This document shows positions 1-64,000 of a stretch of 64,000 nt of DNA, one piece after another. Source of the stretch: Clostridiaceae bacterium (GTDB taxonomy: Bacteria; Bacillota; Clostridia; Lachnospirales; Lachnospiraceae); the NCBI GenBank assembly GCA_902363735.1, contig CABJBA010000001.1, positions 868,001 through 932,000 of the forward strand, read 5' to 3'. Under the pieces are notes generated by a model. The model was not told the DNA's origin, did no database searches, and was given only the letters and a program-made list of their open reading frames with translations. A program made the position numbers and the translations under genes. The stretch's first letter is position 1, and each line of letters begins with the position of its first letter.

Positions 1-83
1 ATAATGATTCTCGGATTTCACACAAGATTATGACTGTATAGAATGGCGGAATATATAAGGAGAGTTTAACTGCAAGAAAAAAC

Positions 84-127
84 AATCCCGGCCAGTTATC
101 CTGATATCAGGATAACTGGCCGGGATT
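84..127 (-). terminator. Intrinsic terminator, perfect 44-base palindrome
   Basis: Positions 84-105 and 106-127 are exact reverse complements. On the minus strand the stem is followed by GTTTTTTC, so it is well placed to end the transcript of the isomerase cluster that finishes at 197. On the plus strand only a short T run follows, so it may also work weakly in that direction. Bases 1-83 hold no gene that I can support. Confidence 0.85.
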
Positions 128-196
128 TCTACCAGAAGATCTGTATTGGCAATGCATAATGGACACTTTTAAATCCAAAATCAGATAATAATTTGC

Positions 197-958
197 TTAT
201 ATAATTCCGCAGCTTGATATATAGTCCAGACTCTCCCTGGCACATACAAAAGGGTCCTTTTTCCAGGTTTCCTGCTCTACCAGTCCCCAACTTACTCCAA
301 AACGGCGGCAGGCTTCAAAAATAGGATTCCAGTCAATTTTCCCCTGTCCTACAGGAACCAGATATTCCTCGCCATCGGGAAATATCATAAAGTCCTTGAA
401 GTGACAGATTTCTATACGCCCTTTATATTGTTCCAAAAGGGCGACCGGATTGACTCCTGCCCGCACGGCATGATAGATACACAGAGTCAGCCCTGATTCC
501 AATGGAAGCAGTTCCATAATAGTATCCAGGCCGCATACTCCATTCACCTGCTCATAATTATAGAAAAGAGGATGAAAGGTAAGGGAAATTCCCTGTTCAC
601 GCAGTACATAAAAGATTTGTTTCATTTCAGAACAAAACAACTTTATGCCATCTGTTGTCATCTGATTCCGGGGCATGGTACTGACGCAAAGACATTTACT
701 GCCCCATTTTTTATTCATGGTTATGTAGTAGTCCAAATTATCACGGACTTTTTCAAAGCTATCCTGGGTCGCTATGCAGGTAAGTCCGGTTTCCCGCAAA
801 GTTTCAGCCGTAAACTCCAGAGGTATGGACGGGTCAATCCATTGAAGCTGAAGGTGACGGTAGCCCATATCCCGCAGTCTGCAAAATGTGGCCTTCAGAT
901 CATCAGGAGTGGAAAGATACGCTTTCAGACTAGATGCCTGATATCCTAGTGAGGTCAT
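197..958 (-). CDS. Sugar phosphate isomerase/epimerase family TIM-barrel protein
   Basis: This 253-residue protein has the features of the xylose-isomerase-like TIM-barrel family (AP endonuclease 2 superfamily), cytosolic enzymes that isomerise or epimerise sugars, inositols or keto-sugars using a divalent metal. Visible family signs are the N-terminal GYRHLQLQW strand, the TFHPLFYNYE segment in the middle, the EICHFKD motif and the C-terminal LVEQETW motif, which supply metal-binding Glu, His and Asp residues. The ATG at 958 has AAAGGAA about nine bases upstream. It lies 46 bases downstream of an AraC regulator and shares a strand with a GPH symporter and a second isomerase at 3901, so a role in uptake and catabolism of one carbohydrate is likely. 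The substrate cannot be named from sequence. The family is assigned with confidence; the reaction is not. Confidence 0.85.
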   Translation of the reverse strand: MTSLGYQASSLKAYLSTPDDLKATFCRLRDMGYRHLQLQWIDPSIPLEFTAETLRETGLTCIATQDSFEKVRDNLDYYITMNKKWGSKCLCVSTMPRNQMTTDGIKLFCSEMKQIFYVLREQGISLTFHPLFYNYEQVNGVCGLDTIMELLPLESGLTLCIYHAVRAGVNPVALLEQYKGRIEICHFKDFMIFPDGEEYLVPVGQGKIDWNPIFEACRRFGVSWGLVEQETWKKDPFVCARESLDYISSCGII

Positions 959-1004
959 ATGTACGTTCCTTTCAACTGATATTTTTATTTCGGCTTTGGA
1001 CCTT

Positions 1005-2216
1005 TTAATGATTTCGAAACTGCTTCACGTATTCCGTAGGTGTCATTCCCGTAATTTTTTTAAATAGCTTTCGGAAATAGTTTACGTCGTAAATACCGCA
1101 TCTTGAAGCAATATCCTGAATCTGCATATTGGTGGAATTTAACAGAGTCATTGCTTCCCGAATTCTCTGCTGATTAATGTAATCTGTAATTGTCATTTTC
1201 ATTTCTTTTTTAAATAGTGTGGATAAGTAGCTTGCATTTACAGAGTACCCTTCTGATAAGTACTTTAAAGACAATTCTCCTGTAATATTTAAATTAATGT
1301 AATTTACCACTTTCTGAATGACAGGAGAATACCCTCTAAAAGAGTAATTTTGAACCAGCAAGCAGTATTTTCTAAGCATCTCTATTAAAAACCGGTCCAG
1401 TTCCTGGTCATTATTAATTGTTTCCACCCGCTTTGCAATCTGGGTTGATATGGCATCTAAATAAACAGGATTGACTCCTCCTCTTTCAGCTGCTTTTCTA
1501 AGCAGTGTATTATATATAATTAAAGTATTTCGTCCATCACGGATAGGGTCCTTGTACCTTCTCGCCGGTTTGTAACCTCCCATGATATTTTTAATTTTCA
1601 GCGCTGTCTCCGTATCTCCGTTGGTAACTGCTTTCATGAGTTCCCCTTCCATTGCATAACGTTCCTCTATTATTTTAAGGGAAAGGTCACTTTTCGGTGA
1701 TTCGATCTGAAACATACTCTCCGGACAAATCTGGCTGACATATTCCGTTTGTATCATTTCTTTACGGCACAAGGTCCTGTAAAGAGCCAGGCAAACTTCT
1801 TTCCATTGAGGTAAACTGGCAATTACCGGTATTACATTGTAATATTCTCTTAAATCATCCATATGTCCTCTGGGAATTAACTTTACTTCAATCATTTCCT
1901 GAAGCTTTTTCTCATCCAAAATTTCACTACGATAGGGTCCCAGAATAATAAATGTTCCATTCTCCTGTTCATCTTTTGGAATTGGCATCACGCAGTATTC
2001 TGTATCAAAATAATCAAAAAGATAATACAGCGTATCTTTTTGATTCAGTTGACCGATCATGTTCAGAAAGCGCTTCTCTTCTTCTTGAGGAAACAAAAGA
2101 CGGCGAATCCCTAAATCAAAATCAGGAAGCTCTTCCATTTCTTGTTTTATAATTGTCATGTTTATATTATGAGATTTGGCAATTTTTCTCATTATATGCA
2201 AAAAATCAATCAGCAT
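1005..2216 (-). CDS. AraC-family transcriptional regulator
   Basis: This 403-residue protein carries a double helix-turn-helix AraC domain at its C terminus (about residues 300-400). The second helix-turn-helix has the typical IQDIASRCGIYDVNYF segment and ends in the family signature GMTPTEYVKQFR. The N-terminal 300 residues look like a ligand-sensing or scaffold region and match no named sensor that I recognise; there are no membrane segments. It sits between a GPH symporter (2402-3859) and an isomerase (197-958) on the same strand, so it probably controls this sugar cluster. The ATG at 2216 is preceded by GGGGAAAG. The 185 bases upstream (2217-2401) contain an AT-rich stretch that could hold its own promoter. 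The effector is unknown. Confidence 0.9.
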   Translation of the reverse strand: MLIDFLHIMRKIAKSHNINMTIIKQEMEELPDFDLGIRRLLFPQEEEKRFLNMIGQLNQKDTLYYLFDYFDTEYCVMPIPKDEQENGTFIILGPYRSEILDEKKLQEMIEVKLIPRGHMDDLREYYNVIPVIASLPQWKEVCLALYRTLCRKEMIQTEYVSQICPESMFQIESPKSDLSLKIIEERYAMEGELMKAVTNGDTETALKIKNIMGGYKPARRYKDPIRDGRNTLIIYNTLLRKAAERGGVNPVYLDAISTQIAKRVETINNDQELDRFLIEMLRKYCLLVQNYSFRGYSPVIQKVVNYINLNITGELSLKYLSEGYSVNASYLSTLFKKEMKMTITDYINQQRIREAMTLLNSTNMQIQDIASRCGIYDVNYFRKLFKKITGMTPTEYVKQFRNH

Positions 2217-2401
2217 CCACAGTCTTTCCCCATTCTGTATCTATATTATTTTATAAATATAACAGGCTTTCATCATGATTTCCTATGCCTTTTCTATGGC
2301 ATCTGTAATCTTACAATGGTTTTATTTTAACTATCAATTTAAAGTTTAACGAATAACCGGTTTTACTGCAAGCATTATATTATAACATGTTTTTGGATCT
2401 A

Positions 2402-3859
2402 TCAGGCTCCCAGTTCCATTTCTTTTTCAAAGATTTCTGTACTTACTTTTTTGCGTCCGAGAGCACATTCCATTTCATTTAACGTATTCTTGTCCAGATT
2501 GTAAATAAATCGTACACCGATGATCATTAATATCACACTAAAAAAATAACAGGCTCCAATTAACGACTTCATCTTTGACGCTACCTCCCATGGCTGTGCG
2601 GCACCTAACTTCTCATCATAACCTACCGCTACCAACAGCACCAGTCCCAAAGAAGGTCCGATTCCCTGAGCCAGTTTGCGAAAAAATGAGTGCAGGGCAT
2701 ATGTGGTTCCTTCCTCCCGTACTCCATTTTTCCATTCATTATAGTCAATCGCATCTGCCATCATTGCATAAGTCATACATCCTCCAAGTCCGCTTCCCAG
2801 ACCGTTTATCAGAAGAAAGCCGGAAAATATTATGATACCCGTATTGGTGGGCGGAATCGGAACAACCATTAACGCCCCCATGGAAACCAGGCTGAGTATC
2901 ATTCCTGCTGATGCAGCTTCTTTTTTCCCCCACCTTGTGGCGATCTGGCGAACAAATGGTACAAAAATCAGTGACGGAATTAAAGAAAGCATTGCGGGGA
3001 TTCCTAAAAGAGATGCATTTTTAAAATATGCCTGAAACATAACAGTCACTGCAATGTTGGAACCGTATGCACCAAAGAACGTAGCGACGGGAATCATCGT
3101 TGCTCCAATTGCCGGGCGGTTACCGGCAAAATTTTTTATTGATTTTATGTAGTTGAACGATTCACTTTCCCTTTTTCGTTCTTCTTCTGACACCTGTACA
3201 CGCTCCACTGTATTCTTAATCATAAAACGCAATGCAATAAACCCTATGAACCCAAGCACCAGTGCAACAAAAAAAAGGCGGTTCCCCATTAACTCCTGGT
3301 TTTCATTATACAAAACAAAAGGAAGAATAATACCAATCGGAATACCGGCACATCTGGCACCAAGAGACCTCCATGCCGAAAGCTGGGCCCGGTCACCCGG
3401 GTCCGGTGAAATAACGCTTACCATGGAGCCATAAGGAACGTTTACAAAGGTATAGCAGGCATCCCAGGCAACATAACCCAACACACATAGCACAACTTTT
3501 ATTATCTGAGGGGCATTGGGAAAAGGCAGAAAACACAATGCTGCAGATAACAACAACCCGATGGAACCATACGAAATAAATGTTTTAAATTTCCCTAATT
3601 TATAGTTTCGTTTGTTGGAATCAATAAAACCGCCAATCATGGGATCGTTAATTGCATCCCAGACCTTGAGTACTATCAGAATTCCCGCAAATGAAAGTGA
3701 ATTGATTTTCATGTACTGGGTATAAAATAAAGTAAAAAATGAACCGGCAAGTGCAAAACTCATATTACAACCAAAATCCCCGGCAGCATAAGCCACCTTA
3801 TCCAGCATTCCAAATTTCCGGAAGCTGTCTTCCACCTGTTTCTCCGATCTGCCTGACAT
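2402..3859 (-). CDS. GPH-family (MFS) sugar:cation symporter
   Basis: This 485-residue polytopic membrane protein has about 12 hydrophobic segments. It matches the glycoside-pentoside-hexuronide:cation symporter family, which takes up sugars and uronides with Na+ or H+. The first helix has the AAGDFGCNMSF motif, and the loop after helix 2 has KVWDAINDPMIGGFID, the characteristic D-x2-DP-x2-G-x3-D signature that contributes to cation binding. A cytoplasmic loop rich in charged residues (about 215-235) separates the two halves. The ATG at 3859 has a strong AAGGAGGAAGG site. It starts 41 bases after the isomerase gene ending at 3901 and is probably co-transcribed with it, so it likely imports that enzyme's substrate. 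Specificity is not readable. Confidence 0.9.
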   Translation of the reverse strand: MSGRSEKQVEDSFRKFGMLDKVAYAAGDFGCNMSFALAGSFFTLFYTQYMKINSLSFAGILIVLKVWDAINDPMIGGFIDSNKRNYKLGKFKTFISYGSIGLLLSAALCFLPFPNAPQIIKVVLCVLGYVAWDACYTFVNVPYGSMVSVISPDPGDRAQLSAWRSLGARCAGIPIGIILPFVLYNENQELMGNRLFFVALVLGFIGFIALRFMIKNTVERVQVSEEERKRESESFNYIKSIKNFAGNRPAIGATMIPVATFFGAYGSNIAVTVMFQAYFKNASLLGIPAMLSLIPSLIFVPFVRQIATRWGKKEAASAGMILSLVSMGALMVVPIPPTNTGIIIFSGFLLINGLGSGLGGCMTYAMMADAIDYNEWKNGVREEGTTYALHSFFRKLAQGIGPSLGLVLLVAVGYDEKLGAAQPWEVASKMKSLIGACYFFSVILMIIGVRFIYNLDKNTLNEMECALGRKKVSTEIFEKEMELGA

Positions 3860-3900
3860 AATACCTTCCTCCTTACAATTATGTAGTTTTTTGCATTAAT

Positions 3901-4764
3901 TTATATTTTAAACCAATCCCCATATCCCAATTCAATCAGGTGATCCCGGCTGATCTTCAGGCTCTCAAAAGGATCCCGGCCATAAGTATCATCCTGCTCA
4001 ATCAAAAAATACTCACTCCCGCCGGCAAGGCCTGCTTCCATGCACGCTTTGATGGGCAGACTGCCTTCCCCTAATTCTGCAAACTCAACAATATCCGTAA
4101 ATTCCCTCATAAAGGTTTTCGCATCAAATTCACCTTCTGAACGTTTTACTTCTCTGATTCGGTAGTCTTTCAAATGAAGCAGACGTATCCTGCCTTCATA
4201 TTTCTTTACAAACTCCACCGGATTTTCACCCCCGCGCTGAATCCAGTGAATGTCCAATTCAAACCCCATATACCTGGTATTGTCTTTAATAATATCCAGC
4301 AAATACTGTCCATCGTATTTAATAAACTCCACATGATGATTGTGATAATATAAATCAATATCATGTTCTTTCAGCCTCTCCGCAATTTCATCGGCTTTTC
4401 TCACAAATTCTAAAGCTTTATCACGATTGCCCATACAAGTAAGAGGCAGCATGCCAATGCGAAGCAAATTACAGTTCAATGCTTTACAGTCGGCCACAAT
4501 CTTATCAAAATCTGTAGTCAGAGCTTCTCCCGGTTTTCCGGGAACCACGGGTTCCAGAGATGCACTGCAGGCAGCCACCTTTATGCCATAGTCATCGCAT
4601 GCTCTTTTTATTTCACTTACATTTTCCTGTGTCATGGGTATCTGGCTGATTTCCACACAGTGATACCCCAACTCTGCACAGGTCTTCAATGTTTCATATG
4701 CTCCTAATTCATCCACTTTTTTCTTAATGGTGCTCATTTGAATTCCAATTAATCCTTTTTCCAT
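3901..4764 (-). CDS. Sugar phosphate isomerase/epimerase family TIM-barrel protein (first gene of cluster)
   Basis: This is a 287-residue cytosolic protein of the xylose-isomerase-like TIM-barrel family. Visible motifs are LGYHCVEISQIPM, DLYYHNHHVEF (metal-ligand His and Glu region), MGFELDIHWIQRGGENP, RLLHLKDYR and the C-terminal YFLIEQDD. These match sugar phosphate isomerase/epimerase proteins. An upstream in-frame ATG at 4812 exists, but I chose 4764 because GGGAG lies seven bases before it and the family alignment begins at MEKGLIGIQ. It is about 20 percent identical by eye to the 197-958 protein, so the cluster encodes two different members rather than a recent duplication. It probably works with the symporter just downstream. 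The substrate is not known. Confidence 0.88.
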   Translation of the reverse strand: MEKGLIGIQMSTIKKKVDELGAYETLKTCAELGYHCVEISQIPMTQENVSEIKRACDDYGIKVAACSASLEPVVPGKPGEALTTDFDKIVADCKALNCNLLRIGMLPLTCMGNRDKALEFVRKADEIAERLKEHDIDLYYHNHHVEFIKYDGQYLLDIIKDNTRYMGFELDIHWIQRGGENPVEFVKKYEGRIRLLHLKDYRIREVKRSEGEFDAKTFMREFTDIVEFAELGEGSLPIKACMEAGLAGGSEYFLIEQDDTYGRDPFESLKISRDHLIELGYGDWFKI

Positions 4765-5104
4765 TTTCAAACTCCCATTCTTCATTTTTTTATTGTTATG
4801 GCAATACATCATTTCTCAAAGAAAACGCCAGAGATTATACTTTAACGCTGAAATGCCCCCTTTCTCCGCAATTCCCAAAACCTCTCTCCAGTTTGAGATC
4901 CATCAGGATATATATCCCTTAGGGAATCCATCTTACATTGAGGTGTTTTCTGAAATTGCATTTCTTTAAAAGTGTTGAACTTTTATGCGTTTTCCCCAAA
5001 AAATAAGCTCAAAAACTTTTTAACATGGTCATTTTACCATACGTTTTTTTTATCTGTGAGTTTGATTTTTGGTTTTTTTGGTGTAAATATTGTATTTTTA
5101 TCAA
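4765..5104. other. Non-coding stretch upstream of the isomerase operon
   Basis: No convincing gene is seen in this AT-rich stretch. On the minus strand a TATAAT lies at 4839-4834, about 70 bases upstream of the isomerase start. There is no good -35 at the matching distance, as would be expected for a promoter that needs an activator such as the AraC protein encoded at 1005-2216. The short plus-strand open frame at 4972-5154 has no ribosome-binding site and runs through the terminator at 5105-5152, so I do not call it a gene. Confidence 0.5.
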
Positions 5105-5152
5105 AATTACAGGGTCCGTATAACTCCTATGAGTTATACGGACCCTGTAATT
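5105..5152 (-). terminator. Strong intrinsic terminator, 22-base-pair perfect stem
   Basis: Positions 5105-5126 pair without mismatch with 5131-5152, leaving a CTAT loop. On the minus strand the stem is followed by a TTGATAAAAATAC stretch. It sits 78 bases downstream of the last ABC-exporter gene (ending at 5231), so it most likely ends that operon. Confidence 0.8.
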
Positions 5153-5230
5153 AGACTATCTTATTTTCCGGCATATCTTTTATTTTGCACACTGATATAA
5201 AATCTACTTTATTTTTTAGGATCATTAGTT

Positions 5231-6979
5231 TTAAGCAATATTCCACCCTTCTGCTTTTTCACGTATTTCCACAAAGTTTTTATAAACTCCTTCTTTTTTC
5301 ACTAATTCTTTATGTGTCCCACTTTCCACAATCTTACCCTGATCAACAACCAGAATCTGATCCGCATTTTCTATTGTTGCCAGACGATGTGCAATTGTAA
5401 TAATAGTTTTTCCTTTCGTTAATTCTGTAATTGCGGCCTGAATATATTGTTCATTTTCAGGGTCAACAGAGGCAGTCGCTTCATCCAGAATAATAATTGG
5501 TGCATCTTTAAGAATTGCTCTTGCTATGGATATCCTTTGTCTTTCACCGCCCGAAAGTGTTCCCCCTCCCTCTCCGATTACTGTATCATAGCCATTTGGC
5601 AGGGCTTTAATAAAATCATGGCAGCATGCTTTTTTTGCCGCATGAATCAAATCTTTTTCTGTAGCTTCAGGGTTTCCAAAACAGATATTATTCCGAATGG
5701 TATCATGAAATAAATATACATTTTGAAATACCATGGAAATATTAGACATCAGGCCGTCACAAGTAAAATCCTTTACATTTTCACCGCCAACTTCAATGCT
5801 GCCCCCATTAACATCATAAAATTTTGCAATGAGATTGCAAATCGTTGTTTTTCCGCTGCCAGAAGATCCAACGATAGCCGTCGCCGTCTTTTCCGGAATA
5901 ATAAAACTCACATGATTCAATATCAATCTGGAGTCATAACCAAAAGATACATCCTTAAATTCTATTCCATAGTGAGTGAGCCCAACTGCCCTGCCTCCCT
6001 CATCAATAAATTCTTCTGATTTGAGAAAATCCAATTGATTCATGGCTTCTTCAATAACCCCCAATATATGCGCACTGTCACTGATTGGTTCAATGGAAGC
6101 AAATACATGGAAAGACAGAAACATTAATAAAAGCATATTAGAAATTGATATCTGGTTTGTCCAGCCAAGATAAAAGGAAGAGAAAAGAAGCCCCATGGAG
6201 CCTGCTTTCAGCATAAATAAATGAAGGCAATTGGCAGGAACAAACCCCCACTCAATCTTCAAATGAATCTCTTTACTCTCTCTGCACGCCTTTCTCATAC
6301 TTTCTATGGCTGCACCGTCCTGTCCAAAGGATTTTACAATGGGTAATCCTCTGGCATATTCAATTGCCGCATTAGTAAGATCACGATCCACCCTGGCAGA
6401 CACAGGAGCATTCTGAGCACTGTACTTTGATATCACCAGCAAAAACAAAAAGGAACCTGCCACAGCTGCAATGGTTATCAGGGATACCCTGGGATTAATA
6501 ACAGCAATCCAAAAGAAAATACACAAGAAATTCAGATAGCCTCCGATAAAATTATCAACCATCCGGATTCCCATATTTTCTAACGTATGCAATCCCGTTG
6601 TAATTGAATTTAAAATATCACCTGTATTCACTTTCTGAAAATACCCAAGGGATACACGCTTTAATAAATCACCAACTGCAAGTCTGTCTCTGGAAACCAG
6701 TTCATAGCTGATGGGTTCCTGAAATTTTGCTCTTAGATAGTCAAATAAAAAGCGGAGAAATATAAAGAGAAACATCAATAAAATACTGAATCCAATCCAT
6801 TTTGTATCAAATCTTTCCTCTCCCCTTTGCTCCTTAATCACCATGGCAACTGTATGTGCTGCTATAATAACAGGCATAGCTGCAAACCAGCCGAAAAAAA
6901 AGGAAAACAGGAATCCTATGAATAATTTCACTTTAAACTCTCCACACCATTCAATAATTCGCTTTATTGTTTTAAACAT
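5231..6979 (-). CDS. ABC exporter half-transporter (permease fused to ATPase), second of a pair
   Basis: This 582-residue protein has an N-terminal exporter membrane domain with about six helices (residues 1-310). It is followed by a nucleotide-binding domain with Walker A GSSGSGKTT, Q-loop VFQNVYLF, signature LSGGERQR, Walker B IIILDEATA with its catalytic Glu, and H-loop IAHRL, all intact. The start at 6979 has AAGGAAGGG seven bases upstream and overlaps the end of the preceding gene by eight bases (ATGTTTAA), so the two are translationally coupled and probably form a heterodimer. The longer frame opening at 7054 is rejected because it lies inside the upstream gene without a better ribosome-binding site. 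The general layout, paired half-transporters next to an AraC regulator, resembles YbtPQ/Irp6-type loci. The cargo and even the direction of transport remain open. Confidence 0.9.
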   Translation of the reverse strand: MFKTIKRIIEWCGEFKVKLFIGFLFSFFFGWFAAMPVIIAAHTVAMVIKEQRGEERFDTKWIGFSILLMFLFIFLRFLFDYLRAKFQEPISYELVSRDRLAVGDLLKRVSLGYFQKVNTGDILNSITTGLHTLENMGIRMVDNFIGGYLNFLCIFFWIAVINPRVSLITIAAVAGSFLFLLVISKYSAQNAPVSARVDRDLTNAAIEYARGLPIVKSFGQDGAAIESMRKACRESKEIHLKIEWGFVPANCLHLFMLKAGSMGLLFSSFYLGWTNQISISNMLLLMFLSFHVFASIEPISDSAHILGVIEEAMNQLDFLKSEEFIDEGGRAVGLTHYGIEFKDVSFGYDSRLILNHVSFIIPEKTATAIVGSSGSGKTTICNLIAKFYDVNGGSIEVGGENVKDFTCDGLMSNISMVFQNVYLFHDTIRNNICFGNPEATEKDLIHAAKKACCHDFIKALPNGYDTVIGEGGGTLSGGERQRISIARAILKDAPIIILDEATASVDPENEQYIQAAITELTKGKTIITIAHRLATIENADQILVVDQGKIVESGTHKELVKKEGVYKNFVEIREKAEGWNIA

Positions 6980-8756
6980 TCTGCATCCCTTCCTTTCCCT
7001 GGGTCCCAACAGACCATGACTTTGCACCAATATGTGCCTTCCACATATCAGCATAGAGTGGTGATATGTTCAACAACTCTTCCTGTGTTCCCTGGGCAAT
7101 TATATTGCCGTTTCTCAAAACCAGGATATTGTCTGCATTCTTAATGGTGGAAAGACGGTGTGCAATCACCAGAAGTGTTTTCCCTTTTGTGAGCGCCGCA
7201 ATACTGTGCTGAATCTTTTCTTCGTTTTCAGGATCCGTAAAAGCAGTTGCTTCATCCAAAATAACAATGGGTGCATTTTTCAATATCATTCTTGCAATGG
7301 CAATACGCTGTTTTTCCCCGCCTGATAATCTTTTTCCCGCTTCTCCTGCCGGAGTCTCATATCCCTTTTCCAGTTTCTGAATGAACTCGTCACATTGGGC
7401 CGCTTTGGCTGCAGCATATACAGCCTCATCAGATGCCTGGGGATTCCCCAATCTAATGTTTTCAAGTAAAGAGCATCGGAAAAGAAAGTTATCCTGCGTG
7501 ACAAAGCTAACCGTATCTGCAAGCTGCCTCAATGGAAAGTCTTTGATGTTTACGCCGCCTATTTCTATTTCCCCGCCTGTTACATCCCAAAAACGAGCAA
7601 GTAATTTAGCAATTGTTGATTTACCTCCGCCTGAAGGTCCTACCAGTGCTGTGAAACTTCCCTGAGAAAGCTTCATGTTAATTCCATGTAATACTTCATG
7701 TTCTTCCTTTCCATCATAGGAAAAGGTGACATTACTAAAATTGATATCATAATCTTGCAATGCCACATTGTCTTTTGCTTCTGGTAAGGAGGGCATATGA
7801 AGAAACTGCTGCAGATTTTCTATAGTAAACTGCATTTGTCTTATGTCTTCACTAAATACCTCCAGCTTAGCCAGAGAACCAATCATGGACATAGACAGCA
7901 TACAGCAAAGTGCTGCCTGTGCAGGAGAAAACGTTCCTTTGCTGTATAATAACAGTCCAACCGGAAGAGTTCCAAGCAGTGTCGATGGCAAAAGAGCAAA
8001 TGCCAATTTCATGCTGATCCATGTGGAAGAAAGCCATTTAAGGATAAAACTGCGGTAATCTGTAATTGCTACAGCAAATTTCTCGTAGGATGTTCCTTCC
8101 CGCCCAAATGCCTTAATCACCTCAATGCCTTCAATATACTCCACAATTACACTGTTCATATGACTATTGGCTTTGTTGTATTTATCAAAATTCTTTCCGC
8201 TGATTTTATAGGTAAGTATCATGCATAAGAGTGCAAGAGGCAAAGTAACCAGTGAAGCAAGTGCTATTCTCCAGTCTGCAATAAAAAGCCCCGTAAAACT
8301 GGCAAGGGGAAGTATTACATGCCCAGCTCCTTCCGGAATCAGATGTGCCAATGGGGGTTCAATGTTCTCTATTTTATCTACCATGATATTTTTGATTTCT
8401 CCAATAGAATGGCTTGTAACCTCTCCAAGAGGAGCATGCATAAATGCATCGGAGACACGAAGTCTTAACACTTCAAGAATTTGATATGCAGCCTGATGGG
8501 AAATGCCAGTGGAAAGCCCAAAACCAACCACCTTTACTACATAAGCCCCAAGTATAATTACCACCCAATAAACCAATGAATCATAGGTCACTTTATTTTC
8601 TGTAAATAACTCAATCATTCTGTACACACAATAATATGGTACAAGGCCTGATCCGATGCTTATGATTGATAGCAGCACCGACAGCCATAACTTACCTTTA
8701 CTGCCTTCTGCGTAACTCATGAGACAGGAAAACCAATTCTCTTTTTTCTTCTTCAT
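6972..8756 (-). CDS. ABC exporter half-transporter (permease fused to ATPase), first of a pair
   Basis: This 594-residue protein has the same architecture as its partner at 5231: a six-helix exporter membrane domain, then an ATPase domain. The ATPase has Walker A GPSGGGKST, Q-loop FVTQDNFLF, signature LSGGEKQR, Walker B IVILDEATAF and H-loop IAHRL. Both partners keep a catalytic Glu, so neither ATP site looks degenerate. The ATG at 8756 is preceded by GGAAAGG at a rather long distance, so initiation may be modest. It follows the AraC gene (8884-9852) by 127 bases and overlaps the next gene by eight bases. Family assignment is secure; the transported molecule is not known. Confidence 0.9.
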   Translation of the reverse strand: MKKKKENWFSCLMSYAEGSKGKLWLSVLLSIISIGSGLVPYYCVYRMIELFTENKVTYDSLVYWVVIILGAYVVKVVGFGLSTGISHQAAYQILEVLRLRVSDAFMHAPLGEVTSHSIGEIKNIMVDKIENIEPPLAHLIPEGAGHVILPLASFTGLFIADWRIALASLVTLPLALLCMILTYKISGKNFDKYNKANSHMNSVIVEYIEGIEVIKAFGREGTSYEKFAVAITDYRSFILKWLSSTWISMKLAFALLPSTLLGTLPVGLLLYSKGTFSPAQAALCCMLSMSMIGSLAKLEVFSEDIRQMQFTIENLQQFLHMPSLPEAKDNVALQDYDINFSNVTFSYDGKEEHEVLHGINMKLSQGSFTALVGPSGGGKSTIAKLLARFWDVTGGEIEIGGVNIKDFPLRQLADTVSFVTQDNFLFRCSLLENIRLGNPQASDEAVYAAAKAAQCDEFIQKLEKGYETPAGEAGKRLSGGEKQRIAIARMILKNAPIVILDEATAFTDPENEEKIQHSIAALTKGKTLLVIAHRLSTIKNADNILVLRNGNIIAQGTQEELLNISPLYADMWKAHIGAKSWSVGTQGKEGMQNV

Positions 8757-8883
8757 ATAAAATACTTTCCTTTCCTTCTATATTGGACTTTTTCTTTTCA
8801 TAAAGCAAAAAAAATGGATCGTCAGAATTATCCAACCATCCATATCATAACGAATTACTATGCTTTTTTCTTCTCCGTAAAGA

Positions 8884-9852
8884 CTACTTTGTTCCATTTG
8901 GACCAAAAATTTTGCGATACTCCAAAGGGGATTTTCCTATGACCTTTTTAAAAGCTGCCGAAAACTTACCGGGGCTGTCATACCCTACTTTTCCGGCAAT
9001 ATCCGTCACGTTGATCTCTCTCTTGTTTTTCAATAACACTGCTGCCTGATTCATACGGTATATTCGCATGTATTGATTGATTGGACTTCCATAGACATTT
9101 TTAAAACAGTTTTTCATTGGTGTCAGCGGAATATCAAAGAGTACTGATAATTCTTCCTGGGTATAGTGTTTTTCCAGATTTTCTATCATCATCTTCCGCA
9201 TGGCTTTGATCTTTTCCACTTCTTTTTTATAAAAGTAGGGTTTTTCCTCTATGGTTTTTGGAAGCTCTAACACATCCAGATATAACAGCAGTTCAAATAT
9301 TTTGATTTTAAAATAAGGAATCCGGATCTTTTCCGGAACTATATAAAGTTCGCTGAAAATGTGCTCAATTGCAGGTGCATTATGAATTATCCTGGGTTGC
9401 TTTCCACTACAAAATTTCTTTTGGAGGCTTAAAAGATCTATCGGAAAATTCTTTATTTCCTCTTTTAATGCCGCTCCTGCCAGATCCAAATCAAATGCAA
9501 TCATCAGCCCGTGATAATGGGCAAGGGGAAATTCAAAATGTCCCTGATGTGTAATTCTTCGGTCCAATTTTAAATCTCCCGCTTCAAAGTAAGAAAAAGC
9601 CCCTTGGGCAGATGCATATTCCAGCCTGCCCTCTCTGCAATGATCAATACAAAACAGATTCCGGCTTGTGGTATAGGTGGAATCAAAATTTTCCATATGG
9701 TAATCATTATAGGAAATATTTAATCCTGGAAACACCTGATACATGGTCATAATGCCTTCTCCAGTACTGTTCTTCATCTGAAAAACACTGCATTCTTTTG
9801 TCTCTTCCAATAGAACCATCTGTTCCGTTTCCTTCGTTTCCAGAAATTTCAC
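8884..9852 (-). CDS. AraC-family regulator of the flanking ABC exporters
   Basis: This 322-residue protein has an N-terminal sensing region of about 220 residues and a C-terminal AraC DNA-binding domain. The recognition segment INVTDIAGKVGYDSPGKFSA is followed by FKKVIGKSPLEYRK. The N-terminal part contains His- and Cys-containing segments (DHCREGRLEY, LAHYHGLMIAFD) of the kind seen in regulators next to siderophore-type ABC pairs such as YbtA, but I cannot name its ligand. The start is GTG at 9852 with AGGGAGA six bases upstream. The gene lies between two ABC exporter pairs on the same strand (70 bases after one pair, 127 before the other), so it is placed to regulate both. Confidence 0.88.
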   Translation of the reverse strand: MKFLETKETEQMVLLEETKECSVFQMKNSTGEGIMTMYQVFPGLNISYNDYHMENFDSTYTTSRNLFCIDHCREGRLEYASAQGAFSYFEAGDLKLDRRITHQGHFEFPLAHYHGLMIAFDLDLAGAALKEEIKNFPIDLLSLQKKFCSGKQPRIIHNAPAIEHIFSELYIVPEKIRIPYFKIKIFELLLYLDVLELPKTIEEKPYFYKKEVEKIKAMRKMMIENLEKHYTQEELSVLFDIPLTPMKNCFKNVYGSPINQYMRIYRMNQAAVLLKNKREINVTDIAGKVGYDSPGKFSAAFKKVIGKSPLEYRKIFGPNGTK

Positions 9853-9921
9853 GGACTTCTCCCTTCATTCGTCTGACCTTGCCCATATTTGATAATCAGG
9901 ACTTCCTAATACACTTAGATG

Positions 9922-11694
9922 TCACTGATACCACTGAGCCTGGGCTTCAAACATTGTGCGGTAAACCATATTGTTCTCTAATAACTCCTCATGAGATCCC
10001 ACTCCTGCAATGGTTCCATGATCCATAACTATAATTTTGTCGGCAAGTCTTGCAGAACCGATCCGGTGAGTAATAATGACGGAAGTCTTTCCTTTTGACA
10101 ATGAAGCAAACTGCAGGTATATTCTTGATTCCTCCAAAGGATCGATTGCCGCAGTCGGTTCATCCAGTACAATCATTTCATGTTCCCGATACAAGCCTCT
10201 CCCAATAGCAACTCTCTGCCATTGACCACCGGAAATATCCGAGCCCCCAAACTCCCTTGCCAGCATGGACTCTATTCCCTTTGGCAAGCCTTCGCTCTTT
10301 TCCTCTAAATTAACTTCCTTCACAATCTGATTAAGTTTTAATTCTTCCTGACCGCAATCAGTTTCACTGATGCTGATATTTTCCCTTAGTGTCATTTTAT
10401 AACGCTGAAAATTCTGAAAGACACCTGAAGCTTTTTGAAAGACAGAGTCTGGAGAGATTTCCTTTGTATTCCACCCTCCCAGTAATACCTCTCCCTCCTC
10501 TGGCAGATATAACCCCAGCAAAAGCTTGGCAAGCGTGGACTTACCTGCTCCGTTTTCTCCTACAACTGCAATGGTTTCCCCTTCTGATATTGACAACGTC
10601 ACATCCTGCAGCACTGGCTTTTTACTGCCCGGATAAAAAAAGAATACATGATGAAATTCTATATCATAATGAGACAACTCCACAGACGTTCCTTTTCGTT
10701 CCGGTAATTCCATAAATGCCATGGTATTTGTAACTGCCGATATATAAGTTGATATATCACCTATGTAATATCCCACATAGTCCATATAGTTAAACATCTG
10801 GTCAATTGATGTTAAAATCGCAGCGAATGCAGCTATTCCCAGATTTCCTCTTATTAAATATTGATACATCAGTCCAAGAATCATTACATAAACAAGAAGG
10901 CTCAGCAAACGCAGCCCCAGTTCGACCAAAGAACTTTTTCTTTCCGTTTTCCAGGACTCCTTTTGAAACATGAGGGCTGAAACTTTATAAAGCTCCCTGA
11001 AAAAGAAAACAGCACCTAATAATCTTGTTTCTTTTCCATTTTCCCTGTCGGCAATGCAGGCTTGATAATACTCCATTTTACGCCGTACAGGCGCCACTCG
11101 GTTTTCCAGACCCGTATAATACCGGGTACGGATATACTGCCCGCCCAATGTTGGAAGCAAGACCAGCACAATGCCCACACTAAGGACCGGATGAATGCGG
11201 TACAGATATACAGAGAAGAACATAAAGTAAGGAATATAAAATGCTGCAAGCATCATAAATATCTGAATTATTTCCTTAGATTGCTCTACACCCTTATAAG
11301 CCTGGTTCATGGAATCCAGGATTTTATTGTCTTCATAACAGACCGGTGCAAGATTTGCTGCTTTCCTATTTACATCCCTTCCTAAAAAGCCCCCAAGCCG
11401 GACTCCTAAATCTTCCATAACCAAATCAGACATTCCCTGAATTAACAGAGTAATCAGTGTAAATATACCCCAAAATATTCCTAAGCTTATAACAAGGTTT
11501 ATATGATTGTTACTGGATAAATTTTCTACTGCCTCAAAAAAGTATTGTTTTACCGGTGTATTTGCAGCAGTGGCAAATCCTCCCGCTGCGCATAGCAGAA
11601 CAGAAACAATGGTATACCTTTTATCATTTATCCAAAGAATCCGAAACAACCTGCCAAACAGTTTCAAAAAAGAGACTGACTTTTCCTGACTCAC
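9922..11694 (-). CDS. ABC exporter half-transporter with NisT-like SGGQWQ signature, second of a pair
   Basis: This 590-residue permease-ATPase fusion has about six membrane helices in residues 1-310. Its ATPase domain has Walker A GENGAGKST, signature ISGGQWQR, Walker B MIVLDEPTAA and H-loop ITHRIGS. The Trp in the signature loop (SGGQWQ) is typical of lanthipeptide and peptide exporters such as NisT and SpaT. No N-terminal peptidase domain is present. I chose a GTG start at 11694: AGGAGG lies eight bases upstream and the GTGA overlaps the stop of the preceding gene by four bases, a classic coupling. An upstream in-frame GTG at 11703 falls on the ribosome-binding site and is rejected. Both members of this pair end in WYQ. 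The cargo is unknown. Confidence 0.9.
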   Translation of the reverse strand: MSQEKSVSFLKLFGRLFRILWINDKRYTIVSVLLCAAGGFATAANTPVKQYFFEAVENLSSNNHINLVISLGIFWGIFTLITLLIQGMSDLVMEDLGVRLGGFLGRDVNRKAANLAPVCYEDNKILDSMNQAYKGVEQSKEIIQIFMMLAAFYIPYFMFFSVYLYRIHPVLSVGIVLVLLPTLGGQYIRTRYYTGLENRVAPVRRKMEYYQACIADRENGKETRLLGAVFFFRELYKVSALMFQKESWKTERKSSLVELGLRLLSLLVYVMILGLMYQYLIRGNLGIAAFAAILTSIDQMFNYMDYVGYYIGDISTYISAVTNTMAFMELPERKGTSVELSHYDIEFHHVFFFYPGSKKPVLQDVTLSISEGETIAVVGENGAGKSTLAKLLLGLYLPEEGEVLLGGWNTKEISPDSVFQKASGVFQNFQRYKMTLRENISISETDCGQEELKLNQIVKEVNLEEKSEGLPKGIESMLAREFGGSDISGGQWQRVAIGRGLYREHEMIVLDEPTAAIDPLEESRIYLQFASLSKGKTSVIITHRIGSARLADKIIVMDHGTIAGVGSHEELLENNMVYRTMFEAQAQWYQ

Positions 11695-13502
11695 TGATAC
11701 CACCTCCTCTGGCTATCGAACATTTCCGCGTAAAGTCCATGTTGTTTCATCAAGTCCTCATGAGTCCCGGTTTCCTGAATATGGCCTTCCGTCAAAACAA
11801 AGATTTGGTGGGCAAGTTTCGTTGATCCCAGACGATGGCTGATGAATAATGTAGTCCTCCCTCTGCTGATATCTTCAAACTCCTCATACATATTACTTTC
11901 ACTGATGGGGTCAAGAGCGGCTGTAGGCTCGTCCAGTATCAGTACCGGTGCCTTACTCATAACTGCTCTTGCCATGGCCAGTTTCTGCCATTGTCCCCCT
12001 GATAAGTCAACGCTGTTTTCCCTGATTTTACCCAGATTGGTTTTTTCACCATATGGCAATCCGGAAATCTCTTCATACAATCCAACGGTTTTCAAGGCAT
12101 TTTCAATCTCAGTCTCACATTCTGGCTGGCTAAGCCGGTTAATTGCTCCTAAAGCAACATTTTCTTCTACAGATATGTAATATTTTGCAAAATCCTGGTA
12201 AAGTCCGCAAAACACAGCTTTTAGCTGGGGATGTGAATAGGTTCTTAATTCTTTTCCATTTATAAGGATTTCGCCTTCATACTGGTCGTAAAGGCCTGTC
12301 AGCAACTTGGTAATGGTTGTTTTTCCGGTTCCGTTGGCACCAACAAAAGCATAATGGCCTCCCCTTTTGATTTTAAAACTTAAACGATTTAAGATCATGT
12401 TTGCTGTTCCCGGATAACAAAAACACACGTCCCGAAACTCCAATTCATTCACTTCCATCTGCTCTTTGGAAGGCGGCTCGTCCACTCCTTTCACCTCCTC
12501 CAATGCTGCAAATTCAGTTAAATCTTTCAGATATTCCCTGCACTGGGAAAGTTGGGAAACAGCTTTTGTCAGCTCTATTCCCACCATATTAACCAAATCA
12601 TACATTCCCGTCGCAAGAGCAATAAACATTCCCACTGAAATCTGTCCTCTTGTAACAGGGAATATTAATGCTATAATTATAAAAGAAGAAATAAGTGTAA
12701 CGACAGCACTGCTTCCACGAACGCTGCAGGCCAGTTTTAAATTTGCATTCCATTTTATGACCCGGGCCTTCTCATATTGATCATACCAGTCTTTATTTAC
12801 TTTTTCAGAATACCCAAAAAGTGTCCGTTCATTGACGGCTTCCCTTCCGGACAGGACAGTTCCCAAATATTGATAACGCCGCTCATATTCTGCCACCTGC
12901 TTTTTGGCATTATAATTCTTTTCTCCGTTTTTCAGAGATATCAAAATCAGCGGAATGCAAAGAATAAATGTAAGAATACCGATCCACCACACCTGAGAAA
13001 AAACGATGTACAGCACCCCCAAAATACGAATTATGTACAGTATCAGATTATAAGAACGCTGCAGCATGATAGTCACCTGATGCTCTGGCTTTTCGCTCAC
13101 ACGGTTAATCAGATTCCAGCTATCTTCATTTTCGATCAAACGGTAAGAAAGCCTGGCCCGTTTATCTGTCAATACCATGTTTATTTGCGCTTCTGCACGT
13201 ATTCGGAGACGTTCAGTAAAAATACACCCTACCCGAAAAGAAATTCTCCTCCATCCCACGCACACTACAAGAATGGAGAACCAGTAAAACACGGGCTCCC
13301 ACCCTGTTTCTGCTTTTAAAGCCCTGTTTGTATAATCCAAAAAATTTGCCATAACCACTACTTGAAATACTGCTGACAGATCAGTTAACAGCTTCTGTAC
13401 TCCCAATGCAGCCGCAGCCCCATAGTCACAGGAAAATGGTACTGCAATAAAATCAAGCCATCCATAGGGTGTTTTTTTTAGTTTAAATGCCTTCTCTCTC
13501 AC
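11691..13502 (-). CDS. ABC exporter half-transporter with NisT-like SGGQWQ signature, first of a pair
   Basis: This 603-residue half-transporter has an exporter membrane domain followed by an ATPase domain. The ATPase has Walker A GANGTGKTT, signature LSGGQWQK, Walker B VLILDEPTAALD and H-loop ISHRLGS. It is homologous to the downstream partner (9922-11694), shares the unusual SGGQWQ loop and the C-terminal WYQ, and is translationally coupled to it by a four-base overlap. The start is GTG at 13502, with GGGGGAAG about seven bases upstream. It is the first gene after the terminator region at 13763-13799. The upstream 300 bases contain a start-less open frame (13523-13651) but no clear peptide precursor, so export of a peptide is only an inference from the signature. 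Confidence 0.9.
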   Translation of the reverse strand: MREKAFKLKKTPYGWLDFIAVPFSCDYGAAAALGVQKLLTDLSAVFQVVVMANFLDYTNRALKAETGWEPVFYWFSILVVCVGWRRISFRVGCIFTERLRIRAEAQINMVLTDKRARLSYRLIENEDSWNLINRVSEKPEHQVTIMLQRSYNLILYIIRILGVLYIVFSQVWWIGILTFILCIPLILISLKNGEKNYNAKKQVAEYERRYQYLGTVLSGREAVNERTLFGYSEKVNKDWYDQYEKARVIKWNANLKLACSVRGSSAVVTLISSFIIIALIFPVTRGQISVGMFIALATGMYDLVNMVGIELTKAVSQLSQCREYLKDLTEFAALEEVKGVDEPPSKEQMEVNELEFRDVCFCYPGTANMILNRLSFKIKRGGHYAFVGANGTGKTTITKLLTGLYDQYEGEILINGKELRTYSHPQLKAVFCGLYQDFAKYYISVEENVALGAINRLSQPECETEIENALKTVGLYEEISGLPYGEKTNLGKIRENSVDLSGGQWQKLAMARAVMSKAPVLILDEPTAALDPISESNMYEEFEDISRGRTTLFISHRLGSTKLAHQIFVLTEGHIQETGTHEDLMKQHGLYAEMFDSQRRWYQ

Positions 13503-13522
13503 ATCGCTTCCCCCTTTTATTT

Positions 13523-13651
13523 TTACCAGCTTTTTCCCAAGTATGTCTCACTTTGCAATAAAACTGTATTATGATATTCACGCTCATCCCCATACCATCT
13601 GAAAATAATATTCTTCTTATTAATAAAATCTCTTTCTGAGATATTTATTGG
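13523..13651 (-). pseudogene. Start-less 42-codon open frame, possible gene remnant
   Basis: In this frame a 42-residue stretch is open from just after a stop codon to TAA at 13525-13523. It reads like protein rather than random sequence (for example RWYGDEREYHNTVLLQSETY and then LGKSW), but it has no ATG or GTG, its only TTG is codon 32, and no ribosome-binding site precedes it. About 100 bases further upstream another frame contains a loosely similar VLL...TY segment, which hints at a decayed duplication. The rest of 13503-13762 is AT-rich and presumably holds the promoter of the exporter operon. I do not recognise the family. Confidence 0.3.
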
Positions 13652-13762
13652 TTATATTTTATATCAAAATGAATTATTTTTCCATCTTATATTTTTGTTC
13701 TCTTTCATAAATATAAGTACCTGATTCAATAATACTTCACCGTCCCACTTATATTAGAAAAC

Positions 13763-13799
13763 AAAGCCCCGGCAGAGCTTTATACTCTTCCAGGGCTTT
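13763..13799 (-). terminator. Intrinsic terminator after the FAD oxidoreductase gene
   Basis: Positions 13763-13777 pair with 13785-13799 (13 of 15 pairs, seven-base loop). The minus-strand continuation is TGTTTTCT. It sits 12 bases after the stop of the gene ending at 13811 and closes the long glycan operon. Confidence 0.75.
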
Positions 13800-13810
13800 A
13801 CTTTCTAATT

Positions 13811-15154
13811 TTAATATCTTAATGTAATATCATTTTTTATGTAAACCTTTTGTTCTTCCAAACGTCTTCTTAATAATCCAGTATCCACATCGCCAAGTTC
13901 CAGAGACCCGCCTTCTCTCATTCCAATGGCTGCCGCCGTTCCTGCTGCCTGACCAGTTGCAAAACAGGCACACATAATCCGTACAGAACCCATCATTGTC
14001 CGGTCTGAACTGATGGAACGCCCTGCAACAGCCAGGTTCTTCATACCTACAGGAATAAGACAACGGTAAGGTACTCCATAGCATTCTCCATTTTTATATT
14101 TTGAATTATGATACATTTTCTCATTTCCCTGGTTTTCCTCAGGCACTGCCCCATGGATATCAATAGGATAAGAGTAATAAGCAATCGCATCCGGAAAATC
14201 AGCCCGGTTTTTAAAATCTTCTTTTGTCAGTGTATATCGTCCCTTAATTCTTCTTGATTCACGTATTCCCAGATAAGGACCGCTGGAGACTAAGACACAA
14301 TGCCCCATACCCGGAACGTATTCCCGTAAAAATCCAATCATTTCCGGCAGCCTTTTTCTGGCTTCCATTTCTGCCCGGCTTAAATCCCATGGGTCCAGAG
14401 GTTTTAAATTGTACACATGGCCAAAATTCAAACCAGCTATTCCATTCTCTTGAAGAGCCATGCCCCCGATCTTTGTTTCACCTGCGGGAAAATGTCCGTC
14501 TTTTTTTGCTTTCTCCGAGGCGACAGACAAGTTTCCATCTTCTCCTTCTCTGCGGACATAGTCCATAAACTGTTCCACATCTATACCTGCTGCACGAAAG
14601 CAGAGAGTTCCTGCCTGTACTCTGCCCTGAGCATCTCCATATTCCCATGGGGCACCTGCCATAGCTGCCAGATCCCCGTCGCCTGTGCAATCAATAAAAT
14701 ATTTGGCTTCCAGCCATTGAAACCCGGCTTTTCCAAATATCTGAACGGCTTCTATTGTTCCATTATGGGTTTTTACATCTGTCACTGCAGTATGAAATAA
14801 CACCTTGGAGCCACTTTTTATTACCAGATAATCAAGAACCCGTTTCAAATGCTCAGGATCAATCGGATACCAGTCAATTCCCTCAATCCGGTCAGACTTT
14901 CTGTCATAAAATGGACTTTCATATCCTCCCTTTTTCAGCTCCTCCAGAATTTCCCGTCCAATTCCTCCAATGAGATCCTGTACTCCGTTGGTATAAGGTC
15001 CAAAAGCAGGTACACAGGCCAGAGTTGCCATTCCCCCAAAAAATGCCTCGCGTTCAATAATAAGAGTATTGCAGCCGTTTCTGGCTGCTGCAATGGCTGC
15101 TGCAACGCCTGAAGGCCCTCCTCCTGCCACGATTACATCATATTGATTCTGCAT
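13811..15154 (-). CDS. FAD-dependent oxidoreductase (FAD_oxidored family)
   Basis: This 447-residue flavoprotein has an N-terminal Rossmann motif, DVIVAGGGPSGVAAAIAAAR, then an IIERE strand end that binds the ribose. The C-terminal half has the AGRSISSDRTMMGSVR and GQAAGTAAAI motifs typical of FAD-dependent oxidoreductases often found in polysaccharide-use loci. The exact reaction of this family is poorly defined; oxidation of a sugar or its derivative is possible. An upstream in-frame ATG at 15211 lies inside the preceding gene. I prefer 15154, where AAAGGAAAAGG precedes and the Rossmann fold begins at once. The start is 13 bases after the heparinase-like gene, so the two are co-transcribed. 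No signal peptide is present, so it acts in the cytosol. Confidence 0.85.
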   Translation of the reverse strand: MQNQYDVIVAGGGPSGVAAAIAAARNGCNTLIIEREAFFGGMATLACVPAFGPYTNGVQDLIGGIGREILEELKKGGYESPFYDRKSDRIEGIDWYPIDPEHLKRVLDYLVIKSGSKVLFHTAVTDVKTHNGTIEAVQIFGKAGFQWLEAKYFIDCTGDGDLAAMAGAPWEYGDAQGRVQAGTLCFRAAGIDVEQFMDYVRREGEDGNLSVASEKAKKDGHFPAGETKIGGMALQENGIAGLNFGHVYNLKPLDPWDLSRAEMEARKRLPEMIGFLREYVPGMGHCVLVSSGPYLGIRESRRIKGRYTLTKEDFKNRADFPDAIAYYSYPIDIHGAVPEENQGNEKMYHNSKYKNGECYGVPYRCLIPVGMKNLAVAGRSISSDRTMMGSVRIMCACFATGQAAGTAAAIGMREGGSLELGDVDTGLLRRRLEEQKVYIKNDITLRY

Positions 15155-15167
15155 GTTTCCTTTTCCT

Positions 15168-17147
15168 TTATAATAAGATTTTTCTTTCTCTTCCATTGTC
15201 TTCTGTAACATGAATCATCATGCCTCCGTCCGATTCCTCAAACAATACTTCTTTTACTTTGCACGCCCCGTCACTGCTGGTAATCACATGAGCAAACACG
15301 GCTTCACCCCCAAAACTGCGTTCTATCCTGTAGTTAATATCTGATACAGAGGGATTATCAGGACCTCTTCCATTGAATACCGCCTGACCAAAGCCCAAAC
15401 CAAAAATATGGGTGGTAACACTCCCATCTCTATAAGCAGTCACCATTTTGCTGTCAGCATTTGTCTTTACCATAGAATGAAGCTGCTTATAAGGTTTCTT
15501 TTCAGAAAAAAATTTTACTGGCTGGCCTTTAGGTGTCAGGACTGTCTCTCCCGAAATATGCATTACCCAGTCAATAGATAACTTGGGATCAGCACCCTTT
15601 ACAATAAATACTTCTGCAAAATAATCATCTGTCCAGGCAATTTTTCTTGTCATTTTAACAGTTCTGTAATATTCTTCCTTCCATTGAACAATGGTAAAAC
15701 TGTCCGGCATTTCATAAGGAACTGTCCAGTCTGCCTCTGCCTCCACATAAACCACACCCTCCAATTCCTCATACCGCTTTAAAATACCGTTTGCAGGAGC
15801 CTGATTTTCTTCTCCAATGGTGACAGTGTTGTGAGAACCTGTGTTTTTATAGAAATTATAATGCATGAATGCACCATAGCCGGTTGTTCCAAGATCAGGC
15901 GAAATCCGTTTTCCATAGGCAAGATAGCTGATACTCAGACGGTCATAATGATCGTGCTCTCCTCCGTAACTGTCATGCTTTAACAGAAGATAGCGATTAT
16001 CAGCACCCCTTAAAATAGTATTCCCGTACCCTCCCTCTTCTACATGATAATTGTTAAATGAATGAGGACATGGATCCAATTCATCCGCACCGTAAATAAA
16101 GGCTTCCAGGTTATCCCGCTTTTCTCTTTTATATAATTCATTTAAGATATAAAGCAGCTTATTTCCTCCTATTTCCCTGTAGGCAAACTCATATAGATAA
16201 AGGCTGGAAGATGTGTGTCCATAATTTGTGTCATTTAACATGGGGATGCCAAATCCCGGCTCCAGATAATTAACCAGCAATTCCATCATTGCCTTATAAT
16301 TCGGATGGTCTATATGGCTGTGAGGTGTATGTAATGCAAACTTTTCATATGCAAAAAAACTGGTTAAAGCATAAAAATGATAACCAAAGGCTCCCTCAAA
16401 CCACATATGATTCTTAAGCATTCCATGCTCTAGCTGATAAAGCAGACCGTATGGCTCATAAACTGCAAACTTCACATAGGAATCCACCTCAAAAATTAAT
16501 CCGATGATAGCAATGGCGGAATTGATGATTACTTCATGATTATGCAATTGATTATGACGGTGCTCTATTAAAAACTCTGCACCGGGCAGCAGCATTCCAT
16601 CTCGGACGAAGGCTCTCTCTTCCTCTGTCATAATATCTGACAGCAGATCATAGGTCATAGCGAAGCTACGCAGAAAATTGGCTTCATCAAGAGTCTGCGC
16701 TCCTGATTTTCCGGGACCATTGTAAGGAATATCTCCATGTACCTCATAATCCTTGTAATATTTGGAATACTCTGCCATGATGGTAATTGCCTTTTTTCCA
16801 TAAGATTCTTTGCCGGTTACCAGATAAAGCAGTCCCAGCTGGAAAGCGGCTGTGTAGTTTTTGGCATTAATAATTCCCCACCATGTACTGTCATAAGGTT
16901 CCCCTGAAAACACCTGGCCACAGGCAGGACATTTATGACAATGTTCAGACCTGCGGTTAAATTCCAGCAAAACGGAACATTGGGGGCAGTAATAATAAAG
17001 AAACCAGTTAGCGATTCCCGTTTTCGGAACCAGAACCGGTTCTGCCATAATTTCATTGACTCCCAACTTCAGCCCTTCTAATGATTCCGGCCAAAACTTT
17101 CCTTTTTCTCGTAAATGTCTGACTTCTTTTTCTGTAAACTGTATCAT
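15168..17147 (-). CDS. Heparinase II/III-family polysaccharide lyase-like protein
   Basis: This 659-residue protein has an alpha-helical toroid in roughly residues 90-380 and a C-terminal beta-sandwich with the conserved HDHYDRLSISYLAYGKR segment (about 405). Both are characteristic of the heparinase II/III superfamily, which cleaves uronic-acid-containing glycans by beta-elimination. Near the N terminus there is a zinc-ribbon-like Cys set (C54-x2-C57 and C73-x2-C76), found in some members. There is no signal peptide, so it probably acts on oligosaccharides that have already been imported. The ATG at 17147 has GAGGGGG upstream. It follows the response regulator by 12 bases. Candidate substrates are anionic oligosaccharides such as glycosaminoglycan or alginate fragments; the sequence does not decide between them. 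Confidence 0.85.
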   Translation of the reverse strand: MIQFTEKEVRHLREKGKFWPESLEGLKLGVNEIMAEPVLVPKTGIANWFLYYYCPQCSVLLEFNRRSEHCHKCPACGQVFSGEPYDSTWWGIINAKNYTAAFQLGLLYLVTGKESYGKKAITIMAEYSKYYKDYEVHGDIPYNGPGKSGAQTLDEANFLRSFAMTYDLLSDIMTEEERAFVRDGMLLPGAEFLIEHRHNQLHNHEVIINSAIAIIGLIFEVDSYVKFAVYEPYGLLYQLEHGMLKNHMWFEGAFGYHFYALTSFFAYEKFALHTPHSHIDHPNYKAMMELLVNYLEPGFGIPMLNDTNYGHTSSSLYLYEFAYREIGGNKLLYILNELYKREKRDNLEAFIYGADELDPCPHSFNNYHVEEGGYGNTILRGADNRYLLLKHDSYGGEHDHYDRLSISYLAYGKRISPDLGTTGYGAFMHYNFYKNTGSHNTVTIGEENQAPANGILKRYEELEGVVYVEAEADWTVPYEMPDSFTIVQWKEEYYRTVKMTRKIAWTDDYFAEVFIVKGADPKLSIDWVMHISGETVLTPKGQPVKFFSEKKPYKQLHSMVKTNADSKMVTAYRDGSVTTHIFGLGFGQAVFNGRGPDNPSVSDINYRIERSFGGEAVFAHVITSSDGACKVKEVLFEESDGGMMIHVTEDNGRERKILL

Positions 17148-17159
17148 GTGATAGCCCCC

Positions 17160-18767
17160 TCAATACAATCGTTCTTTTTCCACTACTTTTTTAAACTCTG
17201 TCGGTGTACAACCGTAAAACTTCTTAAAACTGCTGGCAAAATACCTTTGATTATCATAGCCGCACTCTTCTGCCACTTCCTGTATCCTTAAGTTGGTTTT
17301 CTGAAGAAGTATGCCTGCCTGTTCCATACGTTTCCGTATTAAATACTCACCAAAACCTTCTCCAGCATGCTGCTTGAAAATCTGGCGTACATAACTGGAG
17401 CTGAAATGTACCTGTTCTGACGTCCATTCCAGATCTATATCGCTGTTTTTCAGATTATTATCCAGTAAAAGTTTAATCTGCTTTACCACTGCACTTGCTT
17501 TTGTTTCTTCAGAATGTTCAGAAACCACAAGGCAGCACCTCTCTATATAGCTTTCCAGCATTTTCTTCATATCCATGAGACTGCCATAAGGAATCCTGCC
17601 CTGCATATAAGCAATGGATTCCATTTCATCTCTTCCATAGCCTGCTTGTTCCATATCATTTTGGACTGCATACACTAATTCTCTTACCGATACACTGATA
17701 TAATCACTTTTCTTATTAGCTAAGGAGGCATAGCTCTTCATCAGCCTATGAAGCTGTGCATCGGCTTCTTCTTTTTGTCCTGTCCGGACAGAAAGACGAA
17801 TCTGATTTTTCCAGTCTCTGATCTGGGAACTGCTGCTTTCTTCTTGTGTATTGTTTTCTTCCTGATAGAACATAATAGACTTTTCTATATCCAAAGTTCC
17901 TCTCCAGACAGCCATAGACTCCTGATAGGATAAATTTAAGTCTCTAAAGTTCTTATACGGACACCCCAGTGCACAGCTGAGCTGTATCTGATAATATTTT
18001 TTTAAGCTGGCCTGTATTTTCTTCATCCCCACTCTGATTTTTTCTAAAAATGCAGTTTCACTGTCTCCTGTTCCGCACCAGATCACTGCCAGATGAGTTC
18101 CATCGAAGCTGACAGCATGCATTCTGATTCCCGGAAGAAGATACCCTTCCCTGATCAGCAATAAAAACTCTTCCACCTGTTCCTGCCTTCCAAAATCCCA
18201 GGCCGCTCCTGTAAGGCGTATGACTCCTGCCAGATAGTAATCTCCTGATAATTCAACGCCCAGTTGCTGATAGTCCCTATCCTTGCAGTCACGTCCCTCA
18301 AGCAAATTTTTAAATACTTTTTCCCTTGCAAGACCTTCTCTGACGAAAGCCTGTTCCCGCAGCAGACTCATATTCTGATGGAGTGCTTTTTGACTGTCCA
18401 GCTCCTGTATCATTTTTTGAAGAACTTCCTCCAGCTCCTGAGGAAGAAATGGTTTTAAAAGATAATTCTTAACCCCTAAAGAAATTGCTTGTCTGGCGTA
18501 ATCAAATTCATCATATCCGCTGATCACTACATTTTCACTGCAGAGTCCTGACATTTGCATCTCCTTGATCAATTCCAGCCCATTCATAAAAGGCATAAAT
18601 ATATCTGTGATTAGGATATCCGGCTTTAAAAGAACTGCCAATTCCAGAGCCTCTCTTCCATCTCCTGCCACCGCCACCACTTCTATTGGCAAAGAGAAAC
18701 CAGGAATGTTTTTTACCAACAGATCTCTTACATAATCCTCGTCATCCACGATCATAATCCGATACAT
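17160..18767 (-). CDS. Response regulator, YesN type (REC + AraC HTH)
   Basis: This 535-residue protein has an N-terminal receiver domain. The acidic pocket is DDE at residues 8-10, the phosphoacceptor is Asp55 in ILITDIFMPF and the conserved Lys is in NYLLKPF. A long linker follows, then a C-terminal AraC helix-turn-helix domain (RIQEVAEECGYDNQRYFA, then CTPTEFKK). It is the YesN partner of the kinase encoded immediately upstream. TTG and ATG lie in tandem at 18770/18767. I chose the ATG at 18767 because GGGGGA lies seven bases upstream; this leaves three bases after the kinase stop. The neighbours suggest it activates the sugar ABC importer and lyase genes in response to an extracellular sugar. 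Confidence 0.93.
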   Translation of the reverse strand: MYRIMIVDDEDYVRDLLVKNIPGFSLPIEVVAVAGDGREALELAVLLKPDILITDIFMPFMNGLELIKEMQMSGLCSENVVISGYDEFDYARQAISLGVKNYLLKPFLPQELEEVLQKMIQELDSQKALHQNMSLLREQAFVREGLAREKVFKNLLEGRDCKDRDYQQLGVELSGDYYLAGVIRLTGAAWDFGRQEQVEEFLLLIREGYLLPGIRMHAVSFDGTHLAVIWCGTGDSETAFLEKIRVGMKKIQASLKKYYQIQLSCALGCPYKNFRDLNLSYQESMAVWRGTLDIEKSIMFYQEENNTQEESSSSQIRDWKNQIRLSVRTGQKEEADAQLHRLMKSYASLANKKSDYISVSVRELVYAVQNDMEQAGYGRDEMESIAYMQGRIPYGSLMDMKKMLESYIERCCLVVSEHSEETKASAVVKQIKLLLDNNLKNSDIDLEWTSEQVHFSSSYVRQIFKQHAGEGFGEYLIRKRMEQAGILLQKTNLRIQEVAEECGYDNQRYFASSFKKFYGCTPTEFKKVVEKERLY

Positions 18768-18770
18768 CAA

Positions 18771-20591
18771 TCAATCCCCCCAATTCCTTTCCGGAAAAGT
18801 AACAATTGCCTTGGTCCACTGACCTGTTACACTTTCAAACTGAAGTCCGTAATCTTCTCCGAAAAACAGACGAAGTCTTTCATTTACATTATAAATCCCA
18901 TAACCCTCTGAACGGTCTGTTTCACCTTTTTTCAGAGCATCATTAAGAACCTTCAATTTATCTTCTGGAATGCCTGCTCCATTATCCCATACAATCAGTT
19001 TTAATATCTGCTCCTTTCCTGAACCCCACGATTCTTCATATATCCGTATCAACCCTGTTCCCTGCTTCTCTTTTATTCCGTGATAAATGGAATTCTCTGC
19101 CAAAGGCTGTAAAATCAACTTAATAACCCTGTAGTCCAGCCACTGCTCTTCTACATTAATCTGGTAATTCAGCCTTGAGTGATAGCGGATTCTCTGAATG
19201 TCCAGGTAGCTGGTTACGTGTTCAATTTCTTCCCTTAAGGTGACTACCTCAGCCCCTTTACTCAGGGAAATACGAAAAAATTTCCCTAGCGAATTTGACA
19301 GGATGCTAATTTCCTCTGCTCCCTGGTCCGCTGCCTGCCATGTTATGGCATTTAACGTGTTGTAAAGAAAGTGTGGATTAATCTGGGCCTGCAAAGCTCT
19401 TAATTCAGCCTTTCGCTTCTGCTTCTCCACTTCGGCTACATAATCCCTTTCCCGCTTTAACTCCTCAATGGTCTCTTCCTGCTTTACTACCAGACTTTGA
19501 ATTTCCCCGGTCATATAATTAAAACTTTTTGCCAGGCTCCCTACTTCATCTTTGTATGGATAGAAAAACCGTGTATTAAAGTTGCCTTTTTCAACCAGAC
19601 TCATACGCTTTTCCAGTTTTCTGAGAGAATTAGTCAGCTGATGGGACAACAGCGATATTGCAGCCACACCAATGAGAAATATAAATCCCATAGTTTCTAA
19701 AATTACATTTCTCAAACTTTGCAGGCTTCCAAGTAGGGTCTCCCTGGACTTCAGCCCCCAAATCTGCCAGCCATTTTCTGAAAGAACAGTGCTGGTTACC
19801 AGATAGGTCTTGCCATCATGCTGATAATCACCGGTAATCACCGCTCCTTCTCTTCCCCATTTATCTGCCAGTTTGATAAGTTCTCCAGAGTCAATGTCTT
19901 CTGAGCCTATAATTGTATTTCCTGCCTGATCCAGAATCAGGATCTTGTCAAAAAACTCATACTTTCCCTCTAACAAATGTTCCAGCTGATTTGTCTTTAG
20001 CTGAAGCACCAGATATAAGCTGCCTCCATATCCCTGAACACTGAACCTTCTCACACAAGGAATGATTTCATCAATATCTTGGAATATTTGATCTTCCTGA
20101 GGCGGAAACCACCGGATTGCTTTATCGGTTTCTTCCATATAGGATTGATAATACTCAGACTCTTTAAAATCAAACTCCCAGTTTCTTATTCTGACAAAAT
20201 TATCAAATTCACCTTTATCTGTATAAATATAAGAGGAGTGCAGGAGACTTTCACCGATCTCCAAATCCTTTAAAAAAGAAGAAACTGTCCCCATTGTCTT
20301 TACCAGATTAATGTCACTGGGATTATTTAAATAATCAACTATACTTACTACAAAGGTAAAATTGGTCAGCATTCCCTGTGATCTCTGTCTGATCACTCCA
20401 AGACGCATATCCAGAGTATCCACAAGCTGTACAAGCACGCTTTCTGAACTGACTCTGAAACTCTCTTCAATACCATGAGAAGTATATTGATAATAGGAAA
20501 CTCCACTGATTGCAGTGGTAAAAAAGTACATAATTCCAAATATCCAGATAATCTTACTTCGGAACTGAAGATTGTTAAAGAATCTTTTCAT
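18771..20591 (-). CDS. Sensor histidine kinase, YesM type
   Basis: This 606-residue membrane kinase has a first membrane helix near residues 12-32, an extracellular Cache-like sensing domain up to about 280, a second helix (ETMGFIFLIGVAAISLL) and a HAMP linker. A coiled coil leads to a His_kinase domain with the phosphoacceptor His407 in INPHFLYNTLN. The ATP-binding domain shows N-box LAENSIYHG and the DNGAGIP and GYGIYNVNERL boxes. I chose the ATG at 20591 rather than 20597 because AAGGA lies eight bases before it, but only two bases before the other. It is 91 bases downstream of a sugar ABC permease and adjacent to its response regulator, as in YesMN-type glycan-sensing systems. Confidence 0.93.
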   Translation of the reverse strand: MKRFFNNLQFRSKIIWIFGIMYFFTTAISGVSYYQYTSHGIEESFRVSSESVLVQLVDTLDMRLGVIRQRSQGMLTNFTFVVSIVDYLNNPSDINLVKTMGTVSSFLKDLEIGESLLHSSYIYTDKGEFDNFVRIRNWEFDFKESEYYQSYMEETDKAIRWFPPQEDQIFQDIDEIIPCVRRFSVQGYGGSLYLVLQLKTNQLEHLLEGKYEFFDKILILDQAGNTIIGSEDIDSGELIKLADKWGREGAVITGDYQHDGKTYLVTSTVLSENGWQIWGLKSRETLLGSLQSLRNVILETMGFIFLIGVAAISLLSHQLTNSLRKLEKRMSLVEKGNFNTRFFYPYKDEVGSLAKSFNYMTGEIQSLVVKQEETIEELKRERDYVAEVEKQKRKAELRALQAQINPHFLYNTLNAITWQAADQGAEEISILSNSLGKFFRISLSKGAEVVTLREEIEHVTSYLDIQRIRYHSRLNYQINVEEQWLDYRVIKLILQPLAENSIYHGIKEKQGTGLIRIYEESWGSGKEQILKLIVWDNGAGIPEDKLKVLNDALKKGETDRSEGYGIYNVNERLRLFFGEDYGLQFESVTGQWTKAIVTFPERNWGD

Positions 20592-20688
20592 AGTCATTTT
20601 CCTTATCTTAAAAGCTTATTTAACATCTGCACTGTTATTTTCTTTTATCATATCATCCGAAAGTCAAAATAGCCAGAATAGAGATATG

Positions 20689-21573
20689 CTAACCCTTTAC
20701 TGCGCCAGCCGTAAGTCCTGCAATAAACTGTTTGTTAGCAAATAAGTACACAATCAAAATCGGTATAATGGCAATGGACGCACCTGCAAGCATAATATGC
20801 CATTCCGCCGCCGAGTTAACTGAGTATTTAAGCTGAACAACTGCAACCGTCAAAGTCTGAAACTTGGGCATGGAGATTGTCATAATAAGACTGGTAATAT
20901 AATCATTCCATGCATTCCGGAACGAAAACAAAGCTACAACTGCAAGTATTGGTTTACTTAAAGGAAGAATAATTCGGGTATATACACCGTAGATACTGCA
21001 GCCGTCGATAATGGCCGCCTCATCTAATTCCTTTGGAATTCCTTTTGTAAAGCCCATAATCAGAAATACATTGGTGGCCTGACCTCCAGTCAGAACAATC
21101 ACCAGTGCCAGCATAGTCTTGTTTATTTTTAAAAATCTAAGCAATTCATAAATAGGGTATAAAGTAACAGATCCCAGAGACACAAACATCATGGACATAT
21201 AAAGAGCAAGCAGAACCTTTTTGCCCACAAAAGTCTTTCTTGCCATAACAAATCCTGCAAGAGAAGTGGTCACTGCTGCAAGAAATGTCACCGATACGCT
21301 GACAATTACACTGTTTACTGTGTATTTGGTAAAATCGGCCTGTATAAAAGCCTTGTAATAATTTTCAAAATGCCATACTTTTGGAAAGAAACCGCCTCCC
21401 TGAGTCAACTCTGCATTTGTCTTTAAAGAACCTAAAACCGTATAAATAACCGGATACAATGTAAAAACAATCATAACTCCTAAAAAAGACCATTTTGCAA
21501 TTAATGCTGCCCAGGCTTTTTTAGACAGATGCACCTGATTCCATTTTATTTCCTGTACGTTTGCTTCTGTCAT
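20689..21573 (-). CDS. Carbohydrate ABC transporter permease (CUT1, MalG/LplC-like)
   Basis: This 294-residue inner-membrane permease has six predicted helices. The EAA loop that docks onto the ATPase is visible as GIPKELDEAAIIDGCSIYG followed by IILPLSKP. It belongs to the MalG-type subunits of CUT1 sugar importers. The ATG at 21573 has a strong GGAGG site and starts 11 bases after the first permease gene. No dedicated ATPase gene is nearby; CUT1 importers in Firmicutes often share one MsmX-type ATPase encoded elsewhere. The setting, with a heparinase-like gene and a YesMN pair, suggests uptake of a complex or acidic oligosaccharide. Confidence 0.93.
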   Translation of the reverse strand: MTEANVQEIKWNQVHLSKKAWAALIAKWSFLGVMIVFTLYPVIYTVLGSLKTNAELTQGGGFFPKVWHFENYYKAFIQADFTKYTVNSVIVSVSVTFLAAVTTSLAGFVMARKTFVGKKVLLALYMSMMFVSLGSVTLYPIYELLRFLKINKTMLALVIVLTGGQATNVFLIMGFTKGIPKELDEAAIIDGCSIYGVYTRIILPLSKPILAVVALFSFRNAWNDYITSLIMTISMPKFQTLTVAVVQLKYSVNSAAEWHIMLAGASIAIIPILIVYLFANKQFIAGLTAGAVKG

Positions 21574-21584
21574 AATATGCCTCC

Positions 21585-22520
21585 TTAATAAATATCATCC
21601 AGTCTTTTGGAAACCTTTAAGTAAATCACTGTAACTGCACCTGCTATCACTGCAGAAATTACGCTGACTGCAGCACCATAACCATACTGGGGAACCGTTG
21701 CCTCAGATGCTGAGATGGGAAAGAAATACCGGTAGCCGTACAGGGACATTACCATGGTTGCATTATTGGGACCGCCCTCAGTCAGTACCATGACATTAGT
21801 AATATCATGAAATGCCGATGTAATAGCCAGCATCATAATAATCTTTAAAACCGGCCCCAGCATGGGAATCATGATATACCAGATTGTCTGCAGTTTCCCT
21901 GCGCCATCAATTCTGGCACTTTCAATGGCATCCCCGGACACCTGTTGAATGCCTGCAATAAAATATACCATATAATTTCCTACTCCCCCCCATACGGCAG
22001 TAATAATTAAAGTCTTCATTGCATGATCTTTTCCAAGCCAGTTAACAGGACGTCTGATAATCTCTGCCTCCAGAAGATATTTATTGACTTCTCCGTTATA
22101 AGCGTTAAACAACAGGTAAAAAACAAGCCCCATAACAGCAGAACTCATAATAGTAGGAAGGAACATAATACTCTGGGCTGCTCCGTTTCCCCTCCTCTGC
22201 TGGTTCAGAAGAAAAGCCAGAAAAAAAGCCAAAGGTATAATAAAAATAACTTTTCCGAATCCATAAGTAAACGTATGAAGTACACTTTCCCAATAAACTT
22301 TATCACGAAACACTCTTGTCAGATTGGCAAGACCTACAAATCTTGGTTCACCTGTCCCATAACCACCATACTGATAAAATACATACTTTAATGTCCAAAC
22401 AACCGGATACAGAGAACAGGCCGTAAATAGAATCAGATTAGGCAGCAAAAACAAATATGCCTGCAAATTGTATTTTAATGCCTTGTTCTGAGAAAAACTT
22501 TTGTTTTTCCTTTCTTCCAT
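21585..22520 (-). CDS. Carbohydrate ABC transporter permease (CUT1, MalF/LplB-like)
   Basis: This 311-residue permease has six helices. The EAA motif is visible as VSGDAIESARIDGAGKLQT followed by IMIPMLGP. It matches the LplB/YtcP-partner type of CUT1 permease that lacks the large periplasmic loop of MalF. The ATG at 22520 has GGGAG seven bases upstream. It is the first permease of the pair, transcribed after the lipoprotein gene and a short intercistronic hairpin at 22542-22559. It is expected to heterodimerise with the product of 20689-21573. Confidence 0.93.
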   Translation of the reverse strand: MEERKNKSFSQNKALKYNLQAYLFLLPNLILFTACSLYPVVWTLKYVFYQYGGYGTGEPRFVGLANLTRVFRDKVYWESVLHTFTYGFGKVIFIIPLAFFLAFLLNQQRRGNGAAQSIMFLPTIMSSAVMGLVFYLLFNAYNGEVNKYLLEAEIIRRPVNWLGKDHAMKTLIITAVWGGVGNYMVYFIAGIQQVSGDAIESARIDGAGKLQTIWYIMIPMLGPVLKIIMMLAITSAFHDITNVMVLTEGGPNNATMVMSLYGYRYFFPISASEATVPQYGYGAAVSVISAVIAGAVTVIYLKVSKRLDDIY

Positions 22521-22541
22521 TTGTGTACTCCCTTCTTAACA

Positions 22542-22559
22542 AAAGAGGGCCGCCTCTTT
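22542..22559 (-). other. Intercistronic stem-loop between binding-protein and permease genes
   Basis: Positions 22542-22548 pair perfectly with 22553-22559 around a GCCG loop. No long T run follows on the minus strand, so it is unlikely to be a full terminator. Hairpins at this point in sugar ABC operons commonly stabilise the upstream message or partly stop transcription, which yields more binding protein than permease. Confidence 0.55.
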
Positions 22560-22592
22560 CCCGAAGCACCCCCTTTTTCTTTCACTTACTGG

Positions 22593-24020
22593 TTACTGTA
22601 ATGTTGGATTCATCGGGTCATAACCGGAAATCTTTATTTCACGACCTGTACCGTTTTTAACCGCTTCCTCATAAGCTTTATTATAGCGCTCGGTTAAATC
22701 CTTTAATGCCGTATCTACATCTGTGTCACCGTAATAAACAGATTCACAGGTTTTGTACATATCTTCACCCTCCACTACCATGCCAGAAGCAAACGCAGTA
22801 TGAGGAGGCTTTGGAAGAAGAGAATCAATATCAGTGATCTTCAGCCATTCCTTCTTTTGGAAATCTTCACTTGGTTTTGCTTTTTCAAGTACACTTGGAA
22901 GAATGCTGACACCAAATCCACCCTCGTAATATCCTACCAGATAATCTTCATTTGCAAAAATATCTTTGTATACCTTAAATGCCTTTTCCACATTAGGGCT
23001 TTTTGCATTAAGAACATATCCGCCTGTTCCTGTAAAATACTGTTTTCCTGCTGTCTTCCCTGCCGCCGTAGGGATCGGCACACAATCCCACTTATGAGAA
23101 TCCATTGGGAACTGATTCTGGTAAACACCTGGTTCTGCATGACTGTAAGACATATACATACCAATCTTGCCTGCCGCAAATTGTGTTCTTAATGGGTCAA
23201 TGTCAAGAGACTCACATCCTGGAAAAGCACTTTCTTCAGAAAGCAGATCTTTCCATAATTTCAGCGAGTCTGCCCAAGGTGTAAAATCGTATTCACCTTT
23301 TGCAAAATCATAACCGCGGACAAGACCTGTTTCACGCTCCTGGCCAATCATTAAAGAACGCTGTAATCCAGAGCTGGCACTCTTCATATTTTCAGCAAAT
23401 CCGTAAATACCTTCACTGGATAATTGAGATGTAATGAGCTTGGAATATTCTACAACTTCTTCCAGCGTTTTTGGCGGCTCTGTAATACCTACACGTTCAA
23501 AAATTTCCTTGTTGTAAAAAAGACGGCAGGTAGTACCATTTGTAGGGATAAAATAAAGCTTTCCATCCAGTTCATTATATCCGGGAAATACTACACTTTT
23601 AAAATATACCTTCATTTCATCATCCATAAAGCCATAAAGATCTGCCCACTGGCCTTCATTCACATATTTATCAAACATTTGGTCCTGCTGTACTAAAAGA
23701 TCAGGAAGCTCACCACTTTGTACTGCCATATCAACGGCCTGAACATAGTTGTCAGTATAAAGCTGATAGTTAACTTGAATATTATCTGTATTGGTTGCAT
23801 TATACTCATTGACCTTCTCCTGAACATAAGTAGCATCATGACGGTCCTTGGACCAAATATTAATCACTGTTTTTTCACTGCCGGACTGGCCTTCATTCCC
23901 TTTCCCCGATGCAGTTGTCTGCGCTGATGTTGCTGTTTCTGTCTCCCCCGAACAGCCTGCCAGCCCACTGGTTATCATTAGTGCAGCCAACATAATTGCT
24001 CCCATTCCTTTTAATCTCAT
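22593..24020 (-). CDS. Extracellular sugar-binding lipoprotein of ABC importer
   Basis: This 475-residue protein starts with a lipoprotein signal peptide and a clear lipobox, LAGC (Cys at residue 23), so it is anchored to the outer face of the membrane. A Ser/Thr/Gly-rich linker follows, then a type 1 extracellular solute-binding fold (VINIWSKD near residue 52, FNGTTCRLFYNKEIFE-like central segment, GTGGYVLNAKS). It captures oligosaccharides for the two permeases downstream. The ATG at 24020 has GGGAGG ten bases upstream. A TTTACG-N17-TATAAT promoter lies at 24053-24081. It is the first gene of the seven-gene operon that runs to 13811. Confidence 0.93.
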   Translation of the reverse strand: MRLKGMGAIMLAALMITSGLAGCSGETETATSAQTTASGKGNEGQSGSEKTVINIWSKDRHDATYVQEKVNEYNATNTDNIQVNYQLYTDNYVQAVDMAVQSGELPDLLVQQDQMFDKYVNEGQWADLYGFMDDEMKVYFKSVVFPGYNELDGKLYFIPTNGTTCRLFYNKEIFERVGITEPPKTLEEVVEYSKLITSQLSSEGIYGFAENMKSASSGLQRSLMIGQERETGLVRGYDFAKGEYDFTPWADSLKLWKDLLSEESAFPGCESLDIDPLRTQFAAGKIGMYMSYSHAEPGVYQNQFPMDSHKWDCVPIPTAAGKTAGKQYFTGTGGYVLNAKSPNVEKAFKVYKDIFANEDYLVGYYEGGFGVSILPSVLEKAKPSEDFQKKEWLKITDIDSLLPKPPHTAFASGMVVEGEDMYKTCESVYYGDTDVDTALKDLTERYNKAYEEAVKNGTGREIKISGYDPMNPTLQ

Positions 24021-24052
24021 AAGATAATTACCTCCCTTTTATTTATGGGTAC

Positions 24053-24081
24053 ATTATACGAAATAAACCCAAAACCGTAAA
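24053..24081 (-). promoter_or_regulatory. SigA-type promoter of the sugar ABC / YesMN / lyase operon
   Basis: On the minus strand TTTACG (24081-24076) and a perfect TATAAT (24058-24053) are separated by 17 bases, about 30 bases before the start of the binding-protein gene. The -35 is a 4/6 match, which would suit control by the YesN-type activator. Confidence 0.65.
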
Positions 24082-24153
24082 TGCAATTTCCGCCAATCCA
24101 ATGTTCAAAATCCGTTGTTTTAGTTCACACTTTAGACACATTTATAAAAAAAA

Positions 24154-24201
24154 TAAAACCAGGGCTAAAATCCACACAAGAGGATCTTTTCCCTGGTTTT
24201 A
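24154..24201 (-). terminator. Intrinsic terminator after the DUF1569 gene
   Basis: Positions 24154-24164 pair perfectly with 24191-24201 (11 pairs, 26-base loop) and the minus strand continues with eight T residues. It ends the cupin / aldehyde dehydrogenase / DUF1569 transcript. Confidence 0.85.
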
Positions 24202-24219
24202 TCTGTAAAAAATTGCCGC

Positions 24220-24669
24220 TTAATAATCCAGTTCACTGAAATGATCGGCAATGTGCATGGCGAAGTATTGATCGTATTGCTCCCTGGTCAAATCTCCAAA
24301 TAGAAGATGGGGCATTAAAGTACCTGTATGGTTTTTAAACCTTTGAATAGTATCCATCAGTTTCGCAATGCTCTCCTGCGGAGAAATGGATGCATCCATG
24401 TTACTGCCTCCCGGAACAGGAGCAGTCAAGTCATGGATCATATAACCCTGGTGCATAAATTTCCTAAAAGCAATTTTTCCGATTGTATTACGAATAAATG
24501 CCGGCTTCATAACAGGATATCCGGTTATGGAATAATCAATTGTTTGAGCGCAATGCAGGCAAATTTGAGAAACACTCCAGTTTTTTGTGTGTACGTTTTC
24601 AACTTCCTTAAGCCGCATCAGCTCCTGTTTGGCAGCTTCCAGAGATAGAAGCTTTAAATCAGATCTCAT
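24220..24669 (-). CDS. DUF1569 domain protein
   Basis: This 149-residue cytosolic protein matches the DUF1569 family, a DinB-like four-helix bundle group. The family signs are the NWSVSQICLHCAQTIDYSI segment near residue 30 and the ADHFSELDY end with its conserved His. DinB-fold proteins often bind a metal through three His residues and may act as thiol-dependent transferases, but no function has been set for this family. The ATG at 24669 has AGGGGGG upstream. It begins 20 bases after the aldehyde dehydrogenase gene and ends just before a strong terminator, so it is the last gene of a three-gene transcript with a cupin and the dehydrogenase. Confidence 0.8.
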   Translation of the reverse strand: MRSDLKLLSLEAAKQELMRLKEVENVHTKNWSVSQICLHCAQTIDYSITGYPVMKPAFIRNTIGKIAFRKFMHQGYMIHDLTAPVPGGSNMDASISPQESIAKLMDTIQRFKNHTGTLMPHLLFGDLTREQYDQYFAMHIADHFSELDY

Positions 24670-24688
24670 GTATGTCCCCCCTGTCAGG

Positions 24689-26080
24689 CTATTTTAAGAA
24701 TTTTCGTACCAGGCCAAGTTTATTTCCATAAGGAGGAAAAGTGATGCCAATGTCAAAGCAGGTACTCTTTTTTAAGATACTTTTTGCATGGGAAAAAAGT
24801 TCAAAACTATATTTTCCGTGATAAGCACCCATACCGGAATTTCCCACACCGCCAAAAGGCAGATGGTGATTGACAACATGGGAAATCGTATCATTGACGC
24901 AGCCTCCGCCAAAGGAAAGCTGGCTGAGGACTTGCTTCTCCGTACTTTTATTCTCTGTAAACACATATAAAGCCAGAGGTTTTGGGTTCTCTCTGACCAT
25001 TTGAATTGCTTCGTCCAACGTTTGGTAGGGCATAATGGGGAGAAGTGGGCCAAACAGCTCATCCTGCATGGAGGCGCTGTCCCAGGAACCGGCTTTTATC
25101 AGGGTAGGTTCCATAAATAAATCATCCTTTTGGAAACCTCCGCCGCAAAGAATATGAGTTCGCTCCTGATCAATAATAGCTTCCAATCGTTCAAACTGCC
25201 TGTTATTTATAATGCGTCCATAATCCCCACTGTTCTGTGCAGAACTTCCAAAAAATTCCTGCAGCACTGCTTTCATTTTTTTGACCAATTCATCATATAT
25301 ACCGGCATCCGCCAGTACATAATCAGGCGCAATACAGGTTTGACCAGCATTCAGAAATTTCCCCCAGACAATACGCTTTGCCGCCAGATTCAGATTAGCA
25401 GTGCGGTCAACAATGACAGGACTTTTTCCACCCAGTTCTAAGGTGACAGGAACCAGATTTTTTGCGGCAGCTTCCATTACAATTTTTCCAACCGGTACGC
25501 TTCCCGTGAAAAAGATATAATCAACTGGTGCATGAATCAGTAAAGAAGTTTCTTCCCGTCCTCCCTGAATCACACAAACGAATTTCCTGGGAAAGATTTC
25601 TTTGATAAGCTGTTCCACTACAGCAGAAAGATGAGGTGTATTTTCTGAAGGTTTGAGAATGACACAATTTCCTGCAGCTATTGCCCCGATCAGCGGCTCA
25701 ATCAATAATTGAAAAGGATAGTTAAACGGCCCTATGACCAAAACGGTTCCATAAGGCTCTCTGATGATACAGCTTTTGGAAGGCTGTAAATGAAGGGGAG
25801 TTTTAACCCTCTGGGGTTTTGACCACTTATTCAAATTTTTTATAAGATAACGGATACTGTGATAAACAAAACCAACTTCCGTTGCATAGGCTTCAAATTC
25901 GCTTTTCCCCAAATCCTGATTTAATGCCTCAATAATTTTATTTTCATAACGGTGTATCGAAGATCCCAGTTTTTCAAGCTGTCTGATTCGGAACGAAACA
26001 CTTTGAGTCATTCCTTTATAATAAAATTCCTTCTGTACCTTTAAAAGATTATTTAAGTTTTCTGAGTCCAACTGTTTCAT
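24689..26080 (-). CDS. Aldehyde dehydrogenase (NAD(P)-dependent, ALDH3-like)
   Basis: This 463-residue enzyme oxidises aldehydes to acids with NAD(P). Conserved parts are the VLVIGPFNYPFQLLIEP segment, the ILKPSE cofactor motif, FTGSVPVGK, the catalytic Glu in VTLELGGKSP, the catalytic Cys in NAGQTCIAPDYV, and EELFGP-like DELFGPLLPI. The length near 460 and the hydrophobic C terminus (ITFPPYGNKLGLVRKFLK) fit the class 3 type that acts on medium- or long-chain and aromatic aldehydes. The ATG at 26080 has AAAGGAAAAA upstream. It lies between a cupin and a DUF1569 gene on one transcript; a detoxification role is plausible but not shown. Confidence 0.92.
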   Translation of the reverse strand: MKQLDSENLNNLLKVQKEFYYKGMTQSVSFRIRQLEKLGSSIHRYENKIIEALNQDLGKSEFEAYATEVGFVYHSIRYLIKNLNKWSKPQRVKTPLHLQPSKSCIIREPYGTVLVIGPFNYPFQLLIEPLIGAIAAGNCVILKPSENTPHLSAVVEQLIKEIFPRKFVCVIQGGREETSLLIHAPVDYIFFTGSVPVGKIVMEAAAKNLVPVTLELGGKSPVIVDRTANLNLAAKRIVWGKFLNAGQTCIAPDYVLADAGIYDELVKKMKAVLQEFFGSSAQNSGDYGRIINNRQFERLEAIIDQERTHILCGGGFQKDDLFMEPTLIKAGSWDSASMQDELFGPLLPIMPYQTLDEAIQMVRENPKPLALYVFTENKSTEKQVLSQLSFGGGCVNDTISHVVNHHLPFGGVGNSGMGAYHGKYSFELFSHAKSILKKSTCFDIGITFPPYGNKLGLVRKFLK

Positions 26081-26152
26081 CCGCTTTTTCCTTTCACACC
26101 TGTCTGGGCAAGGCCCTGTTCCTCTGCGTCTTCCCCGGCCTTTTATAGCTGT

Positions 26153-26497
26153 TTATAAAAAGTCTTCCCGCATAGGAGTAAAGAAATCCACTAAAATTCC
26201 TTTCTCCAGACAAACACATCCATGGACAACGCTATCCTGCTTCAAAAGAGTATCCCCTGACTTCACAGTCTTTGTCTCATCTCCTATGGTGAACTCAAAA
26301 GCCCCGCTTGCCACATATGTGATCTGGGTATGTGGATGGCTGTGCATTTTTCCCACAGCGCCTTTTTCAAAATGGTTTTCCACACACATCATGCTGTCGC
26401 AGTATGCCAGGATCTTTCTGACAACACCTTCTGCCGCCTGCTCTCCGTCTATGTCATTATTAAATACCCACTTTTGATCTTTTTCTGTCTTTTTCAT
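26153..26497 (-). CDS. Small cupin-domain protein
   Basis: This 114-residue single-domain cupin has the first metal-binding motif as HSHPHTQITYVASGAFEFT, with two His, and the second as HG in DSVVHGCVCLEKG. Such proteins bind a metal and act as isomerases, dioxygenases or small-molecule sensors. The start at 26497 has AGGAGA seven bases upstream, whereas the longer frame from 26560 has no site and adds 21 residues outside the cupin fold. A probable promoter lies at 26635-26663. It is the first gene of the transcript with aldehyde dehydrogenase and DUF1569. The specific function is not known. Confidence 0.88.
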   Translation of the reverse strand: MKKTEKDQKWVFNNDIDGEQAAEGVVRKILAYCDSMMCVENHFEKGAVGKMHSHPHTQITYVASGAFEFTIGDETKTVKSGDTLLKQDSVVHGCVCLEKGILVDFFTPMREDFL

Positions 26498-26634
26498 TCT
26501 GATTTCTCCTATTTGTTTTATTAACACATATCCCCGGAATGTGACCATTATCTTCAACACGAATTACAGAATTGTAACTCTGCAAAGGCCAAACACAAAC
26601 CAGACCTTTCAAGGCTGATGGTTTATTTAACCTG

Positions 26635-26663
26635 ATTATACTTTGAATCACCATAAAATACAA
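26635..26663 (-). promoter_or_regulatory. Probable promoter of the cupin / ALDH / DUF1569 operon
   Basis: On the minus strand TTGTAT (26663-26658) and a perfect TATAAT (26640-26635) are 17 bases apart, leaving a leader of about 130 bases. Within the leader an inverted repeat TTACA-N4-TGTAA lies at 26564-26577 and could be an operator. Confidence 0.5.
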
Positions 26664-26723
26664 GCTTTTCAAAAAGCGGGAATGTCCGTTTCAAGCAAAA
26701 ACCAAGCAGTGTCCAACACTTCT

Positions 26724-27800
26724 CTACTCCTTTTTCTCAGCATCATATTTCAATACCATTGTCAGAAAAAATGCTGTCAAAAATCCAATTACGCAGCTTG
26801 TCACATACATCCAGAATCCTTTGCCCCAAAAAACAGGCAGTGTGATCAGACTGGGAAAGGCAAATGCCATGGCCTGGGCCCCGGAAAGCCCTGCTACTGC
26901 ACCGCCCGCTCCACCGCCAATGCATACCGCAATCATAGGCTTTTTCAACGGCAGGTTTACCCCAAACATAGCTGGTTCCGTCACCCCAAAACAGGCTGAA
27001 ACTACAGCTGATAAGCAGGTGGAGCGAAAACTTTTATCCTTGCTTTTTAAGCACACTGCAAAGGCAGCACCTGCCTGGGCAAAAACTGCCGGTCCGATTA
27101 AAGCCAGTATGGTATCAGACCCTTTTGCAGAAATATTATTCATTGCAACCAGCACAAGGCTCCAGTGAAATCCAAAAATCACCATGGGCTGAATCACTGC
27201 TCCCAAAATTCCTCCGGCGATGACAGGGCTGATTCTGTATACAAATTCATAGGCGGCGGCCAGCCCGTCTCCTATAACATTTCCAATTGGTCCAAACACA
27301 AACAATGTAACCAGACTCACTGTTACAACACAGATTAATGGTGCAAAAAAGCCTTTGACCAGGTCTGGCAATATTTTATACACCAGCCGTTCCACATAGG
27401 AAAGCAGGGCCACAGCAAGAATAATGGGAATTACACTGGAATGGTAGATAACAGCCTTCATAGGAATTCCTGCAAAGAGGATGCCGGTGCCTGCCTCAAA
27501 TAAATCCGTTAATGCCGGGTATAAAAGTACCCCTCCGATGACCATTGCTGTAAACGGATCGGAACCAAACTTCTTTGCTGAGGTAAATGCTAATATTATG
27601 GGGAGAAAGTAAAACAGGCTGTCTGCTATGGCATTTAGCACCACATAGGTTTCGCCTGCTTCTGGCAAAATATTTGTCGCAGTCAGAATTGCCAATACCC
27701 CTTTTAATATACCTGCTGCACTTAACAAATTAATAATCGGAAGAAATATCCCCGAAACTCCGTCAATGACAGCACCTATCATGGACTTTTTTTCTTTCAT
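26724..27800 (-). CDS. Orphan PTS EIIC membrane protein, glucose/beta-glucoside family
   Basis: This 358-residue polytopic protein matches the EIIC domain of glucose-superfamily phosphotransferase permeases. It has GIFLPIINLLSAAGILKG at the N terminus, FYFLPIILAFTSAKKF, and the conserved substrate-loop motif GVTEPAMFGVN near residue 270. EIIC forms the sugar channel. It normally works with a cysteine-phosphorylated EIIB and a EIIA, but neither is fused here nor encoded nearby. Either the partners lie elsewhere or the protein has another use. The ATG at 27800 has AGGAGAAGG upstream. It lies downstream of the 28059-29504 regulator on the same strand but is separated from it by a terminator at 27992-28034, so it probably has its own promoter. 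Confidence 0.88.
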   Translation of the reverse strand: MKEKKSMIGAVIDGVSGIFLPIINLLSAAGILKGVLAILTATNILPEAGETYVVLNAIADSLFYFLPIILAFTSAKKFGSDPFTAMVIGGVLLYPALTDLFEAGTGILFAGIPMKAVIYHSSVIPIILAVALLSYVERLVYKILPDLVKGFFAPLICVVTVSLVTLFVFGPIGNVIGDGLAAAYEFVYRISPVIAGGILGAVIQPMVIFGFHWSLVLVAMNNISAKGSDTILALIGPAVFAQAGAAFAVCLKSKDKSFRSTCLSAVVSACFGVTEPAMFGVNLPLKKPMIAVCIGGGAGGAVAGLSGAQAMAFAFPSLITLPVFWGKGFWMYVTSCVIGFLTAFFLTMVLKYDAEKKE

Positions 27801-27991
27801 AAACGCCTTCTCCTATCATAAGTATACTCGTCTGAAACTTACCCCGCCATTAAACACTGTATACTGCAAATACTACCTTTCTATTACCTTATATCATGAT
27901 ACCTCTTAATTTTGTCAATGTAAATACAAGATGGATTTTGGTCCTAAATTAGATTTGCAGGAACATTTACCGTTTATCACACAAAACTTAA

Positions 27992-28034
27992 GCCGCTGCT
28001 CACGGAGAAATCCTTCACCTGACCTTGCAGCGGC
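27992..28034 (-). terminator. Terminator after the regulator gene
   Basis: GCCGCTGC at 27992-27999 pairs with 28027-28034. The minus strand continues TTAAGTTTTG. It separates the regulator gene (ending 28059) from the EIIC gene. Confidence 0.6.
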
Positions 28035-28058
28035 CTGATTTAATCCTTATTCTATTAC

Positions 28059-29504
28059 CTACAAATGCAATTCCTCTGACTCTCCCGACATTTCAGAATC
28101 AGCAATAGCAATACTTCCAGACATCTCATCAAGATAATTTTCCCATAGCTCCAGACTGAAATCCATTAAAATCATATTATCTGCATCCAGTTCTTTTTTC
28201 AGAATATCATTGAAAATATCCGATTCAATACAATGAATTTTTTCAGATTTATATTTGCTGTCAATCATATAGATCATAGTAAAATCCTTGGAACAGAGGA
28301 TTGCTGCTTTGGGAAACTCACTGTTTACCACCCTGATTTTATCAGAACTTTGATCATTAATGAAAGTATTAAACCGGGTCAAATACGGAACCCTATCTTT
28401 AGGAAGAAAATCAATTGCACCTACAAGAGGAACAATTGCTTTACCTGTAGAGCAAAAACCAAGCATGGCATCAATCGTTACATAAAACCTCGTTTCCTTA
28501 TCCAGAATATTTTGAAAAAACAATAAAAGGCTTTTTTTAACAAATTCATCACTTTCCGCACGTTCCAATTCCTGCTCCGTAATCAGATAACCGATGGATA
28601 TAAAGTTATATACTGCATCAACCGGCATTTGCATTAACCTGGTGAAAAAGGAGGACTCGGATCTTAATGCGTCTCTGGCTTCTTTCCCATTATAACTTAT
28701 TTTTTTGGCCCCTTTTCTCATTAAAGAATTGAAAAATGAGGTCAAATACCCTTTATGAGTAATAAATGTCATAAGAGGAGTCCCATCAATCTGAAAGCTG
28801 AAAATCATAAGAAACTGTCCTTTTAAAAAGAAAAAGGTGCTGTTTATCTCCTTCTTGATTTTCCACAAAATTAAGTCCACATTTTTCTGACAATCCACAA
28901 TTGTAGAAATAGAATTAATATCATAATTTTTATCTGCATCAGAAGAATGAAGTCCGATGAATTGATTAAGTAAAATATCCTTCTGCTTCTTAGAGGTCAG
29001 AATTCTAATTCTGGACAAAATACCAGCATACATCTTATCAAACCAGGGCAGTGTGCTGTAAAATTCCATAGAAGCACCTTCCTTCCTGGTAAGGTAGTCT
29101 GACGCAAATACACAGAACATATTCAATATGGTCTTTTTTCCAAGAAAGCTGGATTCCCGTTCAGGATATCCCAGGCTCCCGTTGTTCTCTTCCTCAAAAT
29201 CCTTATCAAACACATATTCAATAGCACAGGCAAGAAATACCTCCAGTTCATACTCCGAACTAAAATCATATAATACCGGAAAAATGCGTTCAAATTTTAA
29301 ATAACAAAAGTCACTGTATAAAACTTTAGCAAAATAACCAGCAGCTAACTTACTGAATACTCTCTTTTCTTTAAAAAACGGCAGCCTTCCTCCTTTTAAG
29401 ATTTTGCTTAATCCGCTTGGCGTCATATTCATACTAAGTGCAAAATCTGTCTTTGATACCTGAGAAATATAGATAAGTTCCTCTAATAATGTGCCCGTTT
29501 TCAT
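28059..29504 (-). CDS. Uncharacterised HTH regulator divergent from the LPKTG surface proteins
   Basis: I do not recognise the family of this 481-residue protein. Residues 5-45 look like an XRE-type helix-turn-helix: an LLEELIYISQVS helix, then DFALSMNMTPSGLSKILKGG with the typical hydrophobic pattern and a Gly turn after the recognition helix. The remaining 430 residues are soluble, Phe/Ile/Lys-rich and without signal peptide, membrane helix or known sensor motif, and end in an acidic tail. The ATG at 29504 has a GGAG site nine bases upstream. The gene is transcribed away from the first giant surface protein; their promoters face each other across 255 bases, and the predicted -10 of this gene overlaps a box repeated before both surface-protein genes. 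I infer that it regulates itself and both surface proteins, in the manner of stand-alone virulence regulators such as Mga, though no homology to Mga is visible. Confidence 0.7.
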   Translation of the reverse strand: MKTGTLLEELIYISQVSKTDFALSMNMTPSGLSKILKGGRLPFFKEKRVFSKLAAGYFAKVLYSDFCYLKFERIFPVLYDFSSEYELEVFLACAIEYVFDKDFEEENNGSLGYPERESSFLGKKTILNMFCVFASDYLTRKEGASMEFYSTLPWFDKMYAGILSRIRILTSKKQKDILLNQFIGLHSSDADKNYDINSISTIVDCQKNVDLILWKIKKEINSTFFFLKGQFLMIFSFQIDGTPLMTFITHKGYLTSFFNSLMRKGAKKISYNGKEARDALRSESSFFTRLMQMPVDAVYNFISIGYLITEQELERAESDEFVKKSLLLFFQNILDKETRFYVTIDAMLGFCSTGKAIVPLVGAIDFLPKDRVPYLTRFNTFINDQSSDKIRVVNSEFPKAAILCSKDFTMIYMIDSKYKSEKIHCIESDIFNDILKKELDADNMILMDFSLELWENYLDEMSGSIAIADSEMSGESEELHL

Positions 29505-29538
29505 GCTTTTTTCTCCATTCTTTCTCTTTACGGAAATT

Positions 29539-29567
29539 ATTGTAACATCTTTTTCAATTCTTGTCTA
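29539..29567 (-). promoter_or_regulatory. Promoter of the divergent HTH regulator gene
   Basis: On the minus strand TAGACA (29567-29562) and TACAAT (29544-29539) are 17 bases apart, each a 5/6 match. The -10 overlaps the first TGTAAC box (29541-29546), so a protein bound there would block this promoter. Confidence 0.6.
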
Positions 29568-29579
29568 TTTTGATGTAAC
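29541..29579 (+). promoter_or_regulatory. Twin TGTAAC boxes, candidate operator upstream of the first surface protein
   Basis: TGTAAC followed by a T-rich tract occurs at 29541 and again at 29574, 33 bases apart (about three helical turns). The same pair with the same spacing lies before the second surface-protein gene (34701 and 34734). Relative to the predicted start of transcription the boxes sit near -90 and -57, typical positions for an activator. Confidence 0.6.
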
Positions 29580-29592
29580 TTTTTTTCTCCAA

Positions 29593-29633
29593 TTTCAAGC
29601 ACAAAAGATAGTAATCCTATATAATCGCTATAG
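29593..29633 (+). promoter_or_regulatory. Promoter of the first surface-protein gene
   Basis: A perfect TATAAT lies at 29620-29625, overlapped by the inverted repeat CTATA-N7-TATAG (29617-29633). TTTCAAGC at 29593-29600 is conserved at the same position before the second gene. No good -35 exists at 17 bases, which fits an activator-dependent promoter. The leader is about 130 bases long. Confidence 0.65.
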
Positions 29634-29690
29634 AATTCTTTATCATAGGTAAAGTCTTATGTCAATAAAGAATTACTTCAATATAAAAAA

Positions 29691-29738
29691 CAAGGCCAAA
29701 CTTAGGAAAAATAAATTATAGTACGGAAAAAGGTCTTG
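29691..29738 (+). promoter_or_regulatory. Leader hairpin before the Shine-Dalgarno of the first surface protein
   Basis: CAAGGCC (29691-29697) pairs with GGTCTTG (29732-29738), one pair being G-U, around a 34-base loop. The matching hairpin in the second gene pairs CAAAGCC with GGCTTTG, so one G-C pair has become A-U with pairing kept. It ends six bases before AAAGGAGG and may affect translation or message stability. Confidence 0.55.
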
Positions 29739-29759
29739 TAAACAAAGGAGGAATGAGAT

Positions 29760-32700
29760 TTGAAAAGAAAAAAACAAAGGAGATTTATAAGCTGGATGCT
29801 GGCTATGCTGCTTGTAATGAATGTGTTTCTTCCTGCCATCAATGTACGGGCAGAATCAGATACATTGGAAACAGGCGTACTTATAGTCAATACAGAAGAA
29901 ACCCCGGCTCCTGACCAACCGGAAGAAACTCCGGTTCCTGATCCATCGGAAGAAACTCCGGCTCCTGATCCTACAGAGGATACAGATATCATCGAGGAAA
30001 CAGAAGCCACCACAGAGGAGGTTTCTGTAGCCTCTCCCTCTGTTCCTGATAAAGTTATTGCGGATAAGAAACAGAAAGCTTCAGTTGCAGAAGTATTCAA
30101 TTCAAAAACTGTAACTGAACTTCTAAAACCTTTTTCTGCCAAAGTAATTCAAAATAATGCAGATGTCACAGAAAGTGCGGATATTGACTATAAAAAACCT
30201 CTTTCTGTTGAAATTTCATTTGATGTACCAGTATTAGGTGATTGGCTGGAAGATCCCGGAAATCCTGACCTTTATGTCAGCAAAGGGGATATTGCAACCT
30301 TTAAACTGGGAAATGGCTTTACTATTCTTGCCCCCACCTCCTTTGAATTAAATCATAAAGTAGGCCAACAAAGCTATAAAATAGGAACCTTAACTTTAGC
30401 AAAAAATTCTTTAAGCGGAGAAATGGAAGCCACTGTTGAGTTTAATGGTGACGAGGATGTTTTTAACGGTAATGAAGAGGTTGGAATACATGGTGTTACT
30501 GCAAAATTTACGGCAAATCTTCAATATGACAACAGTAATGATAACGGTAATGGAAAAGAAGACTCTGTAACTATTTTGGAGAAAACATACAAGGTAGAAG
30601 TTCCCCCTCTGGCAGTAGAGTATGAAAGGAGTAAGACAGCTTCCATCGATGCTGCAAAAAAAGAAATTGAATGGACCGTGAAGATCCGGGCATACAAAGC
30701 GACTACTCCTGAGAGCCCTGTCGATCTGTATGAGTATGTATTCTCCGATGACTTAAATACTGTAGGGGAGTTTGTACCAGGATCCGTAACTGTGAACACG
30801 GTTTCTGTGGGGGATGGATTGGTGTATGATTCTGGTAACGAAACCCTCTCCTATACCTTTCCATCAAACTCTACTGCAGAACAAACCATTGTCTTCCGGA
30901 CAAAGATTTCAGACAAGGATTTTTATTCAACTACCAGCAAGGAATTTGTTAATAACGCAACAATTAAGAAGGGAGAGGAAGAGGTAACAGTTCAAGGAAA
31001 GAAAACTTATAATCCCCCCCAATGGATAACCAAGTCCGGTAAAGAAAATCAAACCGGTGAGAACTATGATCCTCTAAACCGTACCATTACATGGTCTATT
31101 GTCATAGACACCAATGGAACTAGCCTGCCTGATGCAGTAGTTACGGATATTCTTAAACAGAATATGACCTTTAAAAGTGCAAAGCTGGAAAAATGGGATG
31201 GCAGTTCTTACTCTAATGCAGAGAAAACCTGGAACGAACCGGCTCCAGAAAATAGCAAATATGAACTGGGGAATATCTCCGGCAAATACCTTCTTACCAT
31301 CGTAGCAACTGTTCCCAACGATACAGGAGATATTACAGGTGATATTATAACGTATAATAACACTGCTGTTCTATCATGGAGCACTTATCCAGGAACCGGT
31401 GAAGGCCTGGAAGCCAAATCACCAGGAGTTGGCGTAGGTTATAATGCAATTTCCAAAAATGGAGCAGTAAAAGATGCTAAAAAGCAGCTCATTACATGGA
31501 AAATCAAGGTGGATACCAAAGGCCAGTCTTTTCCGAATCTGAAAGCATATGATCTTCTGGTTTATGGAGACAGCATTAATTTAAATGAATTCACTGATGA
31601 ACTGATTGGTATCGACACAAGCCACCTCCACCCACAGTATAATCAGAAATATGCGGACGGCTTAACCTCAACTAGCACTAATTTTAACTTAACAAAAAAG
31701 ACTCTCACCAAAAATGGGGTCGATGTTGCGGATCTATTAATATTTGAAGGCCTTAACAATCCCGGCCTGACCGATATCCAATTTGATGCCAAGGTAACAA
31801 ACCCCGACTTCTTTGCAGCAAACACTTCCAAAACTTTATGGAATACTGCCTCTCTTATCAGCGGCAACAGAGAGATAAATACAGCATCAGATGATGTCAG
31901 CTATGTCAGTCAGCTTCTAGATAAAGAAATGCTGAAACGGGGTTCTAATGCAAGCACCCTTATTGGTGCCAATAATAAGACAAGTGACATCAGTGAAGGA
32001 TTTGACTACATAGATAAATCTGCAGTTTTCCGGTTGAGTGTCAATGCAGACGGTCTTGACTGGACATCACTGAAAAATAAAGTGGATGAATCCTTAGGTG
32101 ATGTAACGATAACTGATACACTGCCAGATGACTGGGAATTTGTGAAATTTGATGATAACAGTGACTACTATATTTTTAACGGCGACGGCAATACAGAAAC
32201 TCCCACATCAGTAGTGGCTAAGGGTACTGCTCTAAATCCCGAGGATGTGACCGGCTTAAACGCCAAAATTAATGGACAATCTGCGGAATTTACCTTTTCG
32301 TCCTTAAAAACTCCATATGTGATTTTGCTAAAAGCAAGACCAACAGACGCTGCTTTAAAAACCTATTTTAGTTCCAATCAAGATACCGATCGAAAAAACG
32401 TACTGAGTCTGACAACAGAACAATGGGCCAAAGGCATTAAAGATGAACAATCTGTCAGAATAAGCAGCAAGATTATTGATAAGCTGACTCCCAATCGAAA
32501 ATCAGACGCCTTGATTGAATGGAAGGTGTTTTACAATCCATACAGCATGGATATTTCCCTTTCTGACACACCAGAAATGAAAATAGAGGATAAAATGCCA
32601 GAGGGAATGGAGTTAAAAGATGGCAGTGTCATAGTATACGAAATGCCTCTTAAGCCTGACGGCAGCCTTGATCTTACAAAGGGTACTGAAGTCCAAGACT

Positions 32701-34586
32701 CAGGAAGCTATATCGAATATTTGAATACCCAGCGCCTGTTAACTTTCCGCATTCCTGATAAGACCAAAGCCTACCAGCTGATCTACGAAACAATTATTAC
32801 CTCTGAAACAGCTGGCGAAGGATTAACGAATAAAGTTACGCTGATTGGAAGCAAGGCTAATGGTCAGGAAACAAGCAATGTTTATAACGTACAAAGTTCA
32901 GATGCCTCTGCCAGCTTAAGCTTCGGGGGATATATAAGGATTAACAAAACAGGATTAGGTGATGTTGGCCTCGATGGAGCAACATTTGAATTATTGAAAA
33001 CCGGAGAAAATGTTCCATTTCGGACTGCAACCAGTAAAAACGGCGGAAAAATACTTATGAAAGTTCTTCCTGCCGGTGAATATACTCTTATCGAAACATC
33101 TGCTCCTGCAGGCTATGTGGTATCCAAAACGACTTATAAAATAGAGATTGTTGCAGATCCCATGGGTGGCCCTCCTTCTACATGGATAAACGGAAGTAAA
33201 GCCAATGATTTAACCATTAAAAATAACACTGATGGAACTGTAGGAAGCCTGATCATCAAAAAAACCGTAGAAGGAAGCAGTGATAAAACTAGTGATGCCT
33301 TTAATTTTACAGTAACTCTAAGTGCTTCGGGAAATTATCCCTACGAAAAAAGTGATGGAACAAACGGAATCATTACAAGCGGTGATACGATTTCTTTAAA
33401 ACATGATCAGACAATCACTATATTTGATCTTCCTGTTGCAACGACCTATGAAATAGAGGAGGAAGATCTTACTTCCAAAGGATACGTAACTCCTGCTCCT
33501 CTCCTGTCTGGTACTATTACAGCTGCTGCAGCTGAGGCTCACTTCACCAACTACCAGCCAGGAAGTCTGACCATTAAAAAGCAGGTTCTCTTAGGGGATA
33601 CTAATAAGCCGTTTGAATTTACCGTAAGCTTTACAAAAGATGAAAAAGAAGATACAAATACATATGTCTACACTGGAAACGGAGGTGCTTCTGGCGGAAC
33701 TATTAAGAGCGGAGATACTCTCTCACTTTCCGACGGACAGTCCATCACTATTTCAGGTATTGGAAAGGATACCGGGTATAACATTACGGAATCAGACTAT
33801 TCTTCTGAAGGATATGAAAAACCTACTATTTCAGGTAATCCTTCTGGTAAGATATCAGCAGGTGAAGATTCTTCTGTTGCTTTTAAAAACTCCCAATCAC
33901 TCCTTGGAGGTCTGATTATCAGCAAGACGGTTATAGGAAACGGGGGAAATAAAACGAAAAAATTCACTTTTACAGTTACATTTGACACTGATGGAACCTA
34001 CGATTATGTTGGAAAGAGGGTTCCAAATGGTAAGATTAAAAGCGGTGATAAAATTGAACTTGCTGATGGACAAAGTATCTCTATCAGCGGACTGCTTCAT
34101 GGGACCCAATACACCGTTACTGAAGAGGATTATTCTTCTGATGGATATAAAACAGTATTCTCTGGCAATGAAGGGGCTATTTCTAAAGACTTAACTGCAA
34201 AAGCCGAGTTTACTAATTCAAGATATTCTTCTGGCGGCGGGAATGGAGGCGGCGGCGGAAAAACTCCGAAGCCTACTACCCCAACCCAGCCAGTTACACC
34301 AACCCCAACTCCGGAACCAGTAACTCCGGGTGAAATACCGCAAGGCTATCTGCCAGGCCCTGATGGCAATTACTACACACCCCAGCAGATATATGATATC
34401 TTTGGGGAAATCCCTCTCGGTTTTATGGTGGCACCAAACGGACAGCTTGTTCCTCTTGGCGGACTTCCAAAGACAGGAGATGATATGTTCCGCAACGTAG
34501 CTATTTTCGGACTGCTTTCCATTTCAGCACTTTTGGGCATGGCAGTTTCCGCCAATAATCTGCGAAAGAAACGTTCAGGCAAATAA
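29760..34586 (+). CDS. Giant LPKTG cell-wall-anchored surface protein with SpaA/Cna-B-type repeats (paralogue 1)
   Basis: This 1608-residue protein has a Sec signal peptide (basic start, hydrophobic core, cleavage near VRA-ES at residue 31). Then come an acidic Pro/Glu/Thr segment with three nine-residue repeats, five beta-rich adhesion-like modules (about 270-1050; each opens with a Lys-x-Gly-type strand and an aromatic-Trp strand such as ITWSIVID), and a SpaA-type domain (about 1056-1155) with RINKTG and LIETSAPAGY, where Lys and Glu could form an isopeptide bond. Three related Cna-B-like domains of the DUF7601/DUF5979 kind follow (about 1160-1488), then a Gly/Pro/Thr linker, LPKTG at 1569-1573, a hydrophobic helix and a basic tail. 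It is expected to be linked to the wall by a sortase encoded elsewhere. The start is TTG at 29760, with AAAGGAGG eight bases upstream; it aligns with the ATG start of paralogue 2. The ligand is unknown. Confidence 0.92.
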   Translation: MKRKKQRRFISWMLAMLLVMNVFLPAINVRAESDTLETGVLIVNTEETPAPDQPEETPVPDPSEETPAPDPTEDTDIIEETEATTEEVSVASPSVPDKVIADKKQKASVAEVFNSKTVTELLKPFSAKVIQNNADVTESADIDYKKPLSVEISFDVPVLGDWLEDPGNPDLYVSKGDIATFKLGNGFTILAPTSFELNHKVGQQSYKIGTLTLAKNSLSGEMEATVEFNGDEDVFNGNEEVGIHGVTAKFTANLQYDNSNDNGNGKEDSVTILEKTYKVEVPPLAVEYERSKTASIDAAKKEIEWTVKIRAYKATTPESPVDLYEYVFSDDLNTVGEFVPGSVTVNTVSVGDGLVYDSGNETLSYTFPSNSTAEQTIVFRTKISDKDFYSTTSKEFVNNATIKKGEEEVTVQGKKTYNPPQWITKSGKENQTGENYDPLNRTITWSIVIDTNGTSLPDAVVTDILKQNMTFKSAKLEKWDGSSYSNAEKTWNEPAPENSKYELGNISGKYLLTIVATVPNDTGDITGDIITYNNTAVLSWSTYPGTGEGLEAKSPGVGVGYNAISKNGAVKDAKKQLITWKIKVDTKGQSFPNLKAYDLLVYGDSINLNEFTDELIGIDTSHLHPQYNQKYADGLTSTSTNFNLTKKTLTKNGVDVADLLIFEGLNNPGLTDIQFDAKVTNPDFFAANTSKTLWNTASLISGNREINTASDDVSYVSQLLDKEMLKRGSNASTLIGANNKTSDISEGFDYIDKSAVFRLSVNADGLDWTSLKNKVDESLGDVTITDTLPDDWEFVKFDDNSDYYIFNGDGNTETPTSVVAKGTALNPEDVTGLNAKINGQSAEFTFSSLKTPYVILLKARPTDAALKTYFSSNQDTDRKNVLSLTTEQWAKGIKDEQSVRISSKIIDKLTPNRKSDALIEWKVFYNPYSMDISLSDTPEMKIEDKMPEGMELKDGSVIVYEMPLKPDGSLDLTKGTEVQDSGSYIEYLNTQRLLTFRIPDKTKAYQLIYETIITSETAGEGLTNKVTLIGSKANGQETSNVYNVQSSDASASLSFGGYIRINKTGLGDVGLDGATFELLKTGENVPFRTATSKNGGKILMKVLPAGEYTLIETSAPAGYVVSKTTYKIEIVADPMGGPPSTWINGSKANDLTIKNNTDGTVGSLIIKKTVEGSSDKTSDAFNFTVTLSASGNYPYEKSDGTNGIITSGDTISLKHDQTITIFDLPVATTYEIEEEDLTSKGYVTPAPLLSGTITAAAAEAHFTNYQPGSLTIKKQVLLGDTNKPFEFTVSFTKDEKEDTNTYVYTGNGGASGGTIKSGDTLSLSDGQSITISGIGKDTGYNITESDYSSEGYEKPTISGNPSGKISAGEDSSVAFKNSQSLLGGLIISKTVIGNGGNKTKKFTFTVTFDTDGTYDYVGKRVPNGKIKSGDKIELADGQSISISGLLHGTQYTVTEEDYSSDGYKTVFSGNEGAISKDLTAKAEFTNSRYSSGGGNGGGGGKTPKPTTPTQPVTPTPTPEPVTPGEIPQGYLPGPDGNYYTPQQIYDIFGEIPLGFMVAPNGQLVPLGGLPKTGDDMFRNVAIFGLLSISALLGMAVSANNLRKKRSGK
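29895..29975 (+). repeat. Three tandem 27-base units in the surface-protein gene
   Basis: Units start at 29895, 29922 and 29949, each encoding Glu-Glu-Thr-Pro-(Ala/Val)-Pro-Asp-x-x, followed by a partial fourth unit. They lie just after the signal peptide. In-frame units of this kind can expand or contract by recombination or slippage. Confidence 0.85.
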
Positions 34587-34616
34587 TTACTGAATACTAT
34601 TTTTATATGAATCTTA

Positions 34617-34650
34617 AGAGGAGGAAAACCATTAATTGGTTTTCCTTCTT
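34617..34650 (+). terminator. Terminator after the first surface-protein gene
   Basis: AGGAAAACCA at 34622-34631 pairs with 34637-34646, and the stem extends outward to 34617-34650 with wobble pairs. It lies 31 bases past the stop. The rest of the gap up to 34917 holds the regulatory region of the second surface-protein gene. Confidence 0.75.
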
Positions 34651-34700
34651 ACAATTTAACTTACTCTTATCTTCTATCTTTTGCTTATTTAGAAAATTCT

Positions 34701-34739
34701 GGTAACGCTTTTTTTCTTTTCGTGCAAATTTCTTGTAAC
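34701..34739 (+). promoter_or_regulatory. Twin GGTAAC/TGTAAC boxes, candidate operator upstream of the second surface protein
   Basis: GGTAAC at 34701 and TGTAAC at 34734 are 33 bases apart, exactly as before the first surface-protein gene. The second box is 46 bases from the TATAAT in both cases, so the two upstream regions align without gaps. Confidence 0.6.
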
Positions 34740-34752
34740 ATTTCTTTCTTTT

Positions 34753-34793
34753 TTTCAAGCGCAAGGCATATAATCCCTATATAATCAGTATAG
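34753..34793 (+). promoter_or_regulatory. Promoter of the second surface-protein gene
   Basis: TTTCAAGC (34753-34760), TATAAT (34780-34785) and the overlapping inverted repeat CTATA-N7-TATAG (34777-34793) occur in the same order and spacing as before the first gene. A second TATAAT at 34769-34774 is not conserved. Confidence 0.65.
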
Positions 34794-34851
34794 AATTCAA
34801 TTTGCATAGATTTAAAAGTCTTATGCAAAAGAATTACTTTATTATAGAAAG

Positions 34852-34897
34852 CAAAGCCTGAATCTTAAGGCTGAGGTAACGTGCATGAGTGGCTTTG
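34852..34897 (+). promoter_or_regulatory. Leader hairpin before the Shine-Dalgarno of the second surface protein
   Basis: CAAAGCC (34852-34858) pairs fully with GGCTTTG (34891-34897), and the stem extends four more pairs outward with one G-U. It matches the hairpin at 29691-29738 in position, and one base pair differs by a compensatory change. Confidence 0.55.
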
Positions 34898-34917
34898 TTT
34901 AAAAAGGAGGAAATAAT

Positions 34918-37900
34918 ATGAAAGGAAAAAAACAAAAACAAAAACGATTTATGAGCTGGTTTTTAGTCATGCTGCTGACATTAAATGTGCTATTTCCAGC
35001 TACTGCCCTTGCAGAAGTACCTGAAACTTCCCATGAAGTGACAGCTGCGATTAATGATGAAACAGATCAGAGTACAGCTACAAAAACAGAAGATACCGGA
35101 GATAAAAAGGAAAGTTTGAATGAAGAAACTCAAACTCCTTCAGAAAACGAAAACGATCCAAAAGAGTCTGAACCTGCCAATGATGACAGCGAACAGATTC
35201 CTGAAATACCTGAAACCACCAACGATAACAGCGAACAAATCTCCGAAGAATCCGAGACTGTAAATAACGACAACGAAAAAAATACTGAGCAGACAGATAA
35301 CCAGCAAGGGGCTGCACCCACAGATCCAGCCCTTCCAATACCACTGCTGCAATTTGAATTACAGACAGATGAAAATGTGGCAGATAAACTTGAATATACA
35401 GCATCCGTAAAAGTGGACGGAATCATTTTCCAGCCTGATGCAACAATGGAAATCAAAGATGGAGAAGTGATCGATATTGAATTTAATTTTACCAGTATCC
35501 CTGTCTCATATAAGCAAATAGGAGATTTTGTAAATCCTGGAGATAAAGCTAAAATCATATTAGGAACAGGCTTGAAAGCTGTAACTGGTAAAATCCCATT
35601 AATAGTAGAAGATACTTCTATTAAAATTGGTGATGCTGAACTAAAGGAAGAAAATGGGCAGGTAGTTGCCTATATTGATTTTAACTGGAACTGGGAGGAG
35701 GTCAATAAAAATGCCTATTTCCTTACAGCAGGCTTCAAAGTAGGATTGAAATTTGATAAAGACAGCGCAGGTTCCGGTGAAAATGAAGAAAAAATTATTA
35801 CCATTTTAGATAATGAATATTTTGTTAAAGAACCAATTGAATTTAGATTAACAAAAACGGGAACCCCAAGCATAGCTGAAAAAGCTGTCATTTGGGAAGT
35901 CACCATTGAATCAACCCCAGAAGGGGCAGATTTAGGCGGATTTAAATTCTCAGATGATTTGTCATCGACTGGAAAATACATTTTGGATTCATTGAATGTG
36001 GGAGGACAAAGTTTGCCTCCAGATGAGGAGTCCACAAATGACTCTCTTATTTATACTTTTCCTGAAGGAAAAACGGCCCCACAGACCATACATTTTTCCA
36101 CTGAAATTCCAGATGATAAGTTTAACTCAAACACGGAAGAATCTATTTCAAATCAAGCAAAGCTTAAGGCAACAGCCAGTGATGCAACAAGATCAAACAA
36201 AGCGGAAGTGAAGCTTCCTGGTAAGAGATGGATTACAAAGAACGGAGTTCCCAGTAAAGACTTCGGCAGTTATAACCCTGATAATCGAAAGGATCGTAAA
36301 ATTACATGGACCATCGTTGCCAATGAAAACGGCTATTTATTAGAAAATGTTACGATCAAAGATATAATGGGACCTAACTCAGGAAACAAAAAGCAAACAG
36401 TTATATCCGTAAGTTACACAATCGGAAACACTACTGTCGCTCTTAATGACGATGAGCTTAAAAATTTCAACTCTACGGGAGGATCATTATCTTATAAAAA
36501 AGATGATCCCAACAGTGTATACATAGAAGATTTTGAGAGCCTAGATAAGAAAGTTACAATAACCATTGTAACCAGCATACCAGATGACCCCGATGGTGTT
36601 TTTGAAGAAACCACCTATACCAACAGAGCCACCATTACTTGGGACGGAAACACGAAAGAGACAGGTACCGGAAATATCCCAATAGTTATTGGTTACCCTT
36701 CTCTCAATAAGAGTGGAGTACAGAAAGAAGACCGCAAGATTGAATGGACCGTAAACTTTTCTCCCGAGGATCAGGGCGATGAGTTTTCTGATGAGCTCAA
36801 GATTTACGACCTGTTAGTCCATGGGGGCTCTGAAATCAGTGACCTTACCCAATTGGATGGCTGGCCAGCTGGAATTGAACCCGACCAGATTACACAGCAA
36901 TTTAATCAGAAATTTGTCGACTGGATTCCTTCTACTCCTTCAAATGCCCAACGCATTGAACTAAAAAACTCAGACCAGGAAACAGTTGCTGATTTGTTGA
37001 TCGTACCAGTCAGCCACACCAAAAAAACAACTTTTAAATTCCTATCACAGATCGTCGATTACAAAATATATGCCAGTAACGGTACAATAGCTGTACACAA
37101 TACAGCCACATTATTCAACCAAAATAAAAAACTGGCTGATACAAAAGGTACTGTAAACTATAACAGCAACATATTAAGGAAAGGGATTCTCCCATTTGAT
37201 TCAAATGAAAATCCCACTAAAATTGGTAACAGCTCTAATGGTTTCAATCATGAAACCAGGACAGCAATTTTCCGCTTAGATATTAATGAAGATATCCTGG
37301 ATTTCAGCCAGTTAAGCGGAGGCAATATCACTGTAACAGATACACTCCCTAATGGTTGGGTATTTAATAGAACCTTTAACAACAATAAGGGGTATAAAAT
37401 ATTTGAAGGCAGTGACTTTAATACAGAAGCAGAAGCTGATATGGCAGCATTGTTTGACCCTGACAGCAATTCCGCTTCAAAAGCTTCATTCACCTTTAAG
37501 GATCTTAATAAGCATTATGTCATTCTCGTACAGGCGAAGCTGACAGAGGAAGCTTATGAAAAGCTTTTAAAGAGTAACTCAGACACTGTTACCGTGAATA
37601 ATGAGGCAACATTATTTATTGAAAATTGGGACCTTACCACTCCACCCGTCAGACAATCCGTTACCGTCAAAACCAAGCTGCTGGATAAAAAAATAGTAAC
37701 CCAGCCAAGCGATTCAAGCCGGTCCCTGACATGGCAGGTCAAATACCAGCCCTTTGACATCAGGCTAAAAGATCTGGAAGATTATAAAAATGTGGAAATT
37801 ATTGATAAACTTCAGGAAGGCCTTGAATTACCAATCAGCAATACAGGCCAGCCCATTTGGGAGAATATTACCATCACCAAGATGGATATGGCAGGAAGTG

Positions 37901-39429
37901 GTGCATATCAGGACCAGACCGGAGAACATGCAACGCTTAATCCTAAGGATCATATTACCTATGATGCCGCAGAACGCACCTTAACCTTTAAGGTGCCTGA
38001 CAGCGACCAGGCCTACCGTTTAACCTATGTAACATATATCACTGTGGATAGCGGAAAGGTTAAAAACTCAGTTACCCTGAAAGGAACTAATAAAAACGTA
38101 ACAAATACAGAGGCGGAATATGGAGTCGAATACAAAAAGGGCTGGGCTAATATCCATCTGGGCGGATATATAATAATCACCAAGATAGACGGCTTCTCCC
38201 AGGAAACTCTTGAGGGAGCGGAATTCTCACTGATTTCAGAAGAAAACGGAAAGGTAATCCGTCTGGGTGAAACAGACATAAACGGCATCTATACCATATC
38301 CGCAATACCGCCAGGTGTCTATACCTTAGTTGAAACCAATCCACCTGCCGGCGGCTATACACCTGCTCTCAAGACTTACCATGTAACCGTTACGAAAGGA
38401 AACGGCGGCAGTGTTACTACTGTTATTGACGAAAAAGAAAGCAATGAGATCACCGTCGAAAACTTCAAATCAGATAATTTCGGAAAACTGACCTTTAAAA
38501 AGACGGTAGCCGGTAAAGATGGAGAAACAGAAAGGGCATTTAGTTTTAAGGTAACTCTAAGTGCAGAAGGCACATACAATTACATCGGAACAGGCATTCC
38601 AAACGGAACCATAAAAGCCGGAGACAGCATTTCTCTAAAGCATGGTCAGGGAATTACAATTTATGGGCTTCCGAAAAATACAGAATATTCAATAACTGAG
38701 GAAGACTACAGCGGTTTTGGATATACGAAGACTGTCACTGGTAATCCCAATGGCAAGATTATAGCCGACAGCAGCGCAGAAGGCCAAACTTACGAAGTGG
38801 TTTTTACCAATACAAGAACCCTTCCGGGAAGTCTGGTTATCAGCAAAACTGTTCTTGGAACCGGAGCTGACAAAACAAAGAAATTTGAATTTACAGTAAC
38901 CTTTAACGCAGAAGGCAGATATCCTTACAGTGCTCCGGGAGTTTTAGAGGGAGCAACCATTGCCAGCGGTGATAAGATCACTCTTGCAGATGGAGAAAGC
39001 GCCACCATAACAGGTTTACCTGACGGCACTGCCTATAAAATTGCGGAAACTGATTACACCTCACAAAGATACACCACTGTAAGCACTAATACAGAGGGTA
39101 ATATAGAAACCAAGTCAAGTATTACTGCCGCATTTACCAACACATACAAAAGACCCTCAAGCGGCGGAGGCGGGGGCGGAGGTAATACTCCATCAGGCCC
39201 CAGACCTGGAACTCCATTGGTTACTATAGAAGGAAATGTACCAACCGGAAACATAGGTGAACCCCAGAAAGAACTGGTTGACATTGAAGGTGATATTCCA
39301 TTAACAGGCTTACCAAAGACCGGTGACAGCATGTCCGGTATTTATGCAGCATTGATATTACTCATCTTCTCCGCCGGAATGGGAATATTCACTTTCTCAA
39401 TTCTGTTTGGAAAACAGGAAACAGAATAA
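34918..39429 (+). CDS. Giant LPKTG cell-wall-anchored surface protein with SpaA/Cna-B-type repeats (paralogue 2)
   Basis: This 1503-residue paralogue of the preceding gene has the same plan. A signal peptide is cleaved near ALA-EV (residue 32). An acidic Glu/Asn/Thr-rich segment with SEQI-type repeats follows (about 50-140), then five adhesion-like modules collinear with those of paralogue 1 (for example RWITKNG, then ITWTIVANENG), and a SpaA-type domain (about 1081-1185) with TLVETNPPAGGY. It then has two Cna-B-like DUF7601/DUF5979-type domains instead of three (about 1187-1412), a Gly-rich linker, LPKTG at 1465-1469, a hydrophobic helix and a short charged tail. The ATG at 34918 has AAAAAGGAGG upstream. 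Sequence identity to paralogue 1 is moderate, so the duplication is old, yet the promoter and leader architecture is conserved. It is expected to be sortase-anchored; the ligand is unknown. Confidence 0.92.
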   Translation: MKGKKQKQKRFMSWFLVMLLTLNVLFPATALAEVPETSHEVTAAINDETDQSTATKTEDTGDKKESLNEETQTPSENENDPKESEPANDDSEQIPEIPETTNDNSEQISEESETVNNDNEKNTEQTDNQQGAAPTDPALPIPLLQFELQTDENVADKLEYTASVKVDGIIFQPDATMEIKDGEVIDIEFNFTSIPVSYKQIGDFVNPGDKAKIILGTGLKAVTGKIPLIVEDTSIKIGDAELKEENGQVVAYIDFNWNWEEVNKNAYFLTAGFKVGLKFDKDSAGSGENEEKIITILDNEYFVKEPIEFRLTKTGTPSIAEKAVIWEVTIESTPEGADLGGFKFSDDLSSTGKYILDSLNVGGQSLPPDEESTNDSLIYTFPEGKTAPQTIHFSTEIPDDKFNSNTEESISNQAKLKATASDATRSNKAEVKLPGKRWITKNGVPSKDFGSYNPDNRKDRKITWTIVANENGYLLENVTIKDIMGPNSGNKKQTVISVSYTIGNTTVALNDDELKNFNSTGGSLSYKKDDPNSVYIEDFESLDKKVTITIVTSIPDDPDGVFEETTYTNRATITWDGNTKETGTGNIPIVIGYPSLNKSGVQKEDRKIEWTVNFSPEDQGDEFSDELKIYDLLVHGGSEISDLTQLDGWPAGIEPDQITQQFNQKFVDWIPSTPSNAQRIELKNSDQETVADLLIVPVSHTKKTTFKFLSQIVDYKIYASNGTIAVHNTATLFNQNKKLADTKGTVNYNSNILRKGILPFDSNENPTKIGNSSNGFNHETRTAIFRLDINEDILDFSQLSGGNITVTDTLPNGWVFNRTFNNNKGYKIFEGSDFNTEAEADMAALFDPDSNSASKASFTFKDLNKHYVILVQAKLTEEAYEKLLKSNSDTVTVNNEATLFIENWDLTTPPVRQSVTVKTKLLDKKIVTQPSDSSRSLTWQVKYQPFDIRLKDLEDYKNVEIIDKLQEGLELPISNTGQPIWENITITKMDMAGSGAYQDQTGEHATLNPKDHITYDAAERTLTFKVPDSDQAYRLTYVTYITVDSGKVKNSVTLKGTNKNVTNTEAEYGVEYKKGWANIHLGGYIIITKIDGFSQETLEGAEFSLISEENGKVIRLGETDINGIYTISAIPPGVYTLVETNPPAGGYTPALKTYHVTVTKGNGGSVTTVIDEKESNEITVENFKSDNFGKLTFKKTVAGKDGETERAFSFKVTLSAEGTYNYIGTGIPNGTIKAGDSISLKHGQGITIYGLPKNTEYSITEEDYSGFGYTKTVTGNPNGKIIADSSAEGQTYEVVFTNTRTLPGSLVISKTVLGTGADKTKKFEFTVTFNAEGRYPYSAPGVLEGATIASGDKITLADGESATITGLPDGTAYKIAETDYTSQRYTTVSTNTEGNIETKSSITAAFTNTYKRPSSGGGGGGGNTPSGPRPGTPLVTIEGNVPTGNIGEPQKELVDIEGDIPLTGLPKTGDSMSGIYAALILLIFSAGMGIFTFSILFGKQETE

Positions 39430-39451
39430 CATACATTGGTAATACACCAGG

Positions 39452-39482
39452 TTCAGGCGAAAGATTTTCCCTTTCGCCTGAA
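39452..39482 (+). terminator. Terminator after the second surface-protein gene
   Basis: Positions 39452-39463 pair perfectly with 39471-39482 (12 pairs, seven-base loop), followed by TTTATT. It lies 23 bases after the stop. Confidence 0.85.
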
Positions 39483-39581
39483 TTTATTCCATCTGTACAC
39501 TTAAATATAAAATTTATATAAAAATTTTCATTATATTTCTCTTCAAACATTAAACTTTTTGTGAACATTATAAAATTCTTA

Positions 39582-39610
39582 TTGAAGAAAATCGACAAAA
39601 CAGGTATAAT
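39582..39610 (+). promoter_or_regulatory. SigA-type promoter of the NCS2 permease gene
   Basis: TTGAAG (39582-39587) and TATAAT (39605-39610) are separated by 17 bases. The 56-base leader that follows is too short for a purine riboswitch aptamer plus expression platform, and no aptamer core is seen. Confidence 0.75.
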
Positions 39611-39666
39611 TAAAACATATTAAAGGGCGGCCGTCTTTTAAAATAAAATGTAAAAGGAGTTACATC

Positions 39667-41028
39667 ATGGAGAAGTTTTTCAAACTTAAGGAAAATGGGA
39701 CGAATGTGCCCACGGAAATCATGGCGGGAATTACCACGTTTTTCGCAATGGGGTATATTATCATCGTAAACCCCAACACCCTTAGTCAGGCAGGCATGGA
39801 ATGGGGAGCCGTGTTCTTAGCCACTATCATCTCGGCAATCATTGGTACTTTAGTTATGGCTCTTGTAGCTAACGTTCCTTATGCACAGGCGCCGGGTATG
39901 GGACTGAATGCATTTTTTGTTTACACTGTTTGCTTTACTCTGAAATTCACATGGCAACAGGCTTTATCAATGGTTTTCATCTGCGGTATGTTAAACATTT
40001 TGATTACTGTAACCAAGATTCGTAAGTATATTATTAAAGCAATTCCACACAGCCTGCAGAATGCAATCAGCGGCGGTATCGGTATCTTTATTGCTTACAT
40101 AGGTTTCCTTAATGTAGGAGCGATTAATTTTGGTGCAGGAGTTCCTGCTATGACTGATATTACAACAAAAGCTCTGGTAGTCTTCATTATAGGTCTTGCA
40201 TTGATTATTGTAATGACAGTAAAGAATGTAAAAGGAAGTATTCTTCTCAGTATTATTATTACAACAATCATCGGAATTCCTATGGGCGTTACCCAGGTGG
40301 GTGACAGCGTAAGCTTTGGGGAAGCTTTGTCTGTACTTCCAACTACCTTTGGTGTTATCTTTACCTCTGAAGGACTGATTTCTTTATTTAACGATATGGG
40401 GAAACTTCCTCTCGTATTAATTACTGTTTTCTCTTTCAGCTTGTCTGATACTTTCGATACCATCGGAACCTTTATCGGAACAGGCAGAAGAAGCGGAATC
40501 TTCAGTGCAGAAGACGAAGCAGCATTGGAGAATGGAAAAGGATTCTCTTCCAAGATGGATAAGGCATTATTTGCCGATGCAACAGCAACTTCTATTGGAG
40601 CTATTATCGGTACTTCCAACACAACTACCTACGTGGAGAGTGCTGCCGGAATCGAGGCAGGCGGACGTACAGGACTTACCTCCGTTGTTACAGCAATTTG
40701 TTTTGCTCTCAGTGCATTCCTGGCTGGTTTTGTAAGCGCCATTCCTTCTGTAGCTACAGCACCTGCTTTGATTATCGTAGGATGTATGATGATGTCTTCA
40801 TTTGCTGAAATTGAGTGGACCAACTTAGAGGAAGCAATTCCAGCATTCTTTGCAGGAATATTTATGGCTCTTTGCTACAGCATTTCCTACGGTATTGCTA
40901 CTTCCTTCATCTTCTACTGCGTTGTTAAGATTGCAAAGAAGAAAACAAAAGATTTAAGTCCAATTCTTATCGGTTCCAGCATCTTGTTCATGCTGAACTT
41001 CTTATTACAGGCAATACTTCCTAAATAA
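39667..41028 (+). CDS. NCS2-family purine permease (AzgA-like)
   Basis: This 453-residue membrane protein with about 13-14 helices belongs to the AzgA branch of nucleobase:cation symporters, which import adenine, guanine or hypoxanthine. Signature segments are GITTFFAMGYIIIVNPNTL near the N terminus, APGMGLNAFFVYTV (about 78-92), DTFDTIGTFIGTGRRSG, and GTSNTTTYVESAAGIEAGGR, whose Glu is typical of the substrate site. The ATG at 39667 has AAAAGGAG upstream. It stands alone between two terminators. Purine-salvage genes at the right end of the window (adenine deaminase) could use the imported base, but the two are not linked in one operon. Confidence 0.95.
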   Translation: MEKFFKLKENGTNVPTEIMAGITTFFAMGYIIIVNPNTLSQAGMEWGAVFLATIISAIIGTLVMALVANVPYAQAPGMGLNAFFVYTVCFTLKFTWQQALSMVFICGMLNILITVTKIRKYIIKAIPHSLQNAISGGIGIFIAYIGFLNVGAINFGAGVPAMTDITTKALVVFIIGLALIIVMTVKNVKGSILLSIIITTIIGIPMGVTQVGDSVSFGEALSVLPTTFGVIFTSEGLISLFNDMGKLPLVLITVFSFSLSDTFDTIGTFIGTGRRSGIFSAEDEAALENGKGFSSKMDKALFADATATSIGAIIGTSNTTTYVESAAGIEAGGRTGLTSVVTAICFALSAFLAGFVSAIPSVATAPALIIVGCMMMSSFAEIEWTNLEEAIPAFFAGIFMALCYSISYGIATSFIFYCVVKIAKKKTKDLSPILIGSSILFMLNFLLQAILPK

Positions 41029-41046
41029 AACTGGATATTGTAAAAC

Positions 41047-41074
41047 ATAAAGGGACACTTTCGTGTCCCTTTAT
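41047..41074. terminator. Bidirectional terminator between convergent genes
   Basis: Positions 41047-41058 pair perfectly with 41063-41074 around a TTTC loop. The stem is flanked by A- and T-rich ends and touches the stop codon of the ABC-F gene, so it serves both the NCS2 permease and the ABC-F gene. Confidence 0.85.
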
Positions 41075-42948
41075 CAATTGTTCTCTACATCATACCATTC
41101 CAGACACAGCTGGTTCCATTGCCCCCAGGCTCTCTCCCACTCTTCTTTAAGCCTTCCATACTCTTCTTTTCTCTCCCATACCATTCCATTCCAAAATCCT
41201 TCTGACTCTTTCCATTCTGCTTCCATGGCTTCCATCCGCTTCCATACTTCCCCAGCCCTTTCTCTTGCAGGCAGAAGCCGTTCCATAACCAGCCTCAGCT
41301 TCCAGTCCAAATAAGCTTCCTCTTCTGGAATCTCCCTCAGTCTGTGACGTTCCGCCCTTGGAACAGCTCTCATCCCTGCAATCAAAGCCTGTTCCTCTGC
41401 CTTAACCCGGGCAGCCATACCCTCTCCGTTTTCTTCCTTACTTTTCCGTTCCAGATAGTGCTCATAGCCAAAGGGATAATAAAAAACGGACTGTCCCTCA
41501 AAGATCAGAACTGATTGCGCCACACGGCTTAAAAAATAGCGGTCATGGGATACAAACAGCATAGTTCCCTGATAGGCCTGAAATGCGGATTCCAGGGTTT
41601 CCTTAGCTCTGATATCCATGTGGTTGGTGGGCTCGTCCAGAACCAGAAAATTAGTTCTGCTTTGTAAAAGTTCTGCCAGAACCAGCCTGGACTTCTCTCC
41701 CCCAGACAGGGAATCCACTCTTTTTCCCGCTTCTTTTCCTCCAAATAGATAAGCACCCAAAATGCTTCTCAGCTCCTTTTCCGGCAAAGACGGAAAAATA
41801 TCCCTGAAATGCTCTGCCACCGTCTTATCCGAATGTATTTCCCCGGAGTGCTGGTCAAAGTATCCTATGGTAATCTGATTTCCTATGGAATAGTCCCCGG
41901 AAACATGTGGAATCAGCCCGGCAACTGTTTTCAAAAACGTGCTCTTCCCCGCTCCATTTGCTCCAAGGATTCCAATTTTCTGACCTCTCCTGATTCTCAT
42001 GGTCATATCCAGAAGGGGCTTTTCATAACCGATTTTTAAATGTTCTGACTCAAACACCCACTTGCTTCCGAGAAACTCCGGTTCCAATGGCAGGGTGAAT
42101 GGGCGGATATCCCCTTCCTCCGGCTTGGGAATCAATTCAAACCGTTCAATTGCCTTCTTTTTTGATCTGGCAAATGAGGCCTTGCTGGGCTTGTGCTTAA
42201 AGCGCTCAATCACCTCATTTAACCGCTTAATCTCCTCCTGCTGCTTTTCATAAGCCTTTATTCTGATCTTAAGGTATTTCTCTTTTTCTTCACGGTAATG
42301 GCTGTAATTGCCTGAATACCGAGTCAGCTTCCCTCCTGACAGTTCATATACAATGGAAGCGGTCTGGTCCAGAAAAAAGCGGTCATGAGATACCATGACC
42401 ACTGCTTTTTCATACCCCTTCATATACTGCTCCAGCCACTGGACCGCTTCAATGTCCAGATGATTGGTCGGCTCATCAAGGAGTAACATATCCGGTTTTA
42501 AAAGAAGGTGACGGATCAAGGCTATCTTCGTCTGCTCACCTCCGGAAAATTCCGAAAGCTTCTTTCTTTTATCCTCTTTGGAAAAGCCCAGGCCTGTAAA
42601 AAGCCTGTCATATTCCCTTTCATATTCAAACCGCTCCACTGCATAAGGGTCATGGCATGGACAGGCTGATAAAACCTCCTCTTCCACAGTCCTGTCCTTA
42701 TTTAAAAATGCCTGCTGCTTTAAATATCCCACATTCAGCTTTCTGGAGTAAGTAATTCCCGGGCCTTCCCGTTTGTCATCCCGGTCCAAGTCCAGTTCTC
42801 CGGCAATCAGCTTTAAAAGAGTTGTTTTACCAGCTCCGTTTTTTCCTGTTACTGCTATTTTTTCATTGCCATGTATTTCAAAATCAATGTGTGACAGAAT
42901 CAGGTTCCCGCCTGCGGTCACTGTTCCGTTCTTAATCTGATATAGCAT
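41074..42948 (-). CDS. ABC-F family ATPase (ribosome-associated)
   Basis: This 624-residue soluble protein has two ABC ATPase domains and no membrane helices, the ABC-F plan. The first domain has Walker A GKNGAGKTT (about 35-43), signature FSGGEQTK and LLLDEPTNHLD. A charged linker (about 225-290, with HKPSKASFARSKKK) is the P-site tRNA-interaction motif region. The second domain has GANGAGKST, LSGGEKSR and VLDEPTNHMD. A long charged C-terminal extension (about 510-624, rich in Glu, Arg and Trp) could be a coiled coil. ABC-F proteins act at the ribosome as translation factors or antibiotic-protection proteins; the sequence does not decide which. The ATG at 42948 has AGAGGA upstream, and it follows the DUF1576 gene by 18 bases. 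Confidence 0.92.
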   Translation of the reverse strand: MLYQIKNGTVTAGGNLILSHIDFEIHGNEKIAVTGKNGAGKTTLLKLIAGELDLDRDDKREGPGITYSRKLNVGYLKQQAFLNKDRTVEEEVLSACPCHDPYAVERFEYEREYDRLFTGLGFSKEDKRKKLSEFSGGEQTKIALIRHLLLKPDMLLLDEPTNHLDIEAVQWLEQYMKGYEKAVVMVSHDRFFLDQTASIVYELSGGKLTRYSGNYSHYREEKEKYLKIRIKAYEKQQEEIKRLNEVIERFKHKPSKASFARSKKKAIERFELIPKPEEGDIRPFTLPLEPEFLGSKWVFESEHLKIGYEKPLLDMTMRIRRGQKIGILGANGAGKSTFLKTVAGLIPHVSGDYSIGNQITIGYFDQHSGEIHSDKTVAEHFRDIFPSLPEKELRSILGAYLFGGKEAGKRVDSLSGGEKSRLVLAELLQSRTNFLVLDEPTNHMDIRAKETLESAFQAYQGTMLFVSHDRYFLSRVAQSVLIFEGQSVFYYPFGYEHYLERKSKEENGEGMAARVKAEEQALIAGMRAVPRAERHRLREIPEEEAYLDWKLRLVMERLLPARERAGEVWKRMEAMEAEWKESEGFWNGMVWERKEEYGRLKEEWERAWGQWNQLCLEWYDVENN

Positions 42949-42966
42949 GTTCTGTCCTCTGTTTGA

Positions 42967-44268
42967 TTATAATGAGTCGTGGACCTTGGCCCTTGCCCTT
43001 CTGTCCCGAATGGACTGGAGTACAGGCACCATAAAGGTTGCAATTAATCCTCCTACAAATCCGTTGTTGTAAAGATTCATTCCGCCGTAGACAATCCCCA
43101 CATTGAGAGCGGCAGAAGAATGGAGAAATCCTGCGATGATTCCCGCTATAATCCCAAACTCACCGGCAACCGGAGCAAGGGTGGTGGAAAGCAAAAGGGC
43201 CAGGATAGCGCTTGGATCCGTAATGGTCCAGTTTTTCACAAGGCCTCCCAGAATCACGCCTGCCATAATGGGCAGTATGTTGCGGATGTGCTTGCCTGTT
43301 GCGCTAAAGCCGACGATGGTTAATATTCCGCCTATGGTAGGCCCGTTTAAATCTCCTCCCACTCCCAAAAGAATAAGGGTGGAAGCAATTCCATTAATTC
43401 CCATATTGAGAAGAGTGGGGGCAAAGCCTTCGCTTTTTACATAGTCTGTTCCGCCAATTCCATAGGTTGTTAAAATTTCCAGATACCTTTTCCATACATC
43501 TCTTGAAATACAAAAAGAAAACACCGCCATTCCAAAAAACAGCAGAAGAAGAAGGATTGCAAAAGCCTCATTACTCCCTGTATACCAGATCAGCCTGGCT
43601 TCTGTTGAGATGCCAAAGGATTTCATCAGGGATACCACTATAGTTGCAATAATTCCTGCTGAAAATCCCACATTGTAAAGAGAATATCCCTGATGGGCAT
43701 AATGGGTATGTGTGGACAGGGGCGGAAGCACAAAGCCGATAAACAGTCCTGCAGCCAGGCTCATAATCAGTCTGATTCCCAAGGGAAGGCTGACCATATG
43801 CATGATCTGGGTGATAATAGGGGATAAGCATGTCCCATAAAAGCCCACATAAATATAGCGTGACAAGGAAGTTCTGTGATAATAAGAATACAAACAGACG
43901 CCCATCATAATGGACCATATATTCAGAATATTCTTTCCAAATAAGGAAAATCCAAACATGAGAAAGCATGAAGTTATGGTATGGCCGCTCATCTCCATAC
44001 CAAGAAAATATACAATAGCAATGCTCAATAAAGTAAGTACACCTGCGTTGATAAATGCGGCTCCCACACCGCCAATGGCAAAGTAATCTGTAATCAGGAA
44101 ATCTGGTTCCCTGACGATCGTAATGATACCCTTCCAGATTCCATCAAACGGTTGCAGCAAAAAACCTGCAACAATAAAATAAACCGGCACCAGGGCAAGA
44201 ATCTGAAATTGTGTACGTCTTGACAATGTATCACATTTTCTGATTTTTAACAAGAGTTGTCCTGTCAT
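42967..44268 (-). CDS. DUF1576 multi-pass membrane protein
   Basis: This 433-residue protein has about 12 hydrophobic segments and very few charged loops. I recognise it as the DUF1576 family of Firmicutes membrane proteins, whose function is not established. Its two halves look like an internal repeat: each contains a Gly-rich run ending in a GKxI motif (GFSLFGKNILNIW and GFSATGKHIRNILP) with a following GVxL segment, as would be expected for an inverted or tandem-repeat transporter. The start at 44268 has AGAGGAAC upstream; the longer frame from 44316 has no site. It precedes an ABC-F gene by 18 bases, so they are probably co-transcribed. It is likely a transporter, with unknown substrate. 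Confidence 0.8.
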   Translation of the reverse strand: MTGQLLLKIRKCDTLSRRTQFQILALVPVYFIVAGFLLQPFDGIWKGIITIVREPDFLITDYFAIGGVGAAFINAGVLTLLSIAIVYFLGMEMSGHTITSCFLMFGFSLFGKNILNIWSIMMGVCLYSYYHRTSLSRYIYVGFYGTCLSPIITQIMHMVSLPLGIRLIMSLAAGLFIGFVLPPLSTHTHYAHQGYSLYNVGFSAGIIATIVVSLMKSFGISTEARLIWYTGSNEAFAILLLLLFFGMAVFSFCISRDVWKRYLEILTTYGIGGTDYVKSEGFAPTLLNMGINGIASTLILLGVGGDLNGPTIGGILTIVGFSATGKHIRNILPIMAGVILGGLVKNWTITDPSAILALLLSTTLAPVAGEFGIIAGIIAGFLHSSAALNVGIVYGGMNLYNNGFVGGLIATFMVPVLQSIRDRRARAKVHDSL

Positions 44269-44320
44269 GTCGTTCCTCTCTTCTATATAATTTTTTCTAC
44301 CAGGATATTTTATCATTTTT

Positions 44321-44364
44321 AAAAAAGAGGTTCAACTCTTTTTTACTGGTTGAACCTCTTTTTT
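44321..44364 (-). terminator. Terminator after the DUF1667 gene
   Basis: Positions 44321-44336 pair perfectly with 44349-44364 (16 pairs, 12-base loop). The stem carries its own A6/T6 ends, so it can act as a terminator on either strand. It lies 24 bases after the stop of the gene ending at 44389. Confidence 0.8.
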
Positions 44365-44388
44365 TCTTTGGAAAGGGTAAAGATACCA

Positions 44389-44772
44389 TTATTTTTCACT
44401 GGCCGGGACTTCTTTTGTAACAATAACATCAGAATTATAGCCCAGAATATTTTTTATAATAACAGTTCCCGAAAACACCGGAGCCGTGAGACTGCATCTT
44501 TTTATCTCTGTCACAGCATCTAAAATCCGGTCCTTTGGTATGGAGTTTGTAAGGCGGACACTGGCAAGGGGTAAGACTCCGCCTTTCACCAGAACCGACG
44601 TAGCTATGCTTCGTCTGGGATCTGTCAGTTCCTGCTTGACATAAACCTCGCCCCTGGCGCAGAGAGCTCCATCTATAGAGCATATTTCATGTTTTCCATC
44701 TTGCCCAACTTTTATTTCCGTTTTTATGTCACAGCCATTGGGACAGACGATACAGGTAAATTCCCTCGTCAT
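44389..44772 (-). CDS. DUF1667 protein, partner of FAD oxidoreductases
   Basis: This 127-residue protein belongs to DUF1667. Near the N terminus it has CIVCPNGCDI (Cys-x2-Cys-x3-Cys) with a further Cys in GALCARG, a likely metal or Fe-S site, followed by a small domain with PVASVRLT-like LPLASVRLT. In clostridia this family is regularly encoded after two FAD oxidoreductases related to GlpA and GlpB, where it may play the role of the electron-transferring GlpC-like subunit. Here it is translationally coupled to the oxidoreductase by an ATGA overlap (start 44772, stop 44769). The longer frame from 44781 is not preferred. Its exact function is not proven. Confidence 0.85.
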   Translation of the reverse strand: MTREFTCIVCPNGCDIKTEIKVGQDGKHEICSIDGALCARGEVYVKQELTDPRRSIATSVLVKGGVLPLASVRLTNSIPKDRILDAVTEIKRCSLTAPVFSGTVIIKNILGYNSDVIVTKEVPASEK

Positions 44773-46028
44773 TTTACACACACCTCCAGATCATAGCCAG
44801 GCAGCAGCTTTTCAGAAGAAACCGTCAAACGGATCATCTCCGCCGGTATGGCTTTTTTCATTTTCTTTACAGCAATTTCCTCTCCATTTTGCATCACTGC
44901 AATCCGGCAGTCCTTAAAGGGTCTTCTCACCCTCATGGATAGAGTAACATCTTTCTTTCCGCTGATTCTTTGAGGAACCGTATACCCAATATTTCTGTCT
45001 GTACTGATTTTTATATCTGCCCGCTCCAGGCTTCCTTTTTTCACATATTCTGATGCTGATTCAGCCAGAGCTTCTGCCTCCAGTGATACAAAGTCAACCA
45101 GATCATGAACATGAAGAACATTTCCTGCTGCAAAAACCCCTTCCACATCAGTCTGGAAATGCTCGTCTACCAAAGCCCCCCTGCTTCTTTCATCCAAAGA
45201 AACTCCTGCATCCAAGGATAATTCATTTTCCGGAATCAGTCCCACGGAAAGGATAAGAGTATCACATGAATATTCTTTTTCTGTGCCGGGAATCGGAATC
45301 ATATTTTCATCTACCTGGGAAACGGTAATCCCCGTAAGACGTTCTTTTCCATGAATGGCAGTTACAGAATGGCTTAAATACAAAGGAATATTATAATCAT
45401 TCAGACACTGCTCTAAGTTTCTTGGCAGTCCGCTGGGATATGGCTGGATTTCAAACACCGCCTGAACATGTGCTCCCTCCAGAGTCAGGCGCCGGGCCAT
45501 AATCATTCCTATATCACCGGAGCCCAGTATCACCACTTCTTTGGCAGGCATTATGTTATAAAGATTCATGTAAGCCTGGGCAGTTCCTGCTGTAAACACT
45601 CCCGCAGGACGTTCACCGGGAATACCAATGGCTCCTCTGGTCCGCTCTCTGCAGCCCATAGTCAAGATGACCGCTTTTGCCCGCCACTGCCTGATTCCTT
45701 CTCTTGTGGCTGCCGTAACCAGCTTGTCATTGGTAATATTAAGCACTGTTGCATCTGTTATATAAGGAATTTTAAGCTCGTATATGTCATCAATAAAGTG
45801 CTGGGCATATTCCGGACCGCTTAAAGCCTCTTTAAAACGGGTCAGACCAAATCCATCGTGAATGCACTGACGCAGAATGCCTCCAAGCTGCTTTTCCCGC
45901 TCAATAACCAAAAGCTTTGTAATTCCCTTCCGATAAAGCTCCGCTGCTGCTGCCAGACCGGCAGGCCCTCCTCCTACGATAATAACGTCAATTTCCTCTG
46001 CCCGAATCTCTTTCGCCTGTGTGCCCAT
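44769..46028 (-). CDS. Pyridine nucleotide-disulfide-type FAD oxidoreductase (GlpB-like partner)
   Basis: This 419-residue flavoprotein has an FAD-binding Rossmann motif DVIIVGGGPAGLAAAAELY (about 14-32) and a second NAD(P)-type motif VVILGSGDIGMIMARRL (about 165). The closing FAD motif is DVEGVFAAGNVLHVHDLVD (about 295). There is no redox-active CxxC, so it is not a disulfide reductase. It probably passes electrons between the larger dehydrogenase encoded upstream and NAD(P). Its ATG overlaps the upstream stop codon by one base (TAATG), and its own stop overlaps the DUF1667 start by four bases. The three proteins therefore probably form one complex. Confidence 0.9.
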   Translation of the reverse strand: MGTQAKEIRAEEIDVIIVGGGPAGLAAAAELYRKGITKLLVIEREKQLGGILRQCIHDGFGLTRFKEALSGPEYAQHFIDDIYELKIPYITDATVLNITNDKLVTAATREGIRQWRAKAVILTMGCRERTRGAIGIPGERPAGVFTAGTAQAYMNLYNIMPAKEVVILGSGDIGMIMARRLTLEGAHVQAVFEIQPYPSGLPRNLEQCLNDYNIPLYLSHSVTAIHGKERLTGITVSQVDENMIPIPGTEKEYSCDTLILSVGLIPENELSLDAGVSLDERSRGALVDEHFQTDVEGVFAAGNVLHVHDLVDFVSLEAEALAESASEYVKKGSLERADIKISTDRNIGYTVPQRISGKKDVTLSMRVRRPFKDCRIAVMQNGEEIAVKKMKKAIPAEMIRLTVSSEKLLPGYDLEVCVK

Positions 46029-47491
46029 TATTCCACCTCCTGACGCACTTTGCCATAGAACATAAACGAACCTTTTCTCGAATACTGAATCTGACTTTCC
46101 TTCTTATCCAGCTCCTCTTCCACCAATTGAGCAATGCGCATCTGGCAATAACCCCCCTGGCACCGTCCCATCATAGAACGGGTCCTGTACTTGATTCCGG
46201 TCATCGTATCGACACCCAGAGGATTATGGATTGCCTGAAGAATTTCCGCTTTGGTCACTTTTTCACACCGGCAGATCACCTCACCGTAATCCGGATTTTC
46301 TAAAATTTTGCTGTCCTGCTCCTCTATACTCATTTCTGCAAAGCGGTCAATGCCTCTGCGGATTGGATTAAAGGAAGGATTTTCTGTCAGCTTCTCTCTC
46401 TCTGCCATCATGCTGATCGCGTAACGGGCTATGGGAACCGCCGCAGTTAAGCCGGGAGATTCAATTCCTATTAAATTAATGGCACAGGGAGCGATTTCAT
46501 CCTGAATCTCAATCTTAAAATCCTGAATAGTTCCGTTATCATCTACCCACTTGGGAAGAATCCCGGAATAATTGCGGATGTAATCACTTTCATGAATACA
46601 GGGCCATAAGTCAGATGCACTCTTTGCCAGATAGTCCATATTCTCTGAGGAAACGCCGTAATATGTAAAATTATCTGTAATATCTGCATTAGGACCTACA
46701 ATCACATTGCCGTCTGTGGTATTGGTCACATGAATTCCCATGTAAGTATTGCTGGGAACCGGATATACCGGCATGGGAAGAAGAGGGCCGGTCCTCTTAT
46801 CCAGAATAATATAATCTCCTTTGGAGCCTATGATCTTATATCCTTTCAGCCCTAAAAGCTCTGATATCTTCCCGCAGCCTAAACCAGCGCTGTTTATCAC
46901 CCATCGCGTGTGAAATTCTTTTCCCGAGACAGTCATGACATAATGACCTTCTTCATCCCGCCTTACGTCCGTAACTTCATGATCGAAAAAGTAATCTACT
47001 CCGTTAGCACAGGCATTTTCAGCCAGGGCAATGGTATAATGAAAGGGATCTACAATACCGCTGTCCGGTGAGTACATGGCAAATTCCCCATTTACTGCAG
47101 GCACAAGTTCATGAAGCCTTTTTTTATCCACCAGTTCCAGTGTGGCTACGCCGTTAGCGGCTCCCTGTTTCATAATCCGCTCAAGAGTCTCCATATCTTC
47201 CGGTGTATTTCCTACCAATACCTTGCCGCAGCGGTCAAACGTAAAATCCAGTTCATGGGCAAGTTGTCCCATGAGTTTATTTCCTTCTACGCAAAGCTTT
47301 GCCTTCAGAGAACCTGTATCATAAGCAAATCCTCCATGCACCACTCCTGAATTGCGTCCGCTGGTTTCGCAGCATACATCCAGATTTCTCTCTAAAACAC
47401 CTATTTTCAGGCTGTATCTGGACATTTCTCTGGCAATGGCGCTTCCTACCACTCCACCGCCAACAATCAATACATCATATAATTGTTTCAA
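46028..47491 (-). CDS. GlpA-like FAD dehydrogenase with C-terminal BFD-type [2Fe-2S] domain
   Basis: This 487-residue protein has a DAO-type FAD domain starting with YDVLIVGGGVVGSAIAREM and containing CCETSGRNSGVVHGGFAYD. It ends in a BFD-like domain (about 400-460) with four Cys in CRCEKVT and GRCQGGYCQ, which should bind a [2Fe-2S] cluster. This combination is found in anaerobic glycerol-3-phosphate dehydrogenases of clostridia and in related 2-hydroxy-acid dehydrogenases. The true start is most likely TTG at 47491, nine bases after GGGAGG; the GTG at 47521 lies before that site. It is the first gene of a tight three-gene operon. No glpK or glpF is nearby and the linked regulator is FadR-type, so the substrate may not be glycerol-3-phosphate. 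Confidence 0.88.
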   Translation of the reverse strand: MKQLYDVLIVGGGVVGSAIAREMSRYSLKIGVLERNLDVCCETSGRNSGVVHGGFAYDTGSLKAKLCVEGNKLMGQLAHELDFTFDRCGKVLVGNTPEDMETLERIMKQGAANGVATLELVDKKRLHELVPAVNGEFAMYSPDSGIVDPFHYTIALAENACANGVDYFFDHEVTDVRRDEEGHYVMTVSGKEFHTRWVINSAGLGCGKISELLGLKGYKIIGSKGDYIILDKRTGPLLPMPVYPVPSNTYMGIHVTNTTDGNVIVGPNADITDNFTYYGVSSENMDYLAKSASDLWPCIHESDYIRNYSGILPKWVDDNGTIQDFKIEIQDEIAPCAINLIGIESPGLTAAVPIARYAISMMAEREKLTENPSFNPIRRGIDRFAEMSIEEQDSKILENPDYGEVICRCEKVTKAEILQAIHNPLGVDTMTGIKYRTRSMMGRCQGGYCQMRIAQLVEEELDKKESQIQYSRKGSFMFYGKVRQEVE

Positions 47492-47521
47492 TTTCTCTAA
47501 CCTCCCGAATAAAATGAGCAC

Positions 47522-47558
47522 TAAATAAATTATATTCGTCCTATAAATACATTATATT
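47522..47558 (-). promoter_or_regulatory. Direct repeats upstream of the GlpA-like operon, candidate operator
   Basis: On the minus strand AATATAATGTATTTA (47558-47544) and AATATAATTTATTTA (47536-47522) repeat with one mismatch, 22 bases apart (two helical turns). They lie 30-70 bases before the TTG start. A TTGACT element lies further upstream. They are candidate sites for the neighbouring GntR regulator, or overlapping -10 elements. Confidence 0.45.
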
Positions 47559-47595
47559 TTTACCATACTGAATGGGATAAGTCAAGAAAATTTGC

Positions 47596-47631
47596 AAAAA
47601 CAGGCTGCATTCATCCTATGAATAAAGCCTG
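47596..47631 (-). terminator. Terminator after the GntR regulator gene
   Basis: CAGGCT (47601-47606) pairs with 47626-47631 and ATTCAT (47609-47614) with 47618-47623, around a CCT loop with a two-base internal bulge. The minus strand continues with five T residues. It separates the regulator from the GlpA-like operon. Confidence 0.75.
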
Positions 47632-47677
47632 CTTTTCATTTGCTATATGTTATTACATCTTTTCCTGCAATGAGCGT

Positions 47678-48364
47678 TCAGACACACCCGGTTCCTTTTT
47701 CTTCTTTAAAACGATTTTCATTATACATCAAGTGAAAATACATAGCCTGCTGCGCTTCTACAGGCTTCCGGTTCCGGATAGCTTCATAAATTCTCCGGTG
47801 GGATAAAAGTGTCTGGTCATATTCTGTTTCACGGACGGCTCCGGCAAACACTTCTACCCCTCCGGTGATAACAGGAATTAAATTAGTCATCACCTGGTTA
47901 CCGCTGCACTGGGCAATTCTGACATGAAATCTGGAGTCTGCTTCCGCATAATCTTCCCTTCTTCCCATCACTTCCTCCAGTTCAAGAAGGATTTCTTCCA
48001 GGCATCGGAGGTCTTCTTCAGAAGCATTTTGTGCGGCCAGAGCTGCAATAGGGGGCTCCAGCATAACCCTCACCTGAATTAAATCTTCAGTAAGCTTCCT
48101 TCTGTCTTCTATCATAAAAAAGCCAAGGGGATCATCAGCTACTCCGTTTTTGTCGGATATAAAGGTTCCTGATCCCTGACGTATGGTCACAATATTCCGG
48201 GACATAAGAATTCTTAAGGCTTCTCTGACCGTGTTCCGGCCCACCCCCAAAACCTCAGACAGCTCTGCTTCCGTAGGCAGCTTATTTCCAGGCCCATATG
48301 AGTTTTTCTGTATCATATTCATCAGTTTCTGAGATGCAATCTCTGCCAATGTGAGTTTTTCCAT
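47678..48364 (-). CDS. GntR-family regulator, FadR/FCD type
   Basis: This 228-residue DNA-binding protein has an N-terminal winged helix-turn-helix (about 5-70) with the GntR signature TEAELSEVLGVGRNTVREAL and RQGSGTFIS. A C-terminal all-helical FCD domain (about 85-220) has conserved metal-binding Asp and His residues (EADSRFHVRIAQCSGN and HRRIYEAI). FCD regulators bind carboxylates or hydroxy acids and usually repress neighbouring catabolic operons. The start at 48364 has GGGAGGGAG upstream; the frame from 48427 overlaps the amidohydrolase stop. It lies between the amidohydrolase (48424-50061) and the GlpA-like operon, with a terminator behind it, so it could control either. Confidence 0.92.
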   Translation of the reverse strand: MEKLTLAEIASQKLMNMIQKNSYGPGNKLPTEAELSEVLGVGRNTVREALRILMSRNIVTIRQGSGTFISDKNGVADDPLGFFMIEDRRKLTEDLIQVRVMLEPPIAALAAQNASEEDLRCLEEILLELEEVMGRREDYAEADSRFHVRIAQCSGNQVMTNLIPVITGGVEVFAGAVRETEYDQTLLSHRRIYEAIRNRKPVEAQQAMYFHLMYNENRFKEEKGTGCV

Positions 48365-48423
48365 CCTGATCTCCCTCCCTGTTTCTATACTTACCCAAAG
48401 GATACAATTGTTCTTACGAAAAA

Positions 48424-50061
48424 TCAAATACTAATTCCATCAAATACACAGATTCCATTCACAAAGGTCTTGCATACTTTCACATCCTTAATCCTTTCCG
48501 GCCCGCAGTAGCGCAGATCCTCTGCAAGAACGGTAAAATCAGCTGTCATGCCGGGCAGCAACATTCCTTTTTCTTCCTCTTCAAAACTGGCCCTGGCTCC
48601 CATAGCCGAATAAGTTTCCAGCGCTTCCTCCACAGAAAGAGCCTGGTCAGAAAGAAAAACCTTACTTCCGTCAAGTGTCGTTCTTGTCACCGCACACTGG
48701 ATCCCTGCCAGCACATCGGGTTTTTCTACCGGAGCATCGGAGCCATTGGAAACATCCACTCCCATATCCAGAAGGGTCTTAAACTGATAAGTATCTGCCG
48801 CTCTCTCTTTCCCAAGCCTGTCTTCCACAATGTGATTATCATAATCCAGAAAAATGGACTGGATGTAAGCGTGTAAATCCAGCTCCTGAAACTTTTTCAA
48901 AAGGCCCTTTGTCGTGATCTGGCAATGGACAATTCCATGTCGCAGCCTGTTTCCCTCTTTTGCTGTCCCGGCCTTCTCAAAAGACTGGACAGCCATATTC
49001 ATAGCCTGGTCTCCAATGGCGTGGACAGCCACCTGTAATCCATGTTCAGAGGCAAAGCAAATTTTCTCATCAAGCTCTTCCTGCCTGTAAATGGAAATTC
49101 CGCAGTTCTCCGCTTTTTCAGTATCATCGGCATATGGCTGACTTAAAAAGGCTGTCCTGGCCCCCAGGGAGCCATCTGTGAATACTTTTAAGGGACCGAT
49201 CGTAAAAAACTGGCTTCCTTCTCCTGTCCGGTATCCCTTGGAAACAAAATCTTTTAAAATATCCATGCTGGAAAGAAGGCACTGTTCGTATACCTTTACC
49301 GTCATCAATCCTTGTAACTCCAGCTCCCGGTAAGCATCTAAAACCACTTCATAAGATCCCCCTGGAAATGCCTCTAGATCATCAGTCTGAACCGATGTGA
49401 TTCCATTGGTGTTTAATTTCTTCATGGCTGTCAGGATATACTCCTTAATCTCCTCTTTTCCTGGAGAAGGAATCATCCGGCTTACCAAGTTAATCCCATA
49501 TTCCCGGAGTACTCCCGTAGGTTCTCCCTTCTCGTCCACATCAAAGCAGCCTCCTTCCGGCTGGGGGCTGTCTTTTGTAATTCCTCCTGCCGCAAGGGCT
49601 GCCGAATTAGCACAGGCAACATGACCACAGGCACGGTACAAGATTGCAGGACGCTCTCCGGTGATCCTGTCTAAATCATACCGGTTGGGAAACCGCCGTT
49701 CATCCTGAAAATAATCGTGATTCCACCCTCGTCCCACAATCCAGCCGTTCCCGGATTTTTTTTGGTCTGCCATGTACTCAGAAACCCGGTCCAGCATGGA
49801 GGTCATGGAAGAAGTAGCAGAAGCCAGATCCACTGTTGTCAGGCTATAACCATATTCCAGAAGATGCATATGAGAGTCCACAAATCCCGGAACCACAAAG
49901 CCCCCCTTCAAATCATGCCGCACTGCCGGACCTTCCTTTCCCCAGGCTTCTACATCCGCCCATTCTCCCACGGCTCCAATCCGCCCATTCTCCACTCCAA
50001 CAGCAGATGCATACATACCTTTTTTTACATAAATTACTGCATTATAATAAATATCTTTCAT
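48424..50061 (-). CDS. YtcJ-like metal-dependent amidohydrolase
   Basis: This 545-residue enzyme is of the amidohydrolase superfamily (Amidohydro_3, YtcJ-like). It has the metal-binding VDSHMHLLEYG near residue 60, the conserved GRGWNHDYF segment, FTDGSLGARTAFL (about 290) with its catalytic Asp region, VAVHAIGDQAM and NGSDAPVEKPD near the C terminus. Such enzymes hydrolyse amide or imine bonds in small molecules; the substrates of the YtcJ branch are mostly unknown. The ATG at 50061 has AAGGAGG upstream. Only 30 bases separate it from the terminator of pnp, so it may depend on read-through or on a promoter inside that stretch. It is followed after 59 bases by the GntR regulator. Confidence 0.9.
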   Translation of the reverse strand: MKDIYYNAVIYVKKGMYASAVGVENGRIGAVGEWADVEAWGKEGPAVRHDLKGGFVVPGFVDSHMHLLEYGYSLTTVDLASATSSMTSMLDRVSEYMADQKKSGNGWIVGRGWNHDYFQDERRFPNRYDLDRITGERPAILYRACGHVACANSAALAAGGITKDSPQPEGGCFDVDEKGEPTGVLREYGINLVSRMIPSPGKEEIKEYILTAMKKLNTNGITSVQTDDLEAFPGGSYEVVLDAYRELELQGLMTVKVYEQCLLSSMDILKDFVSKGYRTGEGSQFFTIGPLKVFTDGSLGARTAFLSQPYADDTEKAENCGISIYRQEELDEKICFASEHGLQVAVHAIGDQAMNMAVQSFEKAGTAKEGNRLRHGIVHCQITTKGLLKKFQELDLHAYIQSIFLDYDNHIVEDRLGKERAADTYQFKTLLDMGVDVSNGSDAPVEKPDVLAGIQCAVTRTTLDGSKVFLSDQALSVEEALETYSAMGARASFEEEEKGMLLPGMTADFTVLAEDLRYCGPERIKDVKVCKTFVNGICVFDGISI

Positions 50062-50091
50062 AATACCTCCTTAATTCCGACTATCAAATGC

Positions 50092-50132
50092 AAAAACAGG
50101 CAGCAGACAGAGATCATTCTGTCCACTGCCTG
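50092..50132 (-). terminator. Terminator after pnp
   Basis: Positions 50097-50111 pair with 50118-50132 except for one two-base internal mismatch, around a six-base loop. The minus strand continues with five T residues. It lies 18 bases after the pnp stop. Confidence 0.85.
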
Positions 50133-50149
50133 CTACGGGCACATCCGGA

Positions 50150-52270
50150 TTATTGGGATTCTTTTTCTGTTTCCGCTTTAGGATTTAAGTCGCCGGGCTT
50201 CATGCTCAAATTGATTCTGCCCATTTTGTCAACTTCCATTACCTTAACAGTTACTTCGTCGCCAATGTTTACTACATCCTCCACCTTTGCCACTCTCTTA
50301 TCAGAAAGCTTGGAAATGTGGACCATTCCGTCTTTATTGGGAGCCAGCTCAACGAAAGCACCAAAGTTCATAATTCTTACTACTTTTCCGTTGAATACCT
50401 GGCCTGCTTCTATTTCAGTTACAATGCTCTTAATGATCTGGATTGCACGGTCAATCATGTCACGGTCTGTTCCGCAAACAGCTACATTGCCATCGTCAGA
50501 AATATCAATCTTGACTCCTGTTTCATCAATGATCTTATTGATCACCTTACCCTGCTTTCCTACCACATCGCCGATCTTCTGAGGATCAATGGAAATCTGG
50601 TGGATCTTAGGAGCATACTTACCTACTTCCTCACGGGGCTCTGCAATTGCCTTTGCCATAACCTCATCAAGGATGTAAAGTCTTGCCTCTCTGGTGGTGC
50701 GGATAGCCTCTTCAATAATAGGTCTGGTAAGACCATGAATCTTTATATCCATCTGGATAGCAGTAATACCCTTGTGGGTACCGCCAACCTTAAAGTCCAT
50801 ATCGCCGAAGAAATCTTCCAGTCCCTGGATATCAGTTAAAACGATATAATCGTCATCACTGTCTCCTGTAACCAGACCGCAGGAGATTCCTGCAACGGCT
50901 GCCTTAATAGGAACACCTGCCGCCATTAAAGCCATGGATGAAGAACAGATGCTGGCCTGGGATGTTGAACCGTTGGATTCCATTGTCTCGGATACAGTAC
51001 GGATGGCATATGGGAATTCCTCTTCTGACGGAAGAACCGGAAGCAACGCCTTTTCTGCAAGAGCTCCATGACCAATCTCCCGGCGTCCAGGTCCTCTGGA
51101 GGGCCTTGTTTCTCCAACGGAGAAGGATGGGAAATTGTAGTGGTGCATATATCTCTTAGAAGTTTCCATATCATCAATACCATCTAACTTCTGGCGTTCT
51201 GACATAGGAGCTAACGTACATATATTTAAAATCTGTGTCTGGCCACGGGTGAACATAGCTGAACCGTGAACTCTAGGAAGCATGTCGGTCTCCGCTGCAA
51301 GGTGCCGGATCTGATTCATGGCACGGCCGTCAGGACGCTTGTGATCCTTTAAAATCATCTTGCGTACAGTCTTTTTCTGATACTGGTAAACAGCTTCTCC
51401 CAACACTGCAAGCCACTCTTCCTTATCAGAAAAAGCCTCTTCCAGTTTCTTGGTAATATTTCTTAGGTTTTCTTCTCTTACCTGCTTTTCATCAGTAAAG
51501 ACGGCAGCTTCCATCTCTTCCGGAGTGACGATTTCCTTAATGGCTGCAAATAATTCTTCCGGAACAGCACAGCTTGTGTAAGTATGCTTCGGTTTTCCGC
51601 ATTCTGCCACAATGGTATCAATGAACTTAATAATCTCCTGGTTTACCTCATGAGCCTTGAATATGGCTTCGATCATGATATCCTCCGGAACCTCATTAGC
51701 TCCTGCTTCAATCATGATGACCTTTTCCCTTGTTGAGGCAACAGTAAGTGCCAGATCAGAAGTCTTCTTCTGAGCCTGAGTCGGGTTGATGATCAATTCT
51801 CCACCCACCAAACCAACCAGGGTTGATGCACACGGACCATCAAATGGAATGTCAGAGATGGAAGTTGCAATAGCAGAACCTAACATAGCTGTCAGTTCCG
51901 GGCTGCAATCCTGGTCTACAGACATAACAATGTTATCCAGGGTCACATCATTGCGGTAATCCTTTGGAAACAGAGGTCTCATAGGACGGTCAATAACACG
52001 TGAGGTCAAAATTGCATTTTCAGATGCCTTACCTTCTCTTTTGTTAAAGCCGCCTGGAATCTTTCCAACGGCATATAATTTTTCTTCATATTCCACGCTC
52101 AAGGGGAAAAAGTCAATGCCATCCCTTGGCTTGTCTGAAGCAGTTGCAGTGGCTAATACCACTGTATCTCCGTAGTGCATAAGTGCTGCGCCGCTGGCCT
52201 GTTTTGCTACTCTTCCCACATCAACAGTCAATGTTCTGCCAGCCAGTTCCATACTGAAACTCTTGTACAT
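50150..52270 (-). CDS. pnp: Polyribonucleotide nucleotidyltransferase (PNPase)
   Basis: This 706-residue 3'-5' exoribonuclease degrades RNA by phosphorolysis and works in mRNA turnover. It has two RNase PH core domains (about 1-145 and 320-545; FFPLSVEYEEK and the active-site-bearing GETRPSRGPGRREIGHGALA), an all-helical linker, a KH domain (about 555-615, with VVGKQGKVINKIIDETG) and an S1 RNA-binding domain (about 620-690, with GKVVRIMNFGAFVEL). The length is normal for the family. The ATG at 52270 has AGGAGA about eleven bases upstream. It follows rpsO, the usual bacterial order. All catalytic segments appear intact. Confidence 0.98.
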   Translation of the reverse strand: MYKSFSMELAGRTLTVDVGRVAKQASGAALMHYGDTVVLATATASDKPRDGIDFFPLSVEYEEKLYAVGKIPGGFNKREGKASENAILTSRVIDRPMRPLFPKDYRNDVTLDNIVMSVDQDCSPELTAMLGSAIATSISDIPFDGPCASTLVGLVGGELIINPTQAQKKTSDLALTVASTREKVIMIEAGANEVPEDIMIEAIFKAHEVNQEIIKFIDTIVAECGKPKHTYTSCAVPEELFAAIKEIVTPEEMEAAVFTDEKQVREENLRNITKKLEEAFSDKEEWLAVLGEAVYQYQKKTVRKMILKDHKRPDGRAMNQIRHLAAETDMLPRVHGSAMFTRGQTQILNICTLAPMSERQKLDGIDDMETSKRYMHHYNFPSFSVGETRPSRGPGRREIGHGALAEKALLPVLPSEEEFPYAIRTVSETMESNGSTSQASICSSSMALMAAGVPIKAAVAGISCGLVTGDSDDDYIVLTDIQGLEDFFGDMDFKVGGTHKGITAIQMDIKIHGLTRPIIEEAIRTTREARLYILDEVMAKAIAEPREEVGKYAPKIHQISIDPQKIGDVVGKQGKVINKIIDETGVKIDISDDGNVAVCGTDRDMIDRAIQIIKSIVTEIEAGQVFNGKVVRIMNFGAFVELAPNKDGMVHISKLSDKRVAKVEDVVNIGDEVTVKVMEVDKMGRINLSMKPGDLNPKAETEKESQ

Positions 52271-52440
52271 AATTAAGGTGTCTCCTTTTTCATTTACATT
52301 ATTTTTATCATTAACAGCAGAAGGTCCGAAACTACTGATCTGGACACAATGACAGGGTCAGATCTTCTATTTATTATACCCACATCAGCGGTCTCGGTAA
52401 ATGCTTCTGCTTTTAATTTTCTTTCTTCATATAGACAGAT

Positions 52441-52463
52441 AGGGTGGAGAACTTCTCCACCCT
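52441..52463 (-). terminator. Hairpin between rpsO and pnp
   Basis: Positions 52441-52450 pair perfectly with 52454-52463 (10 pairs, three-base loop), 11 bases after the rpsO stop. No T run follows on the minus strand, so it is probably a processing or partial termination site rather than a full terminator. In many bacteria the rpsO-pnp gap is an RNase III or PNPase control point. Confidence 0.6.
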
Positions 52464-52473
52464 AAATGGTTTA

Positions 52474-52740
52474 TTATTTTCTGATTCCCAGCTTCTCAAT
52501 CAAGGAACGATATCCTTCCAGATCTGTCTTCTTTAAGTAATCAAGAAGACCTCTTCTCTGACCAACCATCATCAGAAGACCTCTTCTGGAATGGTGATCC
52601 TTTGGATTCTGCTGAAGGTGACCTGTTAATTCTGTGATTCTCTCTGTCAGAATTGCGATCTGTACTTCCGGTGAACCTGTGTCTCCGGACTTTCTGCCGT
52701 GTTCTGCAATAATAGCTGCTTTCTTTTCCTTTGAAATCAT
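52474..52740 (-). CDS. rpsO: 30S ribosomal protein S15
   Basis: This 88-residue protein is clearly ribosomal protein S15, which binds 16S rRNA in the central domain of the small subunit early in assembly. Conserved segments are [37 protein letters not shown] with its rRNA-contacting His-His-Ser-Arg-Arg, and [12 protein letters not shown]. The length is normal. The ATG at 52740 has AAGGAGG upstream. A consensus promoter lies at 52836-52864 and a structured leader precedes the gene. pnp follows on the same strand. Confidence 0.98.
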
Positions 52741-52781
52741 GGCGATTTCCTCCTTATTCTTTTCTTCTCACCTTATGCCAA

Positions 52782-52806
52782 GTATCGGTTGGAGTGTCCA
52801 AAATAC
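52782..52806 (-). promoter_or_regulatory. Leader stem-loop of rpsO, possible S15 autoregulatory site
   Basis: In the leader, TTGGA-CAC-TCCAA (52801-52789) forms a short hairpin inside an outer GTAT/ATAC pairing (52803-52806 with 52782-52785). S15 in many bacteria represses its own translation by binding such leader structures. The fold resembles that idea but I cannot match it to a named S15 leader class. Confidence 0.4.
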
Positions 52807-52835
52807 CGGGCAACGGCGCATATTAATACCAATAT

Positions 52836-52864
52836 ATTTTATCACAATCATATTTCCCTGTCAA
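52836..52864 (-). promoter_or_regulatory. SigA-type promoter of rpsO
   Basis: On the minus strand a perfect TTGACA (52864-52859) and TAAAAT (52841-52836) are 17 bases apart, the strongest promoter match in the window, as expected for a ribosomal protein gene. Confidence 0.85.
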
Positions 52865-52922
52865 TCCGTTTAAAATCAAAAAAGATTCTTAATACGGACC
52901 GCGCGGTTTATGTCGAATCCTG

Positions 52923-52951
52923 TTGATTTTTGGCATGTTATGTGTTAAATT
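52923..52951 (+). promoter_or_regulatory. Probable promoter of the chemoreceptor gene
   Basis: TTGATT (52923-52928) and TAAATT (52946-52951) are 17 bases apart, leaving a leader of about 125 bases. The gene 55421-57994 has a similar TTGAAA-N17-TAAATT arrangement. No clear flagellar-sigma consensus is seen. The rest of 52865-53081 is AT-rich with no gene. Confidence 0.45.
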
Positions 52952-53081
52952 ATATGAAATTATTAGAAATACAAAAAAGAAAATTAAATATAACGGTTAC
53001 ATTTTTATAATTTTCACAAAATTTAATTGTTAATTGAAACCCATTGCATCCCAATACTTTTTAGAAAAGGAGTGTTAATTT

Positions 53082-55232
53082 ATGTTGAAACCAAAAGAAA
53101 ACAGCCACCATCAGTCAGGAAGGCGGGGCTTTAAAACCCTCTTCTCCAAAATACTTGTATTTGTAGGCGGACCCATAATTCTAGCTTATTTAATTGTTGG
53201 AATAATCATCATTAACATGGTAGGAACTACAGTTACCCGACTTACAAATAATGAACTGCGTTCCGAGTCTTTGGCGGCCTCCAAGGAAATCCAGGCATAT
53301 CTGGAGAGATTTTATGAAATATCAATCCAGATCTCCATGAACAGCCAAATAGAGGGATTGTTTGAAGAAATTGGCGAGGGGAGCAATATCCGTCAGGCAA
53401 AAGACTATCAGCAGACAAAGAACACTCTGGAAAATATCCAGAAAACAAATTCAGAATCTGTATTATCCGCCTGGATTGCGGACCTGGATTCCAGCCAGCT
53501 CTTAATGTCAGACGGGTATGTGTCTGAGGCCAGCTGGGATATAACCTCACGCCCCTGGTATGAGCCGGTTACTGCAAAGAAAGGCAGCATCATTACTAAG
53601 CCTTATGAGGACACTGCCACAAAATTACAGGTAGTCAGCATTGTTTCTCCGGTATTTAAGCCAGGCAGCCAGGAAATCGTAGGAATGGCCGGTTTGGATT
53701 TTAAGCTGGACGATCTGTCAGCCACTATAAAAGCCTACACCTTAAGAAATACCGGCTTTTACATTTTAGCCACAGAATCTGGCCAGATTATATACCATCC
53801 GGCTTCCGAATTTATTAATAAGAATATTTCAGAATCAAATATGTCCGATAACATTAAAAAGGCGTTTCTGGAAAAAAGAGAAGGCGCTCTGGAATATACA
53901 TCTCACGGAATACACAGTCACGGCTATGTCCAGTCCATAGGGGACACTGGCTGGGTGGTTGCCACAGGCCTTCCCGACAAAGAATTTTATCAGGAGTATG
54001 ACGAAATGCGGGTCACCCTGGCCATAGTCTTTGCTGTGACTATAGCAGTCATCTTTATTATGCTTTTGCTTATATCCAGGCAAATCATTCTGCCTATTAA
54101 GGCCCTCACCCGGACTGCTAATCTGATTGCAGAAGGAAACCTGGATGTGGAAGCCAAAGTTCATTCCCAGGATGAAACGGGACAAATGGCAGAGGCAATC
54201 AACCGGACCGTCATACAACTTCGCAGATATATTGCATACATAAAAGAAATTACAGATACACTTGGACACATGGCCGATGGTGACATGCGCATTCATTTGC
54301 AGCAGGATTATATTGGAGAATTCGCTTCTATCCAGTCAGCCTTTGAACATATTTCCGTTTCTCTCAACGATTCTCTGACGAAAATCAATATCGCAGCAGA
54401 AGAAGTGAGCATGGGGGCCGACCAGGTTTCAAGCGGAGCTCAGGCCCTTGCTTCAGGAGCTACTGAGCAGGCCGCTTCGGTGGAAGAGTTAAATGCTTCT
54501 GTAGCCGAAACTGCCAGAGAAGCTGAGAAAAACTCTGCAGCCGTCAAAACTGCGGCTCATTATGTAGAACAGGCCATAATGGGAGTCAATTCCGGAAATG
54601 AGCATATGAAACAGCTTACCAATGCAATGGCTGATATCAGCTCTGCCTCCGGTGAGATTGCAAGCATTACCAAGGTGATTGAAGATATTGCCTTCCAGAC
54701 CAATATCCTGGCCCTCAATGCCGCCATTGAAGCTGCAAGGGCTGGAGAAGCCGGAAAGGGCTTTGCAGTAGTAGCTGATGAAGTCCGCAACCTGGCTGCA
54801 AAATCCGCAGAAGCGGCTCATCAGACTGCCTCTTTAATCCGGACCTCAGCAGAAACTGTGGAAAAAGGCTTAATCTTCACTTCAGACACTGCAAAGATCC
54901 TCCAGGATGTGGATACTATGGGAAAAGCCATCAACGAAAGCTTTTTAAAAATTGAACAGTCCTCTGCAGACCAGGCTACTTCCATCGAACAGATTACTCT
55001 GGGTCTGTCCCACATATCTGCAGTGGTGCAGAACAACGCTGCTACCGCAGAAGAAAATTCCGCCACAAGCGAGGAGATGTCAGCACAGGCAGACACTCTG
55101 CGCAATGAAGTAGGCAAATTTAAGCTGACTTCCAATGAAGGTTATGCCTCTCTCCCTGCCCCTGAAAAATCTATTTCAGCAACAGATGAATGGACTTTTG
55201 ATCCTTCACCTGATTCAGGAAAATATTTTTAA
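53082..55232 (+). CDS. Methyl-accepting chemotaxis protein with dCache sensor and tandem HAMP
   Basis: This 716-residue chemoreceptor has a first membrane helix at about 24-46 and an extracellular double-Cache domain (about 50-300, with [19 protein letters not shown], the TSRPWYEPV motif and [11 protein letters not shown]), typical of amino-acid or small organic ligand sensing. A second helix lies at about 305-330, then a HAMP domain ([20 protein letters not shown]) and a second HAMP-like segment (about 380-430). The cytoplasmic signalling hairpin has the highly conserved tip [19 protein letters not shown]. It controls CheA in response to ligand. The ATG at 53082 has AAAAGGAG upstream. It is next to a PAS-GGDEF-HD-GYP gene with a similar promoter, so chemotaxis and cyclic-di-GMP output may respond together. 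Confidence 0.96.
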
Positions 55233-55238
55233 AACCCA

Positions 55239-55283
55239 AATCGGGCTCTGCAGCATCAGTCGGATGCTAAGGAGCCCGATTTA
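55239..55283 (+). terminator. Terminator after the chemoreceptor gene
   Basis: Positions 55239-55249 pair with 55273-55283, and an inner stem pairs 55253-55258 with 55264-55269. Only a weak T run (TTTATG) follows. Confidence 0.75.
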
Positions 55284-55318
55284 TGTCGTTTTTAAGCGGA
55301 ATATTCATAGAATATTTA

Positions 55319-55347
55319 TTGAAATCCCCTCTTTATTGTGGTAAATT
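55319..55347 (+). promoter_or_regulatory. Probable promoter of the GGDEF/HD-GYP gene
   Basis: TTGAAA (55319-55324) and TAAATT (55342-55347) are 17 bases apart, about 75 bases before the start codon. Confidence 0.5.
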
Positions 55348-55420
55348 AAAAAGAACATAGAATAGGTAGATACTGGAAATTATGTTTCGTTCAGATAAAC
55401 ATTTTTACAAGGGGGGATAA

Positions 55421-57994
55421 ATGATCTTGTGTGAAAATTATATACAACAGAAACAACGTGCTATGCCCTTTGGCATCGGATATGTACGGCTTTTGGTAAA
55501 TGGGCAAAATGAGCCGGAGGACTTTATATTTGAGGAGATTAATCCGGCATTTGAAAAACTGACAGGTTGGAATAAAGAGGAGGTCACAAAAAATCCCGCT
55601 TCATCCTTTACCTGCCTTTCAAAACCCGGCATATTAAACTGGCTTTCTCTTTACTCAACTGCCATTCGTTCCAATAAAACCCAGGAAACAACCCAGTGGG
55701 TAGATGAATTGCAGAAATACATAACGATTACGGTCATCCCTGTAGAAAAGGAATCTCTTATGGTTGTAATCAGACAGCCGGACGAAAACGCTGTTTCTTT
55801 GGCTCAGGATAAGGAAACAAACCACATTATGGAGGTTTTGGAACCCTTGTTCAGTAATTCCCGGGACGCTGTCAGTCTTCTGGAATACAGCGGCGGCAAA
55901 TACTTCTATGTACGCAATAACTCTGTCCATCAAAAGTTTACCGGAACTACAAACGTCAGAGGAATGGAGCTTTTCAAACTGGTGGGAAGGTATACGGGAA
56001 AGCTGCTTCAAAAATATTATGACCAGTGCATCAATACCGGGCGGCCCGTGAATTATGAACAGGAATTTGACTTTGCTCCGGGAAAACGGACCTGGCAGAC
56101 AGAAGTATCCCCTATATTTGACTCCAACGGGATCCGTTATCTTCTGCTTCTCAGCAAGGATATATCAGATTTAAAAAAGGTTCAAAAAGATAATGAACTT
56201 CTTTCCCGGAGACTTAAATCCATGTTCACCCAGCACAGCGCCATTAAGCTGATCTATGACCCTGATTCCGGACATATTGTGGATGCCAATCCTTCCGCCT
56301 GCCGGTTTTACGGATATACCAAGGACGAGCTTTGCAGCATGATGGTCCAGGATATCAATATGCTTTCTCCTGACAAGCTGAGAGAAAAATTCAAAAGTGA
56401 ACTGAAGGGACAAAACTTTTTTTCCGCTGTTCCATACAGGCTGAAAAATGGAGAAATCCGACTGCTGGATATATATTCCTGCCCCATTTCCGACGAAAAC
56501 AGACCCCTGATCTACTCCATTATCTTTGATGCCACTGACCGTGAAATCTACCGGAGAGCTTTATTAAAAGAAAAAGAACTCCTAAAAACCACCCTTCAGT
56601 CTATAGGAGACGGAGTTGTCACCACCGATAAGTGCGGCAAGATCACCAGCTTAAACAACGTAGCCCAGGAATTGACAGGCTGGAATAATTGTTCAGCCCT
56701 TGGCCGGTCTTTTACCGATGTATTTATTCTGAAAAACGAAGAAACCGGAGAAACGGTGGAAAACCCCATTCAAAAGGTTCTTGACACCGGGCGGATCATT
56801 GGCCTTGCCAATCATACCGAGCTGGTGCGTCCTGACGGGCACGCCATTCCCATTGCCGACAGTGCTGCCCCCATTACAACTGAAGAGGGACAAACTGCAG
56901 GGGTTGTCATGGTATTCAGAGATGTAAGCGACGAAAAAAAGCATAACCGGCAGATTGAATATTTAAGCTACCATGATTCTCTGACCGGCTTATACAACCG
57001 CTATTATATTGAGCGAATTTTAAATAAACTGGATACGCCGGAAAACCTTCCTATTTCTGTCATTATGGGAGATGTCAACGGCCTTAAAATAGCAAATGAT
57101 GTGTTCGGCCACAATGCAGGTGACATTATGCTCCAAAGTGCGTCCAGGCTCCTTGAAAAAAACTGCGGAGATCATGATTTAATTGCCCGCTGGGGAGGAG
57201 ATGAATTTATGGCCTTTCTGCCCCGGACAAATTCAGAAACAGCGGAAGAAATTATCCGTAATATTAAAAAAACTCATATTTCCATCAACGAAAGCGGTCT
57301 GTTCTTAAGCCTGTCCCTTGGCTGCGCCAGCAAGGAATCCATGAAGTCAGACATTCAGTCAGTCATGAGGGAAGCCGAAGAGTATATGTATCATCAGAAG
57401 CTTTTGGACAGCCAGAGCTACCGGAATTCCATCATCAACACTCTTCTTGCCACTCTTTATGAAAAGAGCAATGAAACCGAAGAACACTCCAAACGTCTGG
57501 AAAAATACTGCCACTGCATAGGGCGGGCACTTAAGCTTTCTTCAAAGGAGATGGATGAGCTTTCCCTCCTGTCCCTCCTCCACGACATCGGAAAGGTGAG
57601 CATTGACCCGGCTGTCCTGCAAAAAACCGGTCCGCTTACTGCGGCGGAATGGGAAGAAATGAAGCACCATCCCGAAATAGGCTACCGGATTGCCCAGGCA
57701 ACTCCAGAGCTTGCTACTGTCTCCCACTTTATCCTTTCCCATCATGAACGCTGGGATGGCAACGGCTACCCTCAGGGACTAAGGCAGGATGAAATTCCTC
57801 TTATCTGCCGCATCCTTGCGCCGGTAGACGCCTTTGATGCCATGACCAATGACCGTGTGTACCGGAAGGCCATGAGCACCCAAGAAGCCCTATTAGAGCT
57901 GGAAAGAAATTCAGGCATTCAATTTGATCCAAACATTACAGGCATTTTAATAAAAGCAATTAAAACAGAAAAAGAAACCGGCAGAATTTTATAG
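55421..57994 (+). CDS. PAS-GGDEF-HD-GYP cyclic-di-GMP signalling protein
   Basis: This 857-residue cytosolic protein has about four PAS-type sensor domains (about 15-110, 130-255, 265-380 and 385-500). A GGDEF diguanylate cyclase domain follows, with the intact active-site motif GGDEF at 592-596, then an HD-GYP phosphodiesterase domain with HD at 721-722 and the HHERWDGNGYP motif starting at 774, also intact. It can therefore in principle both make and break cyclic di-GMP. The usual inhibitory RxxD I-site before GGDEF reads GDHD, so product inhibition is probably lost. No membrane helix is seen. The ATG at 55421 has AAGGGGGG upstream. It follows the chemoreceptor after a terminator and has its own promoter. 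Confidence 0.95.
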   Translation: MILCENYIQQKQRAMPFGIGYVRLLVNGQNEPEDFIFEEINPAFEKLTGWNKEEVTKNPASSFTCLSKPGILNWLSLYSTAIRSNKTQETTQWVDELQKYITITVIPVEKESLMVVIRQPDENAVSLAQDKETNHIMEVLEPLFSNSRDAVSLLEYSGGKYFYVRNNSVHQKFTGTTNVRGMELFKLVGRYTGKLLQKYYDQCINTGRPVNYEQEFDFAPGKRTWQTEVSPIFDSNGIRYLLLLSKDISDLKKVQKDNELLSRRLKSMFTQHSAIKLIYDPDSGHIVDANPSACRFYGYTKDELCSMMVQDINMLSPDKLREKFKSELKGQNFFSAVPYRLKNGEIRLLDIYSCPISDENRPLIYSIIFDATDREIYRRALLKEKELLKTTLQSIGDGVVTTDKCGKITSLNNVAQELTGWNNCSALGRSFTDVFILKNEETGETVENPIQKVLDTGRIIGLANHTELVRPDGHAIPIADSAAPITTEEGQTAGVVMVFRDVSDEKKHNRQIEYLSYHDSLTGLYNRYYIERILNKLDTPENLPISVIMGDVNGLKIANDVFGHNAGDIMLQSASRLLEKNCGDHDLIARWGGDEFMAFLPRTNSETAEEIIRNIKKTHISINESGLFLSLSLGCASKESMKSDIQSVMREAEEYMYHQKLLDSQSYRNSIINTLLATLYEKSNETEEHSKRLEKYCHCIGRALKLSSKEMDELSLLSLLHDIGKVSIDPAVLQKTGPLTAAEWEEMKHHPEIGYRIAQATPELATVSHFILSHHERWDGNGYPQGLRQDEIPLICRILAPVDAFDAMTNDRVYRKAMSTQEALLELERNSGIQFDPNITGILIKAIKTEKETGRIL

Positions 57995-58007
57995 TTCTGC
58001 CGGTTTC
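57974..58007. terminator. Bidirectional terminator between convergent genes
   Basis: Positions 57974-57986 pair perfectly with 57995-58007 (13 pairs). The loop contains the TAG stop of the GGDEF/HD-GYP gene, and the stem ends two bases before the stop of the opposing amidohydrolase. Confidence 0.8.
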
Positions 58008-58009
58008 AT

Positions 58010-59341
58010 CTATTTGCCGTAACGCTTCATATAAGACACAAATTCTGTTTTCTTCATTTTATCAGAAAGCTCTTCTCTGATGTTTTTCATATCTGCAATT
58101 AAAAGCTTTTTATCCCTTACCAGACATTCCCCCGCCACATACACGGTTTTCACATTGGATGGGCCTGCGCTGTAAACCAGGGCGGAATAAGGATCATAAA
58201 CCGGAAACATGTTGGGAGAGTCCGTTTCTACCAGAACCAGATCCGCCTGCTTTCCAGGCTCTATAGAGCCTGTTTTATGGTCAAGTCCCAGAGCCCTTGC
58301 CCCTTCTATGGTAGCCATTGCCACAATGGTTTCTGCCGGAAATGCGCTCCTGTTTCCTGTTTCATTTTTATGGAAATCCGCAAAAAGCTTCATCTGTATA
58401 AACAAGTCCAGAGTGTTGCCGCTGGCCGGACCGTCGGTGCCGAGCCCTACAATCACTCCTGAATCCGTCATGCCGGTGACCGGAGCCACCCCCTTTGCCG
58501 CCTTTGTATTGGAGCCAATACAGTGGGCCACTTTGGCCTTTCTGTCTTTTAAAAGAGAAATATCCATTTGATCCAGGTGAATGCAGTGGGCCAAAAGGGT
58601 ATGCTCACCCAGAACTCCGATGCTGTCTAAATACTGCACCGGAGTCATGCCGTATTCTTCCCGGAAATAGTCCATTTCGTAGTCCATTTCTGCTGTATGA
58701 AGGGTAAAGGGCGCGCCGAAGGAAGAATCCAGAAGATAGGTTTTCTGAAGCAATTCCCTGGAACAGGTATTGGTTCCGTGAGGGGCCACACAGGCTGAAA
58801 TACGGGGATGGGATTCATATTTCTTCATCAATCTCTCCCCATACTCAAGGGCTTCCCACGGATCAGCAAAATCACAGGCTCCCTCTCCCATAATGGTCTG
58901 CCCTGCAATTCCTCTCATCCCCATTTCATCCATGGCCCTTGCGGCTTCCTCTTCATAGTAGTACATGTCAAGGACCGTGGTTACCCCGCTAAGAAGCATT
59001 TCCCCGGCTGCATAACGGGTAGATAAATAAACCAGTTCCTCATCTACCGCCTTCTGTTCCATGGGAAGAAGAAAGACCCGCAGCCGGTCCTTGCAGTCAT
59101 CTCCAAGCCCCCGAAACGGAATCATTCCCATATGAGTGTGAAGATTGACCATGCCGGGCATGAGGATGCCGCCTCTGCCGTCAATCTGTTTTGTATCCGG
59201 AAACCCGGCTTCCTCGGTCAGCTCCTCCATAGGGCCTGCCGCTGTAATGGTATCATCTTCAAACATTACAAAGCCCGGATCATGGATTTCTCTTTTTTCA
59301 TTCATGGTTACTACTGCCGCATTTATGATTATCGTTCTCAC
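58010..59341 (-). CDS. Amidohydrolase, MtaD/SsnA-like deaminase family
   Basis: This 443-residue enzyme is of the cytosine-deaminase-like branch of the amidohydrolase superfamily. The metal-binding NLHTHMGMIPFRG lies near residue 66, a His follows in FTLHTAEMDYEMD (about 217), then LLAHCIHLDQ and the catalytic Asp in GLGTDGPASGNTLDLF (about 295). Relatives deaminate S-adenosylhomocysteine, methylthioadenosine, guanine or related heterocycles. The start is GTG at 59341 with GAAGG upstream, six bases after the adenine deaminase stop, so the two are translated from one message. The setting suggests a second purine- or nucleoside-deaminating step; the substrate is not certain. Confidence 0.88.
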   Translation of the reverse strand: MRTIIINAAVVTMNEKREIHDPGFVMFEDDTITAAGPMEELTEEAGFPDTKQIDGRGGILMPGMVNLHTHMGMIPFRGLGDDCKDRLRVFLLPMEQKAVDEELVYLSTRYAAGEMLLSGVTTVLDMYYYEEEAARAMDEMGMRGIAGQTIMGEGACDFADPWEALEYGERLMKKYESHPRISACVAPHGTNTCSRELLQKTYLLDSSFGAPFTLHTAEMDYEMDYFREEYGMTPVQYLDSIGVLGEHTLLAHCIHLDQMDISLLKDRKAKVAHCIGSNTKAAKGVAPVTGMTDSGVIVGLGTDGPASGNTLDLFIQMKLFADFHKNETGNRSAFPAETIVAMATIEGARALGLDHKTGSIEPGKQADLVLVETDSPNMFPVYDPYSALVYSAGPSNVKTVYVAGECLVRDKKLLIADMKNIREELSDKMKKTEFVSYMKRYGK

Positions 59342-59347
59342 ACTGCT

Positions 59348-61051
59348 CTACCTTCTTTTACTCTCATATCGTTCCACAAGGGGAACCTTCTGCTTTGTTT
59401 TCACGTCAAACAACCCCTTGTCGCTCAGCTTCAATTCCGGAGAGACCAGAAGGGTCAGAGTGGAAATGGACATGATCTCATTGTTGTTTTCATATCCCAT
59501 GACCTGAAGCTCTTCTCTCACCCCGGCCAGTTCAGCAGCCAGACCGGAGAGGCTTTTATCTGACAGAATCCCGCCTACAGGAAGGGCCGCAGAAGCCGTC
59601 ACCCTGCCATCTCTGGCAGTTACATATCCGCCCTGCATGTGAACCACCTGGTTTTGGGCCAGCACCATGTCTTCTGCAGAGCTTCCGACCACCAGCAGAT
59701 TGTGGCTGTCATGGCTCCAGGTGGTTGCCACTGCGCCGGGAATCTTGAAACCATGTTCCACAAACCCATAGGAAATATCACCGGTTTTTCCGTAGCGCTC
59801 AAATACGGCCGCCAGACAAAGCCCTGCCTCCTGCCAGCAAAGACATTTGTTCCGGATCGGAATCTCTCTCTTTACATGCTTTGCCTTTGTTCCAAAAATC
59901 TGAATCTGCATCACATTGACCACTGCCGTTCCCTCGGTGATTTCACACCGGTTCAGCTTAAAATCAGAAGCCAGGGCAAGACGGCATTTAACGGACTGGT
60001 AAAAATGATCGGGAAAAACTGCCTTCCGAGCCTGGGATTCCTTTTCATATTTCTTTCCGCTTTTATAGACTGCCAGAGGTACAAAGTCCTTTAAATCTTC
60101 AAGGATAACGAAGTCTGCCAGCTTACCGGGAGCAATCATTCCCCGGTCAAAAAGACCCATTCTGCGGGCAGGGGTCAAGGTGGCGCAGTAAATTGCCTGT
60201 TCAGCCCCCATTCCCTGCTTCACTGCAAGAGAAAGGATCCTGTTCAAATGTCCTTTTGCCAAATGGTCCGGCATGGTGTCATCGGTCACCAGAGCAATGT
60301 TCTCGTAAAGCCTGTGGGATACCACTGTTTTCACCACATCTGGTGTCAGGGATTTGGCCTGTAATTCCAGGAACATGCCCATATCCGTCTTTTCCAGAAC
60401 AGAGTCCGGGGTCTGCTGGGTATGGTCCGCATCAACGCCTCCACGGATAAAAGCAGCCAGCTCAGCTCCTGTCAGGGCCGGGCAATGGCCTTCTATTTTT
60501 AAAGGCCGATCCCCATGAGTGCACATTCTGACAATCCGTTTAATCAGGGTATCTTCCTCAGAAACCAAATCCAGATCATTCATCACCTCTCCCAGGCAGA
60601 TGACTCTGCTGTCCCTTAACAGCTCCCTGACTTCCTCTTCCCCGATCTGCCCGCCTGAGGTTTCCAGGCTGCTGCTGGTAGACGGGACACAGGAAGGAAT
60701 TCCATAATAGATGTCCAGGTCTGTTTCCTGTTCCATAAAACTCTTGATTCCCTCCATCCCGAAGACATTGGCGATTTCATGGGGATCCGCCACCACACAG
60801 GTGACCCCCCAGGGCAGAACTGCCCTGGAAAATTCCACCGGATGGGTCATGGAGCTTTCAATGTGCATGTGAATATCAATCAGTCCGGGGATGATGTATT
60901 TTCCTGTACCGTCCACCACAAGGTCTGCCTCATATGAGGAAGGGGAAATGTCGTAAAACCTTTCCCCAACCACTGCAATGTCCATTTTTTCAAAACACTG
61001 CCTGTATGTCCGGTAGACCCATCCATTTTGAATTAATAAGTCAACCTTCAT
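59348..61051 (-). CDS. ade: Adenine deaminase
   Basis: This 567-residue enzyme converts adenine to hypoxanthine and ammonia in purine salvage. It belongs to the ADE branch of amidohydrolases and shows the near-invariant DIHMHIESSMTHPVEF (about 59), VVADPHEIANVFG, LEIEGHCPAL-like LKIEGHCPALTG (about 187) and LVTDDTMPDHLAKGHLN (about 257). The C-terminal part has the VATTWSHDSHNLLVVG motif (about 435). The length is normal. The ATG at 61051 has GGGAGA upstream. It follows the substrate-binding lipoprotein of a PotD-like ABC importer by 58 bases and is coupled to a second amidohydrolase. This makes a nucleobase-use operon likely. Confidence 0.95.
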   Translation of the reverse strand: MKVDLLIQNGWVYRTYRQCFEKMDIAVVGERFYDISPSSYEADLVVDGTGKYIIPGLIDIHMHIESSMTHPVEFSRAVLPWGVTCVVADPHEIANVFGMEGIKSFMEQETDLDIYYGIPSCVPSTSSSLETSGGQIGEEEVRELLRDSRVICLGEVMNDLDLVSEEDTLIKRIVRMCTHGDRPLKIEGHCPALTGAELAAFIRGGVDADHTQQTPDSVLEKTDMGMFLELQAKSLTPDVVKTVVSHRLYENIALVTDDTMPDHLAKGHLNRILSLAVKQGMGAEQAIYCATLTPARRMGLFDRGMIAPGKLADFVILEDLKDFVPLAVYKSGKKYEKESQARKAVFPDHFYQSVKCRLALASDFKLNRCEITEGTAVVNVMQIQIFGTKAKHVKREIPIRNKCLCWQEAGLCLAAVFERYGKTGDISYGFVEHGFKIPGAVATTWSHDSHNLLVVGSSAEDMVLAQNQVVHMQGGYVTARDGRVTASAALPVGGILSDKSLSGLAAELAGVREELQVMGYENNNEIMSISTLTLLVSPELKLSDKGLFDVKTKQKVPLVERYESKRR

Positions 61052-61109
61052 ATTTTGTCTCCCGATGAGTTAAGGTTTTACGATGTTTTTCTTTCAACCT
61101 TTTCTTTCC

Positions 61110-62165
61110 TTAGCTGTTGATAATACGGTTCCACTGGTCAATCCAGTCGCTTAAAATGGGATTTACAAAGGAATAATCCAAAACCTTTGCATTTTCTGCA
61201 GCAGGACCGTAAGTCATATTTGCTGCCTGATCCTCTGCAATTTCCACCTGATTGTTGGTAGGCGCTTCATTTAAAGCCTTGCTGGTTTTCTCCTGAAGTT
61301 CCTTGCTCAAACGGTAGTTAATATACTCATATGCCAGGTCCTTATCTTCGCAGTTTTTGGTAATGCTGATGGTGTTAAAGTTGGCATAAGTCACGTCAGG
61401 AGTTACGTATACCAGACTGGGATTTGCCTCCTGAATGGTAGGAACACCGAAGTCACCCACAATAGCTGCCTTAATTTCACCGGAAGTGAACATATTGATC
61501 AAGTCAGAGGATTTTGCATAGGTCTTCACAAGGTTTGGCTTTAACTCCTCCAGAGCCTCAAATGCAGCCTTTCCGCTGTCACTGGCCACATCAACGCCCT
61601 TGTAATCGCTTGCCATATATACCATGGCAGGGCCAAAGGTGGTGGTGATATCCGGAATGGCAATGCTTCCTTCTAATTCTGCCTTCCATAAATCGTTAAA
61701 GCTTGTGATCTCAAATCCAACTGCCTCAGGGTCATACATGATGCCGATGCTGTTGATGGTATAGGCAACGCCTTGTCCGGCCTCTGCCATGGACTTTGCA
61801 GCTCCGATCAGGTACTGGCTGTTTTCAATCTTGCTTAAATCCAGAGGCTCAAACAGGCCCTCTTCAATTCCCTTAGCAGTCATAGCCTGGGACAGTTCAA
61901 TGACGTCAATGGTGCTTTCAGCGTCTGCGGAAAGCTTTGTATAACGCTCATTGGTGCTTCCTGTTTCTGTTACGATCTTAGCGTTAAACTGGTCCTCAAA
62001 GGGCTTATAAACTTCTTCAGCTGAAATATCCTCGCTTAAACCATAGGTGGACAACACCAGTTTCTTTTCTTCGCCTCCGCTCTTTTTCTCCTCCGGAGCT
62101 TTTGCGCCGCCGCATCCTGCCAACAGGAGAGCCGCACACAGGGATAATGCCATCATTTTTTTCAT
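61110..62165 (-). CDS. PotD-like ABC substrate-binding lipoprotein
   Basis: This 351-residue lipoprotein has a signal peptide with lipobox LAGC (Cys at residue 18), a short charged linker and a type 2 periplasmic-binding fold of the spermidine/putrescine (PotD) and iron (FbpA) class (VLSTYGLSEDISAEEVYKPF at about 43, IVTETGSTNERYTKL, YTINSIGIMYDPEAVG). It delivers ligand to the permeases and ATPase encoded upstream (62224 and beyond). The family is broad: polyamines, iron, thiamine and nucleobase-like ligands are all possible. Because adenine deaminase and a second deaminase follow on the same strand, a purine or other heterocycle is a reasonable guess. The ATG at 62165 has AGAGAGG upstream. 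Confidence 0.9.
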   Translation of the reverse strand: MKKMMALSLCAALLLAGCGGAKAPEEKKSGGEEKKLVLSTYGLSEDISAEEVYKPFEDQFNAKIVTETGSTNERYTKLSADAESTIDVIELSQAMTAKGIEEGLFEPLDLSKIENSQYLIGAAKSMAEAGQGVAYTINSIGIMYDPEAVGFEITSFNDLWKAELEGSIAIPDITTTFGPAMVYMASDYKGVDVASDSGKAAFEALEELKPNLVKTYAKSSDLINMFTSGEIKAAIVGDFGVPTIQEANPSLVYVTPDVTYANFNTISITKNCEDKDLAYEYINYRLSKELQEKTSKALNEAPTNNQVEIAEDQAANMTYGPAAENAKVLDYSFVNPILSDWIDQWNRIINS

Positions 62166-62223
62166 AATCTTAATCCTCTCTTTTTTATAATTGACCGGCT
62201 TTATAAGCCGAAGTTACCTGTTT

Positions 62224-63258
62224 TTAAGAGACAAGAATCAGCTTTTGTTCCGGCAGGTAAAGGCGGATTCTGCTGCCTTCTTCATAGGTTTCCTCTGCAG
62301 GCCTGTTCACCAGGAACTTTCCTGCATCGGTTAAAACCTCGTATTGATAGCTCTTTCCAAGGAATGTCCGGACACCGACTGTCCCTTCCAGAATATTTTG
62401 AGTCTGCCCCTCTTCTGCCACCCGGATATCCTCAGGACGGATGGTACCCATGCAGACGCCCTCCCTGTTTCCGGTGTCCACGGCAAATGCCGCTCCGGAT
62501 TCGGTTTTGTACCCATGGCCGTCTTTTCTTAAAGAAAGGAAATTTTCAAACCCGATAAATCTGGCCACAAATTCCGTTTCAGGCTTCTGGTAAATATTTT
62601 CCGGGGTATCAAACTGCTCGATCACACCCTGGTTCATAACCGCAACTTTATCGGATATGGAAAAACACTCCTCCTGGTCATGGGTTACAAATAAAGTGGT
62701 GATGCCCAGCTGCTTCTGGATTCTCTTGATCTCCATCCGCATGTTGATGCGAAGCTTTGCATCTAAATTGCTGAGAGGCTCATCCAGCAGGAGAAGCTTT
62801 GGCTCGATTACCAGAGCTCTGGCAAGAGCTACTCTCTGTCTCTGCCCCCCGGACATCTGCTGGGGAAAACGCCCCCCAAATTCCGTAAGATCACAGACCT
62901 CCAGAATCCTTTTTACCTTTTGGTCAATTTCCGCCTTTTGCATCTTTCGCATTTTAAGGCCAAAGGCCACATTGTCATAAACGCTTAAATGAGGGAATAA
63001 AGCATAGCTTTGAAACACAATTCCAAAATTTCTTTTATGGACCGGAACCTTGGTCAAGTCCTCTCCGTCCAGGGAAAAAACGCCGTTTTGAGGTTCAATA
63101 AATCCAGCCACCACCCGGAGAGTTGTAGTCTTTCCGCAGCCGCTGGGCCCCAAAAGGGAAACCAGCTCCCCTTCCTGAACTTCCAGATCAAGTCCCTTTA
63201 AAACCTGTTTCTTTTTATCATAACAGACATCAATATCCTTCAGGCTCATATATGCCAT
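62224..63258 (-). CDS. PotA/FbpC-type ABC importer ATPase
   Basis: This 344-residue ATPase drives the importer encoded around it. It has Walker A GPSGCGKTT (about 38-46), Q-loop VFQSYALFPHL, signature MSGGQRQRVALARAL, Walker B LLLLDEPLSNLDA and H-loop VTHDQEE. A C-terminal TOBE regulatory domain (about 270-344) follows, as in PotA and FbpC. All catalytic motifs are intact. The ATG at 63258 has AGGAGG upstream and lies 12 bases after the permease gene. It is followed by the binding lipoprotein gene. Confidence 0.95.
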   Translation of the reverse strand: MAYMSLKDIDVCYDKKKQVLKGLDLEVQEGELVSLLGPSGCGKTTTLRVVAGFIEPQNGVFSLDGEDLTKVPVHKRNFGIVFQSYALFPHLSVYDNVAFGLKMRKMQKAEIDQKVKRILEVCDLTEFGGRFPQQMSGGQRQRVALARALVIEPKLLLLDEPLSNLDAKLRINMRMEIKRIQKQLGITTLFVTHDQEECFSISDKVAVMNQGVIEQFDTPENIYQKPETEFVARFIGFENFLSLRKDGHGYKTESGAAFAVDTGNREGVCMGTIRPEDIRVAEEGQTQNILEGTVGVRTFLGKSYQYEVLTDAGKFLVNRPAEETYEEGSRIRLYLPEQKLILVS

Positions 63259-63270
63259 GGTTTTATCCTC

Positions 63271-64000
63271 CTATTTCGCCAAAGCGGCAACTCCCAGGGT
63301 CTTATCCACAATTACCATAATCAGAACGGTCAAAGCCATTAAGATCACCGAAACAGCCGATACGGTAGGGTTATAATTATATTCAATGTAATTCATCAGG
63401 GTCGCCGGAAATGTGGAGATACCGGGGCCTGATAAAAACATGGAAACCGGAATATTATTAAAGGAGTTGATAAAAGCCAGCATAAATGCAGCGGAAATTC
63501 CCGAAGTAATATTGGGAAGCACCACCCGGAAAAATGCACCCGTTTTGGAACATCCCAGGCTCCAGGCCGCTTCTTCCATGGAAAAATCAAACTGCTCCAA
63601 ACTGGACCCCACCACCCGGATCACATAAGGAAGCGTCACCATAAAATGGCCTGCCAGGAGTCCAAAAAACACCGGTATTCTTAAAGACAGCACCAGAAAC
63701 TGATAAAGGACGAAACCAATTACGATTCCCGGAACAATGGTAGGGGAGAGGAATATGGATTTTAACAGTTCTCTTCCCTTCATACCGGACCGGGCCAGAG
63801 CATAAGCAGCCGGAATGCCTGCAATCAAAGCCAGTATTGTGGCAAAAAAGGCGATCTGCAAACTGGTTAAAAATGAATTACGGAAGGATTTTGTTGCAAA
63901 TACATTGACAAACCATTTCAGGGAAAAGGATTCAATGGGAAAGGTAATGGCGCTTCCCTCTCCAAAGGCAGTGACCCCAATAATAATCAATGGAATAATC
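63271..64000 (-). CDS. PotC-type ABC permease, 5' end cut by window edge
   Basis: At least 243 residues of an ABC importer permease are present. They contain about six helices and the EAA loop FSMEEAAWSLGCSKTG followed by VVLPNITSG, typical of PotC-like subunits. The frame stays open through the last base of the window: codons before the TTG at 63990 read Ile-Ile-Pro, the usual first membrane helix, so that TTG is internal and the true start lies beyond the edge. The partner PotB-like permease is presumably encoded just outside. It is 12 bases upstream of the ATPase gene, in one operon with the binding protein and two deaminases. Confidence 0.92.
   Translation of the reverse strand, partial: IIPLIIIGVTAFGEGSAITFPIESFSLKWFVNVFATKSFRNSFLTSLQIAFFATILALIAGIPAAYALARSGMKGRELLKSIFLSPTIVPGIVIGFVLYQFLVLSLRIPVFFGLLAGHFMVTLPYVIRVVGSSLEQFDFSMEEAAWSLGCSKTGAFFRVVLPNITSGISAAFMLAFINSFNNIPVSMFLSGPGISTFPATLMNYIEYNYNPTVSAVSVILMALTVLIMVIVDKTLGVAALAK

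Follow-up and report, generated by a model that had tools for sequence, protein, structure and literature searches.

Why should a stand-alone regulator be encoded back to back with a giant wall-anchored surface protein, and what might it control? The locus that raises this question occupies 28059..39429 of the window, the whole 64-kb stretch of DNA analysed here. The list of open reading frames agrees with the initial annotation: a gene for a 481-residue helix-turn-helix (HTH) protein, a divergent gene for a 1608-residue LPKTG protein (S1), and then a gene for a 1503-residue LPKTG protein (S2).

28059..29504, minus strand: regulator gene, 481 residues
29760..34586, plus strand: S1 gene, 1608 residues, with signal peptide, five adhesion-like modules, SpaA, three DUF7601 domains and LPKTG anchor
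34464..34478, plus strand: LPKTG sorting motif of S1
34918..39429, plus strand: S2 gene, 1503 residues, with signal peptide, five adhesion-like modules, SpaA, two DUF7601 domains and LPKTG anchor
39310..39324, plus strand: LPKTG sorting motif of S2

Both surface proteins have the make-up of LPXTG wall-anchored proteins: a signal peptide (recognised by eye), the LPKTG motif, a hydrophobic stretch and a charged or polar tail. The start codon of S1 is TTG, with an AGGAGG site upstream. The common plan that had been proposed for the two is borne out, since Pfam finds one SpaA domain in each and three DUF7601 (CnaB-type) domains in S1 against two in S2; Collagen_bind is found in S1 only, and the five repeated modules of each protein were read by eye from a recurring 'xIxWxVxI'-type strand. 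DUF7601 is counted among the isopeptide-bond families in PMC12617251. Matches in the PDB include the T18.1 major pilin, a collagen adhesion protein and ancillary protein 1. The combination of SpaA and DUF7601 is shared with isopeptide-stabilised LPXTG adhesins and pilins (ancillary protein 1, the T-antigen backbone, collagen adhesins), from which S1 and S2 differ in their long N-terminal tract of five modules.

The association of regulator and surface gene extends well beyond the window. Among 37 regulator loci, an S1/S2-like gene is divergent and adjacent in 30, adjacent in another orientation in two, and missing from four (L002, L016, G421 (L116) and L128). One of the 37 is a duplicate record, so that the pair is kept in 32 of 36 distinct loci, with regulators down to 36% identity. 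The proposed tie between one regulator and the surface genes is thus supported by comparative genomics, and homologues of the regulator are not mostly found away from such genes. The pairing occurs in scattered Firmicutes, as a rule with one surface gene per locus. In the genus of G006, the regulator is present in 13 of 25 genomes and an S1-like gene in 12, each of which also has the regulator, within about 1.3 kb. Two of the four exceptions, L002 and L116, look like losses of the surface gene, because L002 retains a remnant of its start and in L116 the next gene directly adjoins the regulator. The claim that the locus lacks a sortase is true of the 64-kb window, in which eight sortases of relatives found no match, but not of the family, since a sortase stands beside the surface gene in 13 regulator loci of relatives. 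Its absence is lineage-specific.

The regulator belongs to an undescribed protein family of about 140 protein clusters. Where these have names they are 'hypothetical' or 'uncharacterized' proteins, with the one exception of a 'transcriptional regulator'. A title and abstract search, with most subscription journals outside it, found no literature on the family or the locus, and plasmid and phage records searched with the regulator gave no match. The original description, a protein of unrecognised family, holds in that the family is small and unnamed; its 430-residue C-terminal part, however, is PLD-like by fold, as in TrmB and TrmBL2.

Residues about 1-105: XRE/HigA-like HTH (from fold)
Residues about 110-270: PLD-fold (TrmB-like) domain (from fold)
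Residues about 272-450: probable second PLD-like repeat (weaker fold likeness)

By fold, the regulator combines the DNA-binding domain of XRE-type HTH regulators with a PLD-fold effector domain of the TrmB kind; a second PLD repeat is probable. The best Foldseek row covers both halves (382 columns, E 7.7e-5), yet with a TM of only 0.22, and when the halves were compared as profiles the match was confined to 14 residues shared by design. The Pfam matches of 27 family members include no TrmB model, either winged HTH or C-terminal. A search of the PDB by sequence profile gave only chance-level matches to CBL, and a Pfam 'Reticulon' match (E 0.0047, below the cut-off) is put down to chance. The archaeal TrmB and TrmBL2 have the PLD-fold domain in common with the regulator but a different HTH, that of the regulator being HigA/XRE-like. 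Within the PLD superfamily (Nuc/NucT, PLD3/4, vaccinia F13) the likeness of fold is to residues 110-270 and, weakly, 272-450; unlike the catalytic enzymes, the 23 aligned family members show by eye no HKD motif (HxKxxxxD) at the presumed equivalent strands.

Which sites could such a protein read? The control elements of the window are as follows.

29539..29567, minus strand: putative regulator promoter, with -35 TAGACA (29567-29562), 17-nt spacer and -10 TACAAT (29544-29539)
29542..29546, plus strand: box A (GTAAC) of the S1 promoter, overlapping the regulator's -10
29575..29579, plus strand: box B (GTAAC) of the S1 promoter
29593..29600, plus strand: TTTCAAGC element of the S1 promoter, at about -38
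29620..29625, plus strand: -10 TATAAT of S1
29634..29674, plus strand: inverted repeat (hairpin) in the 5' leader of the S1 transcript
34702..34706, plus strand: box A (GTAAC) of the S2 promoter
34735..34739, plus strand: box B (GTAAC) of the S2 promoter
34753..34760, plus strand: TTTCAAGC element of the S2 promoter
34780..34785, plus strand: -10 TATAAT of S2
34794..34835, plus strand: inverted repeat (hairpin) in the 5' leader of the S2 transcript

The S1 and S2 promoters (P1 and P2) do share boxes, spacing and -10 element, as had been claimed: each has GTAAC at -52 and -19 relative to TTCAAG, and TTTCAAGC-N19-TATAAT occurs at these two promoters only within the window. The relaxed pattern TTTCAAGC-N18..20-TAYRMT likewise has exactly these two matches in 64 kb, compared with a mean of 0.00 in 100 shuffles; TTTCAAGC alone is not rare in the window (7 matches against 4.65 expected). 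In both, a good -35 is missing and the spacer is long. P2 is divergent to no gene, yet its boxes, TTTCAAGC element and -10 are kept, while TGTCTA, which is the regulator's -35 in P1, is missing from it. The overlap between box A and the regulator's own -10, likewise pointed out at the outset, is confirmed by their positions, and it is from this overlap that control of the regulator's own promoter is inferred. The arrangement of the regulator promoter is kept in L116, which has no surface gene.

The same signature recurs in relatives. The distance from TTCAAG to the -10 is 20 nt in 29 of the 30 surface promoters counted and 21 nt in the other, seven of the 30 having been fetched after the motif was noticed. 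TTCAAGC also lies upstream of the convergent surface gene of G293. A search for a wider regulon counted 30 fetched matches, with 18 further matches left out; 14 of the 30 sit at the regulator locus, and of the other 16, nine lie within ORFs of at least 100 residues and seven do not. None of these 16 has GTAAC upstream.

We judge it somewhat probable that the protein is an activator that stands alone, probably senses a ligand, and controls both itself and an adhesin locus subject to recombination; its DNA binding, activation, autoregulation and ligand are inferred. The regulator would bind the shared GTAAC boxes and the TTTCAAGC element, activating the weak promoter, TTCAAG-N20-TATAAT with no proper -35, ahead of each giant LPXTG adhesin. 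Its own gene, read from the divergent promoter with the -10 overlapped by box A, would be repressed or tuned as well. TrmB reads a small cytoplasmic ligand, and the PLD-fold sensor half of the regulator probably does likewise. The fuller reading is of an undescribed class of bacterial regulator, in which an XRE HTH and two dead PLD domains as ligand sensor serve a dedicated TTCAAG-N20-TATAAT promoter before giant isopeptide adhesins; the locus would be an exchange cassette, with regulator, promoter, signal peptide and anchor as its constant frame, a replaceable adhesive ectodomain, and two alleles per switch possible. This reading is more tentative, and we would put it at slightly under an even chance.

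Could the regulator instead be a repressor that occupies the boxes, TTTCAAGC or the inverted repeat where the transcript starts, and obstructs RNA polymerase as long as no ligand removes it? Repressors do occur among TrmB-type regulators, and both the -35 region and the regulator's own -10 are overlapped, by TTTCAAGC and box A respectively; in addition, a repressor could sit on the inverted repeat, which in the two window promoters, and also in relatives of the Lacrimispora group, begins about 8 nt past the -10. Its sequence differs between these relatives while pairing is mostly kept, however, so that an RNA hairpin fits better than a protein site. A leader hairpin common to both genes, as the initial annotation proposed, is indeed predicted for the S1 and S2 transcripts (z -2.5 and -1.6), and the 5' stem shows modest covariation (covariation term -0.33); the stem was not seen in a single-sequence fold of L119. 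An Rfam search of 27800-39800 gave no match at E 1, leaving a known RNA element without support. The combination of no good -35, a long spacer and an element rigidly placed in all 30 promoters is, moreover, usual for activator-dependent promoters, and we regard repression as possible but unlikely.

Less likely still, and in our view improbable, is that a general or alternative sigma factor reads TTCAAG-N20-TATAAT, with the regulator close by only because the genes have been inherited together. In favour are the overlap of the element with the -35 region, its presence before an S1-like gene in a draft genome with no detected regulator, and its retention before another gene in Robinsoniella. A stricter form of the pattern, however, has its sole genomic match at the surface promoter in 8 of 24 genomes, which would be unexpected for a general sigma factor and speaks for a dedicated factor. 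The upstream boxes are kept in P2 too, and TTCAAGC is retained in three of the four regulator loci that lack a surface gene (in L128 without a -10). That the main target of the regulator lies elsewhere and it merely neighbours a mobile adhesin cassette, as its four loci without a surface gene might suggest, is very improbable given the 32 distinct loci that keep the pair and the two apparent losses.

S2 had been called a paralogue of S1, and the two do have a common architecture; their N-terminal parts are only 31% identical, however, and S2 clusters with alleles from two other genomes (in a quick tree with SH-aLRT support only), which rules out a recent tandem duplication. Compared with the flanking parts, the ectodomain is a mosaic in the Lacrimispora group, and the five-module tract varies between species. 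The outer part of the adhesins appears, from these comparisons, to be swapped between relatives. This would be an accessory adhesin locus in which recombination replaces the outer part, whereas the regulator mostly keeps its accompanying promoter, signal peptide and anchor. The genome of the window would hold two different adhesin alleles, each with a copy of the promoter.

Where is such a design already known? In Streptococcus pyogenes, rofA/nra and cpa are divergently oriented. Two papers describe, for the FCT locus, a stand-alone regulator, RofA or Nra, which shares an intergenic region with the collagen-binding-type cpa and for which autoregulation is reported, together with a class B or C sortase and isopeptide-stabilised pilins, and call the locus a recombination hotspot (PMC7900414, PMC2565503). 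The present locus resembles it in having a stand-alone regulator beside a surface gene with a shared intergenic control region, the divergent form of which is found in 30 of the 37 loci. It differs in that RofA and Nra are of the RALP family, whereas the matches of 27 members of the present family, at E 1 or better, include no HTH_Mga or PRD-type model and the fold is PLD-like. It also has one giant protein per promoter rather than a backbone pilin operon, and does not have the make-up of a sortase-assembled pilus locus, with a dedicated sortase and several pilin genes: no match to the eight sortases of relatives was found in the window, and the relatives, 13 loci of which have a sortase, usually carry a single surface gene per locus. 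The best reading is that the locus would work like the streptococcal RofA/Nra-cpa locus, with an unrelated regulator.

An unnamed regulator family thereby acquires a function that can be tested, along with a partner gene and a candidate operator, and the rigid promoter signature makes its target predictable from sequence. If our reading is true, a PLD-fold sensor would be added to the bacterial XRE repertoire, and the locus would represent a second, unrelated solution to the FCT-type design of one regulator beside one variable adhesin.

The three open reading frames of the initial annotation, those of the regulator and of the surface proteins S1 and S2, were found where they had been placed in the window, the first being as follows:

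28059-29504, minus strand, open reading frame of the regulator

For the regulator, no Pfam model scored above cut-off and NCBIfam gave no match. The SpaA and Cna-B-like part of the plan proposed for the surface proteins was recovered: a domain search gave one SpaA domain each in S1 and S2, with the Cna-B-like repeats, three in S1 and two in S2, matched as DUF7601, and both proteins end in a C-terminal LPKTG anchor. Isopeptide-bond domain families include DUF7601, according to PMC12617251. A PTS EIIC gene (26724-27800, minus strand) flanks the regulator; at L011, the locus of a relative, an EIIC gene 81% identical to it lies on the same side, and this flank is thus common to the two.

Is the regulator consistently paired with such surface genes? 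All 37 regulator loci were examined, 25 from the genome collection, nine from the genus of G006 (taken as the Lacrimispora group), one from its family and two from the phylum sample. An S1/S2-like gene is divergent from and adjacent to the regulator at 30 of the 37, comprising 21 of the 25 collection loci, eight of the nine further genus loci and one of two regulator copies in G819. It is adjacent in another orientation at two more (same strand at L019; convergent, as three ORFs, in G293), and missing from four: L002, where a remnant of its start survives, L016, G421 and L128, the second G819 copy. The surface gene is split into several ORFs at L004, L011 and L017, the match at L004 being weak with a masked stretch within. 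With L018 excluded as a duplicate of L017, to which its 851 upstream bases are identical, the proposed co-occurrence holds in 32 of 36 distinct loci, which are partly close relatives (L120/L121, L122/L125) and hence not independent events.

Of 25 genomes from the genus of G006, the regulator is present in 13 and an S1-like gene in 12, and all 12 with the S1-like gene have the regulator next to it. In 397 sampled genomes of the family, where searches scored at most four regulator and two S1-like candidates per genome and misses are possible, each was found in five, four of them in common. The fifth regulator is that of Robinsoniella (G015), without a surface gene; the fifth S1-like gene lies on a 5,977-base contig of draft G042, with TTCAAGC ahead of it, and no regulator was found in that draft. 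The module is thus rare, at 5/397 genomes of the family sample and 3/398 of the phylum sample, centre genomes counted in.

The surface promoters share a rigid signature. In P1 and P2, the promoters of S1 and S2, TTCAAG is preceded by GTAAC boxes (at -52 and -19) and followed by TATAAT at N20, so that the boxes, spacing and -10 said to be shared occupy identical positions. Just two sites in the window match TTTCAAGC-N18..20-TAYRMT (mean 0.00 over 100 shuffles); the 8-mer TTTCAAGC by itself is common there (7 matches, 4.65 expected). Thirty promoters were counted: P1, P2, 21 from collection loci and seven fetched after the motif had been noticed on the other 23. TTCAAG is present in 30/30 and TTCAAGC in 28/30, and the best -10, sought over N15-N23 with ties resolved towards N20, lies at N20 in 29 and at N21 in one. 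It is mostly TATAAT, TACAAT or TATACT, and poorer in four Paenibacillus promoters (TATGCT, TATGAT, TAAGCT). Further loci fetched later also carry TTCAAGC: L129 (N21), L130 (N20), L136 (N20, TATTAT) and G293, where a good -10 at N20 is absent. Across 24 genomes a stricter pattern gave 48 matches against 13 for a reversed control; by our tally 17 of the 48 are at the regulator locus, the pattern misses the genome's own site in seven genomes, and the own site is the only match in eight (G004, G006, G010, G011, G017, G021, G022, G024). GTAAC boxes are general in the Lacrimispora group only. P2, which faces no divergent gene, retains the boxes and TTTCAAGC and lacks TGTCTA, which in P1 is putatively the regulator's -35.

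Judged from sequence, the likeliest role of the regulator is that of a stand-alone activator that also regulates itself. It would activate the surface promoters, because these lack a good -35, their spacer is 20 nt long, a fixed element sits near -38 and boxes lie further out, and it would control its own promoter, because box A overlaps its -10. It could instead be a repressor seated at the inverted repeat that begins about 8 nt downstream of the -10; however, the 12 predicted pairs of this repeat, four with two-sided changes among seven leaders, and single folds with z of -3.4 to -1.4 make a predicted 5' RNA stem the preferred reading. TrmB senses sugar, which offers a lead towards the ligand of the regulator.

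TTCAAGC is kept in three of the four loci without a surface gene, with an altered -10 at L002, ahead of a desulfoferrodoxin gene at L016 and without a -10 at L128; the element thus goes with the regulator and not only with the surface gene. In the fourth, L116 of G421, the regulator keeps TAGACA-N17-TACAAT, TTCAAG is gone, and at the emptied site, about 9791-9986, the regulator directly borders the next gene, which encodes a solute-binding protein (438 aa) matching its L011 counterpart at 93%. In Robinsoniella (L124/L016) the motif at L124:3934 (minus strand) reads TTTCAAGC-N19-TATGAT ahead of the desulfoferrodoxin gene, possibly a surface promoter captured by another gene. The two copies in G819 are about 60 kb apart, L129 having a surface gene, sortase and the full motif. 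L119 (G431) and L011 (G010) contain degenerate pieces of an extra regulator gene, at L119 between regulator and surface gene, and their box ladders are doubled (GTAAC/GTTAC at -125, -92, -52 and -19), signs of repeated rearrangement of the locus. L019 (1-5900) holds the end of a surface gene, a class B sortase and a tandem pair of regulators, all on the same strand, with no TTCAAG upstream of either regulator; its draft genome is labelled Anaerolineaceae, Chloroflexota, and transfer or contamination may account for it.

Over residues of about 40-1050 the identity between S1 and S2 is 31%, and S2 clusters with surface proteins of G423 and G431 (SH-aLRT 100), S1 lying outside that group. In the Lacrimispora set the history of the ectodomain differs from that of its surroundings. 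L119 and L120 are 94% identical in signal peptide, 90% in anchor and 24-38% in ectodomain segments, and their DNA identity is 88-93% across the promoter and gene start, falls to 39-62% in mid-gene and returns to 77-88% near the gene end. L117 and L120 have regulators 81% and ectodomains 30-41% identical; for L117 and L119 the values are 67% and 65-74%. This suggests to us that recombination has exchanged the ectodomain, since fast divergence of the middle alone fails to account for the likeness of L117 and L119 there.

The initial annotation had also described the locus as lacking an adjacent sortase. This stands for the window, where queries with eight relatives' sortases found none, as in L116-L125, L128, L130, L135 and L136, though a distant one could escape such queries; it does not extend to all relatives, as 12 of the 25 collection loci (L001, L005, L008, L013, L014, L015, L019, L020, L021, L022, L024, L025) and also L129 have a sortase gene next to the surface gene. 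The class B model of NCBIfam was best for all eight adjacent sortases compared, seven above cut-off and that of L014 below. On the regulator's other side at L010 (Scatolibacter), 12283-19234 holds one more gene with a sortase domain, together with two genes of LPXTG type (540 and 1434 aa), arranged like a pilus operon.

The window locus would work like the RofA/Nra-cpa arrangement of S. pyogenes (PMC7900414, PMC2565503) but is not a member of it because its regulator belongs to a different family. Among the papers listed by a literature search, none describes the regulator or locus by title or abstract. What is new here is the class of regulator, the rigid promoter that goes with it and the apparent swapping of adhesin alleles under its control region.
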